A DNA stretch of 64,000 bases from positions 1,381,501-1,445,500 of the forward strand of contig NZ_CP060092.1 of assembly GCF_014217335.1 (NCBI RefSeq). Direction: 5' to 3'. How positions within the stretch are numbered: position 1 is the stretch's first letter; every line of letters begins with the position of its first letter. Below are positions 1-64,000 of this stretch, one piece after another. The stretch comes from Teredinibacter purpureus. GTDB taxonomy: Bacteria; Pseudomonadota; Gammaproteobacteria; Pseudomonadales; Cellvibrionaceae. The position numbers and the translations under genes were made by a program. The notes below the pieces were generated by a model that worked only from the letters and a program-made list of their open reading frames with translations, made no database searches and had not been told where the DNA came from.

Positions 1-780
1 ATTCTCGATCATCTCTGTAAAAAAGATACGCCATTTGCCTATATCGATACGCATTCGGGGGCAGGCTTGTATGATTTACGCTCGGAGTCAGCCGCTAAGT
101 TGGGTGAGTATCAAGATGGCGTTGCAAAATTATGGGCGCCGCGCCCCGATATCATATCTCGCTATCTTGATCTTATCGCCTCGTTTAATGCGAGTGATGC
201 TATTCATCGGTACCCGGGTTCGCCACTTATTGCGCAGGCTATTATGCGCTCGCAAGATCGATCTTGGTTGTATGAGCTACATCCTCAAGATTTCAATACG
301 CTCAGTAATAATGTGAAGCGTGACAAGGCCATCCGCGTGCACTGTGAAGATGGCTTGACAGGTGTGCTCGCACACGTGCCTCCGGTTAGCCGAAGAGGGC
401 TGATATTAATCGACCCCTCCTATGAGGTGAAGACCGAGTACGAAAAAGTGTTTTATGCGGTTACCAAAGCTTATAAGAAATTTTCTACTGGAATATTTGC
501 CATATGGTATCCCGTGGTTGAAAGATCTACGATAAGGGAACTCGAAAGACGATTAGCTAATAGCGGAATGAAAAATATTCAGCGCTTCGAACTCGGAGTG
601 TTGCCCGATACCACTGAAAGAGGAATGACGGCAGCGGGTATGTTCGTGGTGAATACGCCGTGGGGCCTTATGGACAAAATGCAGCGTGTATTGCCCTTGT
701 TAAAGAAACGTCTAGCGCTGGACGAAAACGCATTTTATACCTGCGATAGTGTCACGAGTGAATTCGGTAAAAAATTATAG
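1..780 (+). CDS. rlmJ: 23S rRNA A2030 N6-methyltransferase RlmJ, 5' end missing
   Basis: RlmJ methylates N6 of A2030 in 23S rRNA using S-adenosylmethionine. The reading frame is open from base 1 and starts mid-protein with a YIDTHSGAGLYDL segment, which matches the conserved YLDTHAGAG region of the family, so only the first 30 or so residues lie outside the window. Other family blocks are visible: YPGSPLIAQ, ELHPQD, VPPVSRRGLILIDP and ALWYPVV-like IFAIWYPVVER. The catalytic motif IV reads DPSY rather than the DPPY I recall for the E. coli enzyme; the Asp, first Pro and Tyr are kept. A TTG at 67 and ATG at 71 are internal and not the start. It is read away from the following two-component pair with about 135 bases between. 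Confidence 0.93.
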   Translation: MLDHLCKKDTPFAYIDTHSGAGLYDLRSESAAKLGEYQDGVAKLWAPRPDIISRYLDLIASFNASDAIHRYPGSPLIAQAIMRSQDRSWLYELHPQDFNTLSNNVKRDKAIRVHCEDGLTGVLAHVPPVSRRGLILIDPSYEVKTEYEKVFYAVTKAYKKFSTGIFAIWYPVVERSTIRELERRLANSGMKNIQRFELGVLPDTTERGMTAAGMFVVNTPWGLMDKMQRVLPLLKKRLALDENAFYTCDSVTSEFGKKL

Positions 781-916
781 GCTGTAGGTTTTGTGCGTAC
801 ATGATGTGGTCGAGTCGATGTGGCGCAGGCTGCAGGGCGTGTAGCAAAGGTCGGTTATGCACACCGGTATTGTTTGTTATAGCGCATTCAATTGATTGAC
901 TAGAGGCTTAACACAA

Positions 917-2014
917 ATGAAAACGGCATTCATGCCACGCAAAAAACAGTTTTGGCTCTACCATGGTTTAGGTGTCTTTACGCTGTCGATAATCGAATTG
1001 GTGACGGCGGTCCTTTGGCCGCATGCTGTAGGCTTTAAACTGATCAGTGGTTTTATTCTATGGCCCATTCTATTTACGATAGCAGTGTTGATATTCCGAT
1101 GGTGGTATAACAACAATGTGGGTGTTAGAGGTTGGACGGGCAAACTAATCTCGGTAGTCGTGGTCTATTCAGCCGTTTCCGCGTTTATTATTGCCTCTAT
1201 CATTGTTGCGATACTGTTACCCGTTTTTATTGCAGAGTTTGTAACACCTGAGCAGTTGGAGCAAGGCTACGACTATTTTGACCTAATTATTTCTATGGTA
1301 GGAAACGCTACACTTTCGGGCAACCTGTTTATTGCCGCATGGGCTTTTATTTATGTGTTTGTAAAGGAAAGTTGGCGCGCTCGAGATTCTGAGGTGGCCA
1401 ATCTAAAGTTAAAAAATAGCCTGAAAGAAGCCAAACTTAGCCGCTTATCGAACCAGCTAAACCCGCATTTTTTGTTTAATAGCCTCAACAATATACGTTT
1501 TATGATTCACGAAAACCCACAATATGCCGACGCTATGATTACCGCACTGTCGGAAATACTGCGTTACTCTTTAGCGTCTAGTGAGAATGAAAAAATTTCA
1601 CTGCAAGAAGAGATAGCCATTATAAAGCGTTATATAGAGATCATTACCCTTCAGTACGAAGATAAAATTAACTTTTCTTTAGACGTTCAGCAATCCGATT
1701 TGCGTTGTTTAATTCCTCCTATGTCGATTCAATTACTGGTCGAAAATGCCGTGAAACACGGCATTGAATATATTCGTGAAGGCGGCGTAGTTCGTGTCAC
1801 TATAGCGGTCCGTAACCGTCAGTTACAGGTTGAAGTGCGTAACCCCATTCCGATTGACGCAGTGGAGAATACACATCGTAATACCGGTATGGGCTTGGTT
1901 AACGTGCGGGAGCGCCTTCAACTGTTATATGGAGAGCAGGCTTCATTGGTAGCCGAGAAAAAAGGGCATTTATTTGTGGCAGAAATGACTTTGCCGGAGG
2001 AGATCGCGGCGTGA
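917..2014 (+). CDS. LytS/AlgZ-family sensor histidine kinase
   Basis: A 365-residue membrane histidine kinase of the LytS/YehU/AlgZ type. Four hydrophobic segments fill residues 12-150 (about 13-38, 48-66, 86-115, 132-155). A short coiled linker follows, then the His_kinase block with QLNPHFLFNSLNN; the phosphorylated His is about H184. A HATPase domain follows (VENAVKHGIEY as N-box, GMGLVNVRERL as G-box). I chose ATG 917 because it follows an AGAGG-like site at 902-906; the frame is also open to a TTG at 896. The stop overlaps the start of the LytTR regulator by four bases (GTGA), so the two are translationally coupled partners. The stimulus is unknown; no periplasmic sensor domain is present. 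Confidence 0.9.
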   Translation: MKTAFMPRKKQFWLYHGLGVFTLSIIELVTAVLWPHAVGFKLISGFILWPILFTIAVLIFRWWYNNNVGVRGWTGKLISVVVVYSAVSAFIIASIIVAILLPVFIAEFVTPEQLEQGYDYFDLIISMVGNATLSGNLFIAAWAFIYVFVKESWRARDSEVANLKLKNSLKEAKLSRLSNQLNPHFLFNSLNNIRFMIHENPQYADAMITALSEILRYSLASSENEKISLQEEIAIIKRYIEIITLQYEDKINFSLDVQQSDLRCLIPPMSIQLLVENAVKHGIEYIREGGVVRVTIAVRNRQLQVEVRNPIPIDAVENTHRNTGMGLVNVRERLQLLYGEQASLVAEKKGHLFVAEMTLPEEIAA

Positions 2015-2748
2015 AGGCAATTGTAGTTGAGGATTCGCGGTTAGCGCGAACGGGCTTGATTCGAATGCTAGAGGAACACCCCACTATTCACGTTGTGGGA
2101 GATGCCGAACACCCCAAAGATGCGCGCGCGTTAATCGCCTCCGAGCGGCCAGAATTGCTCTTTCTGGATATTCATATGCCCGGTGAATCGGGTTTTGAAC
2201 TGTTAGAGTCGTTGGACTACAGCCCAAAAATTATTTTTACCACGGCTTATTCTGAATATGCGATTCAATCCTTTGAGCACAATACCATTGATTATTTATT
2301 AAAGCCGATCAGTAAAGAGCGCCTTGCGCAATCTATCGATAAAATCGGTGGCTTAAGCGCACCGTCAAACGAGCAAGTGCCTGAGAAGTCTATTGTGAGC
2401 AACACTGCTCCTCTCAATATGAACAGTCGAATATTGGTGAAAGACAGTAATTCCTGCCATTTAGTGCCCTTAGCCGATATTCGCTATTTTGAAAGTTGTA
2501 AAAACTACGTTCAAATTATGTTCGGTGAAAAAAAGGCCTTTGTAAAAAAAACCATGGCCCATATTGAGCAGCGCCTACCGTCGAATCATTTTTTTAGAGT
2601 AAGCCGGCAGCACATTGTTAACTTGGAATGTATTGACACAATGGTCGAGTCTATAAGTGATGGCTATGATTTAACCATGAACGATGGTAAATCTATTGAT
2701 ATCTCTCGACGTAACGCCAGCAGGCTTAAAGAGCTATTAAGCCTGTAA
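2011..2748 (+). CDS. LytTR-family response regulator (AlgR/LytR type)
   Basis: A 245-residue response regulator: an N-terminal REC domain with acidic pair ED at 7-8, phosphoacceptor D53 in LLFLDIHMPG, the conserved Thr/Lys regions (IIFTTAY and YLLKPIS), then a LytTR DNA-binding domain from about residue 140 (ILVKDSN, IRYFESCKNYVQI, FFRVSRQHIVNL). The start is GTG at 2011, overlapping the kinase stop and preceded by GGAGG at 1996-2000. It should be phosphorylated by the kinase just upstream and bind direct-repeat LytTR sites. The serine hydrolase gene that follows on the same strand after about 150 bases is a plausible target, but no repeat I can defend as its site is visible there. Confidence 0.92.
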   Translation: MKAIVVEDSRLARTGLIRMLEEHPTIHVVGDAEHPKDARALIASERPELLFLDIHMPGESGFELLESLDYSPKIIFTTAYSEYAIQSFEHNTIDYLLKPISKERLAQSIDKIGGLSAPSNEQVPEKSIVSNTAPLNMNSRILVKDSNSCHLVPLADIRYFESCKNYVQIMFGEKKAFVKKTMAHIEQRLPSNHFFRVSRQHIVNLECIDTMVESISDGYDLTMNDGKSIDISRRNASRLKELLSL

Positions 2749-2897
2749 TCGTAATCGCCTTTTCGTGCATCGTGATAACGCCTAATTCTCATCGAAATAA
2801 TAGACCACCTAACCGCGTATATCGCCGTTCGGCATCTTAATACGCCTACTTTTTAATATTGCGGCATTATGGAATCTTCGATAAAGGAGGAATGCGA

Positions 2898-4757
2898 ATG
2901 TTGCGGTTGATCACCCGAATAGTAATGTGCGTAGTGTGTGTGGTTTCGTTTCGCGCGTATGGTGCCAATGACGGGCCGTCTACTTTGCTGGAATTAAAAC
3001 AGGCCGTAGACGCGATTCGTACTGAAACGGGGGCGCCGGCGTTTGGCATCGCATTGGTAGACCGAAACGGGCCGGTGTGGGTAACAGGCGTTGGCGAGGC
3101 AAATAGAGAGAGCAATATACCCGCAACGGCAGATACCATTTTTCGAATTGGCTCGGTCTCTAAAATGTTATCGGGTATTGCTGTAATGCAGTTAGTGGAC
3201 GCCGGAAAACTTTCCTTGGACGACACTTTGCGCGAAATAGCGCCTAGCATCGTTTTTGAAAATCCGTGGGCAGAGAGTCATCCCGTTCGTATCGCCCATT
3301 TACTAGAGCATACAACGGGCTGGGATGTTCACCCTGGCGAGTATTCAGTTCCAGCACCAGATACATTGCGTTTGGAGGAGGGGCTCAACAGCCATCCCGA
3401 TTCGAGATTGTCGCGTTGGCCTCCAGGTACACGTTATTCCTACAGTAATACCGGGCCGGTGGTAGCAGCCTTTGTTGTTGAAGTGATTACAGGCATGCGA
3501 TACGAAGACTATATGGCGCAGTTCGTATTTGAACCGCTGGCGATGAGTTCAAGCTCGTTTTTTAAAACGCTGGAGTACGATGCCCGTGGTGCAACGCTTT
3601 ATTCGCAAAAAGGGCCGCTCGATTACTTTCACATTTATTCGCGCCCGTCTTCTTCGTTGAATACCAGTGCCAACGATATGGCTCAGCTAATGAGCATGAT
3701 GATTGGGCGCGGAGCGTTTAAGGGGGTTCGTCTATTAAGTGAAGCCGCTATAACCCGAATGGAACAGTCTGAGACCACCTTGGGTGCAGAGGCCGGTATA
3801 CATTCGGGTTATGGGTTAACGTTGGATGTGACCGGTTTTCAGGGGCGTAATACTGCTTTCTATGGTCATAGCGGTGGGTTACCCGGCGCCATTACTGAGT
3901 TCGTCTATCAGCCGAGTGTGGGAAAGGGCTTCGTCTTTATGATAAACGAAGATAACCCACGTGCGTATTCTCAACTTTCTGATGTGTTTCGTACCTATTT
4001 ACTTAAAGACGAACCTGCGGTGAGCGTGCAGCCCCTTTCATTGCCGGAAAAATATAGGCAGCTATCCGGTTTATATACGCCCATTAACCCGATTTTTGAG
4101 TTGGGTAAAATTCAGTTCGATATTACCCACGTGATGCGATTTAGTGCTGATGAAACCTACTTGCACCGTAGCCCATTCTTTGGTGGCTGGCAGAGCAATG
4201 ATTATGCGATAGACGACGGGCCGTTAATATCGGATTGGTCGGGGTTACCCTCAATCGTGATAGTGAACGACCCTGTTGCCGGCGAAGCCGTTCAGGTTGA
4301 AGGTGTGCTCTATCAAAAAACCTCCGTCTTAATCGTTGTGGGGCGTTTAGTTTTTATTGTGATGGCAGCGCTGTTAGTGCTATTGAGTTTTATCTATCCC
4401 TTATGGCGATTATTGGTTCGAATAAAGTCGAAAAAGCCAGAGCCTATTGCGCTAAGGTTGCGTTTATTGCCAACGCTATTAAGTAGCCTACTGCTAATAT
4501 TACCGGTGTTTATACTGTTCAGTGGGCTTGATATTAAACGCCTCATGGAATCGTCGATTATTAGTTGGGCCATTTTTATCGTTAGTGTGTTGTACCCCTT
4601 AGCGGCCATTGTTGGGTTTGTATATGTGGCACGTATTAGAAAAATAGCGAGCGAGTGGCAAGAGTATTGGTATGTCGCGGTAATGGCGTGTACCCATGTT
4701 TGGATTGCGACCTACTTAGCGTGTTATGGCTTTTTTGCGTATCGGTTATGGGCGTAA
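2898..4757 (+). CDS. Serine beta-lactamase-like hydrolase with C-terminal membrane domain
   Basis: A 619-residue protein of the class C beta-lactamase/penicillin-binding-protein superfamily. After a signal sequence (MLRLITRIVMCVVCVV, residues 1-23) comes the catalytic domain with SVSK (S86/K89), YSN (182-184) and HSG (324-326), the three active-site elements of the family. The last 130 residues (from about 485) hold four hydrophobic helices, which tether the enzyme to the inner membrane with the catalytic domain probably periplasmic. The start at 2898 sits seven bases after a strong AAGGAGG (2884-2890); an ATG at 2892 is too close to it. The substrate is unknown: peptidoglycan peptides, D-amino acid peptides or esters are all possible. 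It may be controlled by the LytS/LytTR pair upstream. Confidence 0.85.
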   Translation: MLRLITRIVMCVVCVVSFRAYGANDGPSTLLELKQAVDAIRTETGAPAFGIALVDRNGPVWVTGVGEANRESNIPATADTIFRIGSVSKMLSGIAVMQLVDAGKLSLDDTLREIAPSIVFENPWAESHPVRIAHLLEHTTGWDVHPGEYSVPAPDTLRLEEGLNSHPDSRLSRWPPGTRYSYSNTGPVVAAFVVEVITGMRYEDYMAQFVFEPLAMSSSSFFKTLEYDARGATLYSQKGPLDYFHIYSRPSSSLNTSANDMAQLMSMMIGRGAFKGVRLLSEAAITRMEQSETTLGAEAGIHSGYGLTLDVTGFQGRNTAFYGHSGGLPGAITEFVYQPSVGKGFVFMINEDNPRAYSQLSDVFRTYLLKDEPAVSVQPLSLPEKYRQLSGLYTPINPIFELGKIQFDITHVMRFSADETYLHRSPFFGGWQSNDYAIDDGPLISDWSGLPSIVIVNDPVAGEAVQVEGVLYQKTSVLIVVGRLVFIVMAALLVLLSFIYPLWRLLVRIKSKKPEPIALRLRLLPTLLSSLLLILPVFILFSGLDIKRLMESSIISWAIFIVSVLYPLAAIVGFVYVARIRKIASEWQEYWYVAVMACTHVWIATYLACYGFFAYRLWA

Positions 4758-4842
4758 CGCCGAATAGGCGCAGTGTTAATAGAATGGTTTGCACGGCATA
4801 ATAACGGGCTACCCTATTGGCCATTCAAAAAGGATTAACACG

Positions 4843-5400
4843 ATGGGCAAGCAATTCGATTCTCTTTCAGAAAAACTTAGTGCTTTTATTGCGGAACAAA
4901 AACTTTTTTTCGTGGGTACGGCCACTGACGATAGTCGCGTGAACATTTCGCCTAAAGGCATGGATTCGTTGCGGGTACTGGGGCCTAACCGAGTGGTGTG
5001 GCTGAACGTTACGGGGAGTGGTAACGAGACTTCTGCGCATGTGCAAATAAACCCCAGAATGACCATTATGTTTGCAGCCTTCGAAGGAAAACCGCTTATT
5101 TTACGTTTATACGGTACGGCAAACGTCATACACCATACAGATGAACAATGGCCCGCACTTTCTGCTTTATTTAACCCCACCGTGGGCGCTCGGCAAATTT
5201 TTGATTTTACAGTTGAGATGGTTCAAACATCGTGTGGGATGGCAGTGCCGTACCTTTCCTATGATAGCGATCGAGAGTTGCTGACGAATTGGGCCACTCA
5301 GCAGGGCGAAGACGGCATTAACCGCTATTGGGAGAATAAAAATCAGAACACCATCGATGGGATTCCGACACATATTGTAGAGAAAAATTTAGGGAGTTGA
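4843..5400 (+). CDS. Pyridoxamine 5'-phosphate oxidase-family (FMN-binding split barrel) protein
   Basis: A 185-residue protein with the split-barrel fold features of the PNPOx-like family: an N-terminal helix (LSEKLSAFIAEQKLFFVGTA), then NISPKGMDSLRVLGPNRVVWL and GSGNETSAHVQINPRMTIMF. Family members bind FMN or F420 and reduce or oxidise small molecules; many are general redox proteins of unknown substrate and are not true pyridoxine enzymes. ATG 4843 is chosen because AGGA lies eight bases before it (4831-4834); the frame extends upstream without a good site. It stands alone, and its 3' end overlaps by 12 bases the oppositely read small lipoprotein gene. Confidence 0.8.
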   Translation: MGKQFDSLSEKLSAFIAEQKLFFVGTATDDSRVNISPKGMDSLRVLGPNRVVWLNVTGSGNETSAHVQINPRMTIMFAAFEGKPLILRLYGTANVIHHTDEQWPALSALFNPTVGARQIFDFTVEMVQTSCGMAVPYLSYDSDRELLTNWATQQGEDGINRYWENKNQNTIDGIPTHIVEKNLGS

Positions 5401-5691
5401 TGGATTGCGTTTATCTTCTTGTATCGACCACGCCTTATCTTTTTCAGTAACGAGATAAAAGCGGGTATATTCTTGGGTTTTCCAACGAAATAGCATACCG
5501 TTTTTTTGTATTTGGACATCTATGTGGGTTTTTGTGGGATGTAGCCCGCGCCGTTTTAAATAGCCGTTAAGTACAACGAAGCCCTTTTGGGTTGTTTCGT
5601 CGATAGGCACAAAATCGGGGGTTTTACTGCAGGCCATAAGTAGTAACACACTAATGCCTATGATGCTTAATTTAAGCCGAGTAAATTGCAT
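5389..5691 (-). CDS. Small hypothetical lipoprotein
   Basis: A 100-residue protein with a lipoprotein signal: a charged start, hydrophobic LSIIGISVLLLMAC and a lipobox ending in Cys at about residue 21 (LLMAC-S). The mature part (80 residues) is basic and aromatic-rich (GMLFRWKTQEYTRFYLV) with no motif I recognise. Serine-lysine after the Cys suggests outer-membrane sorting, by the usual Lol rule. It converges on the oxidase gene (12-base overlap) and lies about 100 bases upstream, on the same strand, of nothing in an obvious operon. The function is unknown. Confidence 0.65.
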   Translation of the reverse strand: MQFTRLKLSIIGISVLLLMACSKTPDFVPIDETTQKGFVVLNGYLKRRGLHPTKTHIDVQIQKNGMLFRWKTQEYTRFYLVTEKDKAWSIQEDKRNPSTP

Positions 5692-5791
5692 TTGCGGGCG
5701 CCAATATAGTGATGCTGTACAGTTAATTATCGCGTTTTATAAGAGTGACCTATATTGAGTGTAGCTCTGCTATGGCTGGGCGATGAAGTTT

Positions 5792-6841
5792 TTAACTGCG
5801 AAACTCTAGCCGTTGAGTTTTCGCGGTGAGTACAGGCATACCGGCCAGCCCTAGAGTGAGGTCGAGTAGAATGTTCCACACATTACCTGTGCCAACGCCC
5901 TTAGTGACCCTATCGGCTAGCGCGGCTTTACGAATTAAATCTTGTAGTTGTCTCGGTTTTATTCGCTTAAGCGCCGCTTTAAACAGCGGTTTACGTTTTT
6001 CCCAGACACCATTTTTTCGGGCAGCGGCATCGAAACTTTCGCCGGTATCCATTGCTTCTTTAATATTGTTTAAGCTGCGTATTTCACGTGTTAACGCCCA
6101 AAGCAGCGTTAGGGGCTCGGTGCCTTCTGAGCGCAACCCTTGCAAGCTAGTAGCCGCAGAGCGGCTGTCACCATAAATGGCTTTGTCGACTAATCCAAAA
6201 ATATCGTAGCGGGCCGAATCCATGACAGCGGCGGTCATTAGCTGTGCATCAATAAAATTGTCTTCGGCGGCGAGTTTAAGTTTTTCTATTTCTTGAACGG
6301 CGGCGAGTAAGTTTCCTTCTGTCCTTGCACAGAGAATATCAATGGCTTCGCTGTCGGCGTGCAAGCCAGCGGCCTTTAAGCGTTGGTCTACCCAGCGAGG
6401 CATTTGCGGTATGCCAATGGGCCAGACTTGTACGGTGGCGCCCACTTTTTCGATGGCCGTAAACCATTTACTTTTTTGACTTCGACTGTCTATTTTGGGG
6501 CTGACCAGAAGCAGCAGGGTATCGTCGTTCGGCGACGAGCAATATTCTACAATGGCTTTGCTGCCGGCGTCGGCGGGCTTGCCATTATGGATGCGAATTT
6601 CGATTATTTTTTTGTCGGCAAATAGCGAGAGTGCGTTGGCGCTGTTGTAGAGTTCGTCCCAACTAAAGTGGGTATCGGTATGGTGTAGTTCGCGTTCGCT
6701 AAACCCTTGTTCGCGCGCGGCTTGGCGAATAGTGTCACAGCACTCTTGTACTATGAGGGGTTCGTCACCGGTTATAAAATACACGGGCGCTAAGTTTTTT
6801 TTAACGGCGGCAGCGAGTTGTTCCGCTCTAATTTTCGCCAT
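5792..6841 (-). CDS. holA: DNA polymerase III delta subunit
   Basis: HolA is the clamp-loader subunit that opens the beta sliding clamp. The 349-residue length and the N-terminal block (KNLAPVYFITGDEPLIVQE) match the family, as do DDTLLLLVSPKIDSRSQKSKWF, WVDQRLKAAGL and CARTEGNLLAAVQEIEKL. It is the last gene of the leftward leuS-lptE-holA set, the usual gammaproteobacterial order, 103 bases after lptE. nadD, which often follows, is not present here. Confidence 0.95.
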   Translation of the reverse strand: MAKIRAEQLAAAVKKNLAPVYFITGDEPLIVQECCDTIRQAAREQGFSERELHHTDTHFSWDELYNSANALSLFADKKIIEIRIHNGKPADAGSKAIVEYCSSPNDDTLLLLVSPKIDSRSQKSKWFTAIEKVGATVQVWPIGIPQMPRWVDQRLKAAGLHADSEAIDILCARTEGNLLAAVQEIEKLKLAAEDNFIDAQLMTAAVMDSARYDIFGLVDKAIYGDSRSAATSLQGLRSEGTEPLTLLWALTREIRSLNNIKEAMDTGESFDAAARKNGVWEKRKPLFKAALKRIKPRQLQDLIRKAALADRVTKGVGTGNVWNILLDLTLGLAGMPVLTAKTQRLEFRS

Positions 6842-6943
6842 AAAATGTTAACTCTTTAGTCGTATAACAACGCGGTAAAGCGGGTGAACGGCCGGTGGAA
6901 TTTAAAAAAAAGAACATTCATTCAACATTGAAAACAATCTATT

Positions 6944-7456
6944 TTACTCAAGGCGCGCATCTAAAATGCGATAAGCGAGTTCTTCGCGCATTTCAACAAG
7001 CAGGGCTTGTTCTTCTTGGTTTTTCGCGACGATAAGAGAAGGGTCGAAATCGTAGCTACGCCAGCTAATAGCTTTCTTGGAGGCCATTCGGATATCGCCA
7101 CCTTCGCTGCCACTGCTGGTTTGGTAGTGATAGCGCAACGTTAAGGTTAATTGGTATTGCGCGGTTACGCCGGTATCGGTAACGGATAGCGGGCGCTTAT
7201 CGAGTTGTTCGTCTTCGATCACCAGTGTCATGGGGGCCGTACGAATTTGTTCGACGTTATTGTTGCGCAGTATGCGCGTTAGCACCGGTGCAATTTTACT
7301 GTTTCTGGATTGCACCACAACGTTGAGTTGCGGTGGGAGTGGCCCAGAGCGCGCATCGGCAAGCGAAGAGTTCGCACCGCGTAATTGCCAGCCGCAGGAG
7401 GCTAGCAATAAAATCAGGCCCATTAGGGCCAGCCGGGTTATAAAATGGCGGTGCAT
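6944..7456 (-). CDS. lptE: LPS-assembly lipoprotein LptE
   Basis: LptE plugs the LptD barrel in the outer membrane and helps insert lipopolysaccharide. The 170-residue protein has a lipoprotein signal (RLALMGLILLLASC, Cys about 21) followed by GWQLRGA, the start typical of LptE/RlpB. The rest is poorly conserved, as usual, but the length fits and it lies between leuS and holA, its standard position. The gap to leuS is 54 bases. Confidence 0.92.
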   Translation of the reverse strand: MHRHFITRLALMGLILLLASCGWQLRGANSSLADARSGPLPPQLNVVVQSRNSKIAPVLTRILRNNNVEQIRTAPMTLVIEDEQLDKRPLSVTDTGVTAQYQLTLTLRYHYQTSSGSEGGDIRMASKKAISWRSYDFDPSLIVAKNQEEQALLVEMREELAYRILDARLE

Positions 7457-7510
7457 AATTGGCGGTCACTCTCAGTCATTGGACGGCGTTCTAGGGTTTG
7501 AGGGTTGAGG

Positions 7511-10030
<2,520 letters not shown>

Positions 10031-10081
10031 TTATGACAAAAAAAGGGGGTGAGTTATAGAAGTGCGCGTGCGAAGCCGCGC

Positions 10082-11008
10082 TTATTCCGTGACAGGTGTA
10101 GGGGATTTTGGCTGTTTGTGGCGTGCCTTATCGAGGTGTTCGCACATTTGGGCGCCTCCATCCAGAATTCTCGCGGTATGGCGCTGGATAATATCCGGTG
10201 GAATAAAAAATAGGTTTTGCGACTGTACGGCGTTTAGTGACGGCCATTGCTGCCATTCATCTAACCAGTCGGGCCGTTGTTCGCCCATGCCGCTGGCTAC
10301 AATTACGTCGGGGTTGCGGGCCAAAACCGATTCAATACTGAGCTTTGGTGCCACTACAGGCAGGTCGCCAAATGCGTTGAGGCCGTTACACAGTTGGATG
10401 AGATCGCTAATAATATGTTGGTCGTTTAGTGTTTGAAGGGGCGAGTTCCAGACTTGGTACAGCACGCTAACGGTGGGTTTGCCTTGATTGCGGGCGCGAA
10501 GCCTATTGAGACGTGTCAGGTATTGCGTGGCCTGTTGCTCGGCGATGCCCGTATTGCCGGTAAGTATGCCAAAGTCACGAATAGATTTTGCAACGTCTTT
10601 AAGATTTAGGGGATTGCTGGCATACACCGGAATACCCAAAGTCGCGAGCTTCGGCAAAATAAGCCCGCCGTGGCCCGAATTCCAGCCTATGACTAGATCG
10701 GGCTTGAGCGCAAGGATGGCTTCTAAGCTGTGGCTGCTAATGGCACCTACACGAGGAATGTTCACTGCTTCTGGCGGGTAGTCGCAATAGTCGACAGCGC
10801 CCACAATGGCATGGCCAGCACCGGCCGAAAAAAGGTTTTCTACAATATGCGGTGCTAGTGCGACGATGCGCTTTGCGGGTTTGTCGAGTGTTATAGTTGT
10901 GCCGCTAAAGTCAGTGACAGTCACTGCGTGCTCGGGCAACGCGTATGGCCGGTGGGCCGTGCACAAGAGTAGAAAACCCATAAATAGGTAGGCAAATAAT
11001 GGTCGCAT
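10082..11008 (-). CDS. btuF: Periplasmic cobalamin-binding protein of BtuF type
   Basis: A 308-residue periplasmic substrate-binding protein of ABC-transport class III (single long helix between lobes). It has a signal sequence (MRPLFAYLFMGFLLLCTAHRPYA), then TITLDKPAKRIVALAPHIVENLFSAG, the BtuF/FecB start, and KPDLVIGWNSGHG in the middle. I chose ATG 11008 because the signal peptide begins there; the frame extends to a TTG at 11029. It sits at the end of the B12 cluster that also holds the matching permease and ATPase, so cobalamin or cobinamide is the likely ligand; a siderophore or haem ligand is less likely. The gap to cobS is 38 bases. Confidence 0.85.
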   Translation of the reverse strand: MRPLFAYLFMGFLLLCTAHRPYALPEHAVTVTDFSGTTITLDKPAKRIVALAPHIVENLFSAGAGHAIVGAVDYCDYPPEAVNIPRVGAISSHSLEAILALKPDLVIGWNSGHGGLILPKLATLGIPVYASNPLNLKDVAKSIRDFGILTGNTGIAEQQATQYLTRLNRLRARNQGKPTVSVLYQVWNSPLQTLNDQHIISDLIQLCNGLNAFGDLPVVAPKLSIESVLARNPDVIVASGMGEQRPDWLDEWQQWPSLNAVQSQNLFFIPPDIIQRHTARILDGGAQMCEHLDKARHKQPKSPTPVTE

Positions 11009-11046
11009 AGTGTTTTCCGTAAACGGCAAAAAAGTGGCCTTTAAGC

Positions 11047-11814
11047 TTATGTTGAAGCTGACAGCGCTAGCGTAAAGATTAAAAGAATTAGGGTTTCATT
11101 CCACTCGATAAAAGCGCCAACGCAATCGCCTACGTAGCCGCCAATGCGGGCGATCCAAAATTGTCGCCAAACGGCGAGCCAGCACAGGCTTAATACCATT
11201 GAGACAACCACCCACCAGAGGGGAACTAAAAAACTGAGCGCAAAGAGCACACCCAAACCTTGCAAAACGGTGCTGTGGCGTGACTGAGATTGAACCTCCA
11301 TACCCAAGCCCTGGGTACGCACGTAGGGGGTGGTTTGCATATAACCCGATGCGCAGAGCCGGCTGACAACAATTGCGGTGGCCATGGCGGTGAGACCGTA
11401 ATGTTGTTCGAGCAGTGTGTAAATTAAAACGACTTTTGTTAATAGCGTTAGTACCAGTGCGACAACGGCCATTGCGCCGACAGTGGGGGATTTAAATATG
11501 GGCAGTATTTTAGCGGTGGCGCTGTGGCCGGCGGCAGCGGCATCAATGCTGTCGGCGAGACCGTCTAGGTGAAGTGCGCCCGTTATGATTACCCAAGCAA
11601 TGAGTAATACCATGGCGAGTAAAGGCTGAGGTAAGAAAGGGCTAAGGCAAAGATATAAAACGCACAGTAGACCTGCAATAAGCCCGCCGACGAGTGCGTA
11701 ATAGTTGACGGATGCTTTGCGTGTGGCCTCGTTATAATCGCTCGTCTTTAACCACCGTGTAACGGGTAGTTGGGTGAGCAAGGCAACGGCCATTAACAGC
11801 GGCGGCAGGACCAT
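11047..11814 (-). CDS. cobS: Adenosylcobinamide-GDP ribazoletransferase (cobalamin synthase)
   Basis: CobS joins adenosylcobinamide-GDP to alpha-ribazole (or its phosphate) to make adenosylcobalamin (or its phosphate) in the inner membrane. The 255-residue protein is very hydrophobic, with six or so helices, and has the family blocks AVALLTQLPV near the start and ITGALHLDGLADSIDA(A) about residue 80-95, whose Asp residues bind metal. Its ATG overlaps the cobC stop (TAATG), so the two are coupled. Confidence 0.93.
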   Translation of the reverse strand: MVLPPLLMAVALLTQLPVTRWLKTSDYNEATRKASVNYYALVGGLIAGLLCVLYLCLSPFLPQPLLAMVLLIAWVIITGALHLDGLADSIDAAAAGHSATAKILPIFKSPTVGAMAVVALVLTLLTKVVLIYTLLEQHYGLTAMATAIVVSRLCASGYMQTTPYVRTQGLGMEVQSQSRHSTVLQGLGVLFALSFLVPLWWVVVSMVLSLCWLAVWRQFWIARIGGYVGDCVGAFIEWNETLILLIFTLALSAST

Positions 11815-12470
11815 TAGGTTTTATTGCCAATAAAGTTATGTGCAATTAGTTTTATGAGGCGATTATTGTTTGTGTCGGTGGGGGTCTTTCCTATTTTGTC
11901 GAACACGCGAACACGTGAAATCGACGCAAAAGGCACATCAAAGACTTGTGCGTTTTCCAAATTCAACCCGAGTAAGGTGGCCAACATTACGCGAATGGCA
12001 CCACCATGAGCGATGACCAATACTTTTTGGCCTCGGTGGGTGCTGCTGGCGGCGGCAAAAAAGGCGGAAAGTCGTGTTGCAACATCGGTTAAGGGTTCAC
12101 CGTTGGGAGGTGTATTGGCGACAGGGTTTCGCAGCCATGCGGCGATATGAGCGTAGTGATGTTTCCACACCTCTGCGCGCAGTTGCCCTTCCCAATCGCC
12201 GTAGCGTACTTCGACAAGTCGATTATCAGAGACCAGCGGAATATTGCGCTGCAGGGACAATCGTTGAGCAAATTCATGGCAGCGTTTCATGGTAGATGAA
12301 TGAATGACATCCCATTGTTCGTCGATTTGATCGCAGCTTGCTTGCATGTTGGCAACCCCTTCGGGCCGCAATACAACATCGGTGGAGCCGCGAAATATCT
12401 CGCCTCCTTCGCATTCCCCGTGCCTTAAAAAATCGAATTGGGTTACCGTAAAATCATCTAACGCTTTCAT
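11814..12470 (-). CDS. cobC: Alpha-ribazole phosphatase-like phosphoglycerate mutase family enzyme
   Basis: A 218-residue histidine phosphatase with the catalytic signature FLRHGEC about residues 12-18, a WEGQLR segment about 85 and the second histidine in VIAHGGAIRVML. In this context (between cobT and cobS) it most likely removes the phosphate from alpha-ribazole phosphate or from adenosylcobalamin phosphate. ATG 12470 is chosen: it starts just before the RHG motif and has AGG upstream, while the longer frame to 12554 would add a basic stretch inside cobT. It overlaps the cobT 3' end by 17 bases. Confidence 0.85.
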   Translation of the reverse strand: MKALDDFTVTQFDFLRHGECEGGEIFRGSTDVVLRPEGVANMQASCDQIDEQWDVIHSSTMKRCHEFAQRLSLQRNIPLVSDNRLVEVRYGDWEGQLRAEVWKHHYAHIAAWLRNPVANTPPNGEPLTDVATRLSAFFAAASSTHRGQKVLVIAHGGAIRVMLATLLGLNLENAQVFDVPFASISRVRVFDKIGKTPTDTNNNRLIKLIAHNFIGNKT

Positions 12471-13536
12471 CAATACCTGCGCCCGTAAAGGTGGCCATTT
12501 GTGAGTGTAAAGCCAGTGCGTTTTGTAAAAGCGGCACGGCCATCGCGGCGCCACTACCTTCGCCCAAACGCATGTCCAATTGCAAAAGTGGTGTAACGCC
12601 GAAATATTCTAGCGCTAAAGTGTGCGCGGGTTCTGCCGAACAGTGCGAAAAGAGGCTCCATCGCAGAATATCGGGGTTAATACTGTGGGCAATTAACAGC
12701 GCGGCGGTGGCGATAAATCCGTCGATGACAATGGGTATACCTTGTTGAGCCGCGGTTAGATAAGCACCGGTGAGTGCGGCAATTTCGAAACCGCCGCAGC
12801 AGCTTAAAGCGCTAAGCCCTTTATGATCACTCGCTGCAACCGTGGGTTGATGTAATTGAAGTGCTTGCTGAAGAATGAGTTGTTTGTGTTGAAGGCCGGC
12901 ATTGTCGAGCCCTGTACCTGGGCCTGTGAGTTCTTTGAGTGGGTATTGCAGCAGTAATGCGTAAAGCAGGGATGCGGACGATGTATTGCCAATACCCATT
13001 TCACCACCAATAAACAGTTGAGGTTGTTGCTGTTTTTGAGCCTCCACAATAACGGATCGACCGGCGTTTAATGCGGCATAAAGCTGTGTTTTACTCATAG
13101 CTTCTGTCGTGGCGGAATCAAGCGTGCCAGGGCCAATCGATAAGTCGAATGCGGGGTTTAAATGTGTGGGTGAATAGGCCGTGCCCATATTGCGAATGCC
13201 AAAATCGGCGTTTATTTGCTGACTAAGAATATTGATAGCGGCCCCACCAGTAACGAAATTGTCTATCATTTGGGCTGTGACACTTTGGGGAAACGCTGAA
13301 ATATTGTGCGCGCAAATACCATGATCACCTGCGAATACTCTTACACATATACGTGATAGCGTGGGTAAAACGTTGCCTTGCCAGCCAGCAAATTGCAGCG
13401 CGATGGTTTCGAGTTTACCCAGTGAACCGGGTGGTTTTGTGAGCGTTAATTGATGTTGCTTTGCCGCGGCTATAATGGCTTGATCAATGGTGGCTAAAGG
13501 GTGTGATAGCCACTGTAAAGCGCTTGCCGTATTCAT
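12454..13536 (-). CDS. cobT: Nicotinate-nucleotide:dimethylbenzimidazole phosphoribosyltransferase
   Basis: CobT makes alpha-ribazole phosphate, the lower ligand of B12, from nicotinate mononucleotide and dimethylbenzimidazole. The 360-residue protein shows KPPGSLGKLETIALQFAGWQG near the N-terminus, VFAGDHGICAHNISAFPQSVT, the nucleotide-loop GGEMGIGNTSSAS and the C-terminal LGEGSGAAMAVPLL with the catalytic Glu. Its ATG overlaps the cobU stop by four bases. Confidence 0.96.
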   Translation of the reverse strand: MNTASALQWLSHPLATIDQAIIAAAKQHQLTLTKPPGSLGKLETIALQFAGWQGNVLPTLSRICVRVFAGDHGICAHNISAFPQSVTAQMIDNFVTGGAAINILSQQINADFGIRNMGTAYSPTHLNPAFDLSIGPGTLDSATTEAMSKTQLYAALNAGRSVIVEAQKQQQPQLFIGGEMGIGNTSSASLLYALLLQYPLKELTGPGTGLDNAGLQHKQLILQQALQLHQPTVAASDHKGLSALSCCGGFEIAALTGAYLTAAQQGIPIVIDGFIATAALLIAHSINPDILRWSLFSHCSAEPAHTLALEYFGVTPLLQLDMRLGEGSGAAMAVPLLQNALALHSQMATFTGAGIDESVR

Positions 13537-14066
13537 GGTGCGTCCTTTAGTGAATGCGTGTTAATGGCTTTTAACGGAAGGGGTAGGCCTGCGACAACAA
13601 GAGTGACGTTATCGCAATGAGCGGCGAGCGATTGATGAAGCCAGCCGCTGTTATCAACAAATTCGCGGCTGAGTTGGCCGAGAGGCACTACACCGCTGCC
13701 CACCTCATTGCTGACAAAAATAATGTCGGCTTGCAGTGTGGGCAGAACGTTAAGTAAGGCATTTTTTTCCTGATCAAAACATTTATTGGCTAAACAATTG
13801 GACAGCCACAAGGTTAAACAGTCGACCAGAATCGTCGTGTTTGCGTGGTTGTGGTGTGTGAGTATGTCGGCGATACCGAGTGGTTCTTCAATTGTTTGCC
13901 AATGTGCAGGGCGTGAGGCTTTATGGTTCTCAATGCGCTCGGTCATTTCGTTGTCGCCAGCCCAGCCCGTCGCCACATAGATAACGGTATTGTCGTTGCG
14001 CAGGGCTAGTGTTTCGGCGTAGGTACTTTTGCCGCTACGAGCGCCACCGAGTATTAATGATTTCAT
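13533..14066 (-). CDS. cobU: Adenosylcobinamide kinase / adenosylcobinamide-phosphate guanylyltransferase
   Basis: CobU (CobP) phosphorylates adenosylcobinamide and then transfers GMP to it. The 177-residue protein has the P-loop GGARSGKSTYAE at residues 7-18, a second motif ENHKASRPAHWQTIEEP with the guanylylated His, and ILVDCLTLWLSNCL, all family marks. It overlaps btuD upstream and cobT downstream by four bases each (ATGA), so it lies in a tightly coupled run. Confidence 0.96.
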   Translation of the reverse strand: MKSLILGGARSGKSTYAETLALRNDNTVIYVATGWAGDNEMTERIENHKASRPAHWQTIEEPLGIADILTHHNHANTTILVDCLTLWLSNCLANKCFDQEKNALLNVLPTLQADIIFVSNEVGSGVVPLGQLSREFVDNSGWLHQSLAAHCDNVTLVVAGLPLPLKAINTHSLKDAP

Positions 14067-14848
14067 AGTAATCCGGGTAATACGATGGGCTTGTGATCGT
14101 TTGGGTGCGTGAGTACTTTAACGCGGTTACCAAAGAGTTGGTCGATAAGAGGCTGGGTGATGATATTTTCGGGGCGGCCGCTGGCGATAATGTTTCCGCT
14201 ATGCATTGCAATTAAACGGTCTGCATATTGAATGGCCAAATTAATATCGTGCAGCACCAGCAGAATGGCAACATTTTGTTGCGCGAAGGTTTTTATTTCG
14301 CTCATGAGTTGTTGCTGGTGACCAATATCAATATGTGCGGTGGGTTCATCTAATAGCAGTAAGCGCCTTTCGGAGGTGTCGGTTTGCCACAGTTGCGCGA
14401 GTACACGAGCAAGTTGAACGCGTTGCTTTTCGCCTCCCGATAATTGCGGGTATAAACGTTCTCTTAAGTGGGTGATATCCAACGCTTTCATGGCGTCACG
14501 CACAATGGCAGTATCGCTGTTTAGCCCTGTAGCATGAGGAATACGCCCAAGGGCCACCACCTCGGTTACTGAAAAGGGAAAATTGAGTTCACTGTGTTGA
14601 GGGAGTACGGCAATTTTTTTGGCGCGTTCATTCGGTGGCAGTGCGCGTAACGGGGCGCCGTGAAATAAAATATCGCCCTGATGAGTGTGTAAATCACCGC
14701 TAATAGTTTTGAGCAGTGTCGATTTCCCTGCACCGTTTGGGCCAACGATAGCGACCACTTCGTTGTGTTCGAGTTGTAAGCAGGCCTCGCGTAACAAAGA
14801 GAAAGTGCCAATTTGAACCGACACATTATGTAATTCTAAAACCTTCAT
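14063..14848 (-). CDS. btuD: Cobalamin ABC transporter ATP-binding protein
   Basis: A 261-residue ABC ATPase of the FecE/BtuD/HmuV class: Walker A GPNGAGKSTLLK (36-47), Q-loop VLPQHSELNF, signature LSGGEKQRVQLARVLA, Walker B RLLLLDEPTAHID and the switch histidine in LVLHDINLA. It energises BtuC, whose gene ends directly before its ATG (TAG-ATG). HmuV-like haem ATPases look alike in sequence; the B12 neighbours and riboswitch favour cobalamin. Confidence 0.88.
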   Translation of the reverse strand: MKVLELHNVSVQIGTFSLLREACLQLEHNEVVAIVGPNGAGKSTLLKTISGDLHTHQGDILFHGAPLRALPPNERAKKIAVLPQHSELNFPFSVTEVVALGRIPHATGLNSDTAIVRDAMKALDITHLRERLYPQLSGGEKQRVQLARVLAQLWQTDTSERRLLLLDEPTAHIDIGHQQQLMSEIKTFAQQNVAILLVLHDINLAIQYADRLIAMHSGNIIASGRPENIITQPLIDQLFGNRVKVLTHPNDHKPIVLPGLL

Positions 14849-15883
14849 CTATCGCCACCCGCGCTGTTTGCGTTGTATTAACATCGCAATAAAAACGGGT
14901 GCACCAATAAACGCGGTTACTAGCCCTACGGGTAGTTCTGCTGGCGCAATAGCCGTACGCGCAATGACATCGGCGATTAACAATGTTAGGGCGCCGATAC
15001 AAGCGGTCATGGGGATCATAGTGGTATGGTTGGGCCCAAGGCTCATGCGCACAATATGGGGCACCACCAATCCCACAAACGCAATAGTTCCGGCAATGGC
15101 AACAGAGATACCAACGCCCGCCGCCACACACAGAATAATAATTTTTTTCACACGATTCACAGAAATACCCAAATGTCGCGCTTCGGATTCGCCCAGTAAA
15201 AGTGCGTTAAGTGCTGTTGCTTGTCGGTTAAGCACAATAAAAATAACGATGCCCACACTTCCCACTAACGCTACTTTTTGGCCGTCGGCCATTTCTAAAC
15301 CGCCCATCCGCCATAAAGTAATTTGACGTAGCATTTCATTGTCGGCGAAATATTCCAGCAGGCTGGTAAGGCTGCCGGCGAGAAAGGTAAACGCAATGCC
15401 CGCGAGTAACATTGTTGATACGCTTGTGCCTAAGGCGTCGGTTGAAATTCTGTACACTAAACTGACTACAATAATACTGCCCGCAAAAGCGCCCAGCGAT
15501 ACCAGTGATAAACCGCTAAGATTCCATTGGTTTTGATTCAGCAGCACAATCACAATGCTGGCGCCGGCAGCGGCGCCTGCACTCACGCCGATAAGGGATG
15601 GATCTGCAAGGGGATTGCGAAATAAACCTTGGGTGACGGTGCCACTAACAGCCAAAATTGCACCAATACTGCCGGCAAGGAGTGCGCGCGGTAGGCGTAA
15701 CTTTTCGATAATAGTCGTGGTGTAGATATCGCCGTTACCGTGTAGCCACTGCCATAATTGTTCACTGGAGAGTGAGACGGCACCAAACAAACAGCTTACC
15801 GCAGTACCGAGCAGTACGAGCACCACGCTTGTTCCAATAATTGTTGGCCAGAGGCGCCTAAGTTGGTCGGGTTTTAGGAGCAT
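14849..15883 (-). CDS. btuC: Cobalamin ABC transporter permease (FecCD family)
   Basis: A 344-residue inner-membrane permease with about ten hydrophobic helices and the FecCD family blocks: [43 protein letters not shown] in pieces near residues 62-105, the EAAxxG-like coupling loop and [16 protein letters not shown] near 270. Its 5' end overlaps cobQ by ten bases. With BtuF and BtuD it forms the inner-membrane importer for the ligand brought in by BtuB. Confidence 0.88.
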
Positions 15884-17385
15884 GGGTGTGCGGTTTCGTC
15901 TGGGTGACTGATGTTTGTCTCAAGTTCCGGAAATATCGCCTGTAGATCTAAATGTTTTTCGAGTACGTCGGCTAATCGATTTAATTGTTGATCTAATAAT
16001 TGCTCGGTGTCTATTGCGCCACGGTTATTGTTTGGGGTTAATCCCGCCCAGTGTAAAAGGTTGTCGCATGTGGCGGGAGTGCCAAACAACCCATGGATAT
16101 AGCAGCCAAATACTTGGTTGTCGTCACTAATGCAGCCATCGTATCGATTATCAAAAAGGGTAACAGGGGGTGTACCGAGTGGGGTTAACCGTGTTGTTTC
16201 CCCTTGATGAATTTCATACCCGTTGAAGGCCGTTGTGCGGTTATCGAGTTGCAATGTGCCGTGTGTATTGTGTAATTGTTTTTGATTTTTTAGCGTTGTT
16301 TTTAACGGTAAAAGGCAAAACCCTTTCGTTTCGCCCGGTGCGCCTTCTTGCCCATCTGGGTCGTTTACTGTTTCACCGAGCATTTGGTACCCGCCGCAAA
16401 TTCCCATGAGTTTTCCGCCGTAGCGTAAGTGTTTTTGTAGCGTTTCGGCCCAGCCGTTTTTTTGTAACGCAGCTAAATCATCGCGTACGTTTTTACTGCC
16501 AGGCAATATAATTAAATCGGCAGGGGGAGGCGGTTGACGAATATCGCAAAACTTTAAGTTGACGTTGGGGTGATGGCGAAGTGCGTCGAAATCAGTATGG
16601 TTGCTGATGCGCGGCAGCACAGGCACTACTATATTAAATGCGCCTTCCTGTGGGGGGCTTTGCTCGGTATTAATGCCATCTTCCGCTTCAATGTGGAAAT
16701 CGTGTAAATAGGGCAGAACACCGAATACCGGTTTTCCTGTTTTTTCTTCTAGCCAATCGAGACCGGATTGCAATAATGCTATATCGCCGCGAAAACGATT
16801 AATGACAAAACCTTTAATACGGTCGCGCTCGCTGCCGGAGAGTAACTCAAGTGTGCCAATAATATGGGCAAAAACACCACCGGGATTAATGTCGGCAATA
16901 AGAATAACAGGGCAATCAGCCGCTTCGGCGAAGCCCATGTTAGCAATATCACCTTTGCGAAGATTAATTTCGGCAGGGCTGCCGGCGCCTTCGACTACAA
17001 CGGTGTCGTAACGGGTGTGCAAACGCTGAAACGATTCCAATACATAGCGTAAGGCTTCGGGTTTATAGCGGTGAAAGTTTTGCGCGGTCATGTTGGTATT
17101 CACATGGCCTTGAATAATAATTTGGGCGCCCGTATCACTGCTGGGTTTTATGAGTACGGGGTTCATATCGGTATGAGGCGGTAATTGGCAGGCCACGGCT
17201 TGAACGGCTTGGGCCCGCCCAATTTCGCCACCGTCGACGGTGACAGCGCTATTTAACGCCATGTTTTGAGGCTTGAACGGTGCGACACGAACACCCTTGC
17301 GAACCAGTACGCGGCATAAACCCGCGACCAATGTGCTCTTGCCGGCATCGGACGTAGTGCCTTGTACCATCAAACATTTTGTCAT
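15874..17385 (-). CDS. cobQ: Adenosylcobyric acid synthase (glutamine-hydrolysing)
   Basis: CobQ amidates four side chains of adenosylcobyrinic acid a,c-diamide to give cobyric acid. The 503-residue protein has the dethiobiotin-synthase-like N-terminus [20 protein letters not shown] with P-loop, [15 protein letters not shown], and a C-terminal class I glutaminase domain with the nucleophile Cys in [12 protein letters not shown] and His in [12 protein letters not shown] 17385 precedes the conserved start; the frame is open to a TTG at 17421 inside cobO. Only this late step of the corrin pathway is encoded here; no early ring-building genes are in the window. Confidence 0.94.
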
Positions 17386-17410
17386 TGTAGTAATGCGACT
17401 GTTGGGCGGG

Positions 17411-18022
17411 TTAAAAGTCAACGCCTTTGCGGGCTTTTATGCCAGCGCGGAAGGCATGTTTGATATCTTTAACTTCTGACACCGTATCGACAAGGTCGCG
17501 TAAACCGCTACCGCCACCACGGCCGGTTACAACCAGGCTTTGTTCGTAGGGGCGATTTTTAATGGCGGTTAGAATTTTTTCTTCGTCTAAATATTTGTAG
17601 CCGATCATATAGGTGATTTCGTCGAGCACCACTAAATCGAGACTGTCATCGGCCAACATGCGGGCCGCTTCTGTCCACGTGGCTTCCGCAGCGGCTATAT
17701 CGCCACTACGGTCTTGAGTGTCCCATGTAAAGCCGGTTCCCATTTGATAAAAATCGACTTCCGGGCAGGTATCGCGTAAATAAATTTCTTCACCGGAAAG
17801 TTGAACACCTTTAATAAATTGCACAACACCAATTTTTTGACCGTAGCCGAGCGCACGCATAACCATACCAAAGGCAGAGCTGGATTTACCTTTGCCGTCG
17901 CCGGTGAGTAAAACAGCAACGCCTTTTTCGGTATCGGCGCGTTCAATATTGGCATCTACCTTTGTTTTTTGTTTTTCCATGGCCGTTTTGTGGCGGGAAT
18001 TCTTGTCTGTTTTATCGGTCAT
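17411..18022 (-). CDS. cobO: Cob(I)yrinic acid a,c-diamide adenosyltransferase
   Basis: CobO/BtuR attaches the 5'-deoxyadenosyl group to reduced cobalt of corrinoids. The 203-residue protein has the P-loop variant [16 protein letters not shown] at 38-53, [14 protein letters not shown] and [16 protein letters not shown], as in the BtuR family. A charged N-terminal tail of some 30 residues is longer than the E. coli form. It is the first gene after btuB, with an 85-base gap that holds a GC-rich hairpin. Confidence 0.95.
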
Positions 18023-18073
18023 GTGTTCTGCTCATTTGTGGTGTCGTGTTTTATGACGATAAGGTTGGAAATA

Positions 18074-18099
18074 GGGCGCGCGATAAAAGCCGCGCGCCC
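18074..18099 (-). other. GC-rich hairpin between btuB and cobO
   Basis: A perfect nine-base-pair stem (GGGCGCGCG with CGCGCGCCC) around an eight-base loop lies downstream of the btuB stop and upstream of cobO. No run of T follows on the minus strand, so it is not a standard terminator. It could protect or partly separate the btuB message from the rest of the operon; that is inference. Confidence 0.5.
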
Positions 18100-18107
18100 A
18101 GCACGAT

Positions 18108-20021
18108 TTAAAACTGGAATTTAGCCCCAGCATAAAGAGAGCGTTCGGCAGTATTGTACCCCGTCACTTCTTGATAATCTTGGTCTAGTAAGTTTTCAAT
18201 GCGCGCATTGAAGACCCATTGATGCCAGCGCCAATTAGCGCTGAGATTGAAGACACTGTAGTCGTCCATTGCAACGTCATTAATATCCTCCACATCTGTT
18301 ACATAGCGCATATTCGCAAGCAGGTTGAGATTGTTATCCATTAGGCTGGCGTTAACACTAACATTGTAGGTGTATTGTGGTCGGCGAACACGGGGTGCGT
18401 CATCTCGTGTTTCGGTTTTGTTGTAGGTAGCGTTTGCAATAAGAGCGTAACGGCTGCTCATCGTATACTCGCCAGCAAGTTCAATGCCTTTTGAACTGCT
18501 CTCACCGTCGGCTTGAAAGTAGCCTGACCAGTCAATGGGGTCGAAATAAATTTCGTTATCGACCGTTTGATAGAATAGTGTGGTTTCAACGGAGTAGGAG
18601 GTGTCGCCTTTAAGTTGGTGATAGTACTCTATGCCGGCATCGATACCCGCACTTTTTTCTTCCTTTAACGCTACGTCTGCCGCAGCGCCAAATGCCCAAG
18701 GGCCTTTATTGTAAGCGATTTCTTGCAAGGAAGGAGCGCGAAACCCTGTACCAGCGCTGGCGCGTGTTTTAAGTGTTTCACTGTCGCTGATAATTGGTAA
18801 CCACGCCGCTGTTACACGAACGCTATTGTGCGTGCCAAAATCATCGTTGTTATCGTTTCGAAGGCCGCCGGTAAAATATAGCGTATCGTCAATGTTGGCT
18901 TGGAGTTCGGCAAATAAGCCTGTTTGGTTACGGGTAATTGTGTCGATTTCTTCGTCTATGTCGAAAAATACATCTAAGAGATTAGGTATATGGGTAAACG
19001 TGTTAGCGTCCTCGCCTACTTTTTCGGTTTTGTAATCAGCACCAAATACCGTTGTGAAGAATGGACTTAACTCAACACTACCTAAATATTCTGATTTTTC
19101 TAAGACACCACTAATGCTATAGGAAGAGAGGTTATCGGTGAAAAACTCACGTTCTATGGCAGTAGAGCCAAACGCTAGGGCATGCTGGGCATTACCGTGT
19201 TGCCATTCGAAGGATAAGCGACCCGTCTGTTGTTCGGAGCTCGTGACACAATCTTCTGCGGCGGAACCACAGTTGTCGTATTCGCTCAGGGCTTCTAAGT
19301 CTCGAAAGACAAGCTGGGTACGCAGTGTGTCGTTAATATTCCAGCCGAATTTTGTGTGTACGGTTGTATTGTCGTAACCGTCGGCTTCGTTGTTGGTGTC
19401 GTCGGTGCGGGCATTAAATCCTTCGCTGGAAAGATCGGCAACGGAGATTAATATATCGCCTTGCTCGCCGCCGAAACCAAGATGTCCTGTGAGCTTACGT
19501 GTATCAAATGCACCCGCTTGCGCCGCTACGTGGCCATTAAAACCCTCTTCGCTTGTCGTGGTAAAAATATTCACTACACCACCTGCATCGGCGCCGTATA
19601 TAAAGCCTTGAGGCCCGCGTAAGATCTCGACGCGTTCGATTTCGTCACCGGTTTGTAAGTGCTGAACTTCGGTACCAACTTGCGTGCCGGTAGGGTCTGA
19701 CATTTCCACGCCATCGATCATGATTAAGGTACGGTAACCTTCTTCGCCGCGAATGCGCAAAGATGACTGTTTGCCCATACCGCCGGAGTTGGTAACGGAC
19801 ACGCCAATCTGGTTACGCATTATATCCATTAAGGCTGTAGAGCCTTGCAATGCGATTTGCTCGGCGGTAATAACAGAAACCGATGCGCCTACTTCACGCA
19901 AGGGCGTTTGGTTGCCAGAGGCAGTGACGACAATTTCTTCGAGTTTTTCTTGTGCGACAGCCGAGAGAGATAAACCGAGCGTAAGCCCAGATAATAGTGA
20001 TAATTGAAAAAGGTGTTTCAT
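18108..20021 (-). CDS. btuB: TonB-dependent vitamin B12 outer-membrane receptor
   Basis: A 637-residue outer-membrane TonB-dependent receptor. It has a signal sequence (about 1-23), a TonB box-like EEIVVTA segment just after it, the plug domain (SVSVITAEQIALQGSTALMDIMRNQIGVSV, SLRIRGEEGYRTLIMIDGVEMSDP, RVEILRGPQGFIYGADAGGVVNI in parts) and a beta-barrel ending in Phe (LYAGAKFQF). BtuB assignment rests on the B12 riboswitch just upstream and on the downstream cobalamin genes. ATG 20021 has GGGGA five bases before it; ATG 20033 is possible but has no site. Confidence 0.92.
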   Translation of the reverse strand: MKHLFQLSLLSGLTLGLSLSAVAQEKLEEIVVTASGNQTPLREVGASVSVITAEQIALQGSTALMDIMRNQIGVSVTNSGGMGKQSSLRIRGEEGYRTLIMIDGVEMSDPTGTQVGTEVQHLQTGDEIERVEILRGPQGFIYGADAGGVVNIFTTTSEEGFNGHVAAQAGAFDTRKLTGHLGFGGEQGDILISVADLSSEGFNARTDDTNNEADGYDNTTVHTKFGWNINDTLRTQLVFRDLEALSEYDNCGSAAEDCVTSSEQQTGRLSFEWQHGNAQHALAFGSTAIEREFFTDNLSSYSISGVLEKSEYLGSVELSPFFTTVFGADYKTEKVGEDANTFTHIPNLLDVFFDIDEEIDTITRNQTGLFAELQANIDDTLYFTGGLRNDNNDDFGTHNSVRVTAAWLPIISDSETLKTRASAGTGFRAPSLQEIAYNKGPWAFGAAADVALKEEKSAGIDAGIEYYHQLKGDTSYSVETTLFYQTVDNEIYFDPIDWSGYFQADGESSSKGIELAGEYTMSSRYALIANATYNKTETRDDAPRVRRPQYTYNVSVNASLMDNNLNLLANMRYVTDVEDINDVAMDDYSVFNLSANWRWHQWVFNARIENLLDQDYQEVTGYNTAERSLYAGAKFQF

Positions 20022-20049
20022 TAAAGTCCCCATTAATACGTCTAATGAG

Positions 20050-20129
20050 GGAGGTATACCGGGGATGAACGTTAACCGATGCCGTGCGAGCGTGCGCAGA
20101 TTAAGACCATTCCTGGATGGTAGCCCTCC
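20050..20129 (-). promoter_or_regulatory. Putative expression-platform stem of the B12 riboswitch
   Basis: Between the aptamer and the btuB start, bases 20119-20129 (GGAGGGCTACC on the minus strand) can pair with bases 20050-20060 (GGTATACCTCC), giving five plus four base pairs around a two-by-two internal loop. The stem ends about 25 bases before the GGGGA ribosome site of btuB. No run of T is seen, so control of translation is more likely than termination. This is read by eye and not folded. Confidence 0.4.
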
Positions 20130-20164
20130 GCTCCATCTATGAATTGCGGCGTGTTAACGTATTC

Positions 20165-20325
20165 GCTAAACGCCAATATCTCAGGCTGGTATCGGGCTTG
20201 TGCTTTTGCGATTGAAAGCACTTACCGTTGCGGGGGCAGCGTTGGATTCTCACCAACTTCCCATTTCGCTCTGCCGTTTTACGTGCGCAGAGGACCGGAA
20301 ACGGGGCGACTTTAGGCGCGTAGGT
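20165..20325 (-). promoter_or_regulatory. Cobalamin riboswitch aptamer upstream of btuB
   Basis: On the minus strand this stretch carries the conserved core of the AdoCbl riboswitch: GGGAAGTTGGTGAGAATCC, then CCCCCGCAACGGTAAG, then the B12-box-like AGCCCGATACCAGCC. CGCC (20315-20318) and GGCG (20171-20174) can close a P1-type stem. It lies about 150 bases upstream of btuB and should repress btuB, and perhaps the whole cob cluster, when cobalamin is abundant. A minus-strand reading frame across it (20137-20337) is not a gene. Confidence 0.93.
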
Positions 20326-20627
20326 TGTCTTTGTCAACTTATTCCCATAGCCTCAAATGGGGTTCTCTTGAAGATAAAGGCGGCCTAATTAAACATTGGG
20401 TGTTAGCAGAAGGCGTCATCTTGGGGCGGCCGTGTATCATTTTAGGTCTCGCGAAGGGCTGGGCACGCTGGCAATTGCCTGCGTGATTGACGGGGATGCA
20501 GCAATGTGCGCCTAGAATGGGCGTGTCAGGTCAAAAAGTTGAGAATAACGGGTGATGGTATGAGGTTTGCTATATTCACTCGGATAAGTGCATTTTTAAC
20601 TGTAATAACCGTATTGAGAGAGACAAC

Positions 20628-21599
20628 ATGAGTGAACGTGCGTCTACCGCTTATCATGAGGGTGGAGAGGTCGTGTTAAAAAAGGCGCCGGCAAGTGAGC
20701 TGGACGACGCTGGTTATCAAATGTTTTGTGATGCTTACCGTCAACGTGAAGATGTGCTGACGCTGGTGAAGCAAATTAATCAGTTGATTAAGGTGGTGCA
20801 AAAGCATCGAGGCGTCAGCATGGGGTTACTGGCGGGCGATAGTGGTTTTTTAGAAAATTTTGAATCGCTTCAAACTCAACTGGAAAAACGCCTAGCGACA
20901 TTGGAATGTTTTGCCCGTACTACGGGCGGGCTGTTAACCGATAGAGAGAAAGATAATTTACATCTCGCGTGGCTCACCATACGGCAAGATTGGCAAAACG
21001 ATAACCTCAGCGACAACTTTGAATTACACACACACCTTATCGAGCAGCTGCAAAGTATGCTGGCTTCTCTTGCTCGGCAATTGGGGAAACCGTTGGCGCC
21101 GGATTTGGAAGATGCAGAGCCGGAAGGCGGGGCGGATTACCCTAAGCTGTTCAAGCAAATTGAAATGTTGAATTTTGTGTGCCGTCAGGTGCCGGATATT
21201 ATCGAGCAGGTTGCGAAAGTCAGGGGCCTATCGGTTTATGCGGCCAGTGCAGGTAGCGTTGATTTTTATAGTGATCGGAAATTACGGTTTCTATTGCAGT
21301 GTACGCGAGAACAAGGTGATAAGTTACGTGCGCAGGCGGAGCGTATTAATGAGCAGTTAGAGGGAGGGCTTGGGGCATTTAAAGTATTGAAAGAGTTAGA
21401 GTTAAAGGTGCATTTTTTGTTAAATACCGTGGAGCAGGATGTGCTGTCGGACAGCGCAATCGCAACGTCTAGCCAGCAGTTTTTCAGCTTAGCAACCGAA
21501 ATTATTGATGTGTATTGGCGGCTGGTAACTGAAGGGCTCGCCCAAATACGGCTGTGGCATGAAGACGACATGGAAGCGTGGCTAAAACTGCCGCAGTAA
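20628..21599 (+). CDS. Hypothetical protein with two NIT-like (nitrate/nitrite-sensing-like) repeats
   Basis: A 323-residue protein with no signal sequence and no membrane segment, rich in helices. Two blocks echo the RGxSxGxLA core of the NIT sensor domain: VQKHRGVSMGLLAGDSGFLE about residues 58-77 and VAKVRGLSVYAASAGSVDFY about 197-216, each after a long amphipathic helix. This suggests an internal duplication of a four-helix sensor fold. NIT domains usually sit periplasmically in kinases or regulators and bind nitrate or nitrite; here it stands alone and is probably cytoplasmic. The function is unknown. It is divergent from the btuB riboswitch region and preceded by a GAGAGAGACAAC ribosome-site region. 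Confidence 0.7.
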   Translation: MSERASTAYHEGGEVVLKKAPASELDDAGYQMFCDAYRQREDVLTLVKQINQLIKVVQKHRGVSMGLLAGDSGFLENFESLQTQLEKRLATLECFARTTGGLLTDREKDNLHLAWLTIRQDWQNDNLSDNFELHTHLIEQLQSMLASLARQLGKPLAPDLEDAEPEGGADYPKLFKQIEMLNFVCRQVPDIIEQVAKVRGLSVYAASAGSVDFYSDRKLRFLLQCTREQGDKLRAQAERINEQLEGGLGAFKVLKELELKVHFLLNTVEQDVLSDSAIATSSQQFFSLATEIIDVYWRLVTEGLAQIRLWHEDDMEAWLKLPQ

Positions 21600-21653
21600 C
21601 TAGCCGAACTACTGTTTATTGGCAGTGCGTGGTTAGGCGGGAGTGCGGTGTTT

Positions 21654-22535
21654 CTAACGTGTTCCTTCCGCGTTTTCCGCTTCGCTGATAGCGAGCTCAC
21701 GAAAGTCAGTAATATACCCACTTATTTTTTGCTTCATTCGTTTTTGTTGTGCAGGGGTTCGCCCGTTGAGGAGGTCGGCCAGCATGGCATAAGTAATCGA
21801 TTGGTTTTTATCCATTCGTATTTCGAGTTCTTCATTCCATTCGTCCGTATGGACAAATAATAATTTACGAATTGTGGTATCTAGCTGTGCACGGTCTTTG
21901 CGGTGGGTCAGTGCTTCAAGTAACTCTTCAGCCCATATTTCTTGTTGGCGAAGTGTTAAGGCTTCGAATGGCAGCATAGTTTCACTCCACTCGCGCAGTT
22001 TTTGCTTTTGTTCGTCGTTGAAGTTATTTAGGCCGCCGAGAACAAGATGTGATTTGAGTTCGTCGATACGGGCTTTGTACAGCGCAGGTTCATCTATATC
22101 AATAAATTCTTTTTGGTAATCATTTCTTTCTTTTGCGAGCTTCGCCATTAACGCTTTAACTTGATCGTCGCTAAGTGTTGCGGCGAGTTCAATAAATAAC
22201 GGTGTTAAATAATCTAAACAGTCGCCGACCAATACCTGAATACGGTCTGTTTCGTCGTGTACTTGTTGGCCGGTGAGAATGCCTGTGCCAATGCGAATGT
22301 GTAATCCTTCGAGATAGAGTGCATAGCGAGTGAGTTGCGTTTCACGGTGCCAGCTGTGAAATTTATCGAGGTAATTTTTTGCGTATTTTTTTTGCTCACT
22401 ATCGAGGTTAACGTAGCGCTCTATATACCAGAGGGTGGCAAAATCGAGAAAGCTATAGGCGAGTTTTGTTGCGCAGCCATTGAGAATGAAAAGGCAGAAA
22501 AATAGTAGGCTTATTCGTAGACAAAACTTACGCAT
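21654..22535 (-). CDS. DUF6279-type lipoprotein
   Basis: A 293-residue lipoprotein: the signal LRISLLFFCLFILNGC has its Cys at about 21, followed by the block KLAYSFLDFATLWYIERYVNLDSEQK that marks a widespread gammaproteobacterial family of unknown role (DUF6279 by my recollection). The rest is helical and charged, with a repeated pattern of Leu and Glu/Lys. It converges on the NIT-like gene and follows the cytochrome gene after a strong inverted repeat. Confidence 0.75.
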   Translation of the reverse strand: MRKFCLRISLLFFCLFILNGCATKLAYSFLDFATLWYIERYVNLDSEQKKYAKNYLDKFHSWHRETQLTRYALYLEGLHIRIGTGILTGQQVHDETDRIQVLVGDCLDYLTPLFIELAATLSDDQVKALMAKLAKERNDYQKEFIDIDEPALYKARIDELKSHLVLGGLNNFNDEQKQKLREWSETMLPFEALTLRQQEIWAEELLEALTHRKDRAQLDTTIRKLLFVHTDEWNEELEIRMDKNQSITYAMLADLLNGRTPAQQKRMKQKISGYITDFRELAISEAENAEGTR

Positions 22536-22669
22536 GGCTCTTCCGTTGAGTGTGTGGGCAATCTGATGTGCAAAGGAGCAGGATTATATACGACTACGAC
22601 ACCAATAGTCGCGGGCGTAAGTAAGAATGAGTGGTGTAAAATTGTGTAGGAATACAGACGTGGCGGTAA

Positions 22670-22711
22670 CCTAAACACAGTGACGCAAAAATGTGCGTCA
22701 CTGTGTTTAGG
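22670..22711. repeat. 18-bp perfect inverted repeat (hairpin)
   Basis: CCTAAACACAGTGACGCA (22670-22687) and its exact reverse complement (22694-22711) enclose a six-base loop. It lies 12 bases downstream of the cytochrome stop and 130 bases upstream of the lipoprotein gene. A T-run is lacking on the minus strand, so it may be a terminator of unusual form, a message-stabilising stem or a remnant element. Confidence 0.8.
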
Positions 22712-22722
22712 CGGTTGTGGCG

Positions 22723-24639
22723 CTACAAGGTTTTTATGTATTCCACTAACGCCCAGCGATCAACAGTATTGATAGGTGGAAGCGTTTCGGTTTTATAGGT
22801 GCCGTCGCTATTGCGCAGTGGTTTACCGTTGTTATCGAGGGATATAACGGGGGTTATACCGGCAGCGTATTCATGCCCTGCATTCGAGTTGCTCGGTAAG
22901 GCCGTGTTGAACACAAATAGCCCTGGGTAATCTTCCGTAGAGCGCGGTGCGTAGCCAACACGTACGGGGTCGAATTCTCGTTGCCCTGTCGTAAAGGTGT
23001 CGGAACGGCAGTCTTCGCTTTCTGTGGCGCCATTGTCGAGTTGTTCCTGTGAGCATTTGGGTAAAAATAGCTCGTAGAGATTCTGTACTGACCCATTGTG
23101 TAGGTAAGGCGGTGTGGCCCATACGCCATTAAGTGGGCGACCTTTGTAGGCCAGTAGATACTGGGCGGGGTTTGTGTTGTCTTCGAAATCTAATTGGCGA
23201 TCGCCGGTTTGGGCGGGGTTGTCCATGATAGAGACTAAAACATCGAGCATGCGCAAAATGCCGCGATACAGCGCTGGTTTATCTAAATCGGGCTGTGTTA
23301 CTACGCCGCGCCCGGCTTCAGCTAACAGCGGTAATACTTTGCTGTCGACGCCAAATTTTTCTCCGTTGGGTGCTTTATGGTCAACGGGTAGGCCTTTGAA
23401 ATAACCGCTTTTACCCGTGTAAGTGAGGGCGTTCATGACTGTTTGTGGGTCGGTGCCAATAAAGGGCAATGATGCCATTTGAGCTTGAATGGTGCGTTTT
23501 GGATCGGTGCGGTCGATGTCATGATGACATTGGTCGCATCGGTACTGTTTGAAAATCTCGCGCCCTCGTTGTGCGAGAGGTTGGTCGATAGCGGGAAATT
23601 GTTCTGGCCACAAAGGCGATGTCAAACGGGTTAAATGGCGTTCAAGGCGAATGATATTGCGCACATCGACGGAGGATGGGTAGCCGTTATCCTTTGTTTG
23701 TTTTTCCAAGTTCATGGTACCAAATACCCCCATAACTTCTCCTACATTACGGCCTAGCGCACCCGTTTTGGCGTTTTCACTCACGCCATTCCATTGCACG
23801 AAGTCGTGTTGTGGTGTGTCCCACAAAAAGGGGAAGCTTACGGGGGCGCTCGCAGGATTGAAGTTGTTGCCGTCTTTGGGGGTTAAGTGGCCGAGTATAC
23901 GATTGTAAATGCGGCCGAAGGCATCAAGGCGACCATAGCCGTAATGCACCATTTCGCCATCATGGCTGGGTTGGTTGACGGTATTGTAAACATGCTGGCG
24001 TTTACGAGCATGATCAAGAAGTTCACGTGTGAGGGTAAGGTTGCCCTCGCTAGTATCACCAAAAATATTGCGGCTTAAGCGCGTTAACTTGTCGTTGTTG
24101 TTGTAAGAGGCATTGAGTGCTGCTTCTAGCGATATGAGCATACTTTCCATGTCTGAAAGTGACGGGCCACCATCAATACGAATGCCAATACCTTGGTAAT
24201 TAATTTGATTCGTATGGCATGCGGCACAGGTGAAACCAATATAGTCTTTGCCTCGATAGCTGTCTTTTACAAACCCTAGAGGTAAGCCGTTGGGGTTGTC
24301 GTAGCTGGGTTGTTGTACGAGATAGCGATACCGCAGCATGTTTTCTTCGGAGCGAAATAACGCGTTATTGTCGGCTTGCTCTAAGTGGAGAAATAGCGTG
24401 TAGGGGAGCAGGTCGGAGCCTTGGGTGGTGTTGTAAAACCACAAACTATCTAAAGGGGCCCAGTTTTGATCAAGATAAATAATGCTTGAAACGCTGTCGC
24501 CAAAAAAATCAGCTTCAGAGACTTGAGCGCCGCGATCATTTGGCGCTAAAACCCATCGTATTAAGTAAGCAGCGACGGACAGTAAGAAAATAGCGATAAA
24601 TACTTTGAGAATAAATTTTAGGCTAAGTAGTTTCTTCAT
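22723..24639 (-). CDS. RoxA-like dihaem cytochrome c
   Basis: A 638-residue protein with an N-terminal membrane anchor or uncleaved signal (about 8-28) and two haem c motifs, CAACH at 138-142 and CDQCH at 368-372. WFYNTTQGSDLLPY near 67-80 and the wide spacing of the two haems recall the RoxA rubber-oxygenase and dihaem peroxidase superfamily. Members oxidatively cleave polymers or reduce peroxides in the periplasm, or are of unknown role. I cannot tell the substrate. It stands alone with long flanks of about 260 and 190 bases. Confidence 0.75.
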   Translation of the reverse strand: MKKLLSLKFILKVFIAIFLLSVAAYLIRWVLAPNDRGAQVSEADFFGDSVSSIIYLDQNWAPLDSLWFYNTTQGSDLLPYTLFLHLEQADNNALFRSEENMLRYRYLVQQPSYDNPNGLPLGFVKDSYRGKDYIGFTCAACHTNQINYQGIGIRIDGGPSLSDMESMLISLEAALNASYNNNDKLTRLSRNIFGDTSEGNLTLTRELLDHARKRQHVYNTVNQPSHDGEMVHYGYGRLDAFGRIYNRILGHLTPKDGNNFNPASAPVSFPFLWDTPQHDFVQWNGVSENAKTGALGRNVGEVMGVFGTMNLEKQTKDNGYPSSVDVRNIIRLERHLTRLTSPLWPEQFPAIDQPLAQRGREIFKQYRCDQCHHDIDRTDPKRTIQAQMASLPFIGTDPQTVMNALTYTGKSGYFKGLPVDHKAPNGEKFGVDSKVLPLLAEAGRGVVTQPDLDKPALYRGILRMLDVLVSIMDNPAQTGDRQLDFEDNTNPAQYLLAYKGRPLNGVWATPPYLHNGSVQNLYELFLPKCSQEQLDNGATESEDCRSDTFTTGQREFDPVRVGYAPRSTEDYPGLFVFNTALPSNSNAGHEYAAGITPVISLDNNGKPLRNSDGTYKTETLPPINTVDRWALVEYIKTL

Positions 24640-24901
24640 TGGATACCCTTGTATTCGCGTACCTCACGGACTTATTTTTATACGTTGTGTGGCCAAGGAC
24701 GTCATTAAGCGGCCGCACTGCGATCAGCTTGCTTTGTTAAGCGTAGTCGATCTCATGAACTTTGTGAAAATGGGTGTTTATTGGATATGTTGAGCTAGAC
24801 TTTCACTCCTGCCCGAAATAGTCTTTCCTTTAGGTAAGCTTTGATGGCGTGCTATTTTGCGAAATGTTAGACGTTAACGGTGCTGAAGCTTTATGGGTTA
24901 C

Positions 24902-26461
24902 TTAAGGGGCGGTGAACCGGCGGAGGCGAGGGAGAAAACACAGGAGTAGAACGAATAGACTGAAGACAACGATAGGCCAAGAGCCAAGACGACTAAAGAG
25001 CGTTTGCCCGCGCATTAAATAAACGTTGCCGGTAAGTGTTTCTGCGACAAATTGTGTGCCGGTCAGTATGGCTTCGCCTTTTGGCGAAATAATGCCGCTT
25101 AAACCTGTGTTGGTTCCGCGAATAAGGTAACGACCATTTTCGAGGGCACGCATTTGAGCCATCTGAAAATGTTGTAATGGGCCAATCGATTCGCCAAACC
25201 ATGCGTCGTTACTGATGGTGACCATAAGGGGTGCACCGCCTAAATTGTTCGCGACTAAATCGGGATAGACAATTTCATAGCAAATGTAAGGTGCAATGGT
25301 GTAACGATCGGTTTGAATGCCTTTTTGATTGGGTGGGCCGGCCTGAATAATGGAGTTAGGCAAATCAAAAAAGGCAATGAGGCCCCGTAAATATTCCTCT
25401 AGCGGCACATACTCGCCAAATGGCACTAAGCGTTGTTTGAAGTAAATATTATTCGCCGCGCCAGCCCCGAAAATAGCATTGTAAAAAGTATTGGGTTTGT
25501 CGTCGTCGTAGAGTATGCCGCTAATGAGCGCGGTGTTGTGATCGGCTGCGCGTAGGTTTAAGTCTTGAATAAAGTCGCTAGCATCGTGATACATCAGAGG
25601 AATGGAGGCTTCGGGCCACACAATCAGATCGGACTGCCAATGCTCTTCTGTTAATTCGAGTAATTGATTCGAAATGGCGGTGCGGTAAAACGGATTCCAT
25701 TTTACTTCGAGCGGGATGTTCGGTTGCACAATGCTAACGGTGAGTTTGTCGTGCTCGGTTGTTGTCGTCCATTCAACGGCTTTTAGATAAAGGCCAGCGA
25801 GCCAAAGTGCGGCGGTAAGTGATACGGCAATACCGGCGTGTAGCCGAGTGTGCCTGCGGTTAAATAGGCTAACGCAATAACATAGAGCCGTTGCGCTGAA
25901 CACGACGATAAACGAGACCCCATAAACGCCCAGCACGGGCGCCCAGCCGGAGAGCCAGGTGTCAATGTGCCCGTACCCGATATAGAGCCACGGAAAACCG
26001 GTTAAAAACCAGCTGCGTAGCCATTCGCCTAGCACCCAAATGGCTGGAAAACTAAAGAGAAAATAGAGGCGGCCTAAAGCGCAATACCGTTGGTAAATAT
26101 AAAAAGGGATAGAAAAAACCAGCGCTAAAAATGCGACAAATAGAAATGTCATGAGCACGGCTAGCGCCGCGGAGGTATAGCCAAAATCGTGAATGCTAAC
26201 GTAGACCCACGATACGCCGCAGCCATAGAGGCCCAAGCCGAAACTAAGGCTGCGCAGCCACGCGTGTTTTGGATTTAGGCCCTGCAACGAAAACCCAAAG
26301 ATGGCAATACCGACAATGGCGATAGGCCAGTAATCATAGGGTGCTAGCGACAGAGGCACGAGGGCGCCGGCAATAAGTGCGGCTGCGTGCGCGGCCCATT
26401 GTCTGGTGCGGCTAGCGTGAAGGGCTGGCGTGTCGGAAGGTCGCATGGAATAAACCGGCAT
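24902..26461 (-). CDS. lnt: Apolipoprotein N-acyltransferase
   Basis: Lnt adds the third acyl chain to lipoproteins in the inner membrane. The 519-residue protein has about six N-terminal membrane helices, then a nitrilase-like periplasmic domain with the triad Glu in VWPEASIPLMY, Lys in FKQRLVPFGEYVP and Cys in APYICYEIVYPD, and a last membrane helix. The start is uncertain: ATG 26461 and ATG 26446 both lack a clear ribosome site. It follows corC by 31 bases in the usual miaB-ybeZ-ybeY-corC-lnt order. Confidence 0.95.
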   Translation of the reverse strand: MPVYSMRPSDTPALHASRTRQWAAHAAALIAGALVPLSLAPYDYWPIAIVGIAIFGFSLQGLNPKHAWLRSLSFGLGLYGCGVSWVYVSIHDFGYTSAALAVLMTFLFVAFLALVFSIPFYIYQRYCALGRLYFLFSFPAIWVLGEWLRSWFLTGFPWLYIGYGHIDTWLSGWAPVLGVYGVSFIVVFSATALCYCVSLFNRRHTRLHAGIAVSLTAALWLAGLYLKAVEWTTTTEHDKLTVSIVQPNIPLEVKWNPFYRTAISNQLLELTEEHWQSDLIVWPEASIPLMYHDASDFIQDLNLRAADHNTALISGILYDDDKPNTFYNAIFGAGAANNIYFKQRLVPFGEYVPLEEYLRGLIAFFDLPNSIIQAGPPNQKGIQTDRYTIAPYICYEIVYPDLVANNLGGAPLMVTISNDAWFGESIGPLQHFQMAQMRALENGRYLIRGTNTGLSGIISPKGEAILTGTQFVAETLTGNVYLMRGQTLFSRLGSWPIVVFSLFVLLLCFLPRLRRFTAP

Positions 26462-26492
26462 TGTGGGGGTAGATAGCCTTTATTAGGTGATG

Positions 26493-27359
26493 TTACTCAT
26501 CGTCATTGGCTAGCGTTGCGCGCAATAAGTGTACTTGGCGATTGTCGGAATACAGTACCCGAAAGGTGAATTTACCCAGTGTGACGGTTTCGTTACGGCT
26601 AGGCATGTGGCCAAAGGCTTGGGTAATAATGCCACCGATGGTGTCGAATTCGTCATCACTAATTTTGGCTTTAAAGTAAGTGTTAAATTCTTCTATTGGC
26701 GTGAGGGCTTTTAAAATGAATTCGGAGGTCGATACCTGACGAATAAAATCTTCGTTGTCTTCGTCGGTTTCGTCTTCTATTTCGCCCACTATTTCTTCGA
26801 GAATATCTTCGATGGTCACAAGGCCTGAGATCCCACCGTACTCATCGATAACCAACGCCATGTGATAGCGGTTTTCTCGAAATTCTTTTAGCAGTACATT
26901 CAGGCGTTTACTTTCGGGGATTATGTTGGCCGTTCGTAGTTCTGATTCCCATCGAAAGCTGTCTTGACCGCTCAGTATAAGTGGCAGAAGATCTTTGGCG
27001 AGTAATATACCTTTAATGTCGTCACTGGACTCGCCTATCACAGGGAATCGGGAGTGGCCTGTTTCGATCACTTTGGGTAAGAATTCAGCGGGGCTTTCTT
27101 CCGCCTTAATAACCACCATTTGTGAGCGTGGCACCATGATTTCGCGGACTTGCAGTTTCGCTACATCGAGGGCGCCTTCGATAATACTGAGAGCTTCCTG
27201 ATCGACCACTTTATTGTTCGCAGCGCCCTTAATTATATCCAGTAGCTCTGCTCGGGATTTGGGTTCGCTGGCAAAATTGGCAAACAATCGTTCTAGCCAA
27301 GATCGTTTATGAAGGGGCTCGTCTGGTGACGAGCGGCTACTCGAGGGGTCTTCCGACAT
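26493..27359 (-). CDS. corC: CorC/YbeX family CBS-domain protein
   Basis: A 288-residue soluble protein with two CBS domains (REIMVPRSQMVVI about 73-85; IIPESKRLNVLLKEF about 150) and a C-terminal CorC_HlyC domain (FNTYFKAKISDDEFDTIGGIITQAFGHMPS in parts). E. coli CorC was linked to magnesium/cobalt efflux and, more recently, to ribosome quality; the exact role is unsettled. It sits between ybeY and lnt. Confidence 0.93.
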   Translation of the reverse strand: MSEDPSSSRSSPDEPLHKRSWLERLFANFASEPKSRAELLDIIKGAANNKVVDQEALSIIEGALDVAKLQVREIMVPRSQMVVIKAEESPAEFLPKVIETGHSRFPVIGESSDDIKGILLAKDLLPLILSGQDSFRWESELRTANIIPESKRLNVLLKEFRENRYHMALVIDEYGGISGLVTIEDILEEIVGEIEDETDEDNEDFIRQVSTSEFILKALTPIEEFNTYFKAKISDDEFDTIGGIITQAFGHMPSRNETVTLGKFTFRVLYSDNRQVHLLRATLANDDE

Positions 27360-27394
27360 TATATTAGTGGTCTCCTGCCATAATGGGCAGCAAT

Positions 27395-27886
27395 TTATCG
27401 TTCATAGGGCGGTGGGAAGTCCAGCGCTGTGAGTATGGTCGTTTCGAGTGCTTCCATTTCTTCTGCCGCTTCGTCTTTAATATGGTCGAAGCCTAAAAGA
27501 TGCAAACACCCATGGATAACCATATGGGCCCAGTGTGCGCGTACACTCTTGCCTTGTGCGAGCGCTTCTCGGGCAACAACTTGGGCGCAGATAACTAAAT
27601 CGCCCAATAAGTCGAGCTCTACTTCTGGCGGCAAATCGCAGGGGAAGGATAATACATTGGTTGGAGCGTCTTTATGACGGTATTGGTTGTTTAACGTTTG
27701 GCTTTCATCTTCGTCGACAATACGTATGCTCAAATTGGGGTTTTCGCTTGGGGTGCTGGCTTGCGTCGACATCATATGCTTTGGCGCAAGGCAGGCCGAC
27801 GCCCAAAGTTTGAGTTCGTCTTCGCTCGGTAGGTCTTTATCGGCGATGGCAGAGGCATTTTCGATATCGAGATGTAATGTTGTCAT
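27395..27886 (-). CDS. ybeY: Endoribonuclease YbeY
   Basis: YbeY is a metal-dependent endoribonuclease acting in 16S rRNA 3'-end maturation and ribosome quality control. The 163-residue protein carries the zinc motif [11 protein letters not shown] (about 131-141) and the family stretch [16 protein letters not shown]. It ends 35 bases before corC and begins 12 bases after the ybeZ stop. Confidence 0.95.
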
Positions 27887-27898
27887 AAGAATAGGTTC

Positions 27899-28894
27899 TT
27901 ATTGTTCGTTTTCGGCTCGCTTCTCTGCTGCATCATAAGCCTCAACGATTCGTTGGACAATGGGGTGGCGCACAACGTCTTTTGCAGTGAATACAGTAAA
28001 ACTCACGCCATCAACACCGTCTAATACGCCAACGGCGTGTTTCAAACCGGAAGCAATGCCTCTAGGTAAGTCAATTTGTGAGGGGTCACCGGTAATCACG
28101 GCCGTAGAGCCAAAACCAATACGAGTGAGGAACATTTTCATCTGCTCACGCGTGGTGTTTTGGCTTTCATCCAGAATCACAAAGGAGTTATTCAGTGTGC
28201 GGCCTCGCATATAGGCCAGTGGGGCCACTTCAATAACGTTGCGTTCGATAAATTTAGCGACGGTTTCAAAGCCTAGCATCTCGTAGAGTGCGTCGTACAA
28301 AGGGCGTAGGTAGGGGTCAACTTTTTGTGCTAGGTCACCCGGCAAGAACCCCAGTTTTTCGCCTGCTTCTACGGCGGGGCGTACGAGCAGTATGCGTTCG
28401 ACTTCATCTTTCAGCAATGCTTCAACGCCACAAGCGACAGCAAGGTAGGTTTTGCCTGTACCGGCGGGGCCAATACCAAAATTAATGTCGTGGGTACGTA
28501 CTGACATAACATAGCCCAACTGATTGTCGCCGCGGGGCTTAACGGTAATTTTTTTGGTGCGAATAATACTGGCTGTATCGATGGCACTTTTTACATCGTC
28601 GACGGCTGCTGATCCCATGTTGGATTCCTGTATGGCCAAATGAACTTCATCGGGCGTTAAGTCTCCGTCGCCGGCGGTTTGACGGTAGAGTTGCTGGATG
28701 ACCTTGACGGCGCTCGGGGCGTTTAACCCTTGCACATTGAAACTGGTGCCGCGGCTCTTAATCTGAACGTGCAGGCGCTCTTCTATTTGCTTTAGGTGAG
28801 CGCCAAATTGACCACTGAGTATAGCGAGGCGACGAGAGTCGTTGGGTTCCAGCGATAAGCTGATGGATTCGGAACTTGTTTCAGTTGTATTCAA
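27899..28894 (-). CDS. ybeZ: PhoH-family ATPase YbeZ
   Basis: A 331-residue PhoH-like P-loop protein: Walker A in GIGPAGTGKTYLAVAC (about 140-155) and Walker B-like NSFVILDESQNTTREQ. YbeZ works with YbeY in ribosome maturation and is thought to be an ATPase or helicase. The start appears to be TTG at 28894, with no clear ribosome site; no better ATG is available near the N-terminus expected for the family. Confidence 0.94.
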   Translation of the reverse strand: MNTTETSSESISLSLEPNDSRRLAILSGQFGAHLKQIEERLHVQIKSRGTSFNVQGLNAPSAVKVIQQLYRQTAGDGDLTPDEVHLAIQESNMGSAAVDDVKSAIDTASIIRTKKITVKPRGDNQLGYVMSVRTHDINFGIGPAGTGKTYLAVACGVEALLKDEVERILLVRPAVEAGEKLGFLPGDLAQKVDPYLRPLYDALYEMLGFETVAKFIERNVIEVAPLAYMRGRTLNNSFVILDESQNTTREQMKMFLTRIGFGSTAVITGDPSQIDLPRGIASGLKHAVGVLDGVDGVSFTVFTAKDVVRHPIVQRIVEAYDAAEKRAENEQ

Positions 28895-28943
28895 AGGGGG
28901 TACTTGTTCTCTTAGTTCGGCGTGTATTACCGGAGCATTTAAA

Positions 28944-28970
28944 CGTTAAAGCGGTTTTGCCGCTTTAACG
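28944..28970. repeat. 11-bp perfect hairpin between miaB and ybeZ
   Basis: CGTTAAAGCGG and its reverse complement enclose a five-base loop. It lies between the miaB stop and the ybeZ start; on the minus strand it is followed by TTTAAA, so it could act as a weak terminator or attenuator within the operon. Confidence 0.6.
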
Positions 28971-29017
28971 AGATGTTGTTTTACTTGCAGTGATGGCTAG
29001 CCTACCGCAAATCACGG

Positions 29018-30376
29018 CTATTCTTCTAGCTCAGAACCTAACAATATGCCACGCAGTGAATTGGGTAGCGCTTCTTCTATTAATATATCGGCAAACTTCC
29101 CAATGAGTTGCGGCTGATCACACCGGAAATTAACAACGCGGTTGTTTTCGGTACGGCCAGACAGTTGTCCGGGATCTTTTTTGCTATACCCCGTTACGAG
29201 TACGCGCTCGGTATTGCCCACCATACGACGAGCAATTTCCTGAGCTTGCTGGTTGATACGCATTTGCAGAATTTTTAAACGCTCTTTCTTTGTGGATTCT
29301 GATGTTTCATCTTTTAGGTCGGCAGCCGGTGTGCCGGGGCGAGGGCTGTAGATAAAACTAAAGGAGAGGTCAAAGCCTACATCGGCGATTAACTTCATCG
29401 TGGCTTCGAAGTCGGCCTCGGTTTCGCCGGGGAAACCCACAATAAAATCAGAGGAGAAACATATATCGGGGCGCACTTCGCGTAATCGACGCATCTTGGA
29501 TTTGTATTCGAGCGCCGTATGGCCGCGCTTCATAGCCATTAGTATACGGTCTGAACCGCTTTGCACCGGCAGGTGTAAATGGCTTACAAGCTCGGGTACC
29601 TCTGCATAGACCTGGATAAGGCTATCGGTGAACTCAACAGGGTGCGAGGTGGTAAAACGAATGCGATCAATGCCGTCGATTTTGGCAATGAGCGTAATAA
29701 GCTCCGCTAAATCGACAATGCCGTCGTCACTTTCGCCACGGAAGGCGTTGACATTCTGGCCAAGCAAATTCACTTCGCGTACGTTTTGAGCCGCTAAGTG
29801 CGCAACTTCATTGAGCACATCGGCGGTGGGGCGACTGACTTCTTCACCACGGGTATAAGGCACAACACAAAAAGTGCAGTATTTCGAGCAGCCTTCCATG
29901 ATAGAGACAAACGCAGAAGGGCCATCGGCCTCTGGTTTTGGGAGATTGTCGAACTTTTCGATCTCTGGAAAGCTGATATCGACAACCACTGCGCCCTTAT
30001 CTCGGGGCGTTTCGATCATTTCCGGTAGACGGTGTAGTGTTTGTGGCCCAAATATAAGGTCGACAAAAGGAGCGCGTTTGGCAATTGCCGCACCTTCTTG
30101 GCTGGCAACACAACCCCCTACTCCGATTACAAGGTTGGGGTTTTTAGCCTTTAGGTTTTTCCAGCGGCCGAGTTGATGAAAGAGCTTTTCCTGCGCTTTT
30201 TCACGAATGGAGCACGTGTTGACGAGCAGAACATCCGCTTCTTCGGGGTTGTCTGTGGGCTCCATCTGATGGGAAGCCCCCAGTAAGTCCTGCATGCGAG
30301 CTGAATCGTATTCATTCATCTGGCAGCCGTGAGTCTGGATAAAGAGTTTTTTCGTGGGCGTACTAGTGTCGGACAT
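29018..30376 (-). CDS. miaB: tRNA-2-methylthio-N6-dimethylallyladenosine synthase
   Basis: MiaB is the radical-SAM methylthiotransferase acting on i6A37 of tRNA. The 452-residue protein has three domains: UPF0004 with Cys residues in [22 protein letters not shown] and [11 protein letters not shown]; the radical-SAM core with [16 protein letters not shown]; and a C-terminal TRAM domain ([21 protein letters not shown]). It heads the leftward miaB-ybeZYX-lnt block. Confidence 0.97.
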
Positions 30377-30560
30377 GGACTTCTCAGGGAGTTATAGGCT
30401 GTTCAAAAATCGAGCGCGCATTATAACGGTAGGTTGACGGGTTTCCCAGCTTGTTTTTCAAGGAACTAGGCCCATATTGTGGTAATCTTCAAGTCTATTT
30501 TGCGCGGCAGTAAACCCGCAGTATTTGGCGGTGTATAGCGCACCCGAGGTTATATATTAC

Positions 30561-30896
30561 ATGGCATCCACTCCCGTTTTTAAAGTTGTGTTCTACAACC
30601 GTAACGAAGTCTACGAAGTTTACGCTAAAGCGATTTATCAAAGTGAAATGTACGGATTCATCGAAATTGAAGAATTCGTCTTTGGCGAGCGCACTCAGCT
30701 GGTTGTCGACCCGGGTGAAGAGAAGCTCAAAAGTGAATTCAGTGGCGTAAAACGTTCGTTTATTCCTATGCACAGCGTCATACGTATAGATGAAGTTGAA
30801 AAAACAGGTGCGGGAAAAGTGAGCGCCGTTAAGTCCGGCGATAAAATAGCGCAATTTCCTTTTCCATCCCCCGTACCAAAACCGAATAAAGATTAG
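30561..30896 (+). CDS. DUF1820 family protein
   Basis: A 111-residue soluble protein. The segments FKVVFYNRNEVYEVYAK, QSEMYGFIEIEEFVFGE and FIPMHSVIRIDEVEK match the DUF1820 family found in many gammaproteobacteria, of unknown function. ATG 30561 is chosen at the conserved N-terminus, with GAGG upstream at a loose spacing. The stop is three bases before the ATG of the hydrolase gene, so they form an operon. Confidence 0.85.
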   Translation: MASTPVFKVVFYNRNEVYEVYAKAIYQSEMYGFIEIEEFVFGERTQLVVDPGEEKLKSEFSGVKRSFIPMHSVIRIDEVEKTGAGKVSAVKSGDKIAQFPFPSPVPKPNKD

Positions 30897-30899
30897 GGC

Positions 30900-31658
30900 A
30901 TGCCGTTACATGTAAAAGAGGCTGGGGCGGGCAAGCCCGTGGTGCTCATACATGGTTTGTTCGGGTCTCTAGAGAATTTGGGGGGGCTTGCGCGGCAATT
31001 GGCCGAGCACTATCACGTGTTTTCACTCGATTTACCTAATCACGGCCGCTCACAGCATACCGAAGACACCAGCTTGTCACAGATGGCTGATAGCGTATTT
31101 CGTTGGTTGAACGCGCAACCTTTTCAGCACGCGAGCTTTATTGGCCACTCGTTAGGCGGCAAAGTGGCGATGGAGCTTGCGCTCTGCCATCCCGAAAAAG
31201 TCGATCGTTTGGCCGTGTTAGATATTGCACCGGTGCATTATGCGCCTCATCACGAGCAGGTATTTAAAGGCTTGTTATCACTTCAGCCGGCTACACTGCC
31301 CAGCCGCAGTGAGGCTGATGCGCAATTGTCTGCCTATGTGCCGGAGCTTCCAATACGTAGTTTTTTGCTAAAAAACTTGGTCAGGCAGGAACAGGGGTTT
31401 GGTTGGCGCATGAATTTGCCAACGTTACATCGGCATTATGCCCGTTTGGTGAGCGGTAATCGCCGAGGGCAGGTCTATAAAGGGAATACTTTGTTTTTGA
31501 AAGGAGGCAATTCGGATTATATCGGTGAGCAGCACCGAGACGAAATCCTCAGTCGTTTTCCGAACGCAAAGGTGAAGATAGTGGCGGGTACGGGGCATTG
31601 GCTACATGCCGATAAGCCCGATTTGGTGGCTCGATTGTTACAGCGATTTTTGCTGTAA
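30900..31658 (+). CDS. YbfF-like alpha/beta-fold hydrolase
   Basis: A 252-residue alpha/beta hydrolase with oxyanion-hole region VVLIHGLFGSLENLGGLA (about 15-32), nucleophile elbow GHSLGGK (about 82-88), Asp in ILSRFPNA/KGGNSDYI region and catalytic His in GTGHWLHADKPD. It resembles the esterase YbfF, whose natural substrate may be acyl-CoA or short esters. It is translated just after DUF1820. Confidence 0.85.
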   Translation: MPLHVKEAGAGKPVVLIHGLFGSLENLGGLARQLAEHYHVFSLDLPNHGRSQHTEDTSLSQMADSVFRWLNAQPFQHASFIGHSLGGKVAMELALCHPEKVDRLAVLDIAPVHYAPHHEQVFKGLLSLQPATLPSRSEADAQLSAYVPELPIRSFLLKNLVRQEQGFGWRMNLPTLHRHYARLVSGNRRGQVYKGNTLFLKGGNSDYIGEQHRDEILSRFPNAKVKIVAGTGHWLHADKPDLVARLLQRFLL

Positions 31659-31748
31659 GAGTGGGGTAGGCATTGCCGCTCGCTCTAGGGTGCTGCAATG
31701 ATAAAGTTTAACTAGCTTCCTTAATAATAAAAAACTTACGGCGTTTAG

Positions 31749-34652
31749 ATGCAGTTTTTAATCCCTTTGTTTTACTTGGCAGCAGGTATTGCGCTCTTCC
31801 TCGGTATACAGGCAGTGCTTTTAGCTGTGTACGACTACTCTCGAAAACTGTTGGGGTGGTTCGCGTTTTTATGTTTGGCGGCCGCGATTTATGAGTATTC
31901 TTCTGCGCTCTATTATTCTGCACTTTCTTACGAGCATAGCGTACAAGCGCTACATTGGTTTACCGCTGCGGTATTGCTGTGTGTGCCCGCGAGTGTAGGC
32001 TTTATTGGGACTTATACGCATGATAGGCACACCCCGTGGTGGGTGCTTATAGCGACGATCAACTCGCTTGTTTTGTTGGTTATCGATTGGCATTCTGACG
32101 TTTCAATGCGTTTCATTGGTGGTGCAGAGCTTACTCATATGCAATTGCGTTGGGGCGAGGTGGTTACGCAGTTACAAGGCACGCCGTCTTTTGCTATTCG
32201 TTATCTCCATTTCAGCGCGTTATTGTTAGTGATTTGGGCTGCGTTTCGGGCTTACTTCATACGGGTGCGCGATAGGCGACGCTTCGTTTTTTTGGTTGTC
32301 TATGTAGCGATTCAATTACTTACCATTTTGCATTCGCTTGCCGTTGAATACGAACTTGTTCAATCGGTGAAGTTGGTGGCGCTTTCATTTACGTCACTGG
32401 TCGTTCTGATGGCCCTTAATATTGCGATTGATATTCGCGGTGTTATGGCGCAGTTGGGATTGCAAAGCGATCAATTACAGTTAGAAAAGTCGTTTAGCCA
32501 AATATTAAAGTTAGGGCAGGAGAGACTTTCGCAGGTGGTGCAGCAATCTCCGAGCAGTATCCACTTGCTTGAGCGTGATGGCAGTTTAATCCAGCGTAAC
32601 TTGGCTAGCCATCAGTTGTGGAGTGATTTTGCTCGGCAAGGGGAGTACCTGTTTAGTCGTGCACCGTGGGATCGATTAGGCCTCGATTTATTGTGCAAGC
32701 AAGTGCTGGCAACCGGCAAGATTCGGCATCAATTGATTGAGGTTGGCGCTAAATATTTAACGGGTAGTGAGCGGAGTAAGTGGATTGATGCCACCATTTT
32801 TCCTATCACGGATGAATTTGATGTTGTCGAGGCGCTAGCGATTGTGAGTGAGGATGTGACACGCCAGCACACCATTGATCACGCATTGCGTATGGTTGCC
32901 GCCGAATCGGCCGGCGACGAAGAATTTTTTGTCGAAATTACCAGCCAATTGGCACTGCTATTCAATGCGGGAACGGCTTTTATCGGATTGTTTCATCAAG
33001 AAGACGGTATCGATCGCTATACCTCATTGGCGTTGACGATTAATGGCCTGCCGGAGAGAAATTTTACGGCGGTGTGCAGCGAAAGTTTTGCTGAGTTAGG
33101 CAAGCAAGAATACAGTAGTGTGATTTCCTCGAGCGCGTATCGTCGTTTTCCTAAAGATGAGTTCTTGGGTATACACAATATAGAAGGTCTTATTATTGCG
33201 CCTTTATCAACAAAGAGCGGTGACAGGCTGGGGTTTATCGCCATTATGGACACGTTGGCGCTTGAGCTTATTGAGGATGTCGCGCCTATTATTGAAATCG
33301 TTACTCACCGTGTTAGTGCTGAGTTACAGCGGCGAGATGCGGAGGTTAGGGTACGAAAAATGGCGTATGAAGATGCGCTCACGGGCTTGCCGAATCGTAC
33401 AATGCTACAGGAGCGGCTGTCTGACACGATTCAGCTATGCGAACAAAATCTGAGTAATGCCGTCGCCTATTTTTTAGATCTGGACCATTTTAAAACGATC
33501 AATGAAGCGTTAGGGCATGAGGCCGGTGATGACGTACTAAAACAAACCGGCAATCGGTTGTTAGCTGAGCTGGATGATCAGTTGTTTTTGGCGCGAATTG
33601 GTGGCGATGAGTTTGTCTTGCTCGAGATGTTTGATTCGCAAGAGGGTATGGATCAAAAAATTCAACACAGAGCGAGCGATATTATTCATATCCTGTCGCA
33701 ACCGATGGTGTTGGGGGATAGGACTATCTCATTGGGTGTTAGCGTAGGCGTGATCAAAATCCCTGAGCATGCCACGACCGAAGCCGACGTTATGCGGCGT
33801 GGCGACTCAACTATTTTTAGAGCGAAAAATGAAGGGCGCAACCGCTGTGAAATATACGATACTTCTATGCAGGCATCGGTTAATGAGCGCCTAGAGCTAG
33901 AGCGTGGGCTTAAGCTCGCATTGGAGTCACAGCAGCTGAGCATCTACTATCAGCCGAAAGTTGGTCTCGACGGCCGGCCCATAGGGGCCGAAGCGTTGGT
34001 GCGGTGGGAGCACCCCGTATTAGGCTTTATTTCGCCTGCAGTCTTTATCCCTGTGGCGGAAAAAACCGGATTAATCCACCTTGTGGGGGATTGGATGCTG
34101 GAGTCAATTGCGGCCAGTATCGCGCGCTGGGAGAGTGAAGGGGTAGGTTTTACCGGCGATATCTCGGTGAATATATCGGCATGGTTGTTTGCCCGCCCTG
34201 GGTTTATACAGAAGCTGTTAGGCACCATCGCAGAGGCCAATATTCCCACTTCGAGTATGTCCGTTGAAGTAACGGAAACGGCAGTGCTACGGGATATTTC
34301 GTCGACCAAAGATAAGCTGAAAATGTTGCGAGAGGCCGGTGTTGCGGTTGCTTTAGATGATTTTGGAACGGGTTACTCTTCGCTTGCTTATCTAAAAGAT
34401 TTGTCGTTGGATGCCATAAAGATCGATCAAGGTTTTGTTGCAGATTTACATGACTCTCAAACTGAAAGCCTCGTTAACTCTATGATTTCCATTGGGGAAA
34501 ATATGGGCTTCGATGTGATCGCCGAGGGCGTAGAACGTCATGACCAGCTGGACAAATTAAAACGTATGGGTTGCAAGGTGTTTCAGGGTTACCTCTTTGC
34601 GCGACCTATGCCAGAAAGTGAATTTGTTGCGTGGATTAGATCGAATCGTTAA
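31749..34652 (+). CDS. Membrane GGDEF-EAL cyclic-di-GMP protein with PAS/GAF-like region
   Basis: A 967-residue protein. Residues 1-230 hold about seven hydrophobic helices (a 7TM-like sensor, starting QFLIPLFYLAAGIALFLGIQ). A coiled stretch and a PAS-like region follow (about 250-370), then a GAF-like region (about 375-525), a GGDEF domain with an intact GGDEF at about 618-622 and an EAL domain starting AEALVRW at about 746. DDFGTGYSS and other EAL metal residues are present, so both synthesis and breakdown of c-di-GMP look possible. In dual proteins one activity usually dominates; the sequence alone does not decide it. The ribosome site is weak. Confidence 0.92.
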   Translation: MQFLIPLFYLAAGIALFLGIQAVLLAVYDYSRKLLGWFAFLCLAAAIYEYSSALYYSALSYEHSVQALHWFTAAVLLCVPASVGFIGTYTHDRHTPWWVLIATINSLVLLVIDWHSDVSMRFIGGAELTHMQLRWGEVVTQLQGTPSFAIRYLHFSALLLVIWAAFRAYFIRVRDRRRFVFLVVYVAIQLLTILHSLAVEYELVQSVKLVALSFTSLVVLMALNIAIDIRGVMAQLGLQSDQLQLEKSFSQILKLGQERLSQVVQQSPSSIHLLERDGSLIQRNLASHQLWSDFARQGEYLFSRAPWDRLGLDLLCKQVLATGKIRHQLIEVGAKYLTGSERSKWIDATIFPITDEFDVVEALAIVSEDVTRQHTIDHALRMVAAESAGDEEFFVEITSQLALLFNAGTAFIGLFHQEDGIDRYTSLALTINGLPERNFTAVCSESFAELGKQEYSSVISSSAYRRFPKDEFLGIHNIEGLIIAPLSTKSGDRLGFIAIMDTLALELIEDVAPIIEIVTHRVSAELQRRDAEVRVRKMAYEDALTGLPNRTMLQERLSDTIQLCEQNLSNAVAYFLDLDHFKTINEALGHEAGDDVLKQTGNRLLAELDDQLFLARIGGDEFVLLEMFDSQEGMDQKIQHRASDIIHILSQPMVLGDRTISLGVSVGVIKIPEHATTEADVMRRGDSTIFRAKNEGRNRCEIYDTSMQASVNERLELERGLKLALESQQLSIYYQPKVGLDGRPIGAEALVRWEHPVLGFISPAVFIPVAEKTGLIHLVGDWMLESIAASIARWESEGVGFTGDISVNISAWLFARPGFIQKLLGTIAEANIPTSSMSVEVTETAVLRDISSTKDKLKMLREAGVAVALDDFGTGYSSLAYLKDLSLDAIKIDQGFVADLHDSQTESLVNSMISIGENMGFDVIAEGVERHDQLDKLKRMGCKVFQGYLFARPMPESEFVAWIRSNR

Positions 34653-34705
34653 ATTGTAAATAATGGCCGTGCTGCCAATGGCGTAGGGCGAATGAGGAGC
34701 AAATC

Positions 34706-35026
34706 ATGAGTAATCCAAACGATCCCGCTCTCAGTAAAGAAGAGCGGCAATTCTGGGATGCGGTTGATAGTTTTATTGGTACGGCTAACGAAGCCTCCGG
34801 AGATACGGATGCGGGTATTGTGACGTCGGCCATGATGTATGCGGCGGCGCGCTTTTGTGCCTTTAATCTCGCCAGCTTTTCTGAAACGCGTAAAGACTTT
34901 CTTAACGATAGCGACGATTCCATTCGGCATTTAAGTAGCGAATTTAAAAAGTTGTTAGAGGAAAATATGGCCGATTACGGTGAGAATTTTAAAGTGTATT
35001 TACGTGAAAATGATGAGCCTTCATAG
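34706..35026 (+). CDS. DUF3144-like small protein
   Basis: A 106-residue acidic soluble protein: FWDAVDSFIGTANEAS, then VTSAMMYAAARFCAFNLAS. This pattern fits the small DUF3144 family of unknown function in marine gammaproteobacteria. The start is ATG 34706 with GAGGAG (34693-34698) eight bases before. A terminator follows. Confidence 0.8.
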   Translation: MSNPNDPALSKEERQFWDAVDSFIGTANEASGDTDAGIVTSAMMYAAARFCAFNLASFSETRKDFLNDSDDSIRHLSSEFKKLLEENMADYGENFKVYLRENDEPS

Positions 35027-35072
35027 TACCTTGCGGGTAAAAAAGTAAACGCGCGAACGTAAAAAAAGACCC

Positions 35073-35107
35073 AAAAAAAGCCCAGCGTATTGACGTTGGG
35101 CTTTTTT
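35073..35107. terminator. Bidirectional terminator
   Basis: AAAAAAAGCCCAGCGT, a four-base loop, then ACGTTGGGCTTTTTT. The stem has a T-run on both strands, between the DUF3144 gene (+) and the aminotransferase gene (-), which converge here. Confidence 0.88.
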
Positions 35108-35140
35108 ATAGTGCTGGAAGAGCACCGTCAGTACGGCTTA

Positions 35141-36418
35141 TTAGCCCGCTATTGCTTGTCTTACGCTGGCGAGCTTAACGCATACTACAAAAACTTCCAT
35201 GGCTTCATCAACTTGCGCTACGGTGGGCACGGTGGGCGCAATACGGATATTGCTGTCCTTTGGGTCGTTACCGTAAGGGAAGGTCGCACCAGCGGGGGTG
35301 AGTTTCACGCCTGCATCTCCTGCCATTTTAACCACTTCTTTGGCTAAGCCTGGTTGAGTATCAAACGAGATAAAATAACCGCCATCGGCCGATTCCCAAT
35401 CGCCTAAATCATTGTCGCCGAAGGCTGATTCAAGGTGGGTTAATACACTGCTAAAGCGAGGCTTGATTATGGCGGCATGCTTTTGCATATGGGTTTTAAG
35501 CGCATTGTCTTCAGCAAAGAAATGTACGTGACGCAATTGGTTCACTTTATCGGGGCCAATGGTCATAAAGCCGAGCGACTGCTTAAAGCCGCTGAGGTTA
35601 GAGCTGCTGGCGGCCATAAATGCCACACCGGCACCTGCGAATGTAATTTTTGAGGTAGACGCAAATTGCAGCACGCTGTCTTCAGTGCCTGCCGCTATAC
35701 AAGCATCCATGATGCTGGCAAGTTGAGCGGGGTTGTCCGATAGGTCATGCACGCCGTAAGCGTTATCCCAAAACACACGGAAGTTAGGTGCCGCAATTTT
35801 GCCGAGTGCCGCGATGCGCGCAACGGTATCGTCGCTATACACTACGCCAGTAGGGTTAGAATACTTTGGCACACACCACATACCTTTAATGCTGCTGTCT
35901 TCGGCGATCAGTCGCTCGACCTCATCCATTTGTGGTCCATTGGACGTCATGGGGACGGTGATCATCTCAATACCGAGGTGTTCACACACAGAGTAGTGGC
36001 GATCGTATCCTGGAACGGGGCAAATAAATTTAACGGTTTCTTCATTTGCCCAAGCTGAATCTGAGCCGTCGAGGCCGAATAAGTGGGCGATTGTCATGGC
36101 CTGATGCATAAGCGTCAAGCTGCTGTTTCCGCCCGCTAAGACACTTTCCACGGGTACACCCAAAATAGCGGCACCAATTGCCCGTGCTTCCATAATACCG
36201 TCGAGGCCGCCGTAGTTACGACAGTCAACACCGTCGGGGCTGGTGTAATTACCCTTTAAAATACCATCCATACCATTGGACAGCGTAAGCTGCTCAGCGG
36301 AGGGTTTTCCACGGGTTAAATCCAAGTTAAGCCCTTTGGCAACAATAGCGTGATACTCAGCGGCTAAAGCGTGTTCCCACTGGGCTAGTTGTTCGGCGGA
36401 GGCGTTATTCAGTTCCAA
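35141..36418 (-). CDS. PLP-dependent aminotransferase (aspartate/MocR-like fold type I)
   Basis: A 425-residue fold type I aminotransferase. Marks seen are KGLNLDLTRGKPSAEQL near the N-terminus, LAGGNSSLTLMHQ, CPVPGYDRHYSVCEHLG, PKYSNPTGVVY, the cofactor Asp in VFWDNAYGVHDL and the Schiff-base Lys in FASTSKITFAGAG. It resembles the Corynebacterium-type aspartate aminotransferase group; the substrate cannot be fixed from sequence. I place the start at TTG 36418 because AAGGGG lies six bases before it; the longer frame to TTG 36478 adds an Ala-rich stretch and has no site. Confidence 0.85.
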   Translation of the reverse strand: MELNNASAEQLAQWEHALAAEYHAIVAKGLNLDLTRGKPSAEQLTLSNGMDGILKGNYTSPDGVDCRNYGGLDGIMEARAIGAAILGVPVESVLAGGNSSLTLMHQAMTIAHLFGLDGSDSAWANEETVKFICPVPGYDRHYSVCEHLGIEMITVPMTSNGPQMDEVERLIAEDSSIKGMWCVPKYSNPTGVVYSDDTVARIAALGKIAAPNFRVFWDNAYGVHDLSDNPAQLASIMDACIAAGTEDSVLQFASTSKITFAGAGVAFMAASSSNLSGFKQSLGFMTIGPDKVNQLRHVHFFAEDNALKTHMQKHAAIIKPRFSSVLTHLESAFGDNDLGDWESADGGYFISFDTQPGLAKEVVKMAGDAGVKLTPAGATFPYGNDPKDSNIRIAPTVPTVAQVDEAMEVFVVCVKLASVRQAIAG

Positions 36419-36599
36419 GGTATTCCCCTTCTGACGTAGGTTTGCGGCTGCCTGAGCAAGGGCGGCAGCGGGCCCCAAAATGCCGAGGAATTATACCGAT
36501 TCATGGGGGTGAAATCAGCTATAACCCATCGGATTTAGGGGCTGCAGTGGTAGAATGGCTGTCTTTTTCGTTGTAGTCACACATTAAAGAGTATTGTTT

Positions 36600-36884
36600 A
36601 TGGATGCCAAAGTATTAGCGCTGGTCTTTTTTACTGCTTTTATTGCCGAGCTTGGTGATAAGTCTCAAGTGTTGACGGTGCTTTTTGTTAGCAATAAATC
36701 TGCGAGCCCTCTAACGGTATTTTTGGGGGTATCACTGGCACTTGTTTTGGCAACGGGTATTGGTGTTCTAGCGGGTCATTTGTTGTCGGACTGGGTTAAC
36801 GAAAAACTATTATCCTGGGTGGCGGGTACCGGCTTCTTATTGTTGGGCGGGATTACTATATTCCGCGCACTCCAGCACTCATAA
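36600..36884 (+). CDS. Half-size GDT1/TMEM165 (UPF0016) membrane protein
   Basis: A 94-residue membrane protein with three helices and the family motif ExGD in FIAELGDKSQ (about residues 12-21). GDT1/TMEM165 proteins move Mn2+ or Ca2+ and usually have two such halves in about 200 residues. Only one half is present here, so it must dimerise or act with another copy. ATG 36600 follows AAAGAG; a TTG at 36594 is less likely. The next gene starts ten bases after its stop. Confidence 0.85.
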   Translation: MDAKVLALVFFTAFIAELGDKSQVLTVLFVSNKSASPLTVFLGVSLALVLATGIGVLAGHLLSDWVNEKLLSWVAGTGFLLLGGITIFRALQHS

Positions 36885-36894
36885 AGGACAACCC

Positions 36895-37446
36895 GTGACT
36901 CGATTGTTTACTTCAACCGGCTATGTGGATGCGGACGATGCCACCACCACGCTTTGTTTGCATGCATTGCCACCGTTTCTACGTGTTTTACTGACCACGG
37001 ATGGCACCGTTACAAAGAGCCTGGAGTCCTTTTTTTGGGAGCCTGTTCGCGTAGTGAACAAGGGCCAAGCGTATTGGCTATTGGATGCCGATGCCCCAGT
37101 GATTAACCGAAAAGCGGGCGAGCAGGTATTACGGCGAACCGTGCAATTGATAGGCGAAAAAACCGGTACTTGCTATGCGACGGCTGTTTCTCTGGTGTGT
37201 GCTGAACTTCTCACAAAAGAATTACGTTTAAACCTTGAAGACGGCCGGGTAGGGGTAGGTGAATTATTGCGAGAATGCGGGTTGGAAACCTATAGGGAAA
37301 TTGTGGCTATAGGGGAGGCTGGCAATGGAGGAAGTGAAACGCCATTAGTAAGCTCGGATTCAATTTGGCGAACGTATCGTATAGCGATGGACCACCAACC
37401 TTTTATTCAAATTACGGAATTTTTTCCGTTATCTATTTACGTATAA
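36895..37446 (+). CDS. Chorismate lyase-like (UbiC-family) protein
   Basis: A 183-residue soluble protein resembling UbiC, which cleaves chorismate to 4-hydroxybenzoate and pyruvate. Similar features: LLTTDGTVTKSLES near 33, the VLRRTVQLIG strand (the Arg often binding chorismate) and the C-terminal PFIQITEFFP, where the Glu aligns with the catalytic Glu of UbiC. The match is distant. It starts with GTG 36895, six bases after AAGGA, and is coupled with the GDT1-like gene. A true ubiC is usually next to ubiA, which is not here, so the function is open. Confidence 0.6.
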   Translation: MTRLFTSTGYVDADDATTTLCLHALPPFLRVLLTTDGTVTKSLESFFWEPVRVVNKGQAYWLLDADAPVINRKAGEQVLRRTVQLIGEKTGTCYATAVSLVCAELLTKELRLNLEDGRVGVGELLRECGLETYREIVAIGEAGNGGSETPLVSSDSIWRTYRIAMDHQPFIQITEFFPLSIYV

Positions 37447-37872
37447 TTGTATCGCTCTGCCGAGAGCAAGAGAGTTATTTGTTTTTGTATTGTATAAAGA
37501 ATGCAGCGTTCTAAATTATACGTTGCAGTCAAATTTCTAATAGAAATATCAGGTAGTATTAATGTGTTTTTTTGCGAAAATATTTTATCGTTCGTGTCAT
37601 TTTTTACGTAAAAAATGATGCGAGCGGTGTAAGTTTGATCTGTTATTCGTAAATAAATAGGTTGTTAGATCGTTTGCTGATTAAGACTATGCCATCATGA
37701 AAACGTTATTTTTGATCGGTTACTATGGCTTTGTTTTGAGGGTTACTTCAAAGCGACGAGGTGTAAAACTCTGGTGGTTGTCGAATGCGTGGGATTGAAT
37801 AAGTATTAATTTTCGATTGTGATTGCTCTAGACGATCGCCTGATTTTCTTAAACACAAACGAGAACGAAAAC
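37447..37872. other. AT-rich intergenic region upstream of the Fn3-like gene
   Basis: No gene is visible in these 426 bases. They hold a TTTGCGAAAATATTTT stretch (37571-37586) like the motifs upstream of EPS promoters, a 20-base perfect palindrome (37598-37617) and an untested leader. No promoter with convincing boxes is seen. Confidence 0.6.
37598..37617. repeat. 20-bp perfect palindrome
   Basis: CATTTTTTACGTAAAAAATG is its own reverse complement. Flanking bases extend the symmetry imperfectly (T/A at 37597/37618 and three pairs at 37592-37594 with 37621-37623). It may be an operator for a dimeric regulator or a cruciform; it lies about 255 bases before the Fn3-like start. Confidence 0.75.
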
Positions 37873-38727
37873 ATGAAAAAAATTATAATAGCAACATTGT
37901 TACTGTTCAGCAGTTGTTGGGTATTTGCGGGATCTCCCTCACTTTCTGGGCCTTCTACGAGTACAGGCTCTATTACGCTTACCCCTAATCAACCCGAATC
38001 TCCCTATTTTTTAAATGATTTTTGGAAAAAAGCACCCAATGGTAGTTGGGAAGCCTATCGAGTGAATTATGGTTCTTCATCCGTTACCGATAGCGTGGGT
38101 TCTGCTGGTATTTATCAGTACCGTACACGTTGGTATAACCCAAATTCGTCGTCAGAGTATAATCGCTACAGTAGTTGGAGTAATATTGTTTATGTGGATG
38201 TTCAAATCGGTAGTGCTCCTTCTCCTAGACCAACGATAAGCCTGGCCAGTACAGATTCTGATGGAACTTTCTATGTGAGTTGGTCTGCATCTAGCGGTGC
38301 GAGCCGTTATCAGTTACAGCGTAAGATTGGCTCTGGAAGTTGGTCGACTCAGCAGAACACTAGCAGCAGAAATAAATCCTATACGTCTCAGGCGAATGGT
38401 AGTTACTCATTTAGAGTGCGTTCGTGTAATAGTGTTGGCTGTACTAGTTATTCTCCGACAAAAACCATTGTCGTTAACAAGCCAACATTGAGCGTGCCTT
38501 CGGCGCCTTCCTCGGTTACTTTTTTACCGCCACCAACCAATGTTGTGTATTGGTCGTCTGTTTCGAATGCGACCTCGTACAATATGCAATATAAGAGTGG
38601 TTCTACGTGGGTAACGTATCATAGCGGTAGTGGTACAGGTACCACTGTAGGTGCAACGGGTGCGTCTTACTTTAGAGTTCAAGCGTGTAATGGCGACGGT
38701 TGTAGCGGCTGGCGTTATTCGAACTAA
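37873..38727 (+). CDS. Secreted protein with fibronectin-type-III-like domains
   Basis: A 284-residue exported protein. The signal sequence is MKKIIIATLLLFSSCWVFA. After it come about 90 residues with a WxxYRVNYGSSSVTD-like strand pattern, then two Fn3-like domains: one with FYVSWSASSGASRYQLQRK and YSFRVRSCNSVGCTSYSPT, one with NVVYWSSVSNATSYNMQYK and YFRVQACNGDGCSGWRYSN. The Cys pairs in NSVGC and NGDGC suggest a repeated unit. Such domains occur in carbohydrate enzymes and surface proteins, but no catalytic domain is attached. ATG 37873 is chosen for the signal peptide. The next gene, convergent, is a mannanase. Confidence 0.75.
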   Translation: MKKIIIATLLLFSSCWVFAGSPSLSGPSTSTGSITLTPNQPESPYFLNDFWKKAPNGSWEAYRVNYGSSSVTDSVGSAGIYQYRTRWYNPNSSSEYNRYSSWSNIVYVDVQIGSAPSPRPTISLASTDSDGTFYVSWSASSGASRYQLQRKIGSGSWSTQQNTSSRNKSYTSQANGSYSFRVRSCNSVGCTSYSPTKTIVVNKPTLSVPSAPSSVTFLPPPTNVVYWSSVSNATSYNMQYKSGSTWVTYHSGSGTGTTVGATGASYFRVQACNGDGCSGWRYSN

Positions 38728-38763
38728 AAAAAGGCCCGTGCTTAGCGCGGGCCTTCTTTTTTT
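38726..38763. terminator. Bidirectional terminator
   Basis: AAAAAAAGGCCCGTGC, a three-base loop, then GCGCGGGCCTTCTTTTTTT. A strong stem with T-runs for both the Fn3-like gene (+) and the mannanase gene (-). Confidence 0.9.
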
Positions 38764-38815
38764 GGGGGAGTTACACTTTCTCGGAACGAGAATGCCCAAC
38801 CCGTATAGTGCTAGG

Positions 38816-40024
38816 TTATTGGTATACGTTGGGCAGTTCGTTTTCAAACACGGTAAATGGGTGCTTATAAAACTTCACGAAATCATCAGCGCTCTTATGG
38901 CCTACGTAAGGTGCGTAGAAATGATCCATTTTTTCTCTGGCTTTATTCGCATTTCGCCATACTAAAAAGTATGAGATTCTTTTGGTTTTCTCATTAGTGA
39001 GCAGGCTTTCAAGAATCATTTCAGTCCAAAATTTATCTTGCCCTAACTTTTCTTGCCCACCTTCTGATAGCGCTGCAATTTTATTTTTAGAGGCGGCTAT
39101 ATCACTAATGGCTTCGGCACTGGCAATAAAGTGTGCGCGGGTTTCGGTAAGTGGTAAGGGGTTGTAGCTGTGCCCTAAATCCCAGTAGTTGTCGAGGCCT
39201 ATTATGTCGATGTAGTCATCGCCAGGGTATCCGTATAGGTATGAAGCGGGCAGTTTGTCTAAGTCCATGCGGCTACGATCAGGTGAAAAAGCGAATATAA
39301 GGTTGTTCAAGCCTTTTGTATCACGCAGGTATTCAACCGTAAATTTCCAGAGGGCTATGTAATCCTCTTCTTTGTTTAAGTTCTCGCCTTTTCCCCACCA
39401 AAACCAGTCGCCATTATGCTCATGCCATGGCCGAAAAATAATGGGTACGTACTCTAGTTTACCTTCCGTGTTTTTAACTTTTAAGGTCTCGTTAAAGGCG
39501 ACAAACGTATCGAGGGTGGCTTTTAATTTTTTGTGTGACTTTCCACCAGGAATGATGTCCGCAATACTGGGGTTTTTGGTCCACGAACTGCCGCCTGTAA
39601 TAGGGTCCCGCATGTGCCAACTAATGGTATTAATGGCGCCGCGTAAATAGCTGGCTTTAATTTCATCGGTTACGAAAGTAAATTTCATTCCGTCTAGATT
39701 GGCTTCGTCGCCCGATTCCAAATGGCCAATATCCCAACCAAATACTGCAGGATAGGAACCGGTTACATCTCTAACGTCTGAACGATGAGGTTCGCCTATC
39801 CATTTCACTCCGTATGCAGTGGTATTTTGGTGCCCGAAAAGGAGCGTGGTTGCGCTGAGTTTGGCCATATTTTTATAGAGGGCAACGGTTTGCGCTGTTG
39901 CGTCTTTTGTAACCAAAGTGGGTGTGGCACTCTTTGGGCTCCCTGCTAGTGCAGCAAAGCTGATGCTCAGCATCAAGGACGCAAAAAGTGAGGGTATAAG
40001 CGTACGGTAGGTTGGTCTATTCAT
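38816..40024 (-). CDS. Secreted GH26 beta-mannanase
   Basis: A 402-residue exported glycoside hydrolase of family 26. After a signal sequence (about 1-27, LFASLMLSISFAALAG) the catalytic domain shows LFGHQNTTAYGVKW, VFGWDIGHLE, the acid/base Glu in FRPWHEHNGDWFWWG and the nucleophile Glu in AALSEGGQEK. GH26 enzymes mostly cut beta-1,4-mannans. ATG 40024 begins the signal peptide; an upstream TTG at 40054 is unlikely. It may digest wood or algal mannan, or trim a self-made polysaccharide given the EPS locus nearby; the first is more usual. Confidence 0.88.
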   Translation of the reverse strand: MNRPTYRTLIPSLFASLMLSISFAALAGSPKSATPTLVTKDATAQTVALYKNMAKLSATTLLFGHQNTTAYGVKWIGEPHRSDVRDVTGSYPAVFGWDIGHLESGDEANLDGMKFTFVTDEIKASYLRGAINTISWHMRDPITGGSSWTKNPSIADIIPGGKSHKKLKATLDTFVAFNETLKVKNTEGKLEYVPIIFRPWHEHNGDWFWWGKGENLNKEEDYIALWKFTVEYLRDTKGLNNLIFAFSPDRSRMDLDKLPASYLYGYPGDDYIDIIGLDNYWDLGHSYNPLPLTETRAHFIASAEAISDIAASKNKIAALSEGGQEKLGQDKFWTEMILESLLTNEKTKRISYFLVWRNANKAREKMDHFYAPYVGHKSADDFVKFYKHPFTVFENELPNVYQ

Positions 40025-40196
40025 TGTCGGTATCTCAAAGGTCACGAAGGTCAATAATGATAAAGTATATATTACTTGGTAGGTTCATTACTCTTAAGTT
40101 GGATGGTTAGGTTAAGGGTAGCATTATTATGTAATAGTACGAACACCATGACTAGGTTGGGTGCCCGTCCATCTAAGCCAGTGGACGGGGTGTAGG

Positions 40197-41540
40197 CTAT
40201 TGGAAGATATAACCGGCGCTCGGGGCCGCGGTATCGCCGATATTAGCAAGCACCTTATTTTCGATGCCCACAGCATTCAATTCAATGCCCCCTTCCTTTA
40301 CGGTGTACGGTGCTTCTATGGTGCGGGTAAAACGTCCCGTAGCGCCCGTCTTTCCCACGAGTAGGATATCAGCATTGAGCACGCGTGGGTCTTCGATTTC
40401 GGATGAGGTTTTATACTAGGGCGCGGGGCTGAGAAGCGATTCGGGTGTAAGTTGGTTGTCATCTCGGCATCAGTAGTGGCGTGTTCGGGTAGAGGCCTTA
40501 AACCAGTTATTGGCGTTCTCACCAGTATTTTCTACCCATTGCTCGTACGCGGGGTAGGCCCACACAACATCACTATATTCACGTGGGTGGCACCAGTTGG
40601 TGTTGATTTTAAGGGCCCAGCCTAAGTTGTTTTTGTTCTTAAAATAACGACCGCTGGCAGGATCTGAGGTGTCGTCAAAACGGCCAAATTGAGTGGTATC
40701 GAACCAATCGGTAGGCGGGTAGTCTGCAAAATGAATCTCGCGGCTAAAGGGTACGGGCTCGAATCGCTCGCACTCTTCAAGGGTATTGAAGTGAGAGCAA
40801 CTGCCGGCGGCACCAGTCTCCGTGTAGAGATGGCTGTTTTGCCATAGAACAATAATGGCATCATTAAAATCATTGTCGCCCCATGAGCGCGGTAAATCTT
40901 CGAAACCGGTAATCACTTCTTCTACTTCTGCATCGAATAAAAGTACATTGTGCTAGCGCAATATGTCGGTAGGGTCGGGGTTAAGATCTTTTAGCGAAAG
41001 GTTTTACGCCTGTATCGTACCAAAATGCGTTAGCCGCAAGAAAAAAACCGACGGCTGTTCCAGCAGGAAAGCGTCCAATACTGACGCGGTGACCATTGGC
41101 GAAATGAGGGTAAGATAAATTCGGACATACAATGGTTTCGCTGATGTCCCAAATAGACAGGGAAGGGTTGTTTGGGTCGACAGTAAAGTAACCGAAGGAG
41201 TTCTTGTAGCCTGCACCTTCATGAATAAAGGTTATGAGCACTTCGGCCTCTTCTTGTAACACAATGTTCGAGCCTGAATCACCGGTCAGGAAGGCTTCGT
41301 TGACATGCGCTTCTGGTAGCGCATTGCTAATTCGATCAAAAAACCTTGTGGGTATTCATCGCACGCATAAATGAGCGTATCAGGTTTACCTGTGTTTTGG
41401 TTGTAGCCTGCTGGCCAGGCCTGAGCAGACATAAAGTTCCACTGATATTGAGTATCGATTTGTTCTACCGCGTCGGCGTGTTGTAGCGTAAAGATACAAC
41501 CGATGGCAAAAATTATGGTTTTCATTTCGTTGGTCAACAT
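40197..41540 (-). pseudogene. Broken LruC/DUF4114-like secreted protein gene
   Basis: Pieces of one protein are spread over shifted frames. A start with ribosome site AGGA and a signal sequence (MKTIIFAIGCIFTLQHADA) leads to LIYACDEYPQG; a one-base loss in a T6 run (41338-41343 as A on +) shifts the frame before FFDRISNALPEAHVNE, which continues to ITFIHEGAGYKNSFGYFTV and GFFLAANAFWYDTGVKPFAK. A one-base gain in an A4 run (40989-40992) then restores the frame to DLNPDPTDILR, followed by a TAG (40953-40955) before HNVLLFDAEVEE and ITGFEDLPRSWGDNDFNDA. The block ends near 40470 with a TGA; in the same frame another open piece (KTGATGRFTRTIEAP) runs to 40197 after a further TAG. The order of segments fits an LruC domain (GFED, GDNDFND). 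Decay by three or more lesions is clear; the 40197-40470 part may not belong. Confidence 0.8.
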
Positions 41541-41599
41541 AACGATGTCCTGATAACGATGAGTAGGGTTTATGTTTTGTGAGTATCTAATCTATGTAT

Positions 41600-41617
41600 A
41601 TCCAAAATCGTGCCATC
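41600..41617 (-). promoter_or_regulatory. Decayed sigma-54-like promoter upstream of the broken LruC gene
   Basis: On the minus strand ATGGCACG-ATTT-TGGAT: the -24 box TGGCACG is perfect, but the -12 GC is GA, so it should no longer work. It lies 60 bases before the gene start and has TTTTGCGAAT and CTTTGCGTTTTGCAAAAG-like sequences upstream (41702-41747). Confidence 0.45.
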
Positions 41618-41749
41618 TTTTATCGTGTTTGTAAGCCCCCAAAACCTTGAGGAAATGCGAGATTACCCATTATTGAGTGGTAAGCGGCGAAGGTATTCAA
41701 CATTTTGCGAATGTGCTTTTTAAATTGCTTTGCGTTTTGCAAAAGCGTA

Positions 41750-41783
41750 AAAAAAGCCACGAACACATACGTGAACGTGGCTT
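41750..41783 (-). terminator. Terminator of the wza operon
   Basis: On the minus strand AAGCCACG, an interrupted CAC/GTG inner stem, then CGTGGCTTTTTTTAC. It follows the last gene of the leftward EPS operon by about 55 bases. Confidence 0.8.
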
Positions 41784-41837
41784 AACGTTTCTCTGGAGAG
41801 GCGAGAAATACAGTATGTTAAAAAATAGTTAAAAGGG

Positions 41838-42770
41838 TTAGGCGCGTAACTGAAGCTGTCGGCTTACGAGCATCCCCATTAACCACCATTTTTTAAGTGC
41901 CAGTAATTTACAGCGAGGGTCGCGTAGTAATTGCCGTGCGTGTTGGTAGTCGCCAGCGGCAATGAGTGATTTTGCGAGCGTAAGCAAGTGAGTAGCGGTA
42001 TACCGTAATACGTGAATACGATCGTTATCATCGAACGCGCCTGACTCCACGGCCGCTAACAATCGAACACTAAAAGGGCACTCTGTTTTGGGCGGATTGT
42101 GAATGCAGGCACGGTTGTCGGCATCGAGAATGTAAACTTCGAGGCGCGTGGGGCTATAGGCAATGGCTGTTTTAAGGGCTGTTTTAGCCCAAACATCTTG
42201 ATCTTCGCCCATGGGTTCGTTTTCGGGGAACCCGCCAATCTCTATAAGGAGCGTACGTTCTAGACAGATTGAACCTGTATTAAAGGGTAAATCACCTCGC
42301 GACGAAATCTCGAAGTAATTATGCAGTGCCGTGTTCTGCTCAATGGGCCGAGGAAAGCGTATTTTGGGTTCTATCCAATTATCGCCGTGCTTTTTGTAAT
42401 AATTAGTGGCGAAGGCGCGACAATTAGGGAAGTCGTGAATGAGCGTATGAATTTCTGCGCAAAATCCCGGTAACCATTGATCGTCGGCATCAAGACAAAC
42501 AATATGAGTACCTGTTGCGTATCGTATTCCAGTATTGCGGGCTTTGGAAACGCCTCCATTGCGTTGTTGGATAAGTTTAACGGCTTTGTAGCATGCCTGC
42601 GTTGCAATGGCATGCTTAACCAGTAATGGGCCTTCATCACTTGAGCCGTCATCGACGACAATGACTTCCGCTACTTTTGGGCGTTCATTTAAGACGGATT
42701 CAAGCGTGTCCAGGATATGTTTGGCTTTGTTATAAAGCGGGATTACAACGGTAAGCTTTGTTCTTATCAT
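41838..42770 (-). CDS. Family 2 glycosyltransferase
   Basis: A 310-residue GT-A fold glycosyltransferase: LTVVIPLYNKAKHILDTLES at the N-terminus, VDDGSSDEG, NGGVSKARNTGIRYATG and the DXD-type LDADDQWLPGF. It adds one sugar of the EPS repeat on the cytoplasmic face. The sugar is unknown. The first 41 bases overlap the pyruvyl transferase gene, a long overlap that suggests coupled translation. Confidence 0.9.
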   Translation of the reverse strand: MIRTKLTVVIPLYNKAKHILDTLESVLNERPKVAEVIVVDDGSSDEGPLLVKHAIATQACYKAVKLIQQRNGGVSKARNTGIRYATGTHIVCLDADDQWLPGFCAEIHTLIHDFPNCRAFATNYYKKHGDNWIEPKIRFPRPIEQNTALHNYFEISSRGDLPFNTGSICLERTLLIEIGGFPENEPMGEDQDVWAKTALKTAIAYSPTRLEVYILDADNRACIHNPPKTECPFSVRLLAAVESGAFDDNDRIHVLRYTATHLLTLAKSLIAAGDYQHARQLLRDPRCKLLALKKWWLMGMLVSRQLQLRA

Positions 42771-43857
42771 CGACGTATCTCCAATTCTTCATTGCGGCCT
42801 CTACGGCGTCCTTGATGGGCCGCTCAGGTTGAACAAATCCATCGTTCAAACCGTTAATAATGATCGGCGTAAGGTTAGCCGCATGAATATTACCTGAGTC
42901 TACCTGCATGCTTTGGGCCAACTTTATTTGTTCACACCAACCAACACACTTACTGTGATAATTAAGGGATAAAATAGGGGTGTTAGCGAGGAAGGCAAAT
43001 ACCGCTGCATGTAAACGCATGGCGAGTACAAGTTCGAATTGCGAGAGAAGTGTTAAAACGTCTAAAGGATTAGTGTTGTAGCCAATATGGTTATTAATGA
43101 TGTTGCCCGGTACAAGTTGTTGTAATTCTTGGTGAACGCGGTTATCTCCGAGCGAGGGGTGACCGTTAAAATCGAGCAAGGTAACATGCCGGCCTGTGTG
43201 TTGATGAACGTCAATTATCGTTTGGGCCAATTCGTTAAGGCGTTTTTTTTCCGCCGCCCAATTTCCGCTGAGCCGTTCGTGTGGGCAAAGGCAGATGGCG
43301 ATATTGCGTCGTTTGGTGTGTGCTGGAGAATACAAAGGGTGCTGTGTGATGAGCGGGGCAAGATCGAACGTGATTTTTACGTTTGCGGTGGGTGCAATTG
43401 CCTGCGCAATATCGAAACTGTGTTGATCTCGTACGCCGACGAATTGGCATTCGTGTAAAAATTTTGCGCACACTTTTTCGGCGCCTGTATCACGAAATGG
43501 CCCGAGGCCAACACCCAATGCTAGCGCACTTTTTTTACCGCTCAATCGAATAAGGTGCCTTTTTATACCAATATCGTGAGAGTTGTGTAGCACCGATCCA
43601 CCACCAAAAATGACACGTCGGCTTCGCAAGGCGCAGGCATATTGGCGAAATCTGTTTTCACCGCGAAAGCGTTGATTGGAATTCAATTGTGCAGGTAAGG
43701 CCGGGAAACCCGGCATTTTTAATGTTTGGGGCGAATTTAAAATGAAGTGTTGAGCGCCGAGATGCTGTTGAGCACCCCATGCCGTTGCAAGCATAAGTGC
43801 GTCATCGCCGGTATTATTCATCCCGTAATAACCACAAAGATAAGTATTTTTTCTCAT
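42730..43857 (-). CDS. Polysaccharide pyruvyl transferase family protein
   Basis: A 375-residue WcaK/CsaB-type enzyme: GYYGMNNTGDDALMLATAWG at the start, RVIFGGGSVLHNSHD, ALGVGLGPFRDTGAE and a C-terminal VLAMRLHAAVFAFLANTPILSL. Such enzymes place pyruvate ketals on sugars from phosphoenolpyruvate, giving the polymer negative charge. Some members are only glycosyltransferase-like, so the activity is likely but not proved. It lies between wzy and the GT2 gene. Confidence 0.85.
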   Translation of the reverse strand: MRKNTYLCGYYGMNNTGDDALMLATAWGAQQHLGAQHFILNSPQTLKMPGFPALPAQLNSNQRFRGENRFRQYACALRSRRVIFGGGSVLHNSHDIGIKRHLIRLSGKKSALALGVGLGPFRDTGAEKVCAKFLHECQFVGVRDQHSFDIAQAIAPTANVKITFDLAPLITQHPLYSPAHTKRRNIAICLCPHERLSGNWAAEKKRLNELAQTIIDVHQHTGRHVTLLDFNGHPSLGDNRVHQELQQLVPGNIINNHIGYNTNPLDVLTLLSQFELVLAMRLHAAVFAFLANTPILSLNYHSKCVGWCEQIKLAQSMQVDSGNIHAANLTPIIINGLNDGFVQPERPIKDAVEAAMKNWRYVDDKNKAYRCNPAL

Positions 43858-45146
43858 GCAGATTTCTCAACAGGTAGATCGCTCGTGATACCAGGGCGCA
43901 AACTAATGCCTACCCACATCAAAGCTGGCCAATAAACGTAGGCTAGAATTTCCAGGTTTTCAAAAAAACTGTAACTTACCATTACGACGCAAATCGCAAG
44001 CCCTGTACGGGCAACTTTTGATTTTTGTGCGGCGATAAGCATGTAAATACACGTGAGAGATAAAGGAATTGCGAGCGCAAATAGCCCTACAATACCTTTA
44101 ACAAAGAGCAGGCCGTACCAAGAATGGTGGGTGCCAATTGGCATAAACTCCACAATTTTTGGGCCACGCTCAACAACGCCATGGCCCCATATGGGGGCTT
44201 CGTTTTCCCACCGTTGAAGGGCTAGCCGTTCTAATGTACCGCGCACACGTGTTGAACCCGGACGGCTTTCTTTGATTTGAGTGTAGGACTCCATCACCCA
44301 TTGGTAAACGGGTTCGCCTATTAAAACGAGAGCGGGTATTAGAATACCGGCTGCCAGCCATGAGAGTGGGTTTCGTAAAGTACCTAACCCAATCATGATG
44401 GGTACAATCGCCATAAAAATAACCCAGCCCGCGCGCGATTGGCTGAGTAGACACATGGTCACCGCGCCTACTATGCCTGCGTTTCGCCAAAACTTATCTT
44501 TTTCGGCTAAACATAACACCAAATAAAAACAACTTAAGAGCCCGGCTGCCGGTGCCCATGGCCCAATGAACTGCCAGCGAGCAGCACCTGTTTCGGGGTT
44601 TATGCCATAAAGTTTAACGACAAATAATTCGGTTGGGCCGCCAATGGCTTTAACGGGCGAAATAAATAAGTCGCCGGAAACGCCAATACTCGATGCGACT
44701 ATTCCTAATGCCGCGAAGGGCGTCGCGCTGGCTGCAGCAATACAACAACCGCGTGCCACAATTTGAGGGCGAATGTTTATCATGCACCCCAATAAAGGAA
44801 ACAGTGCGAGCAAAGCCCAGCCTTTTGCCCAACCAATGGAGGATTTGATTGTAGGGCCTGTTCCCATTTGGCGATCAATATGTGCGACGAGTAATGCCAG
44901 AAGCATGACAAACATGCAAATAATCCACAGCCACACGATGGGTGATATTTTTGAAATTGGATTAATTGAAAAGCCGCGCTTACCGAGAAGGTAGACTTTT
45001 AGTGAAAAGAGTATCAGTAGCAGCCACCCCAAAGCAGACCCGAGAACATAGAGCCCGCCTATAAGATAAATGGGGTAAGTGAGTGTTAGGCTATAAAAAA
45101 CTAACTGTTCTTCAGCAGTAAGTCGATCAAATACTGACGATGCCAT
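43854..45146 (-). CDS. Wzy/O-antigen ligase-like polymerase
   Basis: A 430-residue inner-membrane protein with about eleven hydrophobic helices and a large periplasmic loop (about 240-330) containing the Wzy_C-like PGSTRVRGTLERL and GHGVVERGPK and the histidine stretch GTHHSWYG. It should polymerise lipid-linked repeat units at the periplasmic face. Its start overlaps the end of the wzz gene by 46 bases. Confidence 0.85.
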   Translation of the reverse strand: MASSVFDRLTAEEQLVFYSLTLTYPIYLIGGLYVLGSALGWLLLILFSLKVYLLGKRGFSINPISKISPIVWLWIICMFVMLLALLVAHIDRQMGTGPTIKSSIGWAKGWALLALFPLLGCMINIRPQIVARGCCIAAASATPFAALGIVASSIGVSGDLFISPVKAIGGPTELFVVKLYGINPETGAARWQFIGPWAPAAGLLSCFYLVLCLAEKDKFWRNAGIVGAVTMCLLSQSRAGWVIFMAIVPIMIGLGTLRNPLSWLAAGILIPALVLIGEPVYQWVMESYTQIKESRPGSTRVRGTLERLALQRWENEAPIWGHGVVERGPKIVEFMPIGTHHSWYGLLFVKGIVGLFALAIPLSLTCIYMLIAAQKSKVARTGLAICVVMVSYSFFENLEILAYVYWPALMWVGISLRPGITSDLPVEKSA

Positions 45147-46492
45147 GCCGTTATCAGTCCAAAGAGAATAAACACCACGCCTAACACCCCAACGGCCATA
45201 GCAATCACTTTACTTGGGCTTTTGGGCTTAGAGGGCAATGACGGTACAGACAAAATTTGAACCGCAGGATAAGACGCAAAAATATCCGCTTTGCCTGCTT
45301 CTAAACGTGCGGCGGCCGACGTGAAAACGGCCTCTGCCAGTGAGTGTTCTCGCTCCAGCCTTTCCAATTCTGCCGACTCGCGCGTATACACTTTTAACCG
45401 GTCACGCAATTTAGCTTCCGCTTGTGAAAGCTCATTAATTTCTGCTTGAGAACCCTGTAGTTTTGCGTAGCTATCCATGAGTGAAGCGAAGAGGTCGGCC
45501 CTATGTACGCTATTTTGTAAATTCATTGAATGTAGTAAATCGCCCGCTTGCTCGCCAACTATAATTTTACTACGATGAAGAAGAGAGCTTTTAGCGCCTT
45601 CGAACCGTGCCTTTTGTGCGACAACTTTGGGGTGTTTTTCGCCCCAAAGCGATGAATATTCAGCGGCCTTCATTGCACTTGCATCAAGTTCTTGAAGATA
45701 ACCTTTAAATTCCGGGTCACTCTGTAAACGGAATGCTTGGCCAGCCAGAGAAGGTGATACCCCTAGATCTATACCCAATTGCCGTACAAAGTCTTCTGTA
45801 TTGCGAGCAAGGGAACGACTGGATAATATTTTTTCGTTCACGGTGGTAATGGTATTCATGAGCTGCGCGACTTGATCGCTAGACACTAGCAGCGACCGCT
45901 GTTGAAACTCCACGATCGCGCTGCGTGTTTGCGCAAGACGAAGCCGGTATTGCTCAAGTGCCGCACGCACACTATTGTCACGTCTGAATAGCTCGTCTTG
46001 TCTAAGCCGATCAAGGGACTCTTGGAAAGAGTCGTAAATTGCCCAACCATATTCTTGCGCTCTTTCTGGAGAGCCGGAGGGCACATGTATAAAAAGAATA
46101 GAGGTTCTTTCGCGTAGCTCGACACGGGGCTTTGCTACATCTTCAAATCGAACCCCGAGTCTATCGGCCACGCTAGACATGACTTCACGACTTTTTAAAA
46201 TCTCTTTGTAATTCACCAGAGGGCTAAAGGCGACACTGGAAAATGGCGTGTTAGTCACTTGGTTCGCCGCACCTACATTATCGATATTAAAACTACTAGA
46301 GCTTCCAGAGCCCGGTAATACAATACTCAATACGCTGGAATACACCGGTGGGCGTGAAAGGTAAAAGAAAACCAGGCCGACAATGCCGAGGATGGATAAT
46401 AGTGCCACCCAAACATAGCGGAAGCTACGTAAACGCCAAATAGCGCGTCTTACGTAGTGGCTAGTATCAATGGGTACAGGTAGGGTATTCAT
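45101..46492 (-). CDS. Wzz/Wzc-type chain-length and export regulator, no kinase domain
   Basis: A 463-residue polysaccharide co-polymerase: a first membrane helix (about 30-50), a long periplasmic coiled-coil part (about 130-400), a Pro-rich motif SVPSLPSKPKSPSK and a second helix (about 428-448). A Walker tyrosine-kinase domain as in Wzc is lacking, and no separate kinase or Wzb phosphatase is in the window. It sets chain length and bridges Wzy with the outer-membrane exporter. Confidence 0.88.
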   Translation of the reverse strand: MNTLPVPIDTSHYVRRAIWRLRSFRYVWVALLSILGIVGLVFFYLSRPPVYSSVLSIVLPGSGSSSSFNIDNVGAANQVTNTPFSSVAFSPLVNYKEILKSREVMSSVADRLGVRFEDVAKPRVELRERTSILFIHVPSGSPERAQEYGWAIYDSFQESLDRLRQDELFRRDNSVRAALEQYRLRLAQTRSAIVEFQQRSLLVSSDQVAQLMNTITTVNEKILSSRSLARNTEDFVRQLGIDLGVSPSLAGQAFRLQSDPEFKGYLQELDASAMKAAEYSSLWGEKHPKVVAQKARFEGAKSSLLHRSKIIVGEQAGDLLHSMNLQNSVHRADLFASLMDSYAKLQGSQAEINELSQAEAKLRDRLKVYTRESAELERLEREHSLAEAVFTSAAARLEAGKADIFASYPAVQILSVPSLPSKPKSPSKVIAMAVGVLGVVFILFGLITAWHRQYLIDLLLKNS

Positions 46493-46516
46493 AACAGCCT
46501 CTAACTAAGCCTCGAC

Positions 46517-47779
46517 TTAAAATAATAGCTGAAGTGGTGAGATTATTTCGCTAATACCTCTAGCGAAGTCACGTAAATTTGTTACGTCAGAGTCGTAGCA
46601 GGCAAGGGCATCGTTGGGCATTAACATGGGGTTAATATCTTCGCGTAAAGCGTGGCGCATAAGTTGTTCAACAGAACGTTCGATGACTTGCATTTCACCG
46701 GTAATAGGGTTTTTACTGGCGAGCACTACTTTGCGTGGCGCGTTTGTCAGCTGTGTACCGCCGACGCAGTTTGCAGAAATGGATGCCTGCAATAACGTCG
46801 TGCCATAAGGCAGGCTAGTGCTATAACGACCAATGGCGGCGCTGGCATTATCGTTTGCACTGTTAGTGAGGTTTGACATAAATACGCGAAACCCCTTTGG
46901 TGTAATTTGCGAGGGACGAACAAGCGCCGGTTGGAAACACCCAGTGGTGGGGACAATAATTTGGTCGCCGTCGACTAGAGCGACATCCTGAGACGGGAGG
47001 CCATTAATAATGCCAGACACATCGAGCTCTATCTGCCACCCCTGACGAATTAATATGACTTGGTTGACTTTTGCATCGGGTCGAACGCCGGAAGCTGCCC
47101 GAAGAGCTTCAACAATGGAGCGACGAGCAGCATAATCACCGACAGCAGACAGCCGTTCGCTTACAATACTTTCTTGTCTATTTTCATTAATGGTAACGCG
47201 CCCGGGCTGGAATACTGCCCCTCCCACCGTAATATTGACCGGTGCCCAGTGCTTAACCTGCACGCTCACGCGGGCGGTTGTAGGCCGAAAAAGTTCGGCA
47301 CGAATAAGTGAAATTTCAATTTTTTCAGCCAGCTGCTGCGCGGTAATACCGGACGCGGCTATGGGTAAAAGTAAAGGTAATTGCACGGAACCGTCGGGGT
47401 TGAGCACGTAATTCCCGCTGAAACCATCGCCATTTTCAATTTTAATATCGAGCATGTCACCGGGGCTAAGGGGTAGTTCTTGATTGAAAATGTGCAACGG
47501 TGGAGCGCCTTTAGCGTTCTTTTGTTGTGTGGATAGCCCATGATCGGCGCGATAATGAACCGATTTTAAATAGTGTCCAGTGCTTTCACAGTTGAGGTTA
47601 GAGGCGTAGACATATCGCTCGGTATTGTTATGCGCGATATATTCACCTGCTTCATCCGAAGCACCGTAAAATTTTTCGGAAGGGTTGGCAGGCGTTTGCA
47701 TTGAGTGGTGTTGGGTGCAGGCCGAGAGCCACATTGCTAACAGTGGGAAAACAATTTTTCTGTTGTGAACAATATCCAT
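46517..47779 (-). CDS. Outer-membrane polysaccharide export lipoprotein (Wza family)
   Basis: A 420-residue lipoprotein: hydrophobic start, lipobox LSAC with Cys about 21 (AMWLSAC), then the Poly_export domain (LSPGDMLDIKIENGDGFSGNYVLNPDGSVQLP) and SLBB-type ligand-binding domains (VNITVGGAVFQPGRV; LRAASGVRPDAKVNQVILIR). It should form the outer-membrane channel for EPS. It is the first gene of a leftward operon (wza, wzz, wzy, pyruvyl transferase, GT2) under a sigma-54 promoter 40 bases upstream. Confidence 0.9.
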   Translation of the reverse strand: MDIVHNRKIVFPLLAMWLSACTQHHSMQTPANPSEKFYGASDEAGEYIAHNNTERYVYASNLNCESTGHYLKSVHYRADHGLSTQQKNAKGAPPLHIFNQELPLSPGDMLDIKIENGDGFSGNYVLNPDGSVQLPLLLPIAASGITAQQLAEKIEISLIRAELFRPTTARVSVQVKHWAPVNITVGGAVFQPGRVTINENRQESIVSERLSAVGDYAARRSIVEALRAASGVRPDAKVNQVILIRQGWQIELDVSGIINGLPSQDVALVDGDQIIVPTTGCFQPALVRPSQITPKGFRVFMSNLTNSANDNASAAIGRYSTSLPYGTTLLQASISANCVGGTQLTNAPRKVVLASKNPITGEMQVIERSVEQLMRHALREDINPMLMPNDALACYDSDVTNLRDFARGISEIISPLQLLF

Positions 47780-47819
47780 AATGCGATCTCAGTTACCTAA
47801 AAAGTCAGTTACTTAATTG

Positions 47820-47839
47820 ATTGCACACGGCATGCCAAC
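47820..47839 (-). promoter_or_regulatory. Sigma-54 promoter of the wza operon
   Basis: Minus strand TTGGCATG-CCGT-GTGCA. The invariant GG (47836-47835) and GC (47824-47823) are separated by exactly ten bases. Predicted transcription start is about 47811, some 32 bases before the wza ATG. Consensus is YTGGCACG-N4-TTGCW. Confidence 0.75.
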
Positions 47840-48250
47840 TATCAACGCGTTGATTTCTATGGTATTTATGGTTTTGTATTTTCACTGCGATAACATTATT
47901 TGCAGAATGCGTCATAACCTGTCGGAACGCGCATTACGTTCGCAATATGCGACATTATTTTTTTATAGCCGGAAGGCTAATTTTTGAGTTGTTGCGTAGA
48001 TTTGTTGTATAACGTACGAAAAAATAGGCAGTAAAATATCGAAGGTGACGTTGCAAAACCCGTATTGTATTTTTAGACATTAATGCTACGCCACACTGGG
48101 TTGTGTCGCGTGGTTAAGGTGTTGCTATAACGTATAGAGTGCAGTGTTAGGAGTATGAGTGAGGGGCTATGGGTAGTGGTAAATGCCGAAGCAATATTAA
48201 GGCGTTGTAAGCACGCGGGTTTAAATTTCTCCGTTTGGCCTTGTACAACG

Positions 48251-48275
48251 AAAAAAACCGGCTAATGGCCGGTTT
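48251..48275 (-). terminator. Terminator after the sugar transferase gene
   Basis: On the minus strand AAACCGGC, a short loop, GCCGGTTTTTTT; a classical stem and T-run 25 bases after the stop. Confidence 0.88.
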
Positions 48276-48301
48276 AAACAGTAATGCCGATAGGTCTTTT
48301 T

Positions 48302-48979
48302 CTAGTAAGCGCCGCGCCCTGTCACAACGGCGGGAATGGTAAGTGCAATAATTTTGATATCATTAAAGAGACTCTTCTCTTCAATATAACGTAAATCCAA
48401 ATTAATTTGCTCATCAAAGGTGGTGTCGGCTCGGCCAGATATCTGCCATAAACCGGTAAGCCCTGGTTTGGTGTTCAAGCGTAGACGAGCTTTGGCGTCG
48501 TATGCGGCCACCTCAGCAGGAAGTGCTGGTCGTGGGCCAACAAGTCCCATTTCACCGCGTACTACATTCAGTAGCTGTGGTAATTCATCAATCGACAATT
48601 TGCGAATGATACGGCCGATGGGTGTGATACGTGGATCGTGGAAAAATTTCTTACATACGCCATCACGGTCGCTATCAATTGTAGAGGTGTCCACATATTT
48701 AGGGTCAGAGGGTAGGTACATGGAGCGAAACTTATACAGGGTAAAAGTTTCGCCATTCTCGCCTACACGTATTTGAGTAAATACGGCGTTGCCGCGGCTT
48801 TCAAATTTGATGGCTGCAATCACTAAGAGTAGGAGTGGCGATAGGGCGATAATCGCGAGTAAAGCTGTCGCTTGCTGTATAAATAATGGCAGGCCAGGTT
48901 GAAACGTATTGTCAATAATATCGTGAGCGGCGGCCAATAGTAACTGCGAAGAGGTTGGGCTAGTTGTTAACTTGTACAT
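48302..48979 (-). CDS. Priming undecaprenyl-phosphate sugar phosphotransferase
   Basis: A 225-residue bacterial sugar transferase (short WbaP/ExoY-type, one N-terminal membrane segment about 36-58). It has the full catalytic set: FTLYKFRSMY, KLSIDELPQLLNVVRGEMGLVGPRPALP and TKPGLTGLWQISGRA. It starts EPS assembly by moving a sugar-1-phosphate to the lipid carrier. ATG 48979 has AGGAG upstream. It is a single gene with its own sigma-54 promoter and its own terminator. Confidence 0.93.
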   Translation of the reverse strand: MYKLTTSPTSSQLLLAAAHDIIDNTFQPGLPLFIQQATALLAIIALSPLLLLVIAAIKFESRGNAVFTQIRVGENGETFTLYKFRSMYLPSDPKYVDTSTIDSDRDGVCKKFFHDPRITPIGRIIRKLSIDELPQLLNVVRGEMGLVGPRPALPAEVAAYDAKARLRLNTKPGLTGLWQISGRADTTFDEQINLDLRYIEEKSLFNDIKIIALTIPAVVTGRGAY

Positions 48980-49022
48980 GTGAATAACTCCTATCGAGTA
49001 TCGTGATTACTGTATAAAGGTT

Positions 49023-49042
49023 ATTGCAGCTAGCGTGCCAAA
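49023..49042 (-). promoter_or_regulatory. Sigma-54 promoter of the sugar transferase gene
   Basis: Minus strand TTGGCACG-CTAG-CTGCA. GG at 49039-49038 and GC at 49027-49026 have ten bases between. The -24 box is perfect and the -12 box differs at one base. Predicted start is about 49014, 35 bases before the ATG. It is the best match of the set. Confidence 0.85.
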
Positions 49043-49150
49043 AAAGGAAGGGTTTTTTAGTCTTTAAGTTTTACAAAAACACTATTTTAATACCTTTTAT
49101 AGGGGCTTCTAAGCGGTAATATAAGTAGTTTTCGTGAAATCACATACTCG

Positions 49151-49200
49151 CTTTGCGAAATACAAAAAATCGATAGTGTCTGCTTTGCAAAATAAAAAAA
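49151..49200. promoter_or_regulatory. Two candidate enhancer motifs upstream of the sugar transferase promoter
   Basis: GCTTTGCGAAATACAAAAAA (49150-49169) and GCTTTGCAAAATAAAAAAA (49182-49200) are near copies about 32 bases apart, three helical turns, and lie 110-160 bases upstream of the sigma-54 promoter, the usual place for activator sites. Confidence 0.4.
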
Positions 49201-49223
49201 ATCCGCGTAGTGCGGATTTTTGT
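49193..49223. terminator. Terminator after the WecG-type fusion gene
   Basis: On the minus strand AAAATCCGCACTACGCGGATTTTTTTTATTT; the stem ATCCGC/GCGGAT has T-runs on both sides and lies 30 bases after the stop. Confidence 0.85.
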
Positions 49224-49252
49224 GTTGAGTCTAAACAGGCTATTGAGTAACA

Positions 49253-50488
49253 CTAACTGTTTTTTACCTGTGTGAATAAACGTAGTAAAAATAGAGGGTT
49301 ACCAACAACGTAGCGATTAAATTTTGCCTTGGGTTCTTGCATTAAACGATACATCCATTCCATACCGAGCTCCCTCATCCACATGGGGCATCGACTAATA
49401 CGGCCCGAGTAGAAATCAAACAGCCCGCCAACGGCCATTGTCGTATGGGTATTAAGCTTATCTTTATTGCGGGAAACCCAGCTTTCTTGAATGGGTGAAC
49501 CCATGGCAACAAGGCATATATCGGCACCGGATTGATTGATGTCGGCAATAACATCCGCTTCTTGTTCTTGGTTGAAGAATCCGTGCTGTGTTCCAGCAAT
49601 GACTAGACCAGGAAATTGTATTTGAAGGTTTTTCGCAGCGGTACTTGCTACACCAGGCGCAGAACCCAGTAGGTATAGGGATTGTTTGCGAGCGTTCGCT
49701 TGGGTGCAAATGTGAGGCAGTAAATCGGTGCCATTTAAGTTATCGCGTAAGTTTATGCCGTTGTGCTTGGCGCCAAGCCGAACACCGGATCCATCGGCAA
49801 AAACATAGTCGCCGCAATTGAGCGTTTCGAGAAAATCTTTATTATCGTGTGCGAGATTAACTGAATTTACGTTAACAAAAAATACTGATTTTGCCCGTAT
49901 TGAGGTGTGATTGAAAATCACTTCTAGTGCCTCATTAAGCGTTAGGTTATTTATGTTGATACCAAATAGAGAAAACTTAAGTGGGCTGGAGAGACCTTTA
50001 GAGCTGTTGCGATACAGTATCGAGCAGATGATATATTTGACGATTAACAACGCATTAAATTGAATTGAATTGTGTTTTTCGTGATGACGAATGGACTCAC
50101 CGTGTGTCATTTCTATATTGCCGACCGATTTATGGGTGTCGAATAGGCTGATGATACCGGGTTTTAACGGCGTTAACGTTGATAGCGCATCGTTGGTACA
50201 AACAGAATGAAGGCTAACACCACACATAGAGATGTTTCCCTTCATTACATTAAAAAGTAACGCCGATTTTTTAAGTACGCCCTTGCGCCATTGCAGTAGC
50301 GATTGTGGTCGGCCGAGGGCATCTGAACGTTGCATACTGCGTAAGGCCGACTTACCTGCGACTATTGCTAAAAGGGCGTTGATTAACATTAAGGGGGAGA
50401 GTACGAGGACCAACAAAATCGCCACAAATGTGTCAAATAGAACAATGGACGAGACTATTTTTGTGTGTGAATGATAAGGGCTGTACAT
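49253..50488 (-). CDS. WecG/TagA-type glycosyltransferase fused to a degenerate sugar-transferase domain
   Basis: A 411-residue protein. The C-terminal 240 residues are a GT26 glycosyltransferase (FSLFGININNLTLNEAL, VNSVNLAHDNKDF, FADGSGVRLGAKHNG, GSAPGVASTAAKNLQ, VAMGSPIQESWVSRNKD). The N-terminal 170 residues look like a worn-out bacterial sugar transferase domain: a membrane helix (IVLFDTFVAILLVLVLSPLML), then LLFNVMKGNISMCG and LKPGIISLFDTHKSVG, which parallel LLNVVRGEMGLVGPRP and TKPGLTGLWQISGRA of the intact enzyme 48302-48979. KFRSM and the PRP are missing, so that half is probably only a membrane anchor or scaffold. ATG 50488 has GAGG eight bases before; the longer frame is not used. 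Confidence 0.85.
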   Translation of the reverse strand: MYSPYHSHTKIVSSIVLFDTFVAILLVLVLSPLMLINALLAIVAGKSALRSMQRSDALGRPQSLLQWRKGVLKKSALLFNVMKGNISMCGVSLHSVCTNDALSTLTPLKPGIISLFDTHKSVGNIEMTHGESIRHHEKHNSIQFNALLIVKYIICSILYRNSSKGLSSPLKFSLFGININNLTLNEALEVIFNHTSIRAKSVFFVNVNSVNLAHDNKDFLETLNCGDYVFADGSGVRLGAKHNGINLRDNLNGTDLLPHICTQANARKQSLYLLGSAPGVASTAAKNLQIQFPGLVIAGTQHGFFNQEQEADVIADINQSGADICLVAMGSPIQESWVSRNKDKLNTHTTMAVGGLFDFYSGRISRCPMWMRELGMEWMYRLMQEPKAKFNRYVVGNPLFLLRLFTQVKNS

Positions 50489-50524
50489 AATGTTTACCTC
50501 AATGTGTATTTCGTTATTGAGGTT

Positions 50525-50544
50525 TTTGCAGAGACTATGCCAGT
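50525..50544 (-). promoter_or_regulatory. Sigma-54 promoter of the WecG-type fusion gene
   Basis: Minus strand CTGGCATA-GTCT-CTGCA. GG at 50541-50540 and GC at 50529-50528 have ten bases between. Predicted start is about 50516, 28 bases before ATG 50488. Confidence 0.75.
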
Positions 50545-50602
50545 TTTTTAACGTGTTGATTCGTATAGTTATTGTATGATTATAAGGTGTTTGTGTGGTG
50601 CT

Positions 50603-50660
50603 TATTTGCAAAGTGAAAAGCGTTAGTATTTGCAATTTACAACGCTGCGCAAATTGCAAA
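50603..50660. promoter_or_regulatory. Candidate enhancer cluster upstream of the WecG-type promoter
   Basis: TATTTGCAAAG (50603-50613) is followed by TTTGCAATTT (50629-50638) and its exact reverse complement AAATTGCAAA (50651-50660), twelve bases apart. The cluster lies 60-120 bases upstream of the sigma-54 promoter. Confidence 0.45.
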
Positions 50661-50697
50661 AAAACGAATGCTTTGAAAGGACTATAGTGTTCGGTGC

Positions 50698-51423
50698 TTA
50701 GAATTCAGGAAATTTATTTTGGGTGGCGACGGTTAACGCGATCATTTTTTGGGTTAGTGATTTCTGAGGGCCAGGCAAACAACGTGCCGCTCGGGTTAGA
50801 ACTGACTGCAATGTTTTGGTCGTTTTATATAAGATAAAATCCGTTAGGGCGGGTTTATAAAGATGGCGAAGTGGCCCTGCACTGTAGTGCCGAATAAAAT
50901 CGGTTAGGGTTTCATCTCGATTGTTGTTCCACCGATGATCCAGTAAATGAACATGCGGGTTCGATTTAGCATAATGGATGACATGACCGTTCTCGCCCCA
51001 GCCTACATCGTCCTCTTCTGGTAAGGCTTCTTGGCAGTTTTTGATAATTGTTTCGATATACGCGCGCGAGTGTGCGTCATTTCGAAGAATAATAACGCCG
51101 GAATTCACGCGTTCGCTATAGCCATTGGCCATGTAAATACTTTTGTTGAATGAATTGAGCTGTTCGAAGGGGGGGCATCGTGGCGTAACCTCAGTGTCTG
51201 CGTCGAGAAAAACCACCCATTCATAGTCTTTTTTTAGGGCTTCACGCAGCAAGAATATTTTTAACCACACCACATCCAAGTCCAGCGTGGAGACTTTTGG
51301 TCGGTCGACTACACTGTATAAATAACCGTTTTTTTGTGCGAATGCTTTATGCGACTGCAAGCACGTTCGATAGCGCCATTGAAAGCCGCCCGTCGCCAGC
51401 GAAAATAACAAACTATTGGCCAT
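50698..51423 (-). CDS. Putative nucleotide-diphospho-sugar transferase
   Basis: A 241-residue soluble protein with FSLATGGFQWRYRTCLQSHK near the start, DLDVVWLKIFLLREAL, a DXD-type motif in WVVFLDADTEV and MANGYSERVNSGVIILR. This order resembles the GT34/GMA12-like or galactosyl transferase group that uses UDP-sugars. The exact family is uncertain. It lies in the EPS locus between the fusion gene and the regulator and is read leftward, 85 bases from the divergent regulator start. Confidence 0.7.
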   Translation of the reverse strand: MANSLLFSLATGGFQWRYRTCLQSHKAFAQKNGYLYSVVDRPKVSTLDLDVVWLKIFLLREALKKDYEWVVFLDADTEVTPRCPPFEQLNSFNKSIYMANGYSERVNSGVIILRNDAHSRAYIETIIKNCQEALPEEDDVGWGENGHVIHYAKSNPHVHLLDHRWNNNRDETLTDFIRHYSAGPLRHLYKPALTDFILYKTTKTLQSVLTRAARCLPGPQKSLTQKMIALTVATQNKFPEF

Positions 51424-51508
51424 AGAGACTTGCCTAGCAATATACGTGTCATTTTATTCTAGTCGTTATTCCATAGCGCAATCGATATTAACTAACAGTG
51501 AGATTTCT

Positions 51509-52990
51509 ATGCCTGATAGCGTAGGCCCCAATGCCGCGAGAATACTCTTTGTTGACGATGAAACTTCAATTTTAAAAAGTTTGCGTCGTGTTACTCGGCC
51601 GCTAAACAGCGAATGTGTATTTGTGGAAAGTGGTGCCGAGGCACTCGCTCTTCTAGAGGCGTCACCGTTTGACGTTATTGTATCGGATATGCGCATGCCG
51701 GAAATGGACGGCGCAGTGTTGTTGTCTCAGGTCGCAAAACGTTACCCAGAGACAATGCGATTAGTGCTGTCAGGTTATTCCGAAGATGAACTTATTATGT
51801 CGGCGATTAATGAAGGCCGCATTTGGGGGTATATCCATAAACCCTGGGATGACAATCTATTGCTGGTAACGCTACAGCAAGCGTTAGCAGCGCAGCAAAT
51901 GATGGTGGAGCGCGCGCTCTTACGTCACACCGTTGAGCGGTTTACGCGAGAACATAAGTCGGGATTCTGTCGATTCGTGGGGGCCTCTGCGGCCATGCAA
52001 ACGGTTTATAATCAAATCGAGCGTGTGGCACCGAGTAATGCTTCCGTTTTTATTACGGGGCCGAGCGGCACGGGTAAGGAGCTGGCGGCGGAAGCGTTAC
52101 ATCAATTGAGTTCACGTCAACAGGGGCCGCTGGTGCCGCTCAATTGTGCCGCTATTCCGAGTGAGTTAATGGAGTCTGAAATATTTGGCCATGTAAAGGG
52201 TGCGTTCTCTGGTGCTGTGGCTAATAGAGAGGGTGCTGCAGGCCAAGCCAGTGGCGGCACGTTGTTTCTCGATGAGCTGGGTGAAATGGATATTTCGTTG
52301 CAAGCTAAGTTGCTACGTTTTATTCAGACGGGCACTTATCAAAAAGTAGGTGGCTCGAAATTGGAAACCGCCGATATTCGATTTGTGTGTGCGACCAACC
52401 GTAACCCGCTACAGGCGATTGCGGAAGGTTTATTGCGCGAAGATTTGTATTATCGGTTAAATGTTGTGTCGATTAATATGCCACTTTTAGCAGAACGCGA
52501 TAATGACGCATCGCAACTTGCGAATTATTTTTTGCAGCTATTTGCAAAACGCGAGGAGAAAGAGTTGGTCGGCTTTACTCAGGACGCTGAGAAAGTCATA
52601 GATACCTACGGTTGGCCCGGTAATGTTAGGCAGCTAGAAAATTGCGTGCACAGTGTTGTGGTGATGTGCAGTGGCCCGCTTATTACTGTAGAAGATTTAA
52701 AAACAGCGTTACATCTAACCGACACGGATATAGCAGCCTTCCAATCTAGGCCTGTATTGTCGTCTTCTTTAGAATTGGAAAGCCCTCTAGAGCCCGCTGT
52801 TCTAGTGGGCTCTGGTGCCGCACTTCCTTCTTCCTCTGAACAATTAAAACCACTCTCTGTGGTAGAGCGAGACTATATTGAAAAGGCAATTGAGCGCTGT
52901 CAGGGCAATGTAGTGAAGGCCGCTACGTGTCTGGAAGTAAGCCCTTCTACGCTGTATCGCAAAATGCAAAATTGGGAAGCAAAAGTTTAA
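51509..52990 (+). CDS. NtrC-class sigma-54-dependent response regulator
   Basis: A 493-residue enhancer-binding protein. The REC domain (1-125) has D16/D17 region FVDDE, phosphoacceptor D60 in VIVSDMRMPEMDG and YIHKPWDD. The AAA+ domain (about 158-390) has Walker A GPSGTGKE (184-191), the sigma-54 contact loop GAFSGA (231-236) and Walker B TLFLDELGEM (251-260). A Fis-type HTH closes it (VVKAATCLEVSPSTLYRKMQ). All marks of a working activator are intact. ATG 51509 has GTGAG seven bases before; the longer frame overlaps the divergent gene. No partner kinase is next to it. Given four sigma-54 promoters around it, it is the likely activator of the EPS genes; Vibrio fischeri SypG is a known parallel. 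Confidence 0.92.
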   Translation: MPDSVGPNAARILFVDDETSILKSLRRVTRPLNSECVFVESGAEALALLEASPFDVIVSDMRMPEMDGAVLLSQVAKRYPETMRLVLSGYSEDELIMSAINEGRIWGYIHKPWDDNLLLVTLQQALAAQQMMVERALLRHTVERFTREHKSGFCRFVGASAAMQTVYNQIERVAPSNASVFITGPSGTGKELAAEALHQLSSRQQGPLVPLNCAAIPSELMESEIFGHVKGAFSGAVANREGAAGQASGGTLFLDELGEMDISLQAKLLRFIQTGTYQKVGGSKLETADIRFVCATNRNPLQAIAEGLLREDLYYRLNVVSINMPLLAERDNDASQLANYFLQLFAKREEKELVGFTQDAEKVIDTYGWPGNVRQLENCVHSVVVMCSGPLITVEDLKTALHLTDTDIAAFQSRPVLSSSLELESPLEPAVLVGSGAALPSSSEQLKPLSVVERDYIEKAIERCQGNVVKAATCLEVSPSTLYRKMQNWEAKV

Positions 52991-53063
52991 CAAAAGATTT
53001 ATGCGTAGCGGTGATGCGCACCTTATACCTTCCGTCTGGGGCATAAATTTAGCAAACTCACAT

Positions 53064-53083
53064 TGTGGTAAGCGTCTTGCAGT
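53064..53083 (+). promoter_or_regulatory. Sigma-54 promoter of the wzx operon
   Basis: GTGGTAAG-CGTC-TTGCA. GG at 53067-53068 and GC at 53079-53080 have ten bases between. The -12 box is perfect; the -24 box has two mismatches. Predicted start is about 53092, 25 bases before the wzx ATG. Confidence 0.65.
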
Positions 53084-53116
53084 ACCTTTCCAAACCCTCA
53101 TGTTGGATAGGCCGTA

Positions 53117-54373
53117 ATGTTGCAGTTTCTTAAAAATCGAATTCAAGACAAACTTTTTCGAAACACCAGTTGGATGCTGCTATCGGAAGCCACAGCCAAA
53201 ATCAGCCGGTTACTCACCGTGGTTGTTATGGCGGCCTACTTGACCCCTGTTCAGTTTGGTATCGCCAGCCTTGCGTTGGTGTGTCACGAATTGATGCGTA
53301 TTTTCAGCCGCGCCGGTGCCGGTGCGGCAGTCATTCAGTGTGAAGAGAGCGATTTAAAGGCTACGGCGGCGAACGCCTCACTGCTGCAATGGGTAATGTG
53401 TATCACGCTCGTTGGGCTGCAGTTTGGTGCGGCCGATTTTATTGCCGGTTATTACCAGGAACCTAAAATGGCGCCATTGCTGAAAATAATGGCGTTTACC
53501 TACCTGTGTTACCCGCTCGTAGCGGTGAAAGTCTTTATGGTTCAGCGCGAAAATCGTATGCGTTTTTTTGCTTTTGCCAATACGCTGAACATATCGACGG
53601 ACAATTTAAGCACGGTCGTATTTCTCATGCTCGATTTTGGCATTGCATCAGTTGCTTATGCCAAAGTTATCACGGCCTTTAGTTGGGTGCTTATTTTTGC
53701 GTTCGCACGCGTTAAGTCGGTTCGTCCTGGCTTTGATTCCTCCATATTCCCAAAATTAACGGTTATGTCCCTGCATATTTTTGGGTCTGAGTCGGCGAGA
53801 GTGTTGCGTTCGCAAATTGATATATTAATTGCAGCAAAATTACTCAGTGCAGAAGCTTTAGGGTTATATAGCTTCGCCAAAAATGCGGGCGTTGGTTTAA
53901 GTCAATCAATTGCCAATGCGTTTTTCGCAGGACTTTACCCGTATATATGCGAAAAAATTCGCTTGGGTTTTGCCGAGCAAGCAAAACGCAAGGCGCTTAT
54001 TTATGCTGGGGCTATATCAACAATTTTCGTCATGCAATCGCTAGCGGCGCCGTTCTATATTCAACTTCTTTTTGATGTTCGATGGGAATCGGCGGGTTCA
54101 ATTGTCGCGGTTCTGTGTTTTACCGGCGTGTCACTTATATTTGTTGACACATTAGGGCTCGTTTTTCGAGCGCTTAAGCAAACACTGAGCGAGTTGGCCC
54201 TAATCTTGTATTGTGTAATGACGACGACCAGTGCGTTGCTCTTCTTTCAGCCTGAGACTACAACGGAGCTCGCATGGACAACAACTTTGGTCAGTTTTAC
54301 GTGGTTACTACCCGTAATACTGCAACTACGAATGAAACAACATTTTGTTCAACAAAAGGTAACTGCATCATGA
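53117..54373 (+). CDS. Wzx-type polysaccharide flippase (MOP superfamily)
   Basis: A 418-residue inner-membrane protein with about twelve helices. It opens with the flippase pattern SWMLLSEATAKISRLLTVVVMAAYLTPVQFG in parts, and GIASLALVCHELMRIFSRAGAGAAVIQ. It belongs to the Wzx/RfbX or lipid III flippase group that turns lipid-linked repeats to the periplasm. Its stop overlaps the next ATG by four bases. The 3' end of the regulator is 127 bases upstream; the gap holds a sigma-54 promoter. Confidence 0.9.
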   Translation: MLQFLKNRIQDKLFRNTSWMLLSEATAKISRLLTVVVMAAYLTPVQFGIASLALVCHELMRIFSRAGAGAAVIQCEESDLKATAANASLLQWVMCITLVGLQFGAADFIAGYYQEPKMAPLLKIMAFTYLCYPLVAVKVFMVQRENRMRFFAFANTLNISTDNLSTVVFLMLDFGIASVAYAKVITAFSWVLIFAFARVKSVRPGFDSSIFPKLTVMSLHIFGSESARVLRSQIDILIAAKLLSAEALGLYSFAKNAGVGLSQSIANAFFAGLYPYICEKIRLGFAEQAKRKALIYAGAISTIFVMQSLAAPFYIQLLFDVRWESAGSIVAVLCFTGVSLIFVDTLGLVFRALKQTLSELALILYCVMTTTSALLFFQPETTTELAWTTTLVSFTWLLPVILQLRMKQHFVQQKVTAS

Positions 54374-55386
54374 ACAACAGCAAACCCATTTTTTCCGTCG
54401 TAATGCCTATGTACAACGTTGAGCGATATGTCGCGCAGGCGATAGATTCCGTACTTGCGCAAACCTATAAACATTTTGAATTAATCTGCGTAAACGATGG
54501 CTGTACAGATGATACGTTACGCATCGTGGCTGCCTATGATGATTCTCGTATCAAAGTGGTACATCAGAAAAATATGGGGCTTGCGGCGGCCCGTAATACG
54601 GGTATTAACTACGCGAATGGTGTGTTTGTAGCGTTGTTAGATTCGGACGATGCCTGGCGTTCAAATAAGCTGTCTGAACATTTTAAACATTTTCGCAATA
54701 CCCCAGATTTAGATATTAGCTATAGCGCGTCGCGCTTTATGGATGAAGATGGTGTGGATATGGGTATTGGTCAATACCCTCAGTTGAACGATATTACACC
54801 GCAAGTCATTTTTTGTCGTAACCCCATTGGGAATGGATCGGCTGCCGTAATACGCAAAAGCCTGCTTACGAATATAGCGGAGCGAAAAGTGGTTGATGGA
54901 GCATTTAGAACAACGTATTTCGATGAAGATTTTCGACAGTCTGAAGACGTTGAATTTTGGTTGCGTGCAGCGCTTAAAACCGACTGTGTATTTGGTGGTA
55001 TTGGCGAGGCCTTGACTCAGTATCGTGTGAACGCGAGCGGCTTAAGCGCAAATTTAGATAATCAATTTGCGGCGTGGAAAAGTTCAGTCAATAAAAATCA
55101 GTCGATATCACCGGTGTTTTTTAGCCGCTGGGAGAGCTTAGCGGAAGCGTATCAAAAACGTTATTTAGCTCGTCGTGCGGTTCAGGCGCGTAATAGTTTT
55201 GTCGCGCTTAAATTGGTGTGCTCAGCAGTTGCAACGGATTGGAGAATTGTAAAACAGGAACCTGTAAGAACAGCCGCAACGTTTGGTTGTGCGGTATTGT
55301 CCGTGCTACCGACTAGCGTGTACGCTGCAATTGAACACGCAGGTATGATGACAGCCAATCATTTTCGTAAAAGTGAAGCGGCTTAA
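54370..55386 (+). CDS. Family 2 glycosyltransferase
   Basis: A 338-residue GT2 enzyme: FSVVMPMYNVERYVAQAIDS near the start, ICVNDGCTDDTLRIV, NMGLAAARNTGINYANG and the DXD-type LLDSDDAWRSNKL. ATG 54370 is chosen because it begins just before the conserved block and overlaps the wzx stop (ATGA); the longer frame inside wzx is not used. A hydrophobic C-terminal stretch (about 300-325) may tether it to the membrane. Confidence 0.9.
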   Translation: MNNSKPIFSVVMPMYNVERYVAQAIDSVLAQTYKHFELICVNDGCTDDTLRIVAAYDDSRIKVVHQKNMGLAAARNTGINYANGVFVALLDSDDAWRSNKLSEHFKHFRNTPDLDISYSASRFMDEDGVDMGIGQYPQLNDITPQVIFCRNPIGNGSAAVIRKSLLTNIAERKVVDGAFRTTYFDEDFRQSEDVEFWLRAALKTDCVFGGIGEALTQYRVNASGLSANLDNQFAAWKSSVNKNQSISPVFFSRWESLAEAYQKRYLARRAVQARNSFVALKLVCSAVATDWRIVKQEPVRTAATFGCAVLSVLPTSVYAAIEHAGMMTANHFRKSEAA

Positions 55387-55434
55387 ATAGACGGTTAAGG
55401 TGTTGTTAATGCATTATGCTGAAAGAGCGCGGCG

Positions 55435-56361
55435 TTATTCTGTGGTAACGGGAATAGCGATAGTAAACGTTGTGCCGCGCTCTGCATTACTCGTCACGCT
55501 AAGTTCACCTCCGTGCTTGGTGATAATGCCATGGGAAATAGAAAGGCCTAAACCTGTACCTTTTCCTGGAGCCTTAGTAGAGAAGAACGGATCAAATATT
55601 CTATCGATGTCCATGGGTGAAATACCCTTCCCCGTATCAGAAATTTTTACGTAGAGAAGCCCTTTTTCAATACTGGTAACTATTGAAATAGTCCCTTTCG
55701 ATTCTATCGCCTGTGCAGCATTCACCAGCAAATTCAAAATAACTTGAGAGAATCCCCCTGCATAGCCGTCAATTGCGGGCAAATCACTGTATTGCTCAAC
55801 TATATCGCCTTTGTATTTGAGTTCGTTCCACACGAGTTTTAGTGTGGAGCGAATAGATTCATTGACGTCGAACGGTTTTTTTTCGTCGGTGTCGGGCCGA
55901 GAGAAATCCTTCAGGCTTCTGACTATTTCGGATATGCGCTCCATTCCCGAAATGGAGTCCGAGATAATATCGTTGAAATCGTCCATTAAAAACGCGATGT
56001 CATAATTTTTATAGGCGTCTGCGATCACGCTCGTGATTTCGGGATCTTTATCGAGCGCAATGACGGTCTCTATAAACCCGTTGATGTCGCTTTTATATTT
56101 TTTTAAGGTATTAAGATTACTGCGTACGTAGGCTGAAGGGTTGTTTATTTCGTGTGCAACGCCGGCCGATAGTTGGCCCATGGATGCCAGTTTTTCTTGG
56201 TGTAAGAGCTGTGCTTTTTGAAAGCGCAGGCGGTTGTAAGCAGTGGTTAGGGTAGAGGTCGCTTCATGGAGCTCGCGAGATTTATCTTCGAGTAATTTGT
56301 CGGCGTATTCACGCGCTTTTTTTTGCCGTTCATAGGCGGCTTTGTAATCTGGGTTGGTCAT
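55435..56361 (-). CDS. Soluble histidine kinase of the H-NOX operon
   Basis: A 308-residue cytoplasmic kinase: a helical N-terminus (1-55), an H-box ASMGQLSAGVAHEINNPSAYV with His about 70, and a HATPase domain (ILNLLVNAAQAIESKG, KISDTGKGISPMDIDRIFDPFF, GKGTGLGLSISHGII). No sensor domain or membrane segment is present. Its start overlaps the H-NOX stop by four bases (ATGA), as in known H-NOX/kinase pairs where the haem protein controls autophosphorylation. It is the last gene of the operon. Confidence 0.9.
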   Translation of the reverse strand: MTNPDYKAAYERQKKAREYADKLLEDKSRELHEATSTLTTAYNRLRFQKAQLLHQEKLASMGQLSAGVAHEINNPSAYVRSNLNTLKKYKSDINGFIETVIALDKDPEITSVIADAYKNYDIAFLMDDFNDIISDSISGMERISEIVRSLKDFSRPDTDEKKPFDVNESIRSTLKLVWNELKYKGDIVEQYSDLPAIDGYAGGFSQVILNLLVNAAQAIESKGTISIVTSIEKGLLYVKISDTGKGISPMDIDRIFDPFFSTKAPGKGTGLGLSISHGIITKHGGELSVTSNAERGTTFTIAIPVTTE

Positions 56362-56900
56362 AGAATACGAATGTCGATTAAGCAGTGGTCTTCGCCGGTA
56401 TGCATACAGGTGTTTTGGATGATATCAATGGCTACGTCGTACTGCTTAGCTGCGCCGTATATCAGCCCCTCTGCTAGCAAACAGAGCTTTCTGGGTGAGG
56501 TGTAATACATTTGCATATGCTGGTTATTTACCGCGGTACATCGAATTTGAGGAAGGTGGGCGTCGTGGTAGAGTTTTTCGACTTCTTTGTGAATAACGCC
56601 TTCAATACTGGAGAGAAAACTAAAAAAAGTGGGTTGTACTTTTCTAAAAACGGGAAATTTGCTATCTAACTCTGTAAATAAATATTCGCCGAACGCGCGT
56701 TTTACATCGCTTTTAGAGAGTTTGAGGTGCTCAGAGATTACGTCGACAAAGGTGAGCATTTCTGAATCTTCATAACTGTGTGCGGAAGCGTATATGCCCC
56801 CGGAGGATGGCGCTACTTTTTCAAGAATTGCTTCCCAGGTTTGCATACCATAATTCTTTTCGATCATATCGTTTAGAGCGATGAATACGGCGCCTTTCAT
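56358..56900 (-). CDS. H-NOX haem nitric oxide-sensing protein
   Basis: A 180-residue H-NOX domain protein: MKGAVFIALNDMI start, W22, the haem-ligand His at 104 in GVIHKEVEKLYHDAHLP and the YxSxR haem-propionate motif at 133-137 (YTSPR). H-NOX proteins of this type bind NO and signal through a partner kinase. Cys140, Cys165 and Cys173 are placed like the zinc/redox-site cysteines reported in Shewanella H-NOX; the fourth ligand would have to be H167 or H172. I cannot tell from sequence whether O2 also binds. It lies between the HD-GYP regulator and the kinase. Confidence 0.95.
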   Translation of the reverse strand: MKGAVFIALNDMIEKNYGMQTWEAILEKVAPSSGGIYASAHSYEDSEMLTFVDVISEHLKLSKSDVKRAFGEYLFTELDSKFPVFRKVQPTFFSFLSSIEGVIHKEVEKLYHDAHLPQIRCTAVNNQHMQMYYTSPRKLCLLAEGLIYGAAKQYDVAIDIIQNTCMHTGEDHCLIDIRIL

Positions 56901-56924
56901 AGCGTAACACCTTCTTGTTGGTAT

Positions 56925-58238
56925 TTAGTTCACCCTATTGCGAACCTGTATATCTAAATGCTCACCGGTACTGTTTTCGTAGCGCGTTAGTTTTTCAATA
57001 TGCGCCCTCGTTAGAGGCGTTCCTGTGCGTAGTAGCAGTACTTGATTGGCCGAAAAAAGATCGCTAGAAAGAATCATTCCGGGCGTTAGGTGCTGTCGAT
57101 CTTTCGTGAGTATAGTTGACTCTGACAACAGTGAGTGTTCGTCGATAATATCAAAGAGGGCGCTGGTTACTTGGTGGTCATAATAACGGCCTGTTCGGCT
57201 CTCGATGTAGGCGCGCGCCTCGTTATGGCCGCTTACGTTATTGGTTAAACGACCTTCGAATAGTAATACATAATCGGTAACAACACCCATTATGCGCGCG
57301 GGCATTGGAATCTCGTTTTTATTTAAACCGCGTGGGTAACCGCTACCATCAAGACGCTCTTTATGCTTGCCAATGATTTCGGCGACAGGGTTAAGTTCGG
57401 CCATGCCGCTCAAAATGGTTTCGCCAATTTCAACTTGCGCTTGGTAACGTTTTAGCTCGTTGTTGTCGAGTTCGGAAACAACTTTATAGCTCCAATAATC
57501 CGACATGGCTAGGCTGCCAATATTGTGGAGCTTTCCGGCAACGTCTAAATTGTCCTGGTCTCGGGTGCTAACGTTTAGTGCCTTTGCAAGGCTAATGGAG
57601 GTATTGGCAATGAAGTGCCCGTGACCGTCACCTTTGCCACTGAGCTCTATAATGTTAGACACGGCATTGAGTAAATCCAGCGTGCGGCACTCGGCTTTTT
57701 TATGCTCAATTTGGAGAAGCGAGAGCGCTTGTTCTACTTCTATATTTTTTTCCTTTACGCTACGGTCAAGGCTCAACGCTAGTTTTCCAAGCTTTCGGTT
57801 TTGCGTGCGCGTTAATGCTTCAAGGCGTTTTCGTTCACGTTGTGAGGATTGGAATTCAACGGCATTTTGAATAACGCTACTTAATACTTGGTCGTCCCAC
57901 GGTTTAGAGATGTAGTTAAATATTTTTGCCTCGTTGACGACTTTTTCCAAGGCATACACGTCTGAGTAGCCCGTAATGAGAATACGCTCGGTTTCGGGTT
58001 GTAGCTTGCGTACTTGGCTTAAGAATTCGGCGCCGTCCATTTCGGGCATACGCATATCGGAAACCACTACATCAATAGTGTTCTCCTCAAGAATAGCCAA
58101 ACCCTCTTTGGCTGAATTCGCACAATAGACGTCCCATTGTTCATCTCTCGAAAGCCGCTTTAATGCTTTCAATACGGGTAGTTCGTCGTCTACGAATAGA
58201 ATCTTGGGTGAGGTTGCGGTGGTCTCTGATATTTGCAT
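56925..58238 (-). CDS. Response regulator with degenerate HD-GYP domain (HnoD-like)
   Basis: A 437-residue protein: a REC domain (1-130) with D61 in VVVSDMRMPEMDG, a coiled-coil linker (130-185) and an HD-GYP domain. The HD pair reads HN (H238-N239 in KLHNIGSLAMSD) and the usual GK after it reads GS, so a metal-binding Asp and a Lys are missing. The GYP part is kept (HKERLDGSGYPRGL, G300-P302). It is therefore probably not a c-di-GMP phosphodiesterase; it may be a regulatory protein, like Shewanella HnoD. It heads the operon with the H-NOX and kinase genes (gap 24 bases). Confidence 0.88.
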   Translation of the reverse strand: MQISETTATSPKILFVDDELPVLKALKRLSRDEQWDVYCANSAKEGLAILEENTIDVVVSDMRMPEMDGAEFLSQVRKLQPETERILITGYSDVYALEKVVNEAKIFNYISKPWDDQVLSSVIQNAVEFQSSQRERKRLEALTRTQNRKLGKLALSLDRSVKEKNIEVEQALSLLQIEHKKAECRTLDLLNAVSNIIELSGKGDGHGHFIANTSISLAKALNVSTRDQDNLDVAGKLHNIGSLAMSDYWSYKVVSELDNNELKRYQAQVEIGETILSGMAELNPVAEIIGKHKERLDGSGYPRGLNKNEIPMPARIMGVVTDYVLLFEGRLTNNVSGHNEARAYIESRTGRYYDHQVTSALFDIIDEHSLLSESTILTKDRQHLTPGMILSSDLFSANQVLLLRTGTPLTRAHIEKLTRYENSTGEHLDIQVRNRVN

Positions 58239-58402
58239 CTGTTTTTCCTAAAAATGGGCTACTCTAGCCTCTATACTGTTTAAAGAATAACCTGCTTGAC
58301 GTAGATTACATTTATATCATGAATAACATGAACCTCAGAAAGACTAGTTGGTTATCGATACTAGAAGTCTTTTAGTGAGGGGTTATAGATTGGGAAGACC
58401 AT

Positions 58403-58963
58403 ATGACTGATAAGTATAAGGAGCAATACACCTCTGGTGAGGTGGCTAAGCTATGCGGCGTGACGCTAAGAACAGTATTGAATTGGATTGGTAAGGGGTT
58501 GTTGAAGGCCTATAAATTACCCGGAAGGCGCGGTGATAACCGTATTCGACGACCAGACTTAATTGCCTTTATGACGTCTCACGGCATGCCCGTGCCGGAA
58601 GAGGTTGGCGGGGGCATTAGGCGTGCGTTAATTGTGGATGATGAGTTAGCTATGGCCAAATCTATTCAGCGAATTTTGCGGGGAAAAGGCTTCAGTACAG
58701 AAATAGCGAATGATGGCTTTAGCGCTGGACTTGCCTATGGGGAATTGCAGCCGTCGTTGATGACGTTGGATTTACAAATGCCGCAGGTGGATGGCTTTCA
58801 AGTGCTAAATCAACTTGCGGATAAAAAGTGCGGCAAAATTATTGTGATATCGGGATTAGGTAAAGAGGATTTACAGAGGACGTTAACGCTAGGTGCTGAC
58901 GCGGCGTTACAAAAACCGTTTGAAAATACTTGTTTGGAAGGTTTAGTTGATAAATGGTTCTAA
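58403..58963 (+). CDS. HTH-REC protein divergent to the H-NOX operon
   Basis: A 186-residue protein with reversed domain order: a MerR/excisionase-type HTH (residues 8-60, TSGEVAKLCGVTLRTVLNWIGKG) then a REC domain (75-186) with D79/D80, D123 in LMTLDLQMPQVDG and KPF at about 170. The usual order is REC then HTH. Its position, 165 bases from and divergent to the HD-GYP/H-NOX/kinase operon, suggests it is a second target of the kinase and may regulate the shared region. It resembles HnoC only in role. Confidence 0.8.
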   Translation: MTDKYKEQYTSGEVAKLCGVTLRTVLNWIGKGLLKAYKLPGRRGDNRIRRPDLIAFMTSHGMPVPEEVGGGIRRALIVDDELAMAKSIQRILRGKGFSTEIANDGFSAGLAYGELQPSLMTLDLQMPQVDGFQVLNQLADKKCGKIIVISGLGKEDLQRTLTLGADAALQKPFENTCLEGLVDKWF

Positions 58964-58984
58964 TGACTAGGCTCTGAAGGAAAG

Positions 58985-59061
<77 letters not shown>

Positions 59062-59280
59062 ACTTATACCTTTGCCTGCCGACCTTAATAAAACGTGTTG
59101 TTTCTTTAGGGGGCGTATCGCTTTTGGCGATGAAGAGGGCTCCTGCCCAATATTCTCTGTATACCGTGAAGCTGGTACGCATAACCCCGTGATCTATCCG
59201 TAGATGAGCCAATGTAAAATTGGGTAGGGGTCGAGAGGGCCGCTATTTTCACTAGTCGCCCTATCAAAGTCAAGCGAGAT

Positions 59281-60372
59281 TTAAACGTTAAAGCGGAAAT
59301 GCACTACATCACCGTCTTTTACAGTATAGTCTTTGCCTTCGAGCCGCCATTTGCCCGCATCTTTAGCGCCAGCTTCACCGTTAAAATTTACGAAGTCTTC
59401 ATAAGCAACCACTTCTGCGCGAATAAAACCTTTTTCGAAATCGGTGTGAATTTTTCCGGCGGCTTGCGGCGCAGTAGATCCGATTGGAATTGTCCATGCG
59501 CGTACTTCTTTAACGCCAGCGGTAAAGTAGGTGTGAAGATTGAGCAGGTCGTAGCCGCCACGTATCACGCGATTTAATCCAGGCTCGTCCATGCCCATTT
59601 CTTCGAGAAATTCGATTTTTTCATCGTCGTCTAATTCGGCTATTTCGGCTTCCATTTTGTTACAGATGGGCACCACAACGGCGTTTTCTTCTTTGGCTAT
59701 TTCGATCACTTTGTCGAGGTAGGGGTTATCGCTAAAGCCGTCTTCTTGCACATTAGCAATGTACATGGTGGGTTTAAGCGTTAAGAGGCTGAGTGTTTGG
59801 AGTTGCGCCTTACGTTCATCGTCGAGCCCGAAAGAGCGCAGTGGCTTGGCTTCGTTTAAGTGCGGTAAGACTTCCTCTAGAAGCGCCTTCATACGCATGG
59901 CGTCTTTGTCCTGCCCTTTGGCGGCTTTTGAATAGCGAAAAATAGCTTTTTCAACGGTATCTAGGTCGGAAAGGGCCAGCTCGGTATTGATCACTTCAAT
60001 ATCGGATGCGGGGTCAATTGCGCCTTCTACGTGAATAACGTTGGGGTCGTCAAAGCAGCGTACAACGTGGGCGATAGCGTCGGTTTCTCGAATATTAGCG
60101 AGAAATTGGTTGCCGAGACCTTCTCCTTTGGAGGCGCCAGCTACGAGGCCTGCGATATCGACAAACTCCATCGTGGTGGGCACGACGCGCTCGGGTTTTA
60201 CGATGTCGGCGAGCTTGTCTTGTCGAGGGTCTGGTACTGCTACGACGCCAGCATTTGGCTCAATGGTGCAGAATGGGAAGTTCTCAGCACTAATACCGGC
60301 TTGGGTCAGTGCATTAAACAAAGTGGATTTGCCTACATTAGGTAAGCCGACGATGCCGCAATTAAAGCCCAT
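59281..60372 (-). CDS. ychF: Ribosome-associated GTPase/ATPase YchF
   Basis: A 363-residue Obg-family protein with P-loop [15 protein letters not shown] (about 9-23), [21 protein letters not shown], and a C-terminal TGS-like domain ending in HFRFNV. YchF binds ATP preferentially and acts in stress response. ATG 60372 has AGGA seven bases before; the frame extends to 60420 without cause. It follows pth in the classic order. Confidence 0.95.
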
Positions 60373-60501
60373 GTGTTCATTCCTATCTAATCTTGGCAAG
60401 GCAAAGAAGGCTTTGCGCATGCCTTTATATGTGACGCCTTCTGACGGTGTTGACCTCTTTTAAATTCCCTATGATGGATAGATCACAGGGAAAGGTGTTA
60501 C

Positions 60502-60618
60502 GTGTTCAGAGTGCTGTTAACGTGTCTGTTATGCGATTGTGTATTCGTAGTCATAGTATTACTGGCTTGGCGTGACTTGGCTAAATATTTTTTAATGCGC
60601 GAGCGTGTAGCCAATTAA
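60502..60618 (+). CDS. Candidate 38-residue membrane microprotein
   Basis: A short frame starting at GTG 60502 with AAGG six bases before (60492-60495), ending at TAA 60618. The product has one hydrophobic helix ([20 protein letters not shown]) and a basic tail ([15 protein letters not shown]), a typical small-protein layout. It fills most of the gap between ychF and pth on the opposite strand and overlaps the pth stop by four bases. The frame could also be chance. Confidence 0.3.
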
Positions 60619-61196
60619 TTTGTGTGCAATTCTCGCATGGCTTTCTCCCAGTCGCCGGCGACTAAATCGGGAAGTGCTTTTTCACTTTCAGACAGTGCAA
60701 TGTCTATGAGCGTTTGCTCTGCAGCGGGCGCTTTCTTGAGTACGTAACCGCTGACTTGTTTGGCGTTTCCGGGGTGGCCTATGCCAACGCGCAAACGCCC
60801 AAAATTTTTGTTGTTACCTAGGCTGCTAATAATATCGCGCAGCCCATTGTGGCCACCGTGGCCGCCGCCAATTTTTAATTTGGCTATACCAGGATCTAAG
60901 TCGAGTTCGTCGTGTACGACGAGAATATTTTCGGGTGCTATTTTATAGAAGTTGGCAAGTGATGCCACCGCTTGACCGCTGCAGTTCATGAACGTGGTGG
61001 GCACTAATAATCGAATATCGTTACCCTTGAGGGTGATGCGACCGGAATAACCGAAATGCTTTGGGGTATTGGCGAGTGGTTGAGCATGCGAACGAGCCAG
61101 CTCTTCGACAAAATCTTGCCCTGCATTGTGACGAGTGTTGGCATATTCAGCGCCGGGGTTTCCCAGCCCCACGATCATCTTTATGGCGGTATTCAT
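60615..61196 (-). CDS. pth: Peptidyl-tRNA hydrolase
   Basis: Pth recycles peptidyl-tRNA. The 193-residue protein has [24 protein letters not shown] in parts with the catalytic His, [18 protein letters not shown], and [16 protein letters not shown]. The start is ATG 61196 or ATG 61178 (MIVGLGNPG); the first is preferred, though both lack a strong ribosome site. It lies between rplY and ychF. Confidence 0.95.
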
Positions 61197-61247
61197 GGCA
61201 ACAATGTTTTGCGTTCGATGAGTGAAATACACTATGTAAGTGAGATA

Positions 61248-61276
61248 CAAAAAGGGCAGCCTTTGGCTGCCCTTTC
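61248..61276 (-). terminator. Terminator-like hairpin after rplY
   Basis: On the minus strand AAAGGGCAGCC, a three-base loop, GGCTGCCCTTTTTG. An 11-bp stem and T-run lie 15 bases after the rplY stop. Confidence 0.85.
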
Positions 61277-61289
61277 AACGCAGGAAGAT

Positions 61290-61928
61290 TTACTCTTCGC
61301 TAGCGCCTTCTTCTGTCGCTGCTTCGTCGTCATCTGAGGCACCGCGTGCCTTAAAGACGTTGGCAACGGGCAAGTTGTGGTCTTCGCCGTGTGCAAGAGC
61401 AACAGACTCAACGCCTTTCGGCAATACCAAGTCAGAGATATGAACAGAGTGACCCAATTCGAGCTCTACTAGATCAACTTCGATGAACTCGGGAAGATCG
61501 CCAGGCAAACAGCTGATTTCGAGATCTGTCATGGTGTGAGAAATCGTTCCGCCTTGTACTTTAACGCCTTTACAGGTGTCTTCGTTTAAGAAGTGTAAAG
61601 GTACGCGGGTGGTAAATTTCTTGGTCTTAGAGACGCGCAAGAAATCAGCGTGTAAGACGATAGGCTTGGCTGGGTGACGTTGTAGATCTTTTAGAATAAC
61701 GTCTTCGGCTTTTCCATCTACATTCAAGGTTATGATGTGAGAGTAGAACGATTCGTGCTCTAAGTGCTTGCTTAGTGCGTTATGCGAAAGCGTAATGTTG
61801 GTTGGTTTTTTACGACCGCCATAGATAATGGCAGGTATTAAACCCGCTTCGCGACGTAGGCGGCGGCTCGCACCTTTCCCTGTATCATCACGTAGCGCTG
61901 CATCAAGAGTGAAGTCTTCATTAGACAT
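61290..61928 (-). CDS. rplY: Ribosomal protein L25/Ctc
   Basis: A 212-residue long-form (Ctc-type) L25 that binds 5S rRNA. It has a N-terminal L25 domain (LDAALRDDTGKGASRRLRREAGLIPAIIYGG in parts) and a C-terminal TL5-like domain ending in an acidic tail (DDDEAATEEGASEE). ATG 61928 has AGGA upstream; the longer frame to 62039 covers the hairpins and is not used. Confidence 0.95.
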   Translation of the reverse strand: MSNEDFTLDAALRDDTGKGASRRLRREAGLIPAIIYGGRKKPTNITLSHNALSKHLEHESFYSHIITLNVDGKAEDVILKDLQRHPAKPIVLHADFLRVSKTKKFTTRVPLHFLNEDTCKGVKVQGGTISHTMTDLEISCLPGDLPEFIEVDLVELELGHSVHISDLVLPKGVESVALAHGEDHNLPVANVFKARGASDDDEAATEEGASEE

Positions 61929-62007
61929 TGTGTAATTCCTAATTTTGTAACGATTGATTAAATATATGGCGCCATCCCGCGACCAGGAACAGTGCCGTTT
62001 AACGCTA

Positions 62008-62053
62008 AGCCCCTCTTTCGAGGGGCTTAGGTTTTTCACCTATATAGGTGAAA
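62008..62053. repeat. Tandem hairpins between prs and rplY
   Basis: CTAAGCCCCTC and its reverse complement form an 11-bp stem with a four-base loop (62005-62030); the adjoining TTTCACCTATATAGGTGAAA (62034-62053) is a perfect 20-base palindrome. They lie right after the prs stop. No long T-run is seen on the minus strand, so termination would be partial; T5 follows the first stem on the plus strand. Confidence 0.7.
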
Positions 62054-62057
62054 GCCT

Positions 62058-63011
62058 TTAGCTGTTCGGTTCTCCGAACATTGCGCTTAACGATTCTTCG
62101 TTGCTGATGCGACGCATAGCTTCTGCGAGCATATTCGCGAGGGTAAGCGTGCGAATAAGGTCGCAATTTTTACCGGCATCAGAAAGCGGGATAGAATCGG
62201 TAATGACGAGTTCATCTATTTGGGAGGCGTTTAATCGCTCAATGGCCGGCCCAGATAAAACTGGGTGGGTGGCGTAAGCGATAACTTTTTTAGCGCCGTG
62301 TTTTTTCAGGGCTTTGGCTGCGTTGCACAAAGTGCCTGCAGTATCGACCATGTCGTCGACCAGTAAGCAGGTGCGCCCGTCAATATCGCCAATAATGTTC
62401 ATGACTTCGGCTACGTTGGCTTTGGGGCGACGTTTATCAATAATGGCCAGCTCTATGCCGAGACGTTTGGCCACGGCCCGCGCTCGAACGACGCCGCCTA
62501 TGTCTGGTGATACGACGACCAAGTCTTCAAATTTTTGTTTTTCGATATCTTGTAGGAGTACCGGAGAGCCGTAAACGTTATCAACGGGTACGTCGAAAAA
62601 GCCTTGAATTTGTTCCGCGTGAAGATCAACAGTGAGCACTCGATCGACGCCTACGGTAACCATCATGTCGGCTACAACTTTGGCTGTAATAGGGACGCGG
62701 GCTGATCGAACACGGCGATCTTGGCGGGCGTAACCAAAGTAGGGGACAACGGCAGTAATGCGTCCAGCGGAAGCGCGGTGAAGCGCGTCCACCATCACGA
62801 TCAATTCCATGATGTTGTCGTTGGTAGGGTTACAGGTCGGCTGAATAACAAATACGTCGCGACCGCGAACGTTTTCGTTTAGCTCCACCATAATTTCACC
62901 GTCAGAAAACTTATCGACGGTGACATCCCCGAGTGGTATTCCTAAATTCGAGACGACTTTTTCGGCAAGTTCAGGATTGGCGTTGCCACTAAATACCATC
63001 AAATCAGGCAC
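62058..63011 (-). CDS. prs: Ribose-phosphate pyrophosphokinase
   Basis: Prs makes PRPP for nucleotides, His, Trp and NAD. The 317-residue protein matches E. coli Prs: [13 protein letters not shown], the loop [59 protein letters not shown] and the PRPP site [13 protein letters not shown]. The start is GTG 63011, seven bases after GGAG (GAAGGAG), which gives the expected VPDLMVF N-terminus; the longer frame runs through the tRNA. Confidence 0.97.
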
Positions 63012-63085
63012 GTTTGTGCTCCTTCTGCAGTTTGTTGCAAAGGTTGAAGGATAGAGTAGGGAGGGTGCGCATAGAAGAATAAAAG

Positions 63086-63160
63086 TGGCTGGGGTGGAAG
63101 GATTCGAACCTTCGCATGACGGGATCAAAACCCGCTGCCTTACCGCTTGGCTACACCCCA
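63086..63160 (-). tRNA. tRNA-Gln (UUG)
   Basis: A 75-base cloverleaf on the minus strand with CCA encoded: acceptor TGGGGTG pairs with CACCCCA, anticodon loop TTTTGAT gives UUG, T-arm GGTTCGAATCC. It lies between ispE and prs, a standard gammaproteobacterial position. Confidence 0.97.
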
Positions 63161-63188
63161 GTAGAACTGTTATCGGACAAACCGAAGA

Positions 63189-64000
63189 TTAGGGGAGGCA
63201 TTGATGCAGTGGCGAATGATTTACGCCCTTGGCCACAAAGCCTTTCAAATGCTCGGGTCGTTTGGCAAAAACATTCTGCGCTTGCTGTTTAGAGCCGAAG
63301 CCTGCAAATACACATGCTCCCGTTCCGGTTAGCTGCGCTGAGCCATAAAGACTGAGCCAATCAACCGCATCTCTCACCTGCGGGAACAGTCGTTCAACCA
63401 GTGGCTGACAGTCGTTTTTCCCGCCCTTCTCGAGGAAGGCGGCTACTGTAATGGCGAGCGTATCTCTTGTCAAATCTTTATGTGAAAAAATTGCAGCGGT
63501 ACTCACGTGACAGCTAGGCGCAATAATTACGTACCACTGATTTGATATTTCAATTGGGCACAATTGATCGCCAATTCCAGATGCCCAAGCGGATTTGCCT
63601 CGGACGAAAACGGGGACGTCTGCACCCAGTTGTCGACCCAGCTGTGCGAGTTCGTCGTCTGAGAGGCCGCATTGCCAGAGCGCATTCAGGCCGACGAGTG
63701 CTGTCGCCGCATTGCTACTGCCGCCGCCAATACCGCCGCCCATGGGAAGTTGTTTGTGCAAGTAGAGGTTGGCTCCAAGCGTTGTTCCGGAGGTTTGCTG
63801 TAATAGCTTCGCGGCTTTTACGACTAGGTTGTCATCATGTGGAACACCGGGAATCTCTGGTGCAAGGTTAATCTCCCCGCTGGTATTAGTGTCCAGTTCG
63901 AGCCTATCTCCCACGTCTAGTAGCTGAAAGACTGTTTGAAGCTCGTGGTAGCCATCGGCACGTCGGCCAGTGATATGAAGGAATAGGTTGAGTTTCGCCG
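63189..64000 (-). CDS. ispE: 4-diphosphocytidyl-2-C-methyl-D-erythritol kinase, N-terminus outside the window
   Basis: IspE is the GHMP kinase of the MEP isoprenoid pathway. The frame stays open to the right edge, with [20 protein letters not shown] at the edge, the conserved start of IspE (only a few residues are missing). The ATP loop [20 protein letters not shown] and the C-terminal [12 protein letters not shown] are present. It ends 28 bases before tRNA-Gln. Confidence 0.95.

Follow-up and report, generated by a model that had tools for sequence, protein, structure and literature searches.

A putative sigma-54 regulon with an NtrC-class activator and a linked H-NOX/kinase module in an EPS locus of Teredinibacter purpureus

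Introduction

The control of polysaccharide genes by sigma-54 has a well-described precedent in the syp locus of Vibrio fischeri, which is organised as four operons that all carry a sigma-54 promoter together with sites for SypG (PMC10804989). In the passages cited here, syp is described as stimulated by the H-NOX-controlled kinase HahK, and the sites for SypG in Pqrr1 coincide in part with LuxO boxes (PMC10804989, PMC10162802, PMC12369376). The LuxO/qrr system relies on a box of the form TTGCAW3TGCAA located approximately 100 bp upstream of the sigma-54 promoter (PMC11443567). The PrsK/PrsR pair of PEP-CTERM/EpsH systems, as described, includes an NtrC-class regulator and a conserved upstream motif with a sigma-54 site, and is EPS-linked (PMC1569441). 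In the Shewanella H-NOX network an H-NOX kinase is joined by several response regulators including HnoB and HnoC, the latter a transcription factor that represses the hno regulon; the same account lists the effect of the H-NOX/kinase pairs of Saccharophagus as unknown (PMC8738867).

Here we describe an EPS locus of Teredinibacter purpureus contained in a 64,000-nt stretch of DNA (NZ_CP060092.1, 1,381,501-1,445,500), which is referred to as the window and to which all coordinates relate. Saccharophagus belongs to the same family as T. purpureus, and the locus supplies a concrete candidate output for H-NOX/kinase pairs, namely EPS operons with defined predicted promoters and boxes.

Results

The genes and predicted regulatory features of the locus are given in Table 1. 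Terminator-like hairpins separate the WecG-type gene, the sugar transferase and wza from one another, and in some relatives the wcaK-like gene possesses its own sigma-54 element. The WecG-type protein possibly retains a remnant of a sugar-transferase N-terminus (PF02397 under cut-off). A scan for sigma-70 promoters returned 21 matches versus 30.1 in shuffles.

Table 1. Coding and predicted regulatory features of the EPS locus and the adjoining module (window coordinates).
Feature	Position	Strand	Basis or remark
Broken LruC/DUF4842 gene	40470..41743	-	predicted enhancer box 41729-41743 and decayed -24/-12 element upstream
GT2a, family-2 glycosyltransferase	41838..42770	-	PF00535
Polysaccharide pyruvyl transferase (wcaK-like)	42730..43857	-	PF04230
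wzy/ligase-like membrane protein	43854..45146	-	PF04932, 28 bits, below cut-off 31.7
Wzz-type chain-length protein	45101..46492	-	PF02706, 23.1 bits, slightly below cut-off 25.5
wza-type export protein	46517..47779	-	PF02563
Predicted -24/-12 element, wza operon	47822..47838	-	16.2 bits, rank 3 in window; at least 12 bits in 10/12 loci
Two predicted enhancer boxes, wza	47899-47913, 47939-47953	-	
Terminator-like hairpin	48255..48275	-	
Bacterial sugar transferase	48302..48979	-	PF02397
Predicted sigma-54 element, sugar transferase	49025..49041	-	19.8 bits, rank 1 in window; at least 12 bits in 5/14 loci
Two predicted enhancer boxes, sugar transferase	49152-49166, 49184-49198	-	
Terminator-like hairpin	49197..49221	-	
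WecG/TagA/CpsF transferase (WecG-type gene)	49253..50488	-	PF03808
Predicted sigma-54 element, WecG-type gene	50527..50543	-	17.3 bits, rank 2 in window; at least 12 bits in 13/15 loci
Three predicted enhancer boxes, WecG-type gene	50605, 50629, 50646 (span 50605..50660)	-	
GT34-like transferase	50698..51423	-	PF05637 under cut-off
REG, NtrC-class activator (putative)	51509..52990	+	receiver with its D60 site; AAA+ domain carrying a GAFSGA loop; HTH of the Fis type, LuxO kind; Pfam and alignment
Predicted enhancer box, wzx	52956..52970	+	within 3' end of REG; second-best box of window
Predicted sigma-54 element (weak), wzx operon	53065..53081	+	12.2 bits, rank 7 in window; at least 12 bits in 7/17 loci
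wzx flippase and GT2b	53117..55386	+	PF13440, PF00535
Short histidine kinase, H-NOX-linked	55435..56361	-	307 aa; PF02518 above cut-off, PF00512 slightly below cut-off; H-box and ATP lid
H-NOX (haem NO-binding) protein	56358..56900	-	PF07700, 135.7 bits; conserved His and YxSxR
Receiver and HD-GYP protein	56925..58238	-	PF13487; above NF053512 cut-off; HD changed to HN

The four GG-N10-GC elements that the earlier note had placed upstream of EPS genes were found exactly as stated, each preceding such a gene. Its further statement that none lies inside a gene holds if the WecG-type gene begins at the ATG at 50488, but the longest ORF of that gene, with a TTG start, covers the element. The distance to the start, previously given as 25-35 bases, requires correction, as 35-45 bp separate the end of the element from the start codon in all four cases. 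When the 64-kb window was scanned with a sigma-54 matrix, which had been written by hand after the sites were already known, the wza, sugar transferase and WecG-type sites took ranks 1-3 and the wzx site rank 7. Shuffled windows contain 0.4 matches at 16 bits or more and 5.6 at 12 bits or more; given the latter figure, the wzx site is insignificant by itself. Support for it comes from its enhancer box (52956-52970) and from the elements, frequently weak ones, that relatives have in the equivalent place.

Pattern counts are less discriminating than position. A looser sigma-54 pattern with two mismatches allowed is at chance level over the window (29 observed versus 35.65 expected). The strict pattern TGGCAYRNNNNYTGCW has 13 matches in 4.89 Mb, two of which fall in the EPS locus 1.5 kb apart, and is not commoner genome-wide than its reversed control with 24 matches, 17 of them copies of one 16-mer. 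Because the reversed pattern is the more frequent, the argument for the elements is their position and not the match count. Under a fixed rule requiring an ORF on the same strand to start 15-70 bp downstream, 8 of the 13 matches qualify versus 0 of 24 reversed matches (0 of 8 distinct sequences), and the WecG site fails this rule for the sole reason that its ORF begins ahead of the real ATG. Further matches to TGGCAYRNNNNYTGCW are found in front of fliL, fliK and a flagellar rod gene, indicating that the pattern detects believable sigma-54 promoters, and rpoN is present in the genome. By sequence and placement, all four sites appear to be sigma-54 promoters, the wzx one being weak.

A fifth candidate promoter, that of the GT34-like gene, was rejected. 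Elements upstream of this gene reach at least 12 bits in 7 of 11 cases, but their spacing varies, a box with at most one mismatch accompanies only 2, and the window copy scores 11.5 at 12 bp from the start; the element was discounted on these grounds.

Among relatives, an element of at least 12 bits precedes 49 of 82 genes able to head units versus 2 of 102 control genes (45 of 74 and 2 of 92 without the near-duplicates L061 and L062); seven LruC rows, rescored with hand-set starts, and eight rows of other neighbouring genes, none reaching 12 bits, stand outside both counts. The elements recur in loci from seven genera of Cellvibrionaceae. Recurrence is partial in Colwellia, Pseudoalteromonas and Psychromonas, where those of wza and wzx score just 7.8-10.9 bits.

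Predicted LuxO-type enhancer boxes are found roughly 50-160 bp upstream of each of the four sigma-54 elements, the distances in the window being 74-156 bp. These boxes show one or two mismatches to the 13-mer TTGCAW3TGCAA, and several boxes of relatives show none. With two mismatches allowed, the LuxO box occurs over the window at chance level, as does the sigma-54 pattern, and ranked matrices, position and recurrence were therefore used instead. A box matrix trained on 26 boxes among 33 sites of relatives, with the window excluded from training, places its nine best window positions at 41729, 52956, 50605, 47939, 50646, 50629, 52510, 49184 and 49152; seven of these precede the four sigma-54 sites, an eighth precedes the broken LruC gene and the remaining one is inside REG. 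Seven positions score at least 14 versus 1.55 in shuffles.

A box with at most one mismatch is present at 28 of 41 sigma-54 sites, which were hand-picked before EPS genes from matches of at least 12 bits and include four from the window and some from near-identical genomes, versus 0 of 11 other genomic sigma-54 pattern matches; 2% of random 120-bp pieces carry such a box. The box alone is unspecific, since the genome contains many LuxO-like boxes (81 places with no more than one mismatch versus 72 for the reversed control). Inspection of 33 distinct box places outside the window, from among the 81, for more regulon members yielded a single sigma-54 match close to a box, and a weak one. Helical phasing of the boxes (n=21; Rayleigh p of about 0.005 for a period of 10.5 bp and 0.0008 for one of 10 bp) can be taken as suggestive, seven periods having been tried on related rows.

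The NtrC-class regulator reported amid the elements, here termed REG, does possess the receiver, AAA+ and Fis HTH architecture of a group I bacterial enhancer-binding protein (bEBP), and its closest PDB chain is LuxO 5ep0. Its sigma-54 contact loop reads GAFSGA in 12 of 13 REG sequences and GAFTGA in the other; changes to the central Phe and Thr of GAFTGA are described as mostly reducing or abolishing activity, and the same source gives Thr/Ser at position 4 (PMC3162934). REG scores below the cut-offs of the LuxO equivalog NF041946 (454.4 bits, cut-off 800; the Vibrio LuxO L120 scores 864.3), PrsR TIGR02915 (353.9 bits, cut-off 502.6) and NtrC TIGR01818 (375 bits, cut-off 558.6). The HTH retains the Ser, Tyr, Arg and Lys of the LuxO recognition helix (helix residues as given in PMC11407668), and no second copy of this HTH type was found in the genome at E<=0.01 (one match among five candidates scored). 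The receiver is closest in the genome to that of the neighbouring HD-GYP protein (48% identity; next 31%; 66 candidates scored) and only 25% identical to the receiver of L120. REG is apparently a chimera in type, with a LuxO-like AAA+/HTH output and a receiver resembling that of its HD-GYP neighbour. Its distribution is identical to that of the wzy-like gene, both being found in the same 13 genomes among 81 of the family. The genome also encodes a true PrsR (C1:2164727), a true NtrC (C1:477397) and seven more bEBP matches.

The H-NOX protein in the window has both hallmark motifs of the family, the proximal His and YxSxR. Among 14 copies, all retain the His and YxS, and two (L058, L214) have Lys at the last position. 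All 14 copies of the HD-GYP protein lack the HD metal-binding pair, possessing HN, RN, CQ, HR or IE instead. Across the 13 genomes with REG, the H-NOX/kinase pair is located beside EPS genes in 11 and 8 kb off in one, its position being settled in 12, and three arrangements occur. That H-NOX is encoded near the slime-gene cluster in most related genomes having the cluster suggests a short route from NO to biofilm polysaccharide. In Colwellia, the NO sensor has perhaps been replaced by a periplasmic-binding-protein sensor ahead of a similar kinase. A candidate sensor gene beside REG in Psychromonas was rejected, being ice-binding-like.

Discussion

The sigma-54 regulon with a central activator proposed in the earlier note is supported by sequence, short of experiment, through the rank and position of the elements, the boxes, recurrence, co-occurrence and the sole HTH match. 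It is likely that the EPS locus forms a local sigma-54 regulon with REG as its activator. We infer that REG would bind the LuxO-type boxes (TTYGCA-N3-TGCRAA) ahead of the four -24/-12 elements, those of the wza, sugar transferase, WecG-type and wzx promoters, and that its ATP hydrolysis would activate these promoters by driving open complex formation of RpoN polymerase. Because the REG receiver is of the kind found in the HD-GYP neighbour, the phosphate would most likely come from the adjacent H-NOX-linked histidine kinase; we give phosphorylation of REG by this kinase about an even chance. Neither the resemblance of the receivers nor the linkage is proof of phosphotransfer. If the phosphate does come from this kinase, EPS transcription would fall under nitric-oxide control, and by analogy with V. 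fischeri we infer that NO would lower it. A more specific proposal, which we hold tentatively and at somewhat less than an even chance, is that the short kinase, gated by H-NOX, directly phosphorylates two regulators, REG, which would switch on the whole EPS locus, and the HD-GYP protein, predicted to be catalytically dead, which would compete for phosphate or serve as a partner responsive to c-di-GMP. In that case NO would govern the transcription of slime genes in a single step, with neither a phosphorelay nor c-di-GMP turnover.

The regulon may alternatively be real but fed by an unlinked kinase or phosphorelay, comparable to SypF/LuxU for SypG/LuxO, with the H-NOX module serving the HD-GYP protein only. 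This is a serious competitor, a little less probable than an even split would make it. In its favour are genome G071, in which an H-NOX/HD-GYP/kinase module is present with no REG match, and two Pseudoalteromonas loci with REG and EPS genes, in which no such kinase was found within about 10 kb on each side; moreover, HahK acts via SypF and LuxU in V. fischeri, where direct HahK-SypG signalling is judged unlikely in the account cited (PMC12369376). The adjacent kinase is favoured instead by the linkage of the H-NOX/kinase pair to EPS genes, which is seen in 11 of the 13 genomes with REG and takes three arrangements, and by the closeness of the REG receiver to the HD-GYP receiver. It is improbable that the promoters are sigma-54 dependent yet served by NtrC or PrsR: both are encoded above cut-off, and an association of PrsR with EPS loci is described for other Proteobacteria (PMC1569441), but the boxes fit a LuxO site, REG alone among the five candidates scored has such an HTH, and REG shares its distribution with the wzy-like gene. 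That the pattern matches these four spacers by chance would agree with the degenerate and strict pattern counts and with the wzx site taken by itself, but is highly improbable given how the elements rank and where they lie, their recurrence in relatives and the enhancer boxes, the sequence tests already opposing chance for three of the four elements.

With REG as the favoured activator, the locus can be compared with the systems described above. The earlier note had set it apart from syp; gene set and order do differ, but the design of four sigma-54 operons, enhancer sites and one in-locus bEBP is shared (PMC10804989). By its published description HahK has a receiver and acts via SypF/LuxU, whereas the T. 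purpureus kinase is short, has no match to a receiver domain and adjoins the locus; the receiver of REG, in turn, resembles that of the HD-GYP neighbour. The box, sigma-54 promoter and recognition helix recall LuxO/qrr as described, but the predicted targets of REG are EPS genes, its receiver diverges from that of L120 and no Qrr RNA was matched by Rfam within the window. An NtrC-class regulator, upstream motif, sigma-54 site and EPS linkage are likewise features of PrsK/PrsR in the cited account, whereas REG falls under the TIGR02915 cut-off, and the true PrsR and an exosortase are encoded elsewhere in the genome. As in the Shewanella network, an H-NOX kinase is accompanied by more than one candidate response regulator, one of them a transcription factor; unlike HnoC, described as a repressor, REG is a candidate sigma-54 activator of EPS genes. 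If the proposed reading is true, control in the style of syp, in which a single bEBP serves several sigma-54 operons and NO is an input, also exists outside Vibrio, there with a different receiver, and the locus yields testable promoters for NO-controlled biofilm in Cellvibrionaceae.

The enhancer boxes, the LuxO-type HTH, the H-NOX/kinase module and the broken LruC-type gene go beyond the earlier note. The last of these, with its box and decayed element, was probably a former member of the regulon.

Sigma-54 elements of the EPS locus

The claim that the EPS locus forms a sigma-54 regulon with its likely activator in the middle is right, and is stronger than the earlier note stated it: three promoters are well supported by sequence and a fourth likely belongs with them. 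The locus carries wza, wzz, a wzy/ligase-like gene, a pyruvyl transferase gene, glycosyltransferases, a sugar transferase, a WecG-type gene and wzx around a central NtrC-class regulator (REG); Wzz, wzy-like and GT34-like are names given on Pfam scores under the curated cut-offs. All four GG-N10-GC elements, those before wza, the sugar transferase, the WecG-type gene and wzx, are present as described, each ending 35-45 bp upstream of the start codon. In a ranking of the window with a sigma-54 matrix, three of them are the best three sites and the wzx element is seventh.

Across the 4.89 Mb genome the strict pattern gave 13 matches versus 24 for the same pattern read backwards, and match numbers alone are therefore uninformative; 17 of the 24 reversed matches are one repeated 16-mer. 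Position is informative: under a rule fixed at 15-70 bp before a same-strand ORF start, 8 of the 13 strict matches were in promoter position, versus 0 of 24 in the reversed control, and the WecG-type element also falls within this distance once the real ATG is taken. Three other matches so placed stand before genes of the flagellum, namely fliL, fliK and one for the rod, and flagellin has a match about 97 bp upstream.

The 16-mer TCGTCAGTCGTACGGT, found 17 times in this genome, is probably a piece of a repeated element. The fourth-ranked sigma-54 match of the window lies 56 bp ahead of a 323-aa ORF for which a Pfam search gave no match. Elsewhere in the genome, a match in stretch L003 heads a small gene; the next gene is tail-sheath-like by inspection, its partial sequence having no Pfam match, and a bEBP (stretch L227) is encoded about 1 kb from the sigma-54 match.

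Coordinates of features in the window and in compared stretches
Feature	Stretch	Position	Strand
Cobalamin riboswitch, upstream of a gene for a TonB-dependent receptor	window	20167-20314	-
Sigma-54 match ranked fourth	window	20555-20571	+
LruC/DUF4842-type gene, in pieces	window	40470-41743	-
EPS locus	window	41.8-55.4 kb	
REG	window	51509-52990	+
Short kinase, H-NOX and HD-GYP genes	window	55435-58238	-
HD-GYP gene	window	56925-58238	-
Highest-ranked box positions	window	41729, 52956, 50605, 47939, 50646, 50629, 52510, 49184, 49152	
Sigma-54 match heading a small gene	own genome, L003	C1:213573	
bEBP	own genome, L227	C1:214526	
Longer kinase, periplasmic binding protein and HD-GYP genes adjoining REG	Colwellia, L105	5181-9628	
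Related bEBP, then H-NOX and long kinase	Pseudomaricurvus, L126	8263-14038	
bEBP, H-NOX and kinase, consecutive	Halieaceae MAG, L110	1729-14007	

Enhancer boxes

Upstream of the elements, a search with the LuxO site TTGCA-N3-TGCAA placed box starts 74-156 bp away in the window and mostly 48-134 bp away in relatives. With a matrix trained on 26 boxes taken from relatives, the window excluded, seven of the nine highest-ranked window positions precede the four elements. The weak wzx promoter is covered too, by a box within the last codons of REG. A box with at most one mismatch accompanies 28 of 41 EPS sigma-54 sites, a hand-picked set in which 13 are without one, versus 0 of 11 other sigma-54 matches of the genome. 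Boxes by themselves are not rare genome-wide, and on a partial check specificity seems to reside in the pairing of box and element.

The window's best box is upstream of the broken LruC/DUF4842-type gene, together with a -24 half that lacks a well-formed -12 half. In relatives, open copies of greater length stand near REG; those in L105 and L106 are headed by sigma-54 elements of 14.6 and 17.9 bits, respectively. A search upstream of the L106 element found no box, and the copies in L054, L055 and L107 have weaker elements with boxes present.

Recurrence in relatives

Of 81 genomes of the window's family, Cellvibrionaceae, 13 have a REG orthologue (E<=1e-120); they span 7 of 32 genera, the window's own counted. 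The wzy-like gene is found in the same 13 genomes, and both are absent from three species that share the window's genus. The loci compared were those of the 12 relatives with REG (three incomplete), to which four with more than 50% identity from 80 matches listed were added: one from Colwellia, two from Pseudoalteromonas and one from Psychromonas. Among the matches listed, two more exceeded 50%; these, from Marinibactrum and Pseudoteredinibacter, were already in the 12-relative set. Counted as present at 12 bits or more, elements precede wza in 10/12 loci, the WecG gene in 13/15, wzx in 7/17, the sugar transferase in 5/14, the GT34-like gene in 7/11 and the wcaK-like pyruvyl transferase gene in 7/13. 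Together these six possible unit-heading genes have an element in 49 of 82 cases, versus 2 of 102 for control genes (wzz, wzy, the family-2 glycosyltransferases GT2a and GT2b, REG, kinase, H-NOX, HD-GYP, HTH-receiver, ychF and GH26), or 45/74 versus 2/92 after removal of two near-duplicate loci.

All nine sugar-transferase genes that have no element start no more than about 62 bp from where WecG ends, or overlap with that gene. The seven loci with an element at the wcaK-like gene include four of one genus and both from Pseudoalteromonas, in all of which this gene is separate from wzy; a perfect box stands beside the element in three loci. Elements thus tend to follow transcription units rather than genes.

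The regulator as likely activator

Receiver, Walker and sensor motifs of REG are conserved in the alignment. Its loop reads GAFSGA, the form carried by 12 of 13 compared sequences. Changes of the central Phe and Thr of the GAFTGA loop mostly reduce or abolish activity, according to PMC3162934; since the same paper also writes Thr/Ser for that position, Ser in REG is plausibly compatible with function. The closest solved structure is LuxO, and the recognition helix, S-T-L-Y-R-K-M, keeps most of the residues that PMC11407668 gives as critical in LuxO (Ser423, Ile425, Tyr426, Arg427, Lys428 and Leu429). A search of the own genome for the REG HTH gave no second match. Assignment of REG as LuxO, NtrC or PrsR was rejected on scores under the curated cut-offs; genuine PrsR and NtrC proteins, one of each, are encoded elsewhere in the genome.

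In V. fischeri the syp genes form four operons, and every one of these has its own sigma-54 promoter as well as SypG sites (PMC10804989). HahK, a kinase under NO/HnoX control, stimulates that locus via SypF and LuxU (PMC12369376), and LuxO boxes and SypG sites overlap at qrr1 (PMC10162802). The present locus would work in the manner of syp; its gene set, gene order and receiver differ, and here the kinase is encoded next door. A literature search gave no paper about this locus among those listed, judged by title or abstract opening, and papers on it may exist elsewhere.

Possible input through the H-NOX module

A LuxO-like receiver was rejected at 25% identity to that of Vibrio LuxO (L120). 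Self aside, the best match among 66 candidates scored in the genome is the receiver of an HD-GYP protein (48%, 117.6 bits) encoded 4 kb from REG, followed by NtrC (31%, 50 bits). The HD-GYP gene is grouped with an H-NOX gene and a short kinase gene, and the H-NOX/kinase pair adjoins EPS genes in 11 of the 13 REG genomes: next to GT2b in six, the window's counted, immediately upstream of wza in four, and next to the GT34-like gene in G015, where REG is on a different contig. In G063 the pair is about 8 kb away, and in G022 a contig end adjoins it. Linkage, not presence, carries the argument, because this kinase type (E<=1e-50) occurs in 43 of 81 genomes; the REG genomes are akin to one another and thus are not 13 independent cases. 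An NO input to the EPS regulon is a good hypothesis, with its chances roughly even.

The HD pair is lost in 14 of 14 HD-GYP copies compared (the window's, L052-L055, L058, L105, L209-L214 and L216), 13 of which adjoin H-NOX and one of which is from Colwellia, four being near-identical; the NCBIfam name 'phosphodiesterase' is for this reason probably wrong here. No H-NOX was found within the Colwellia stretch examined (L105), whose neighbourhood is perhaps a swapped sensor in place of the H-NOX module.

Related arrangements were seen in other genomes. In the Pseudomaricurvus stretch, a GGDEF gene close by carries a 14.6-bit sigma-54 element with a perfect box 105 bp upstream of that element, and the genes of the Halieaceae MAG adjoin other polysaccharide-like genes.
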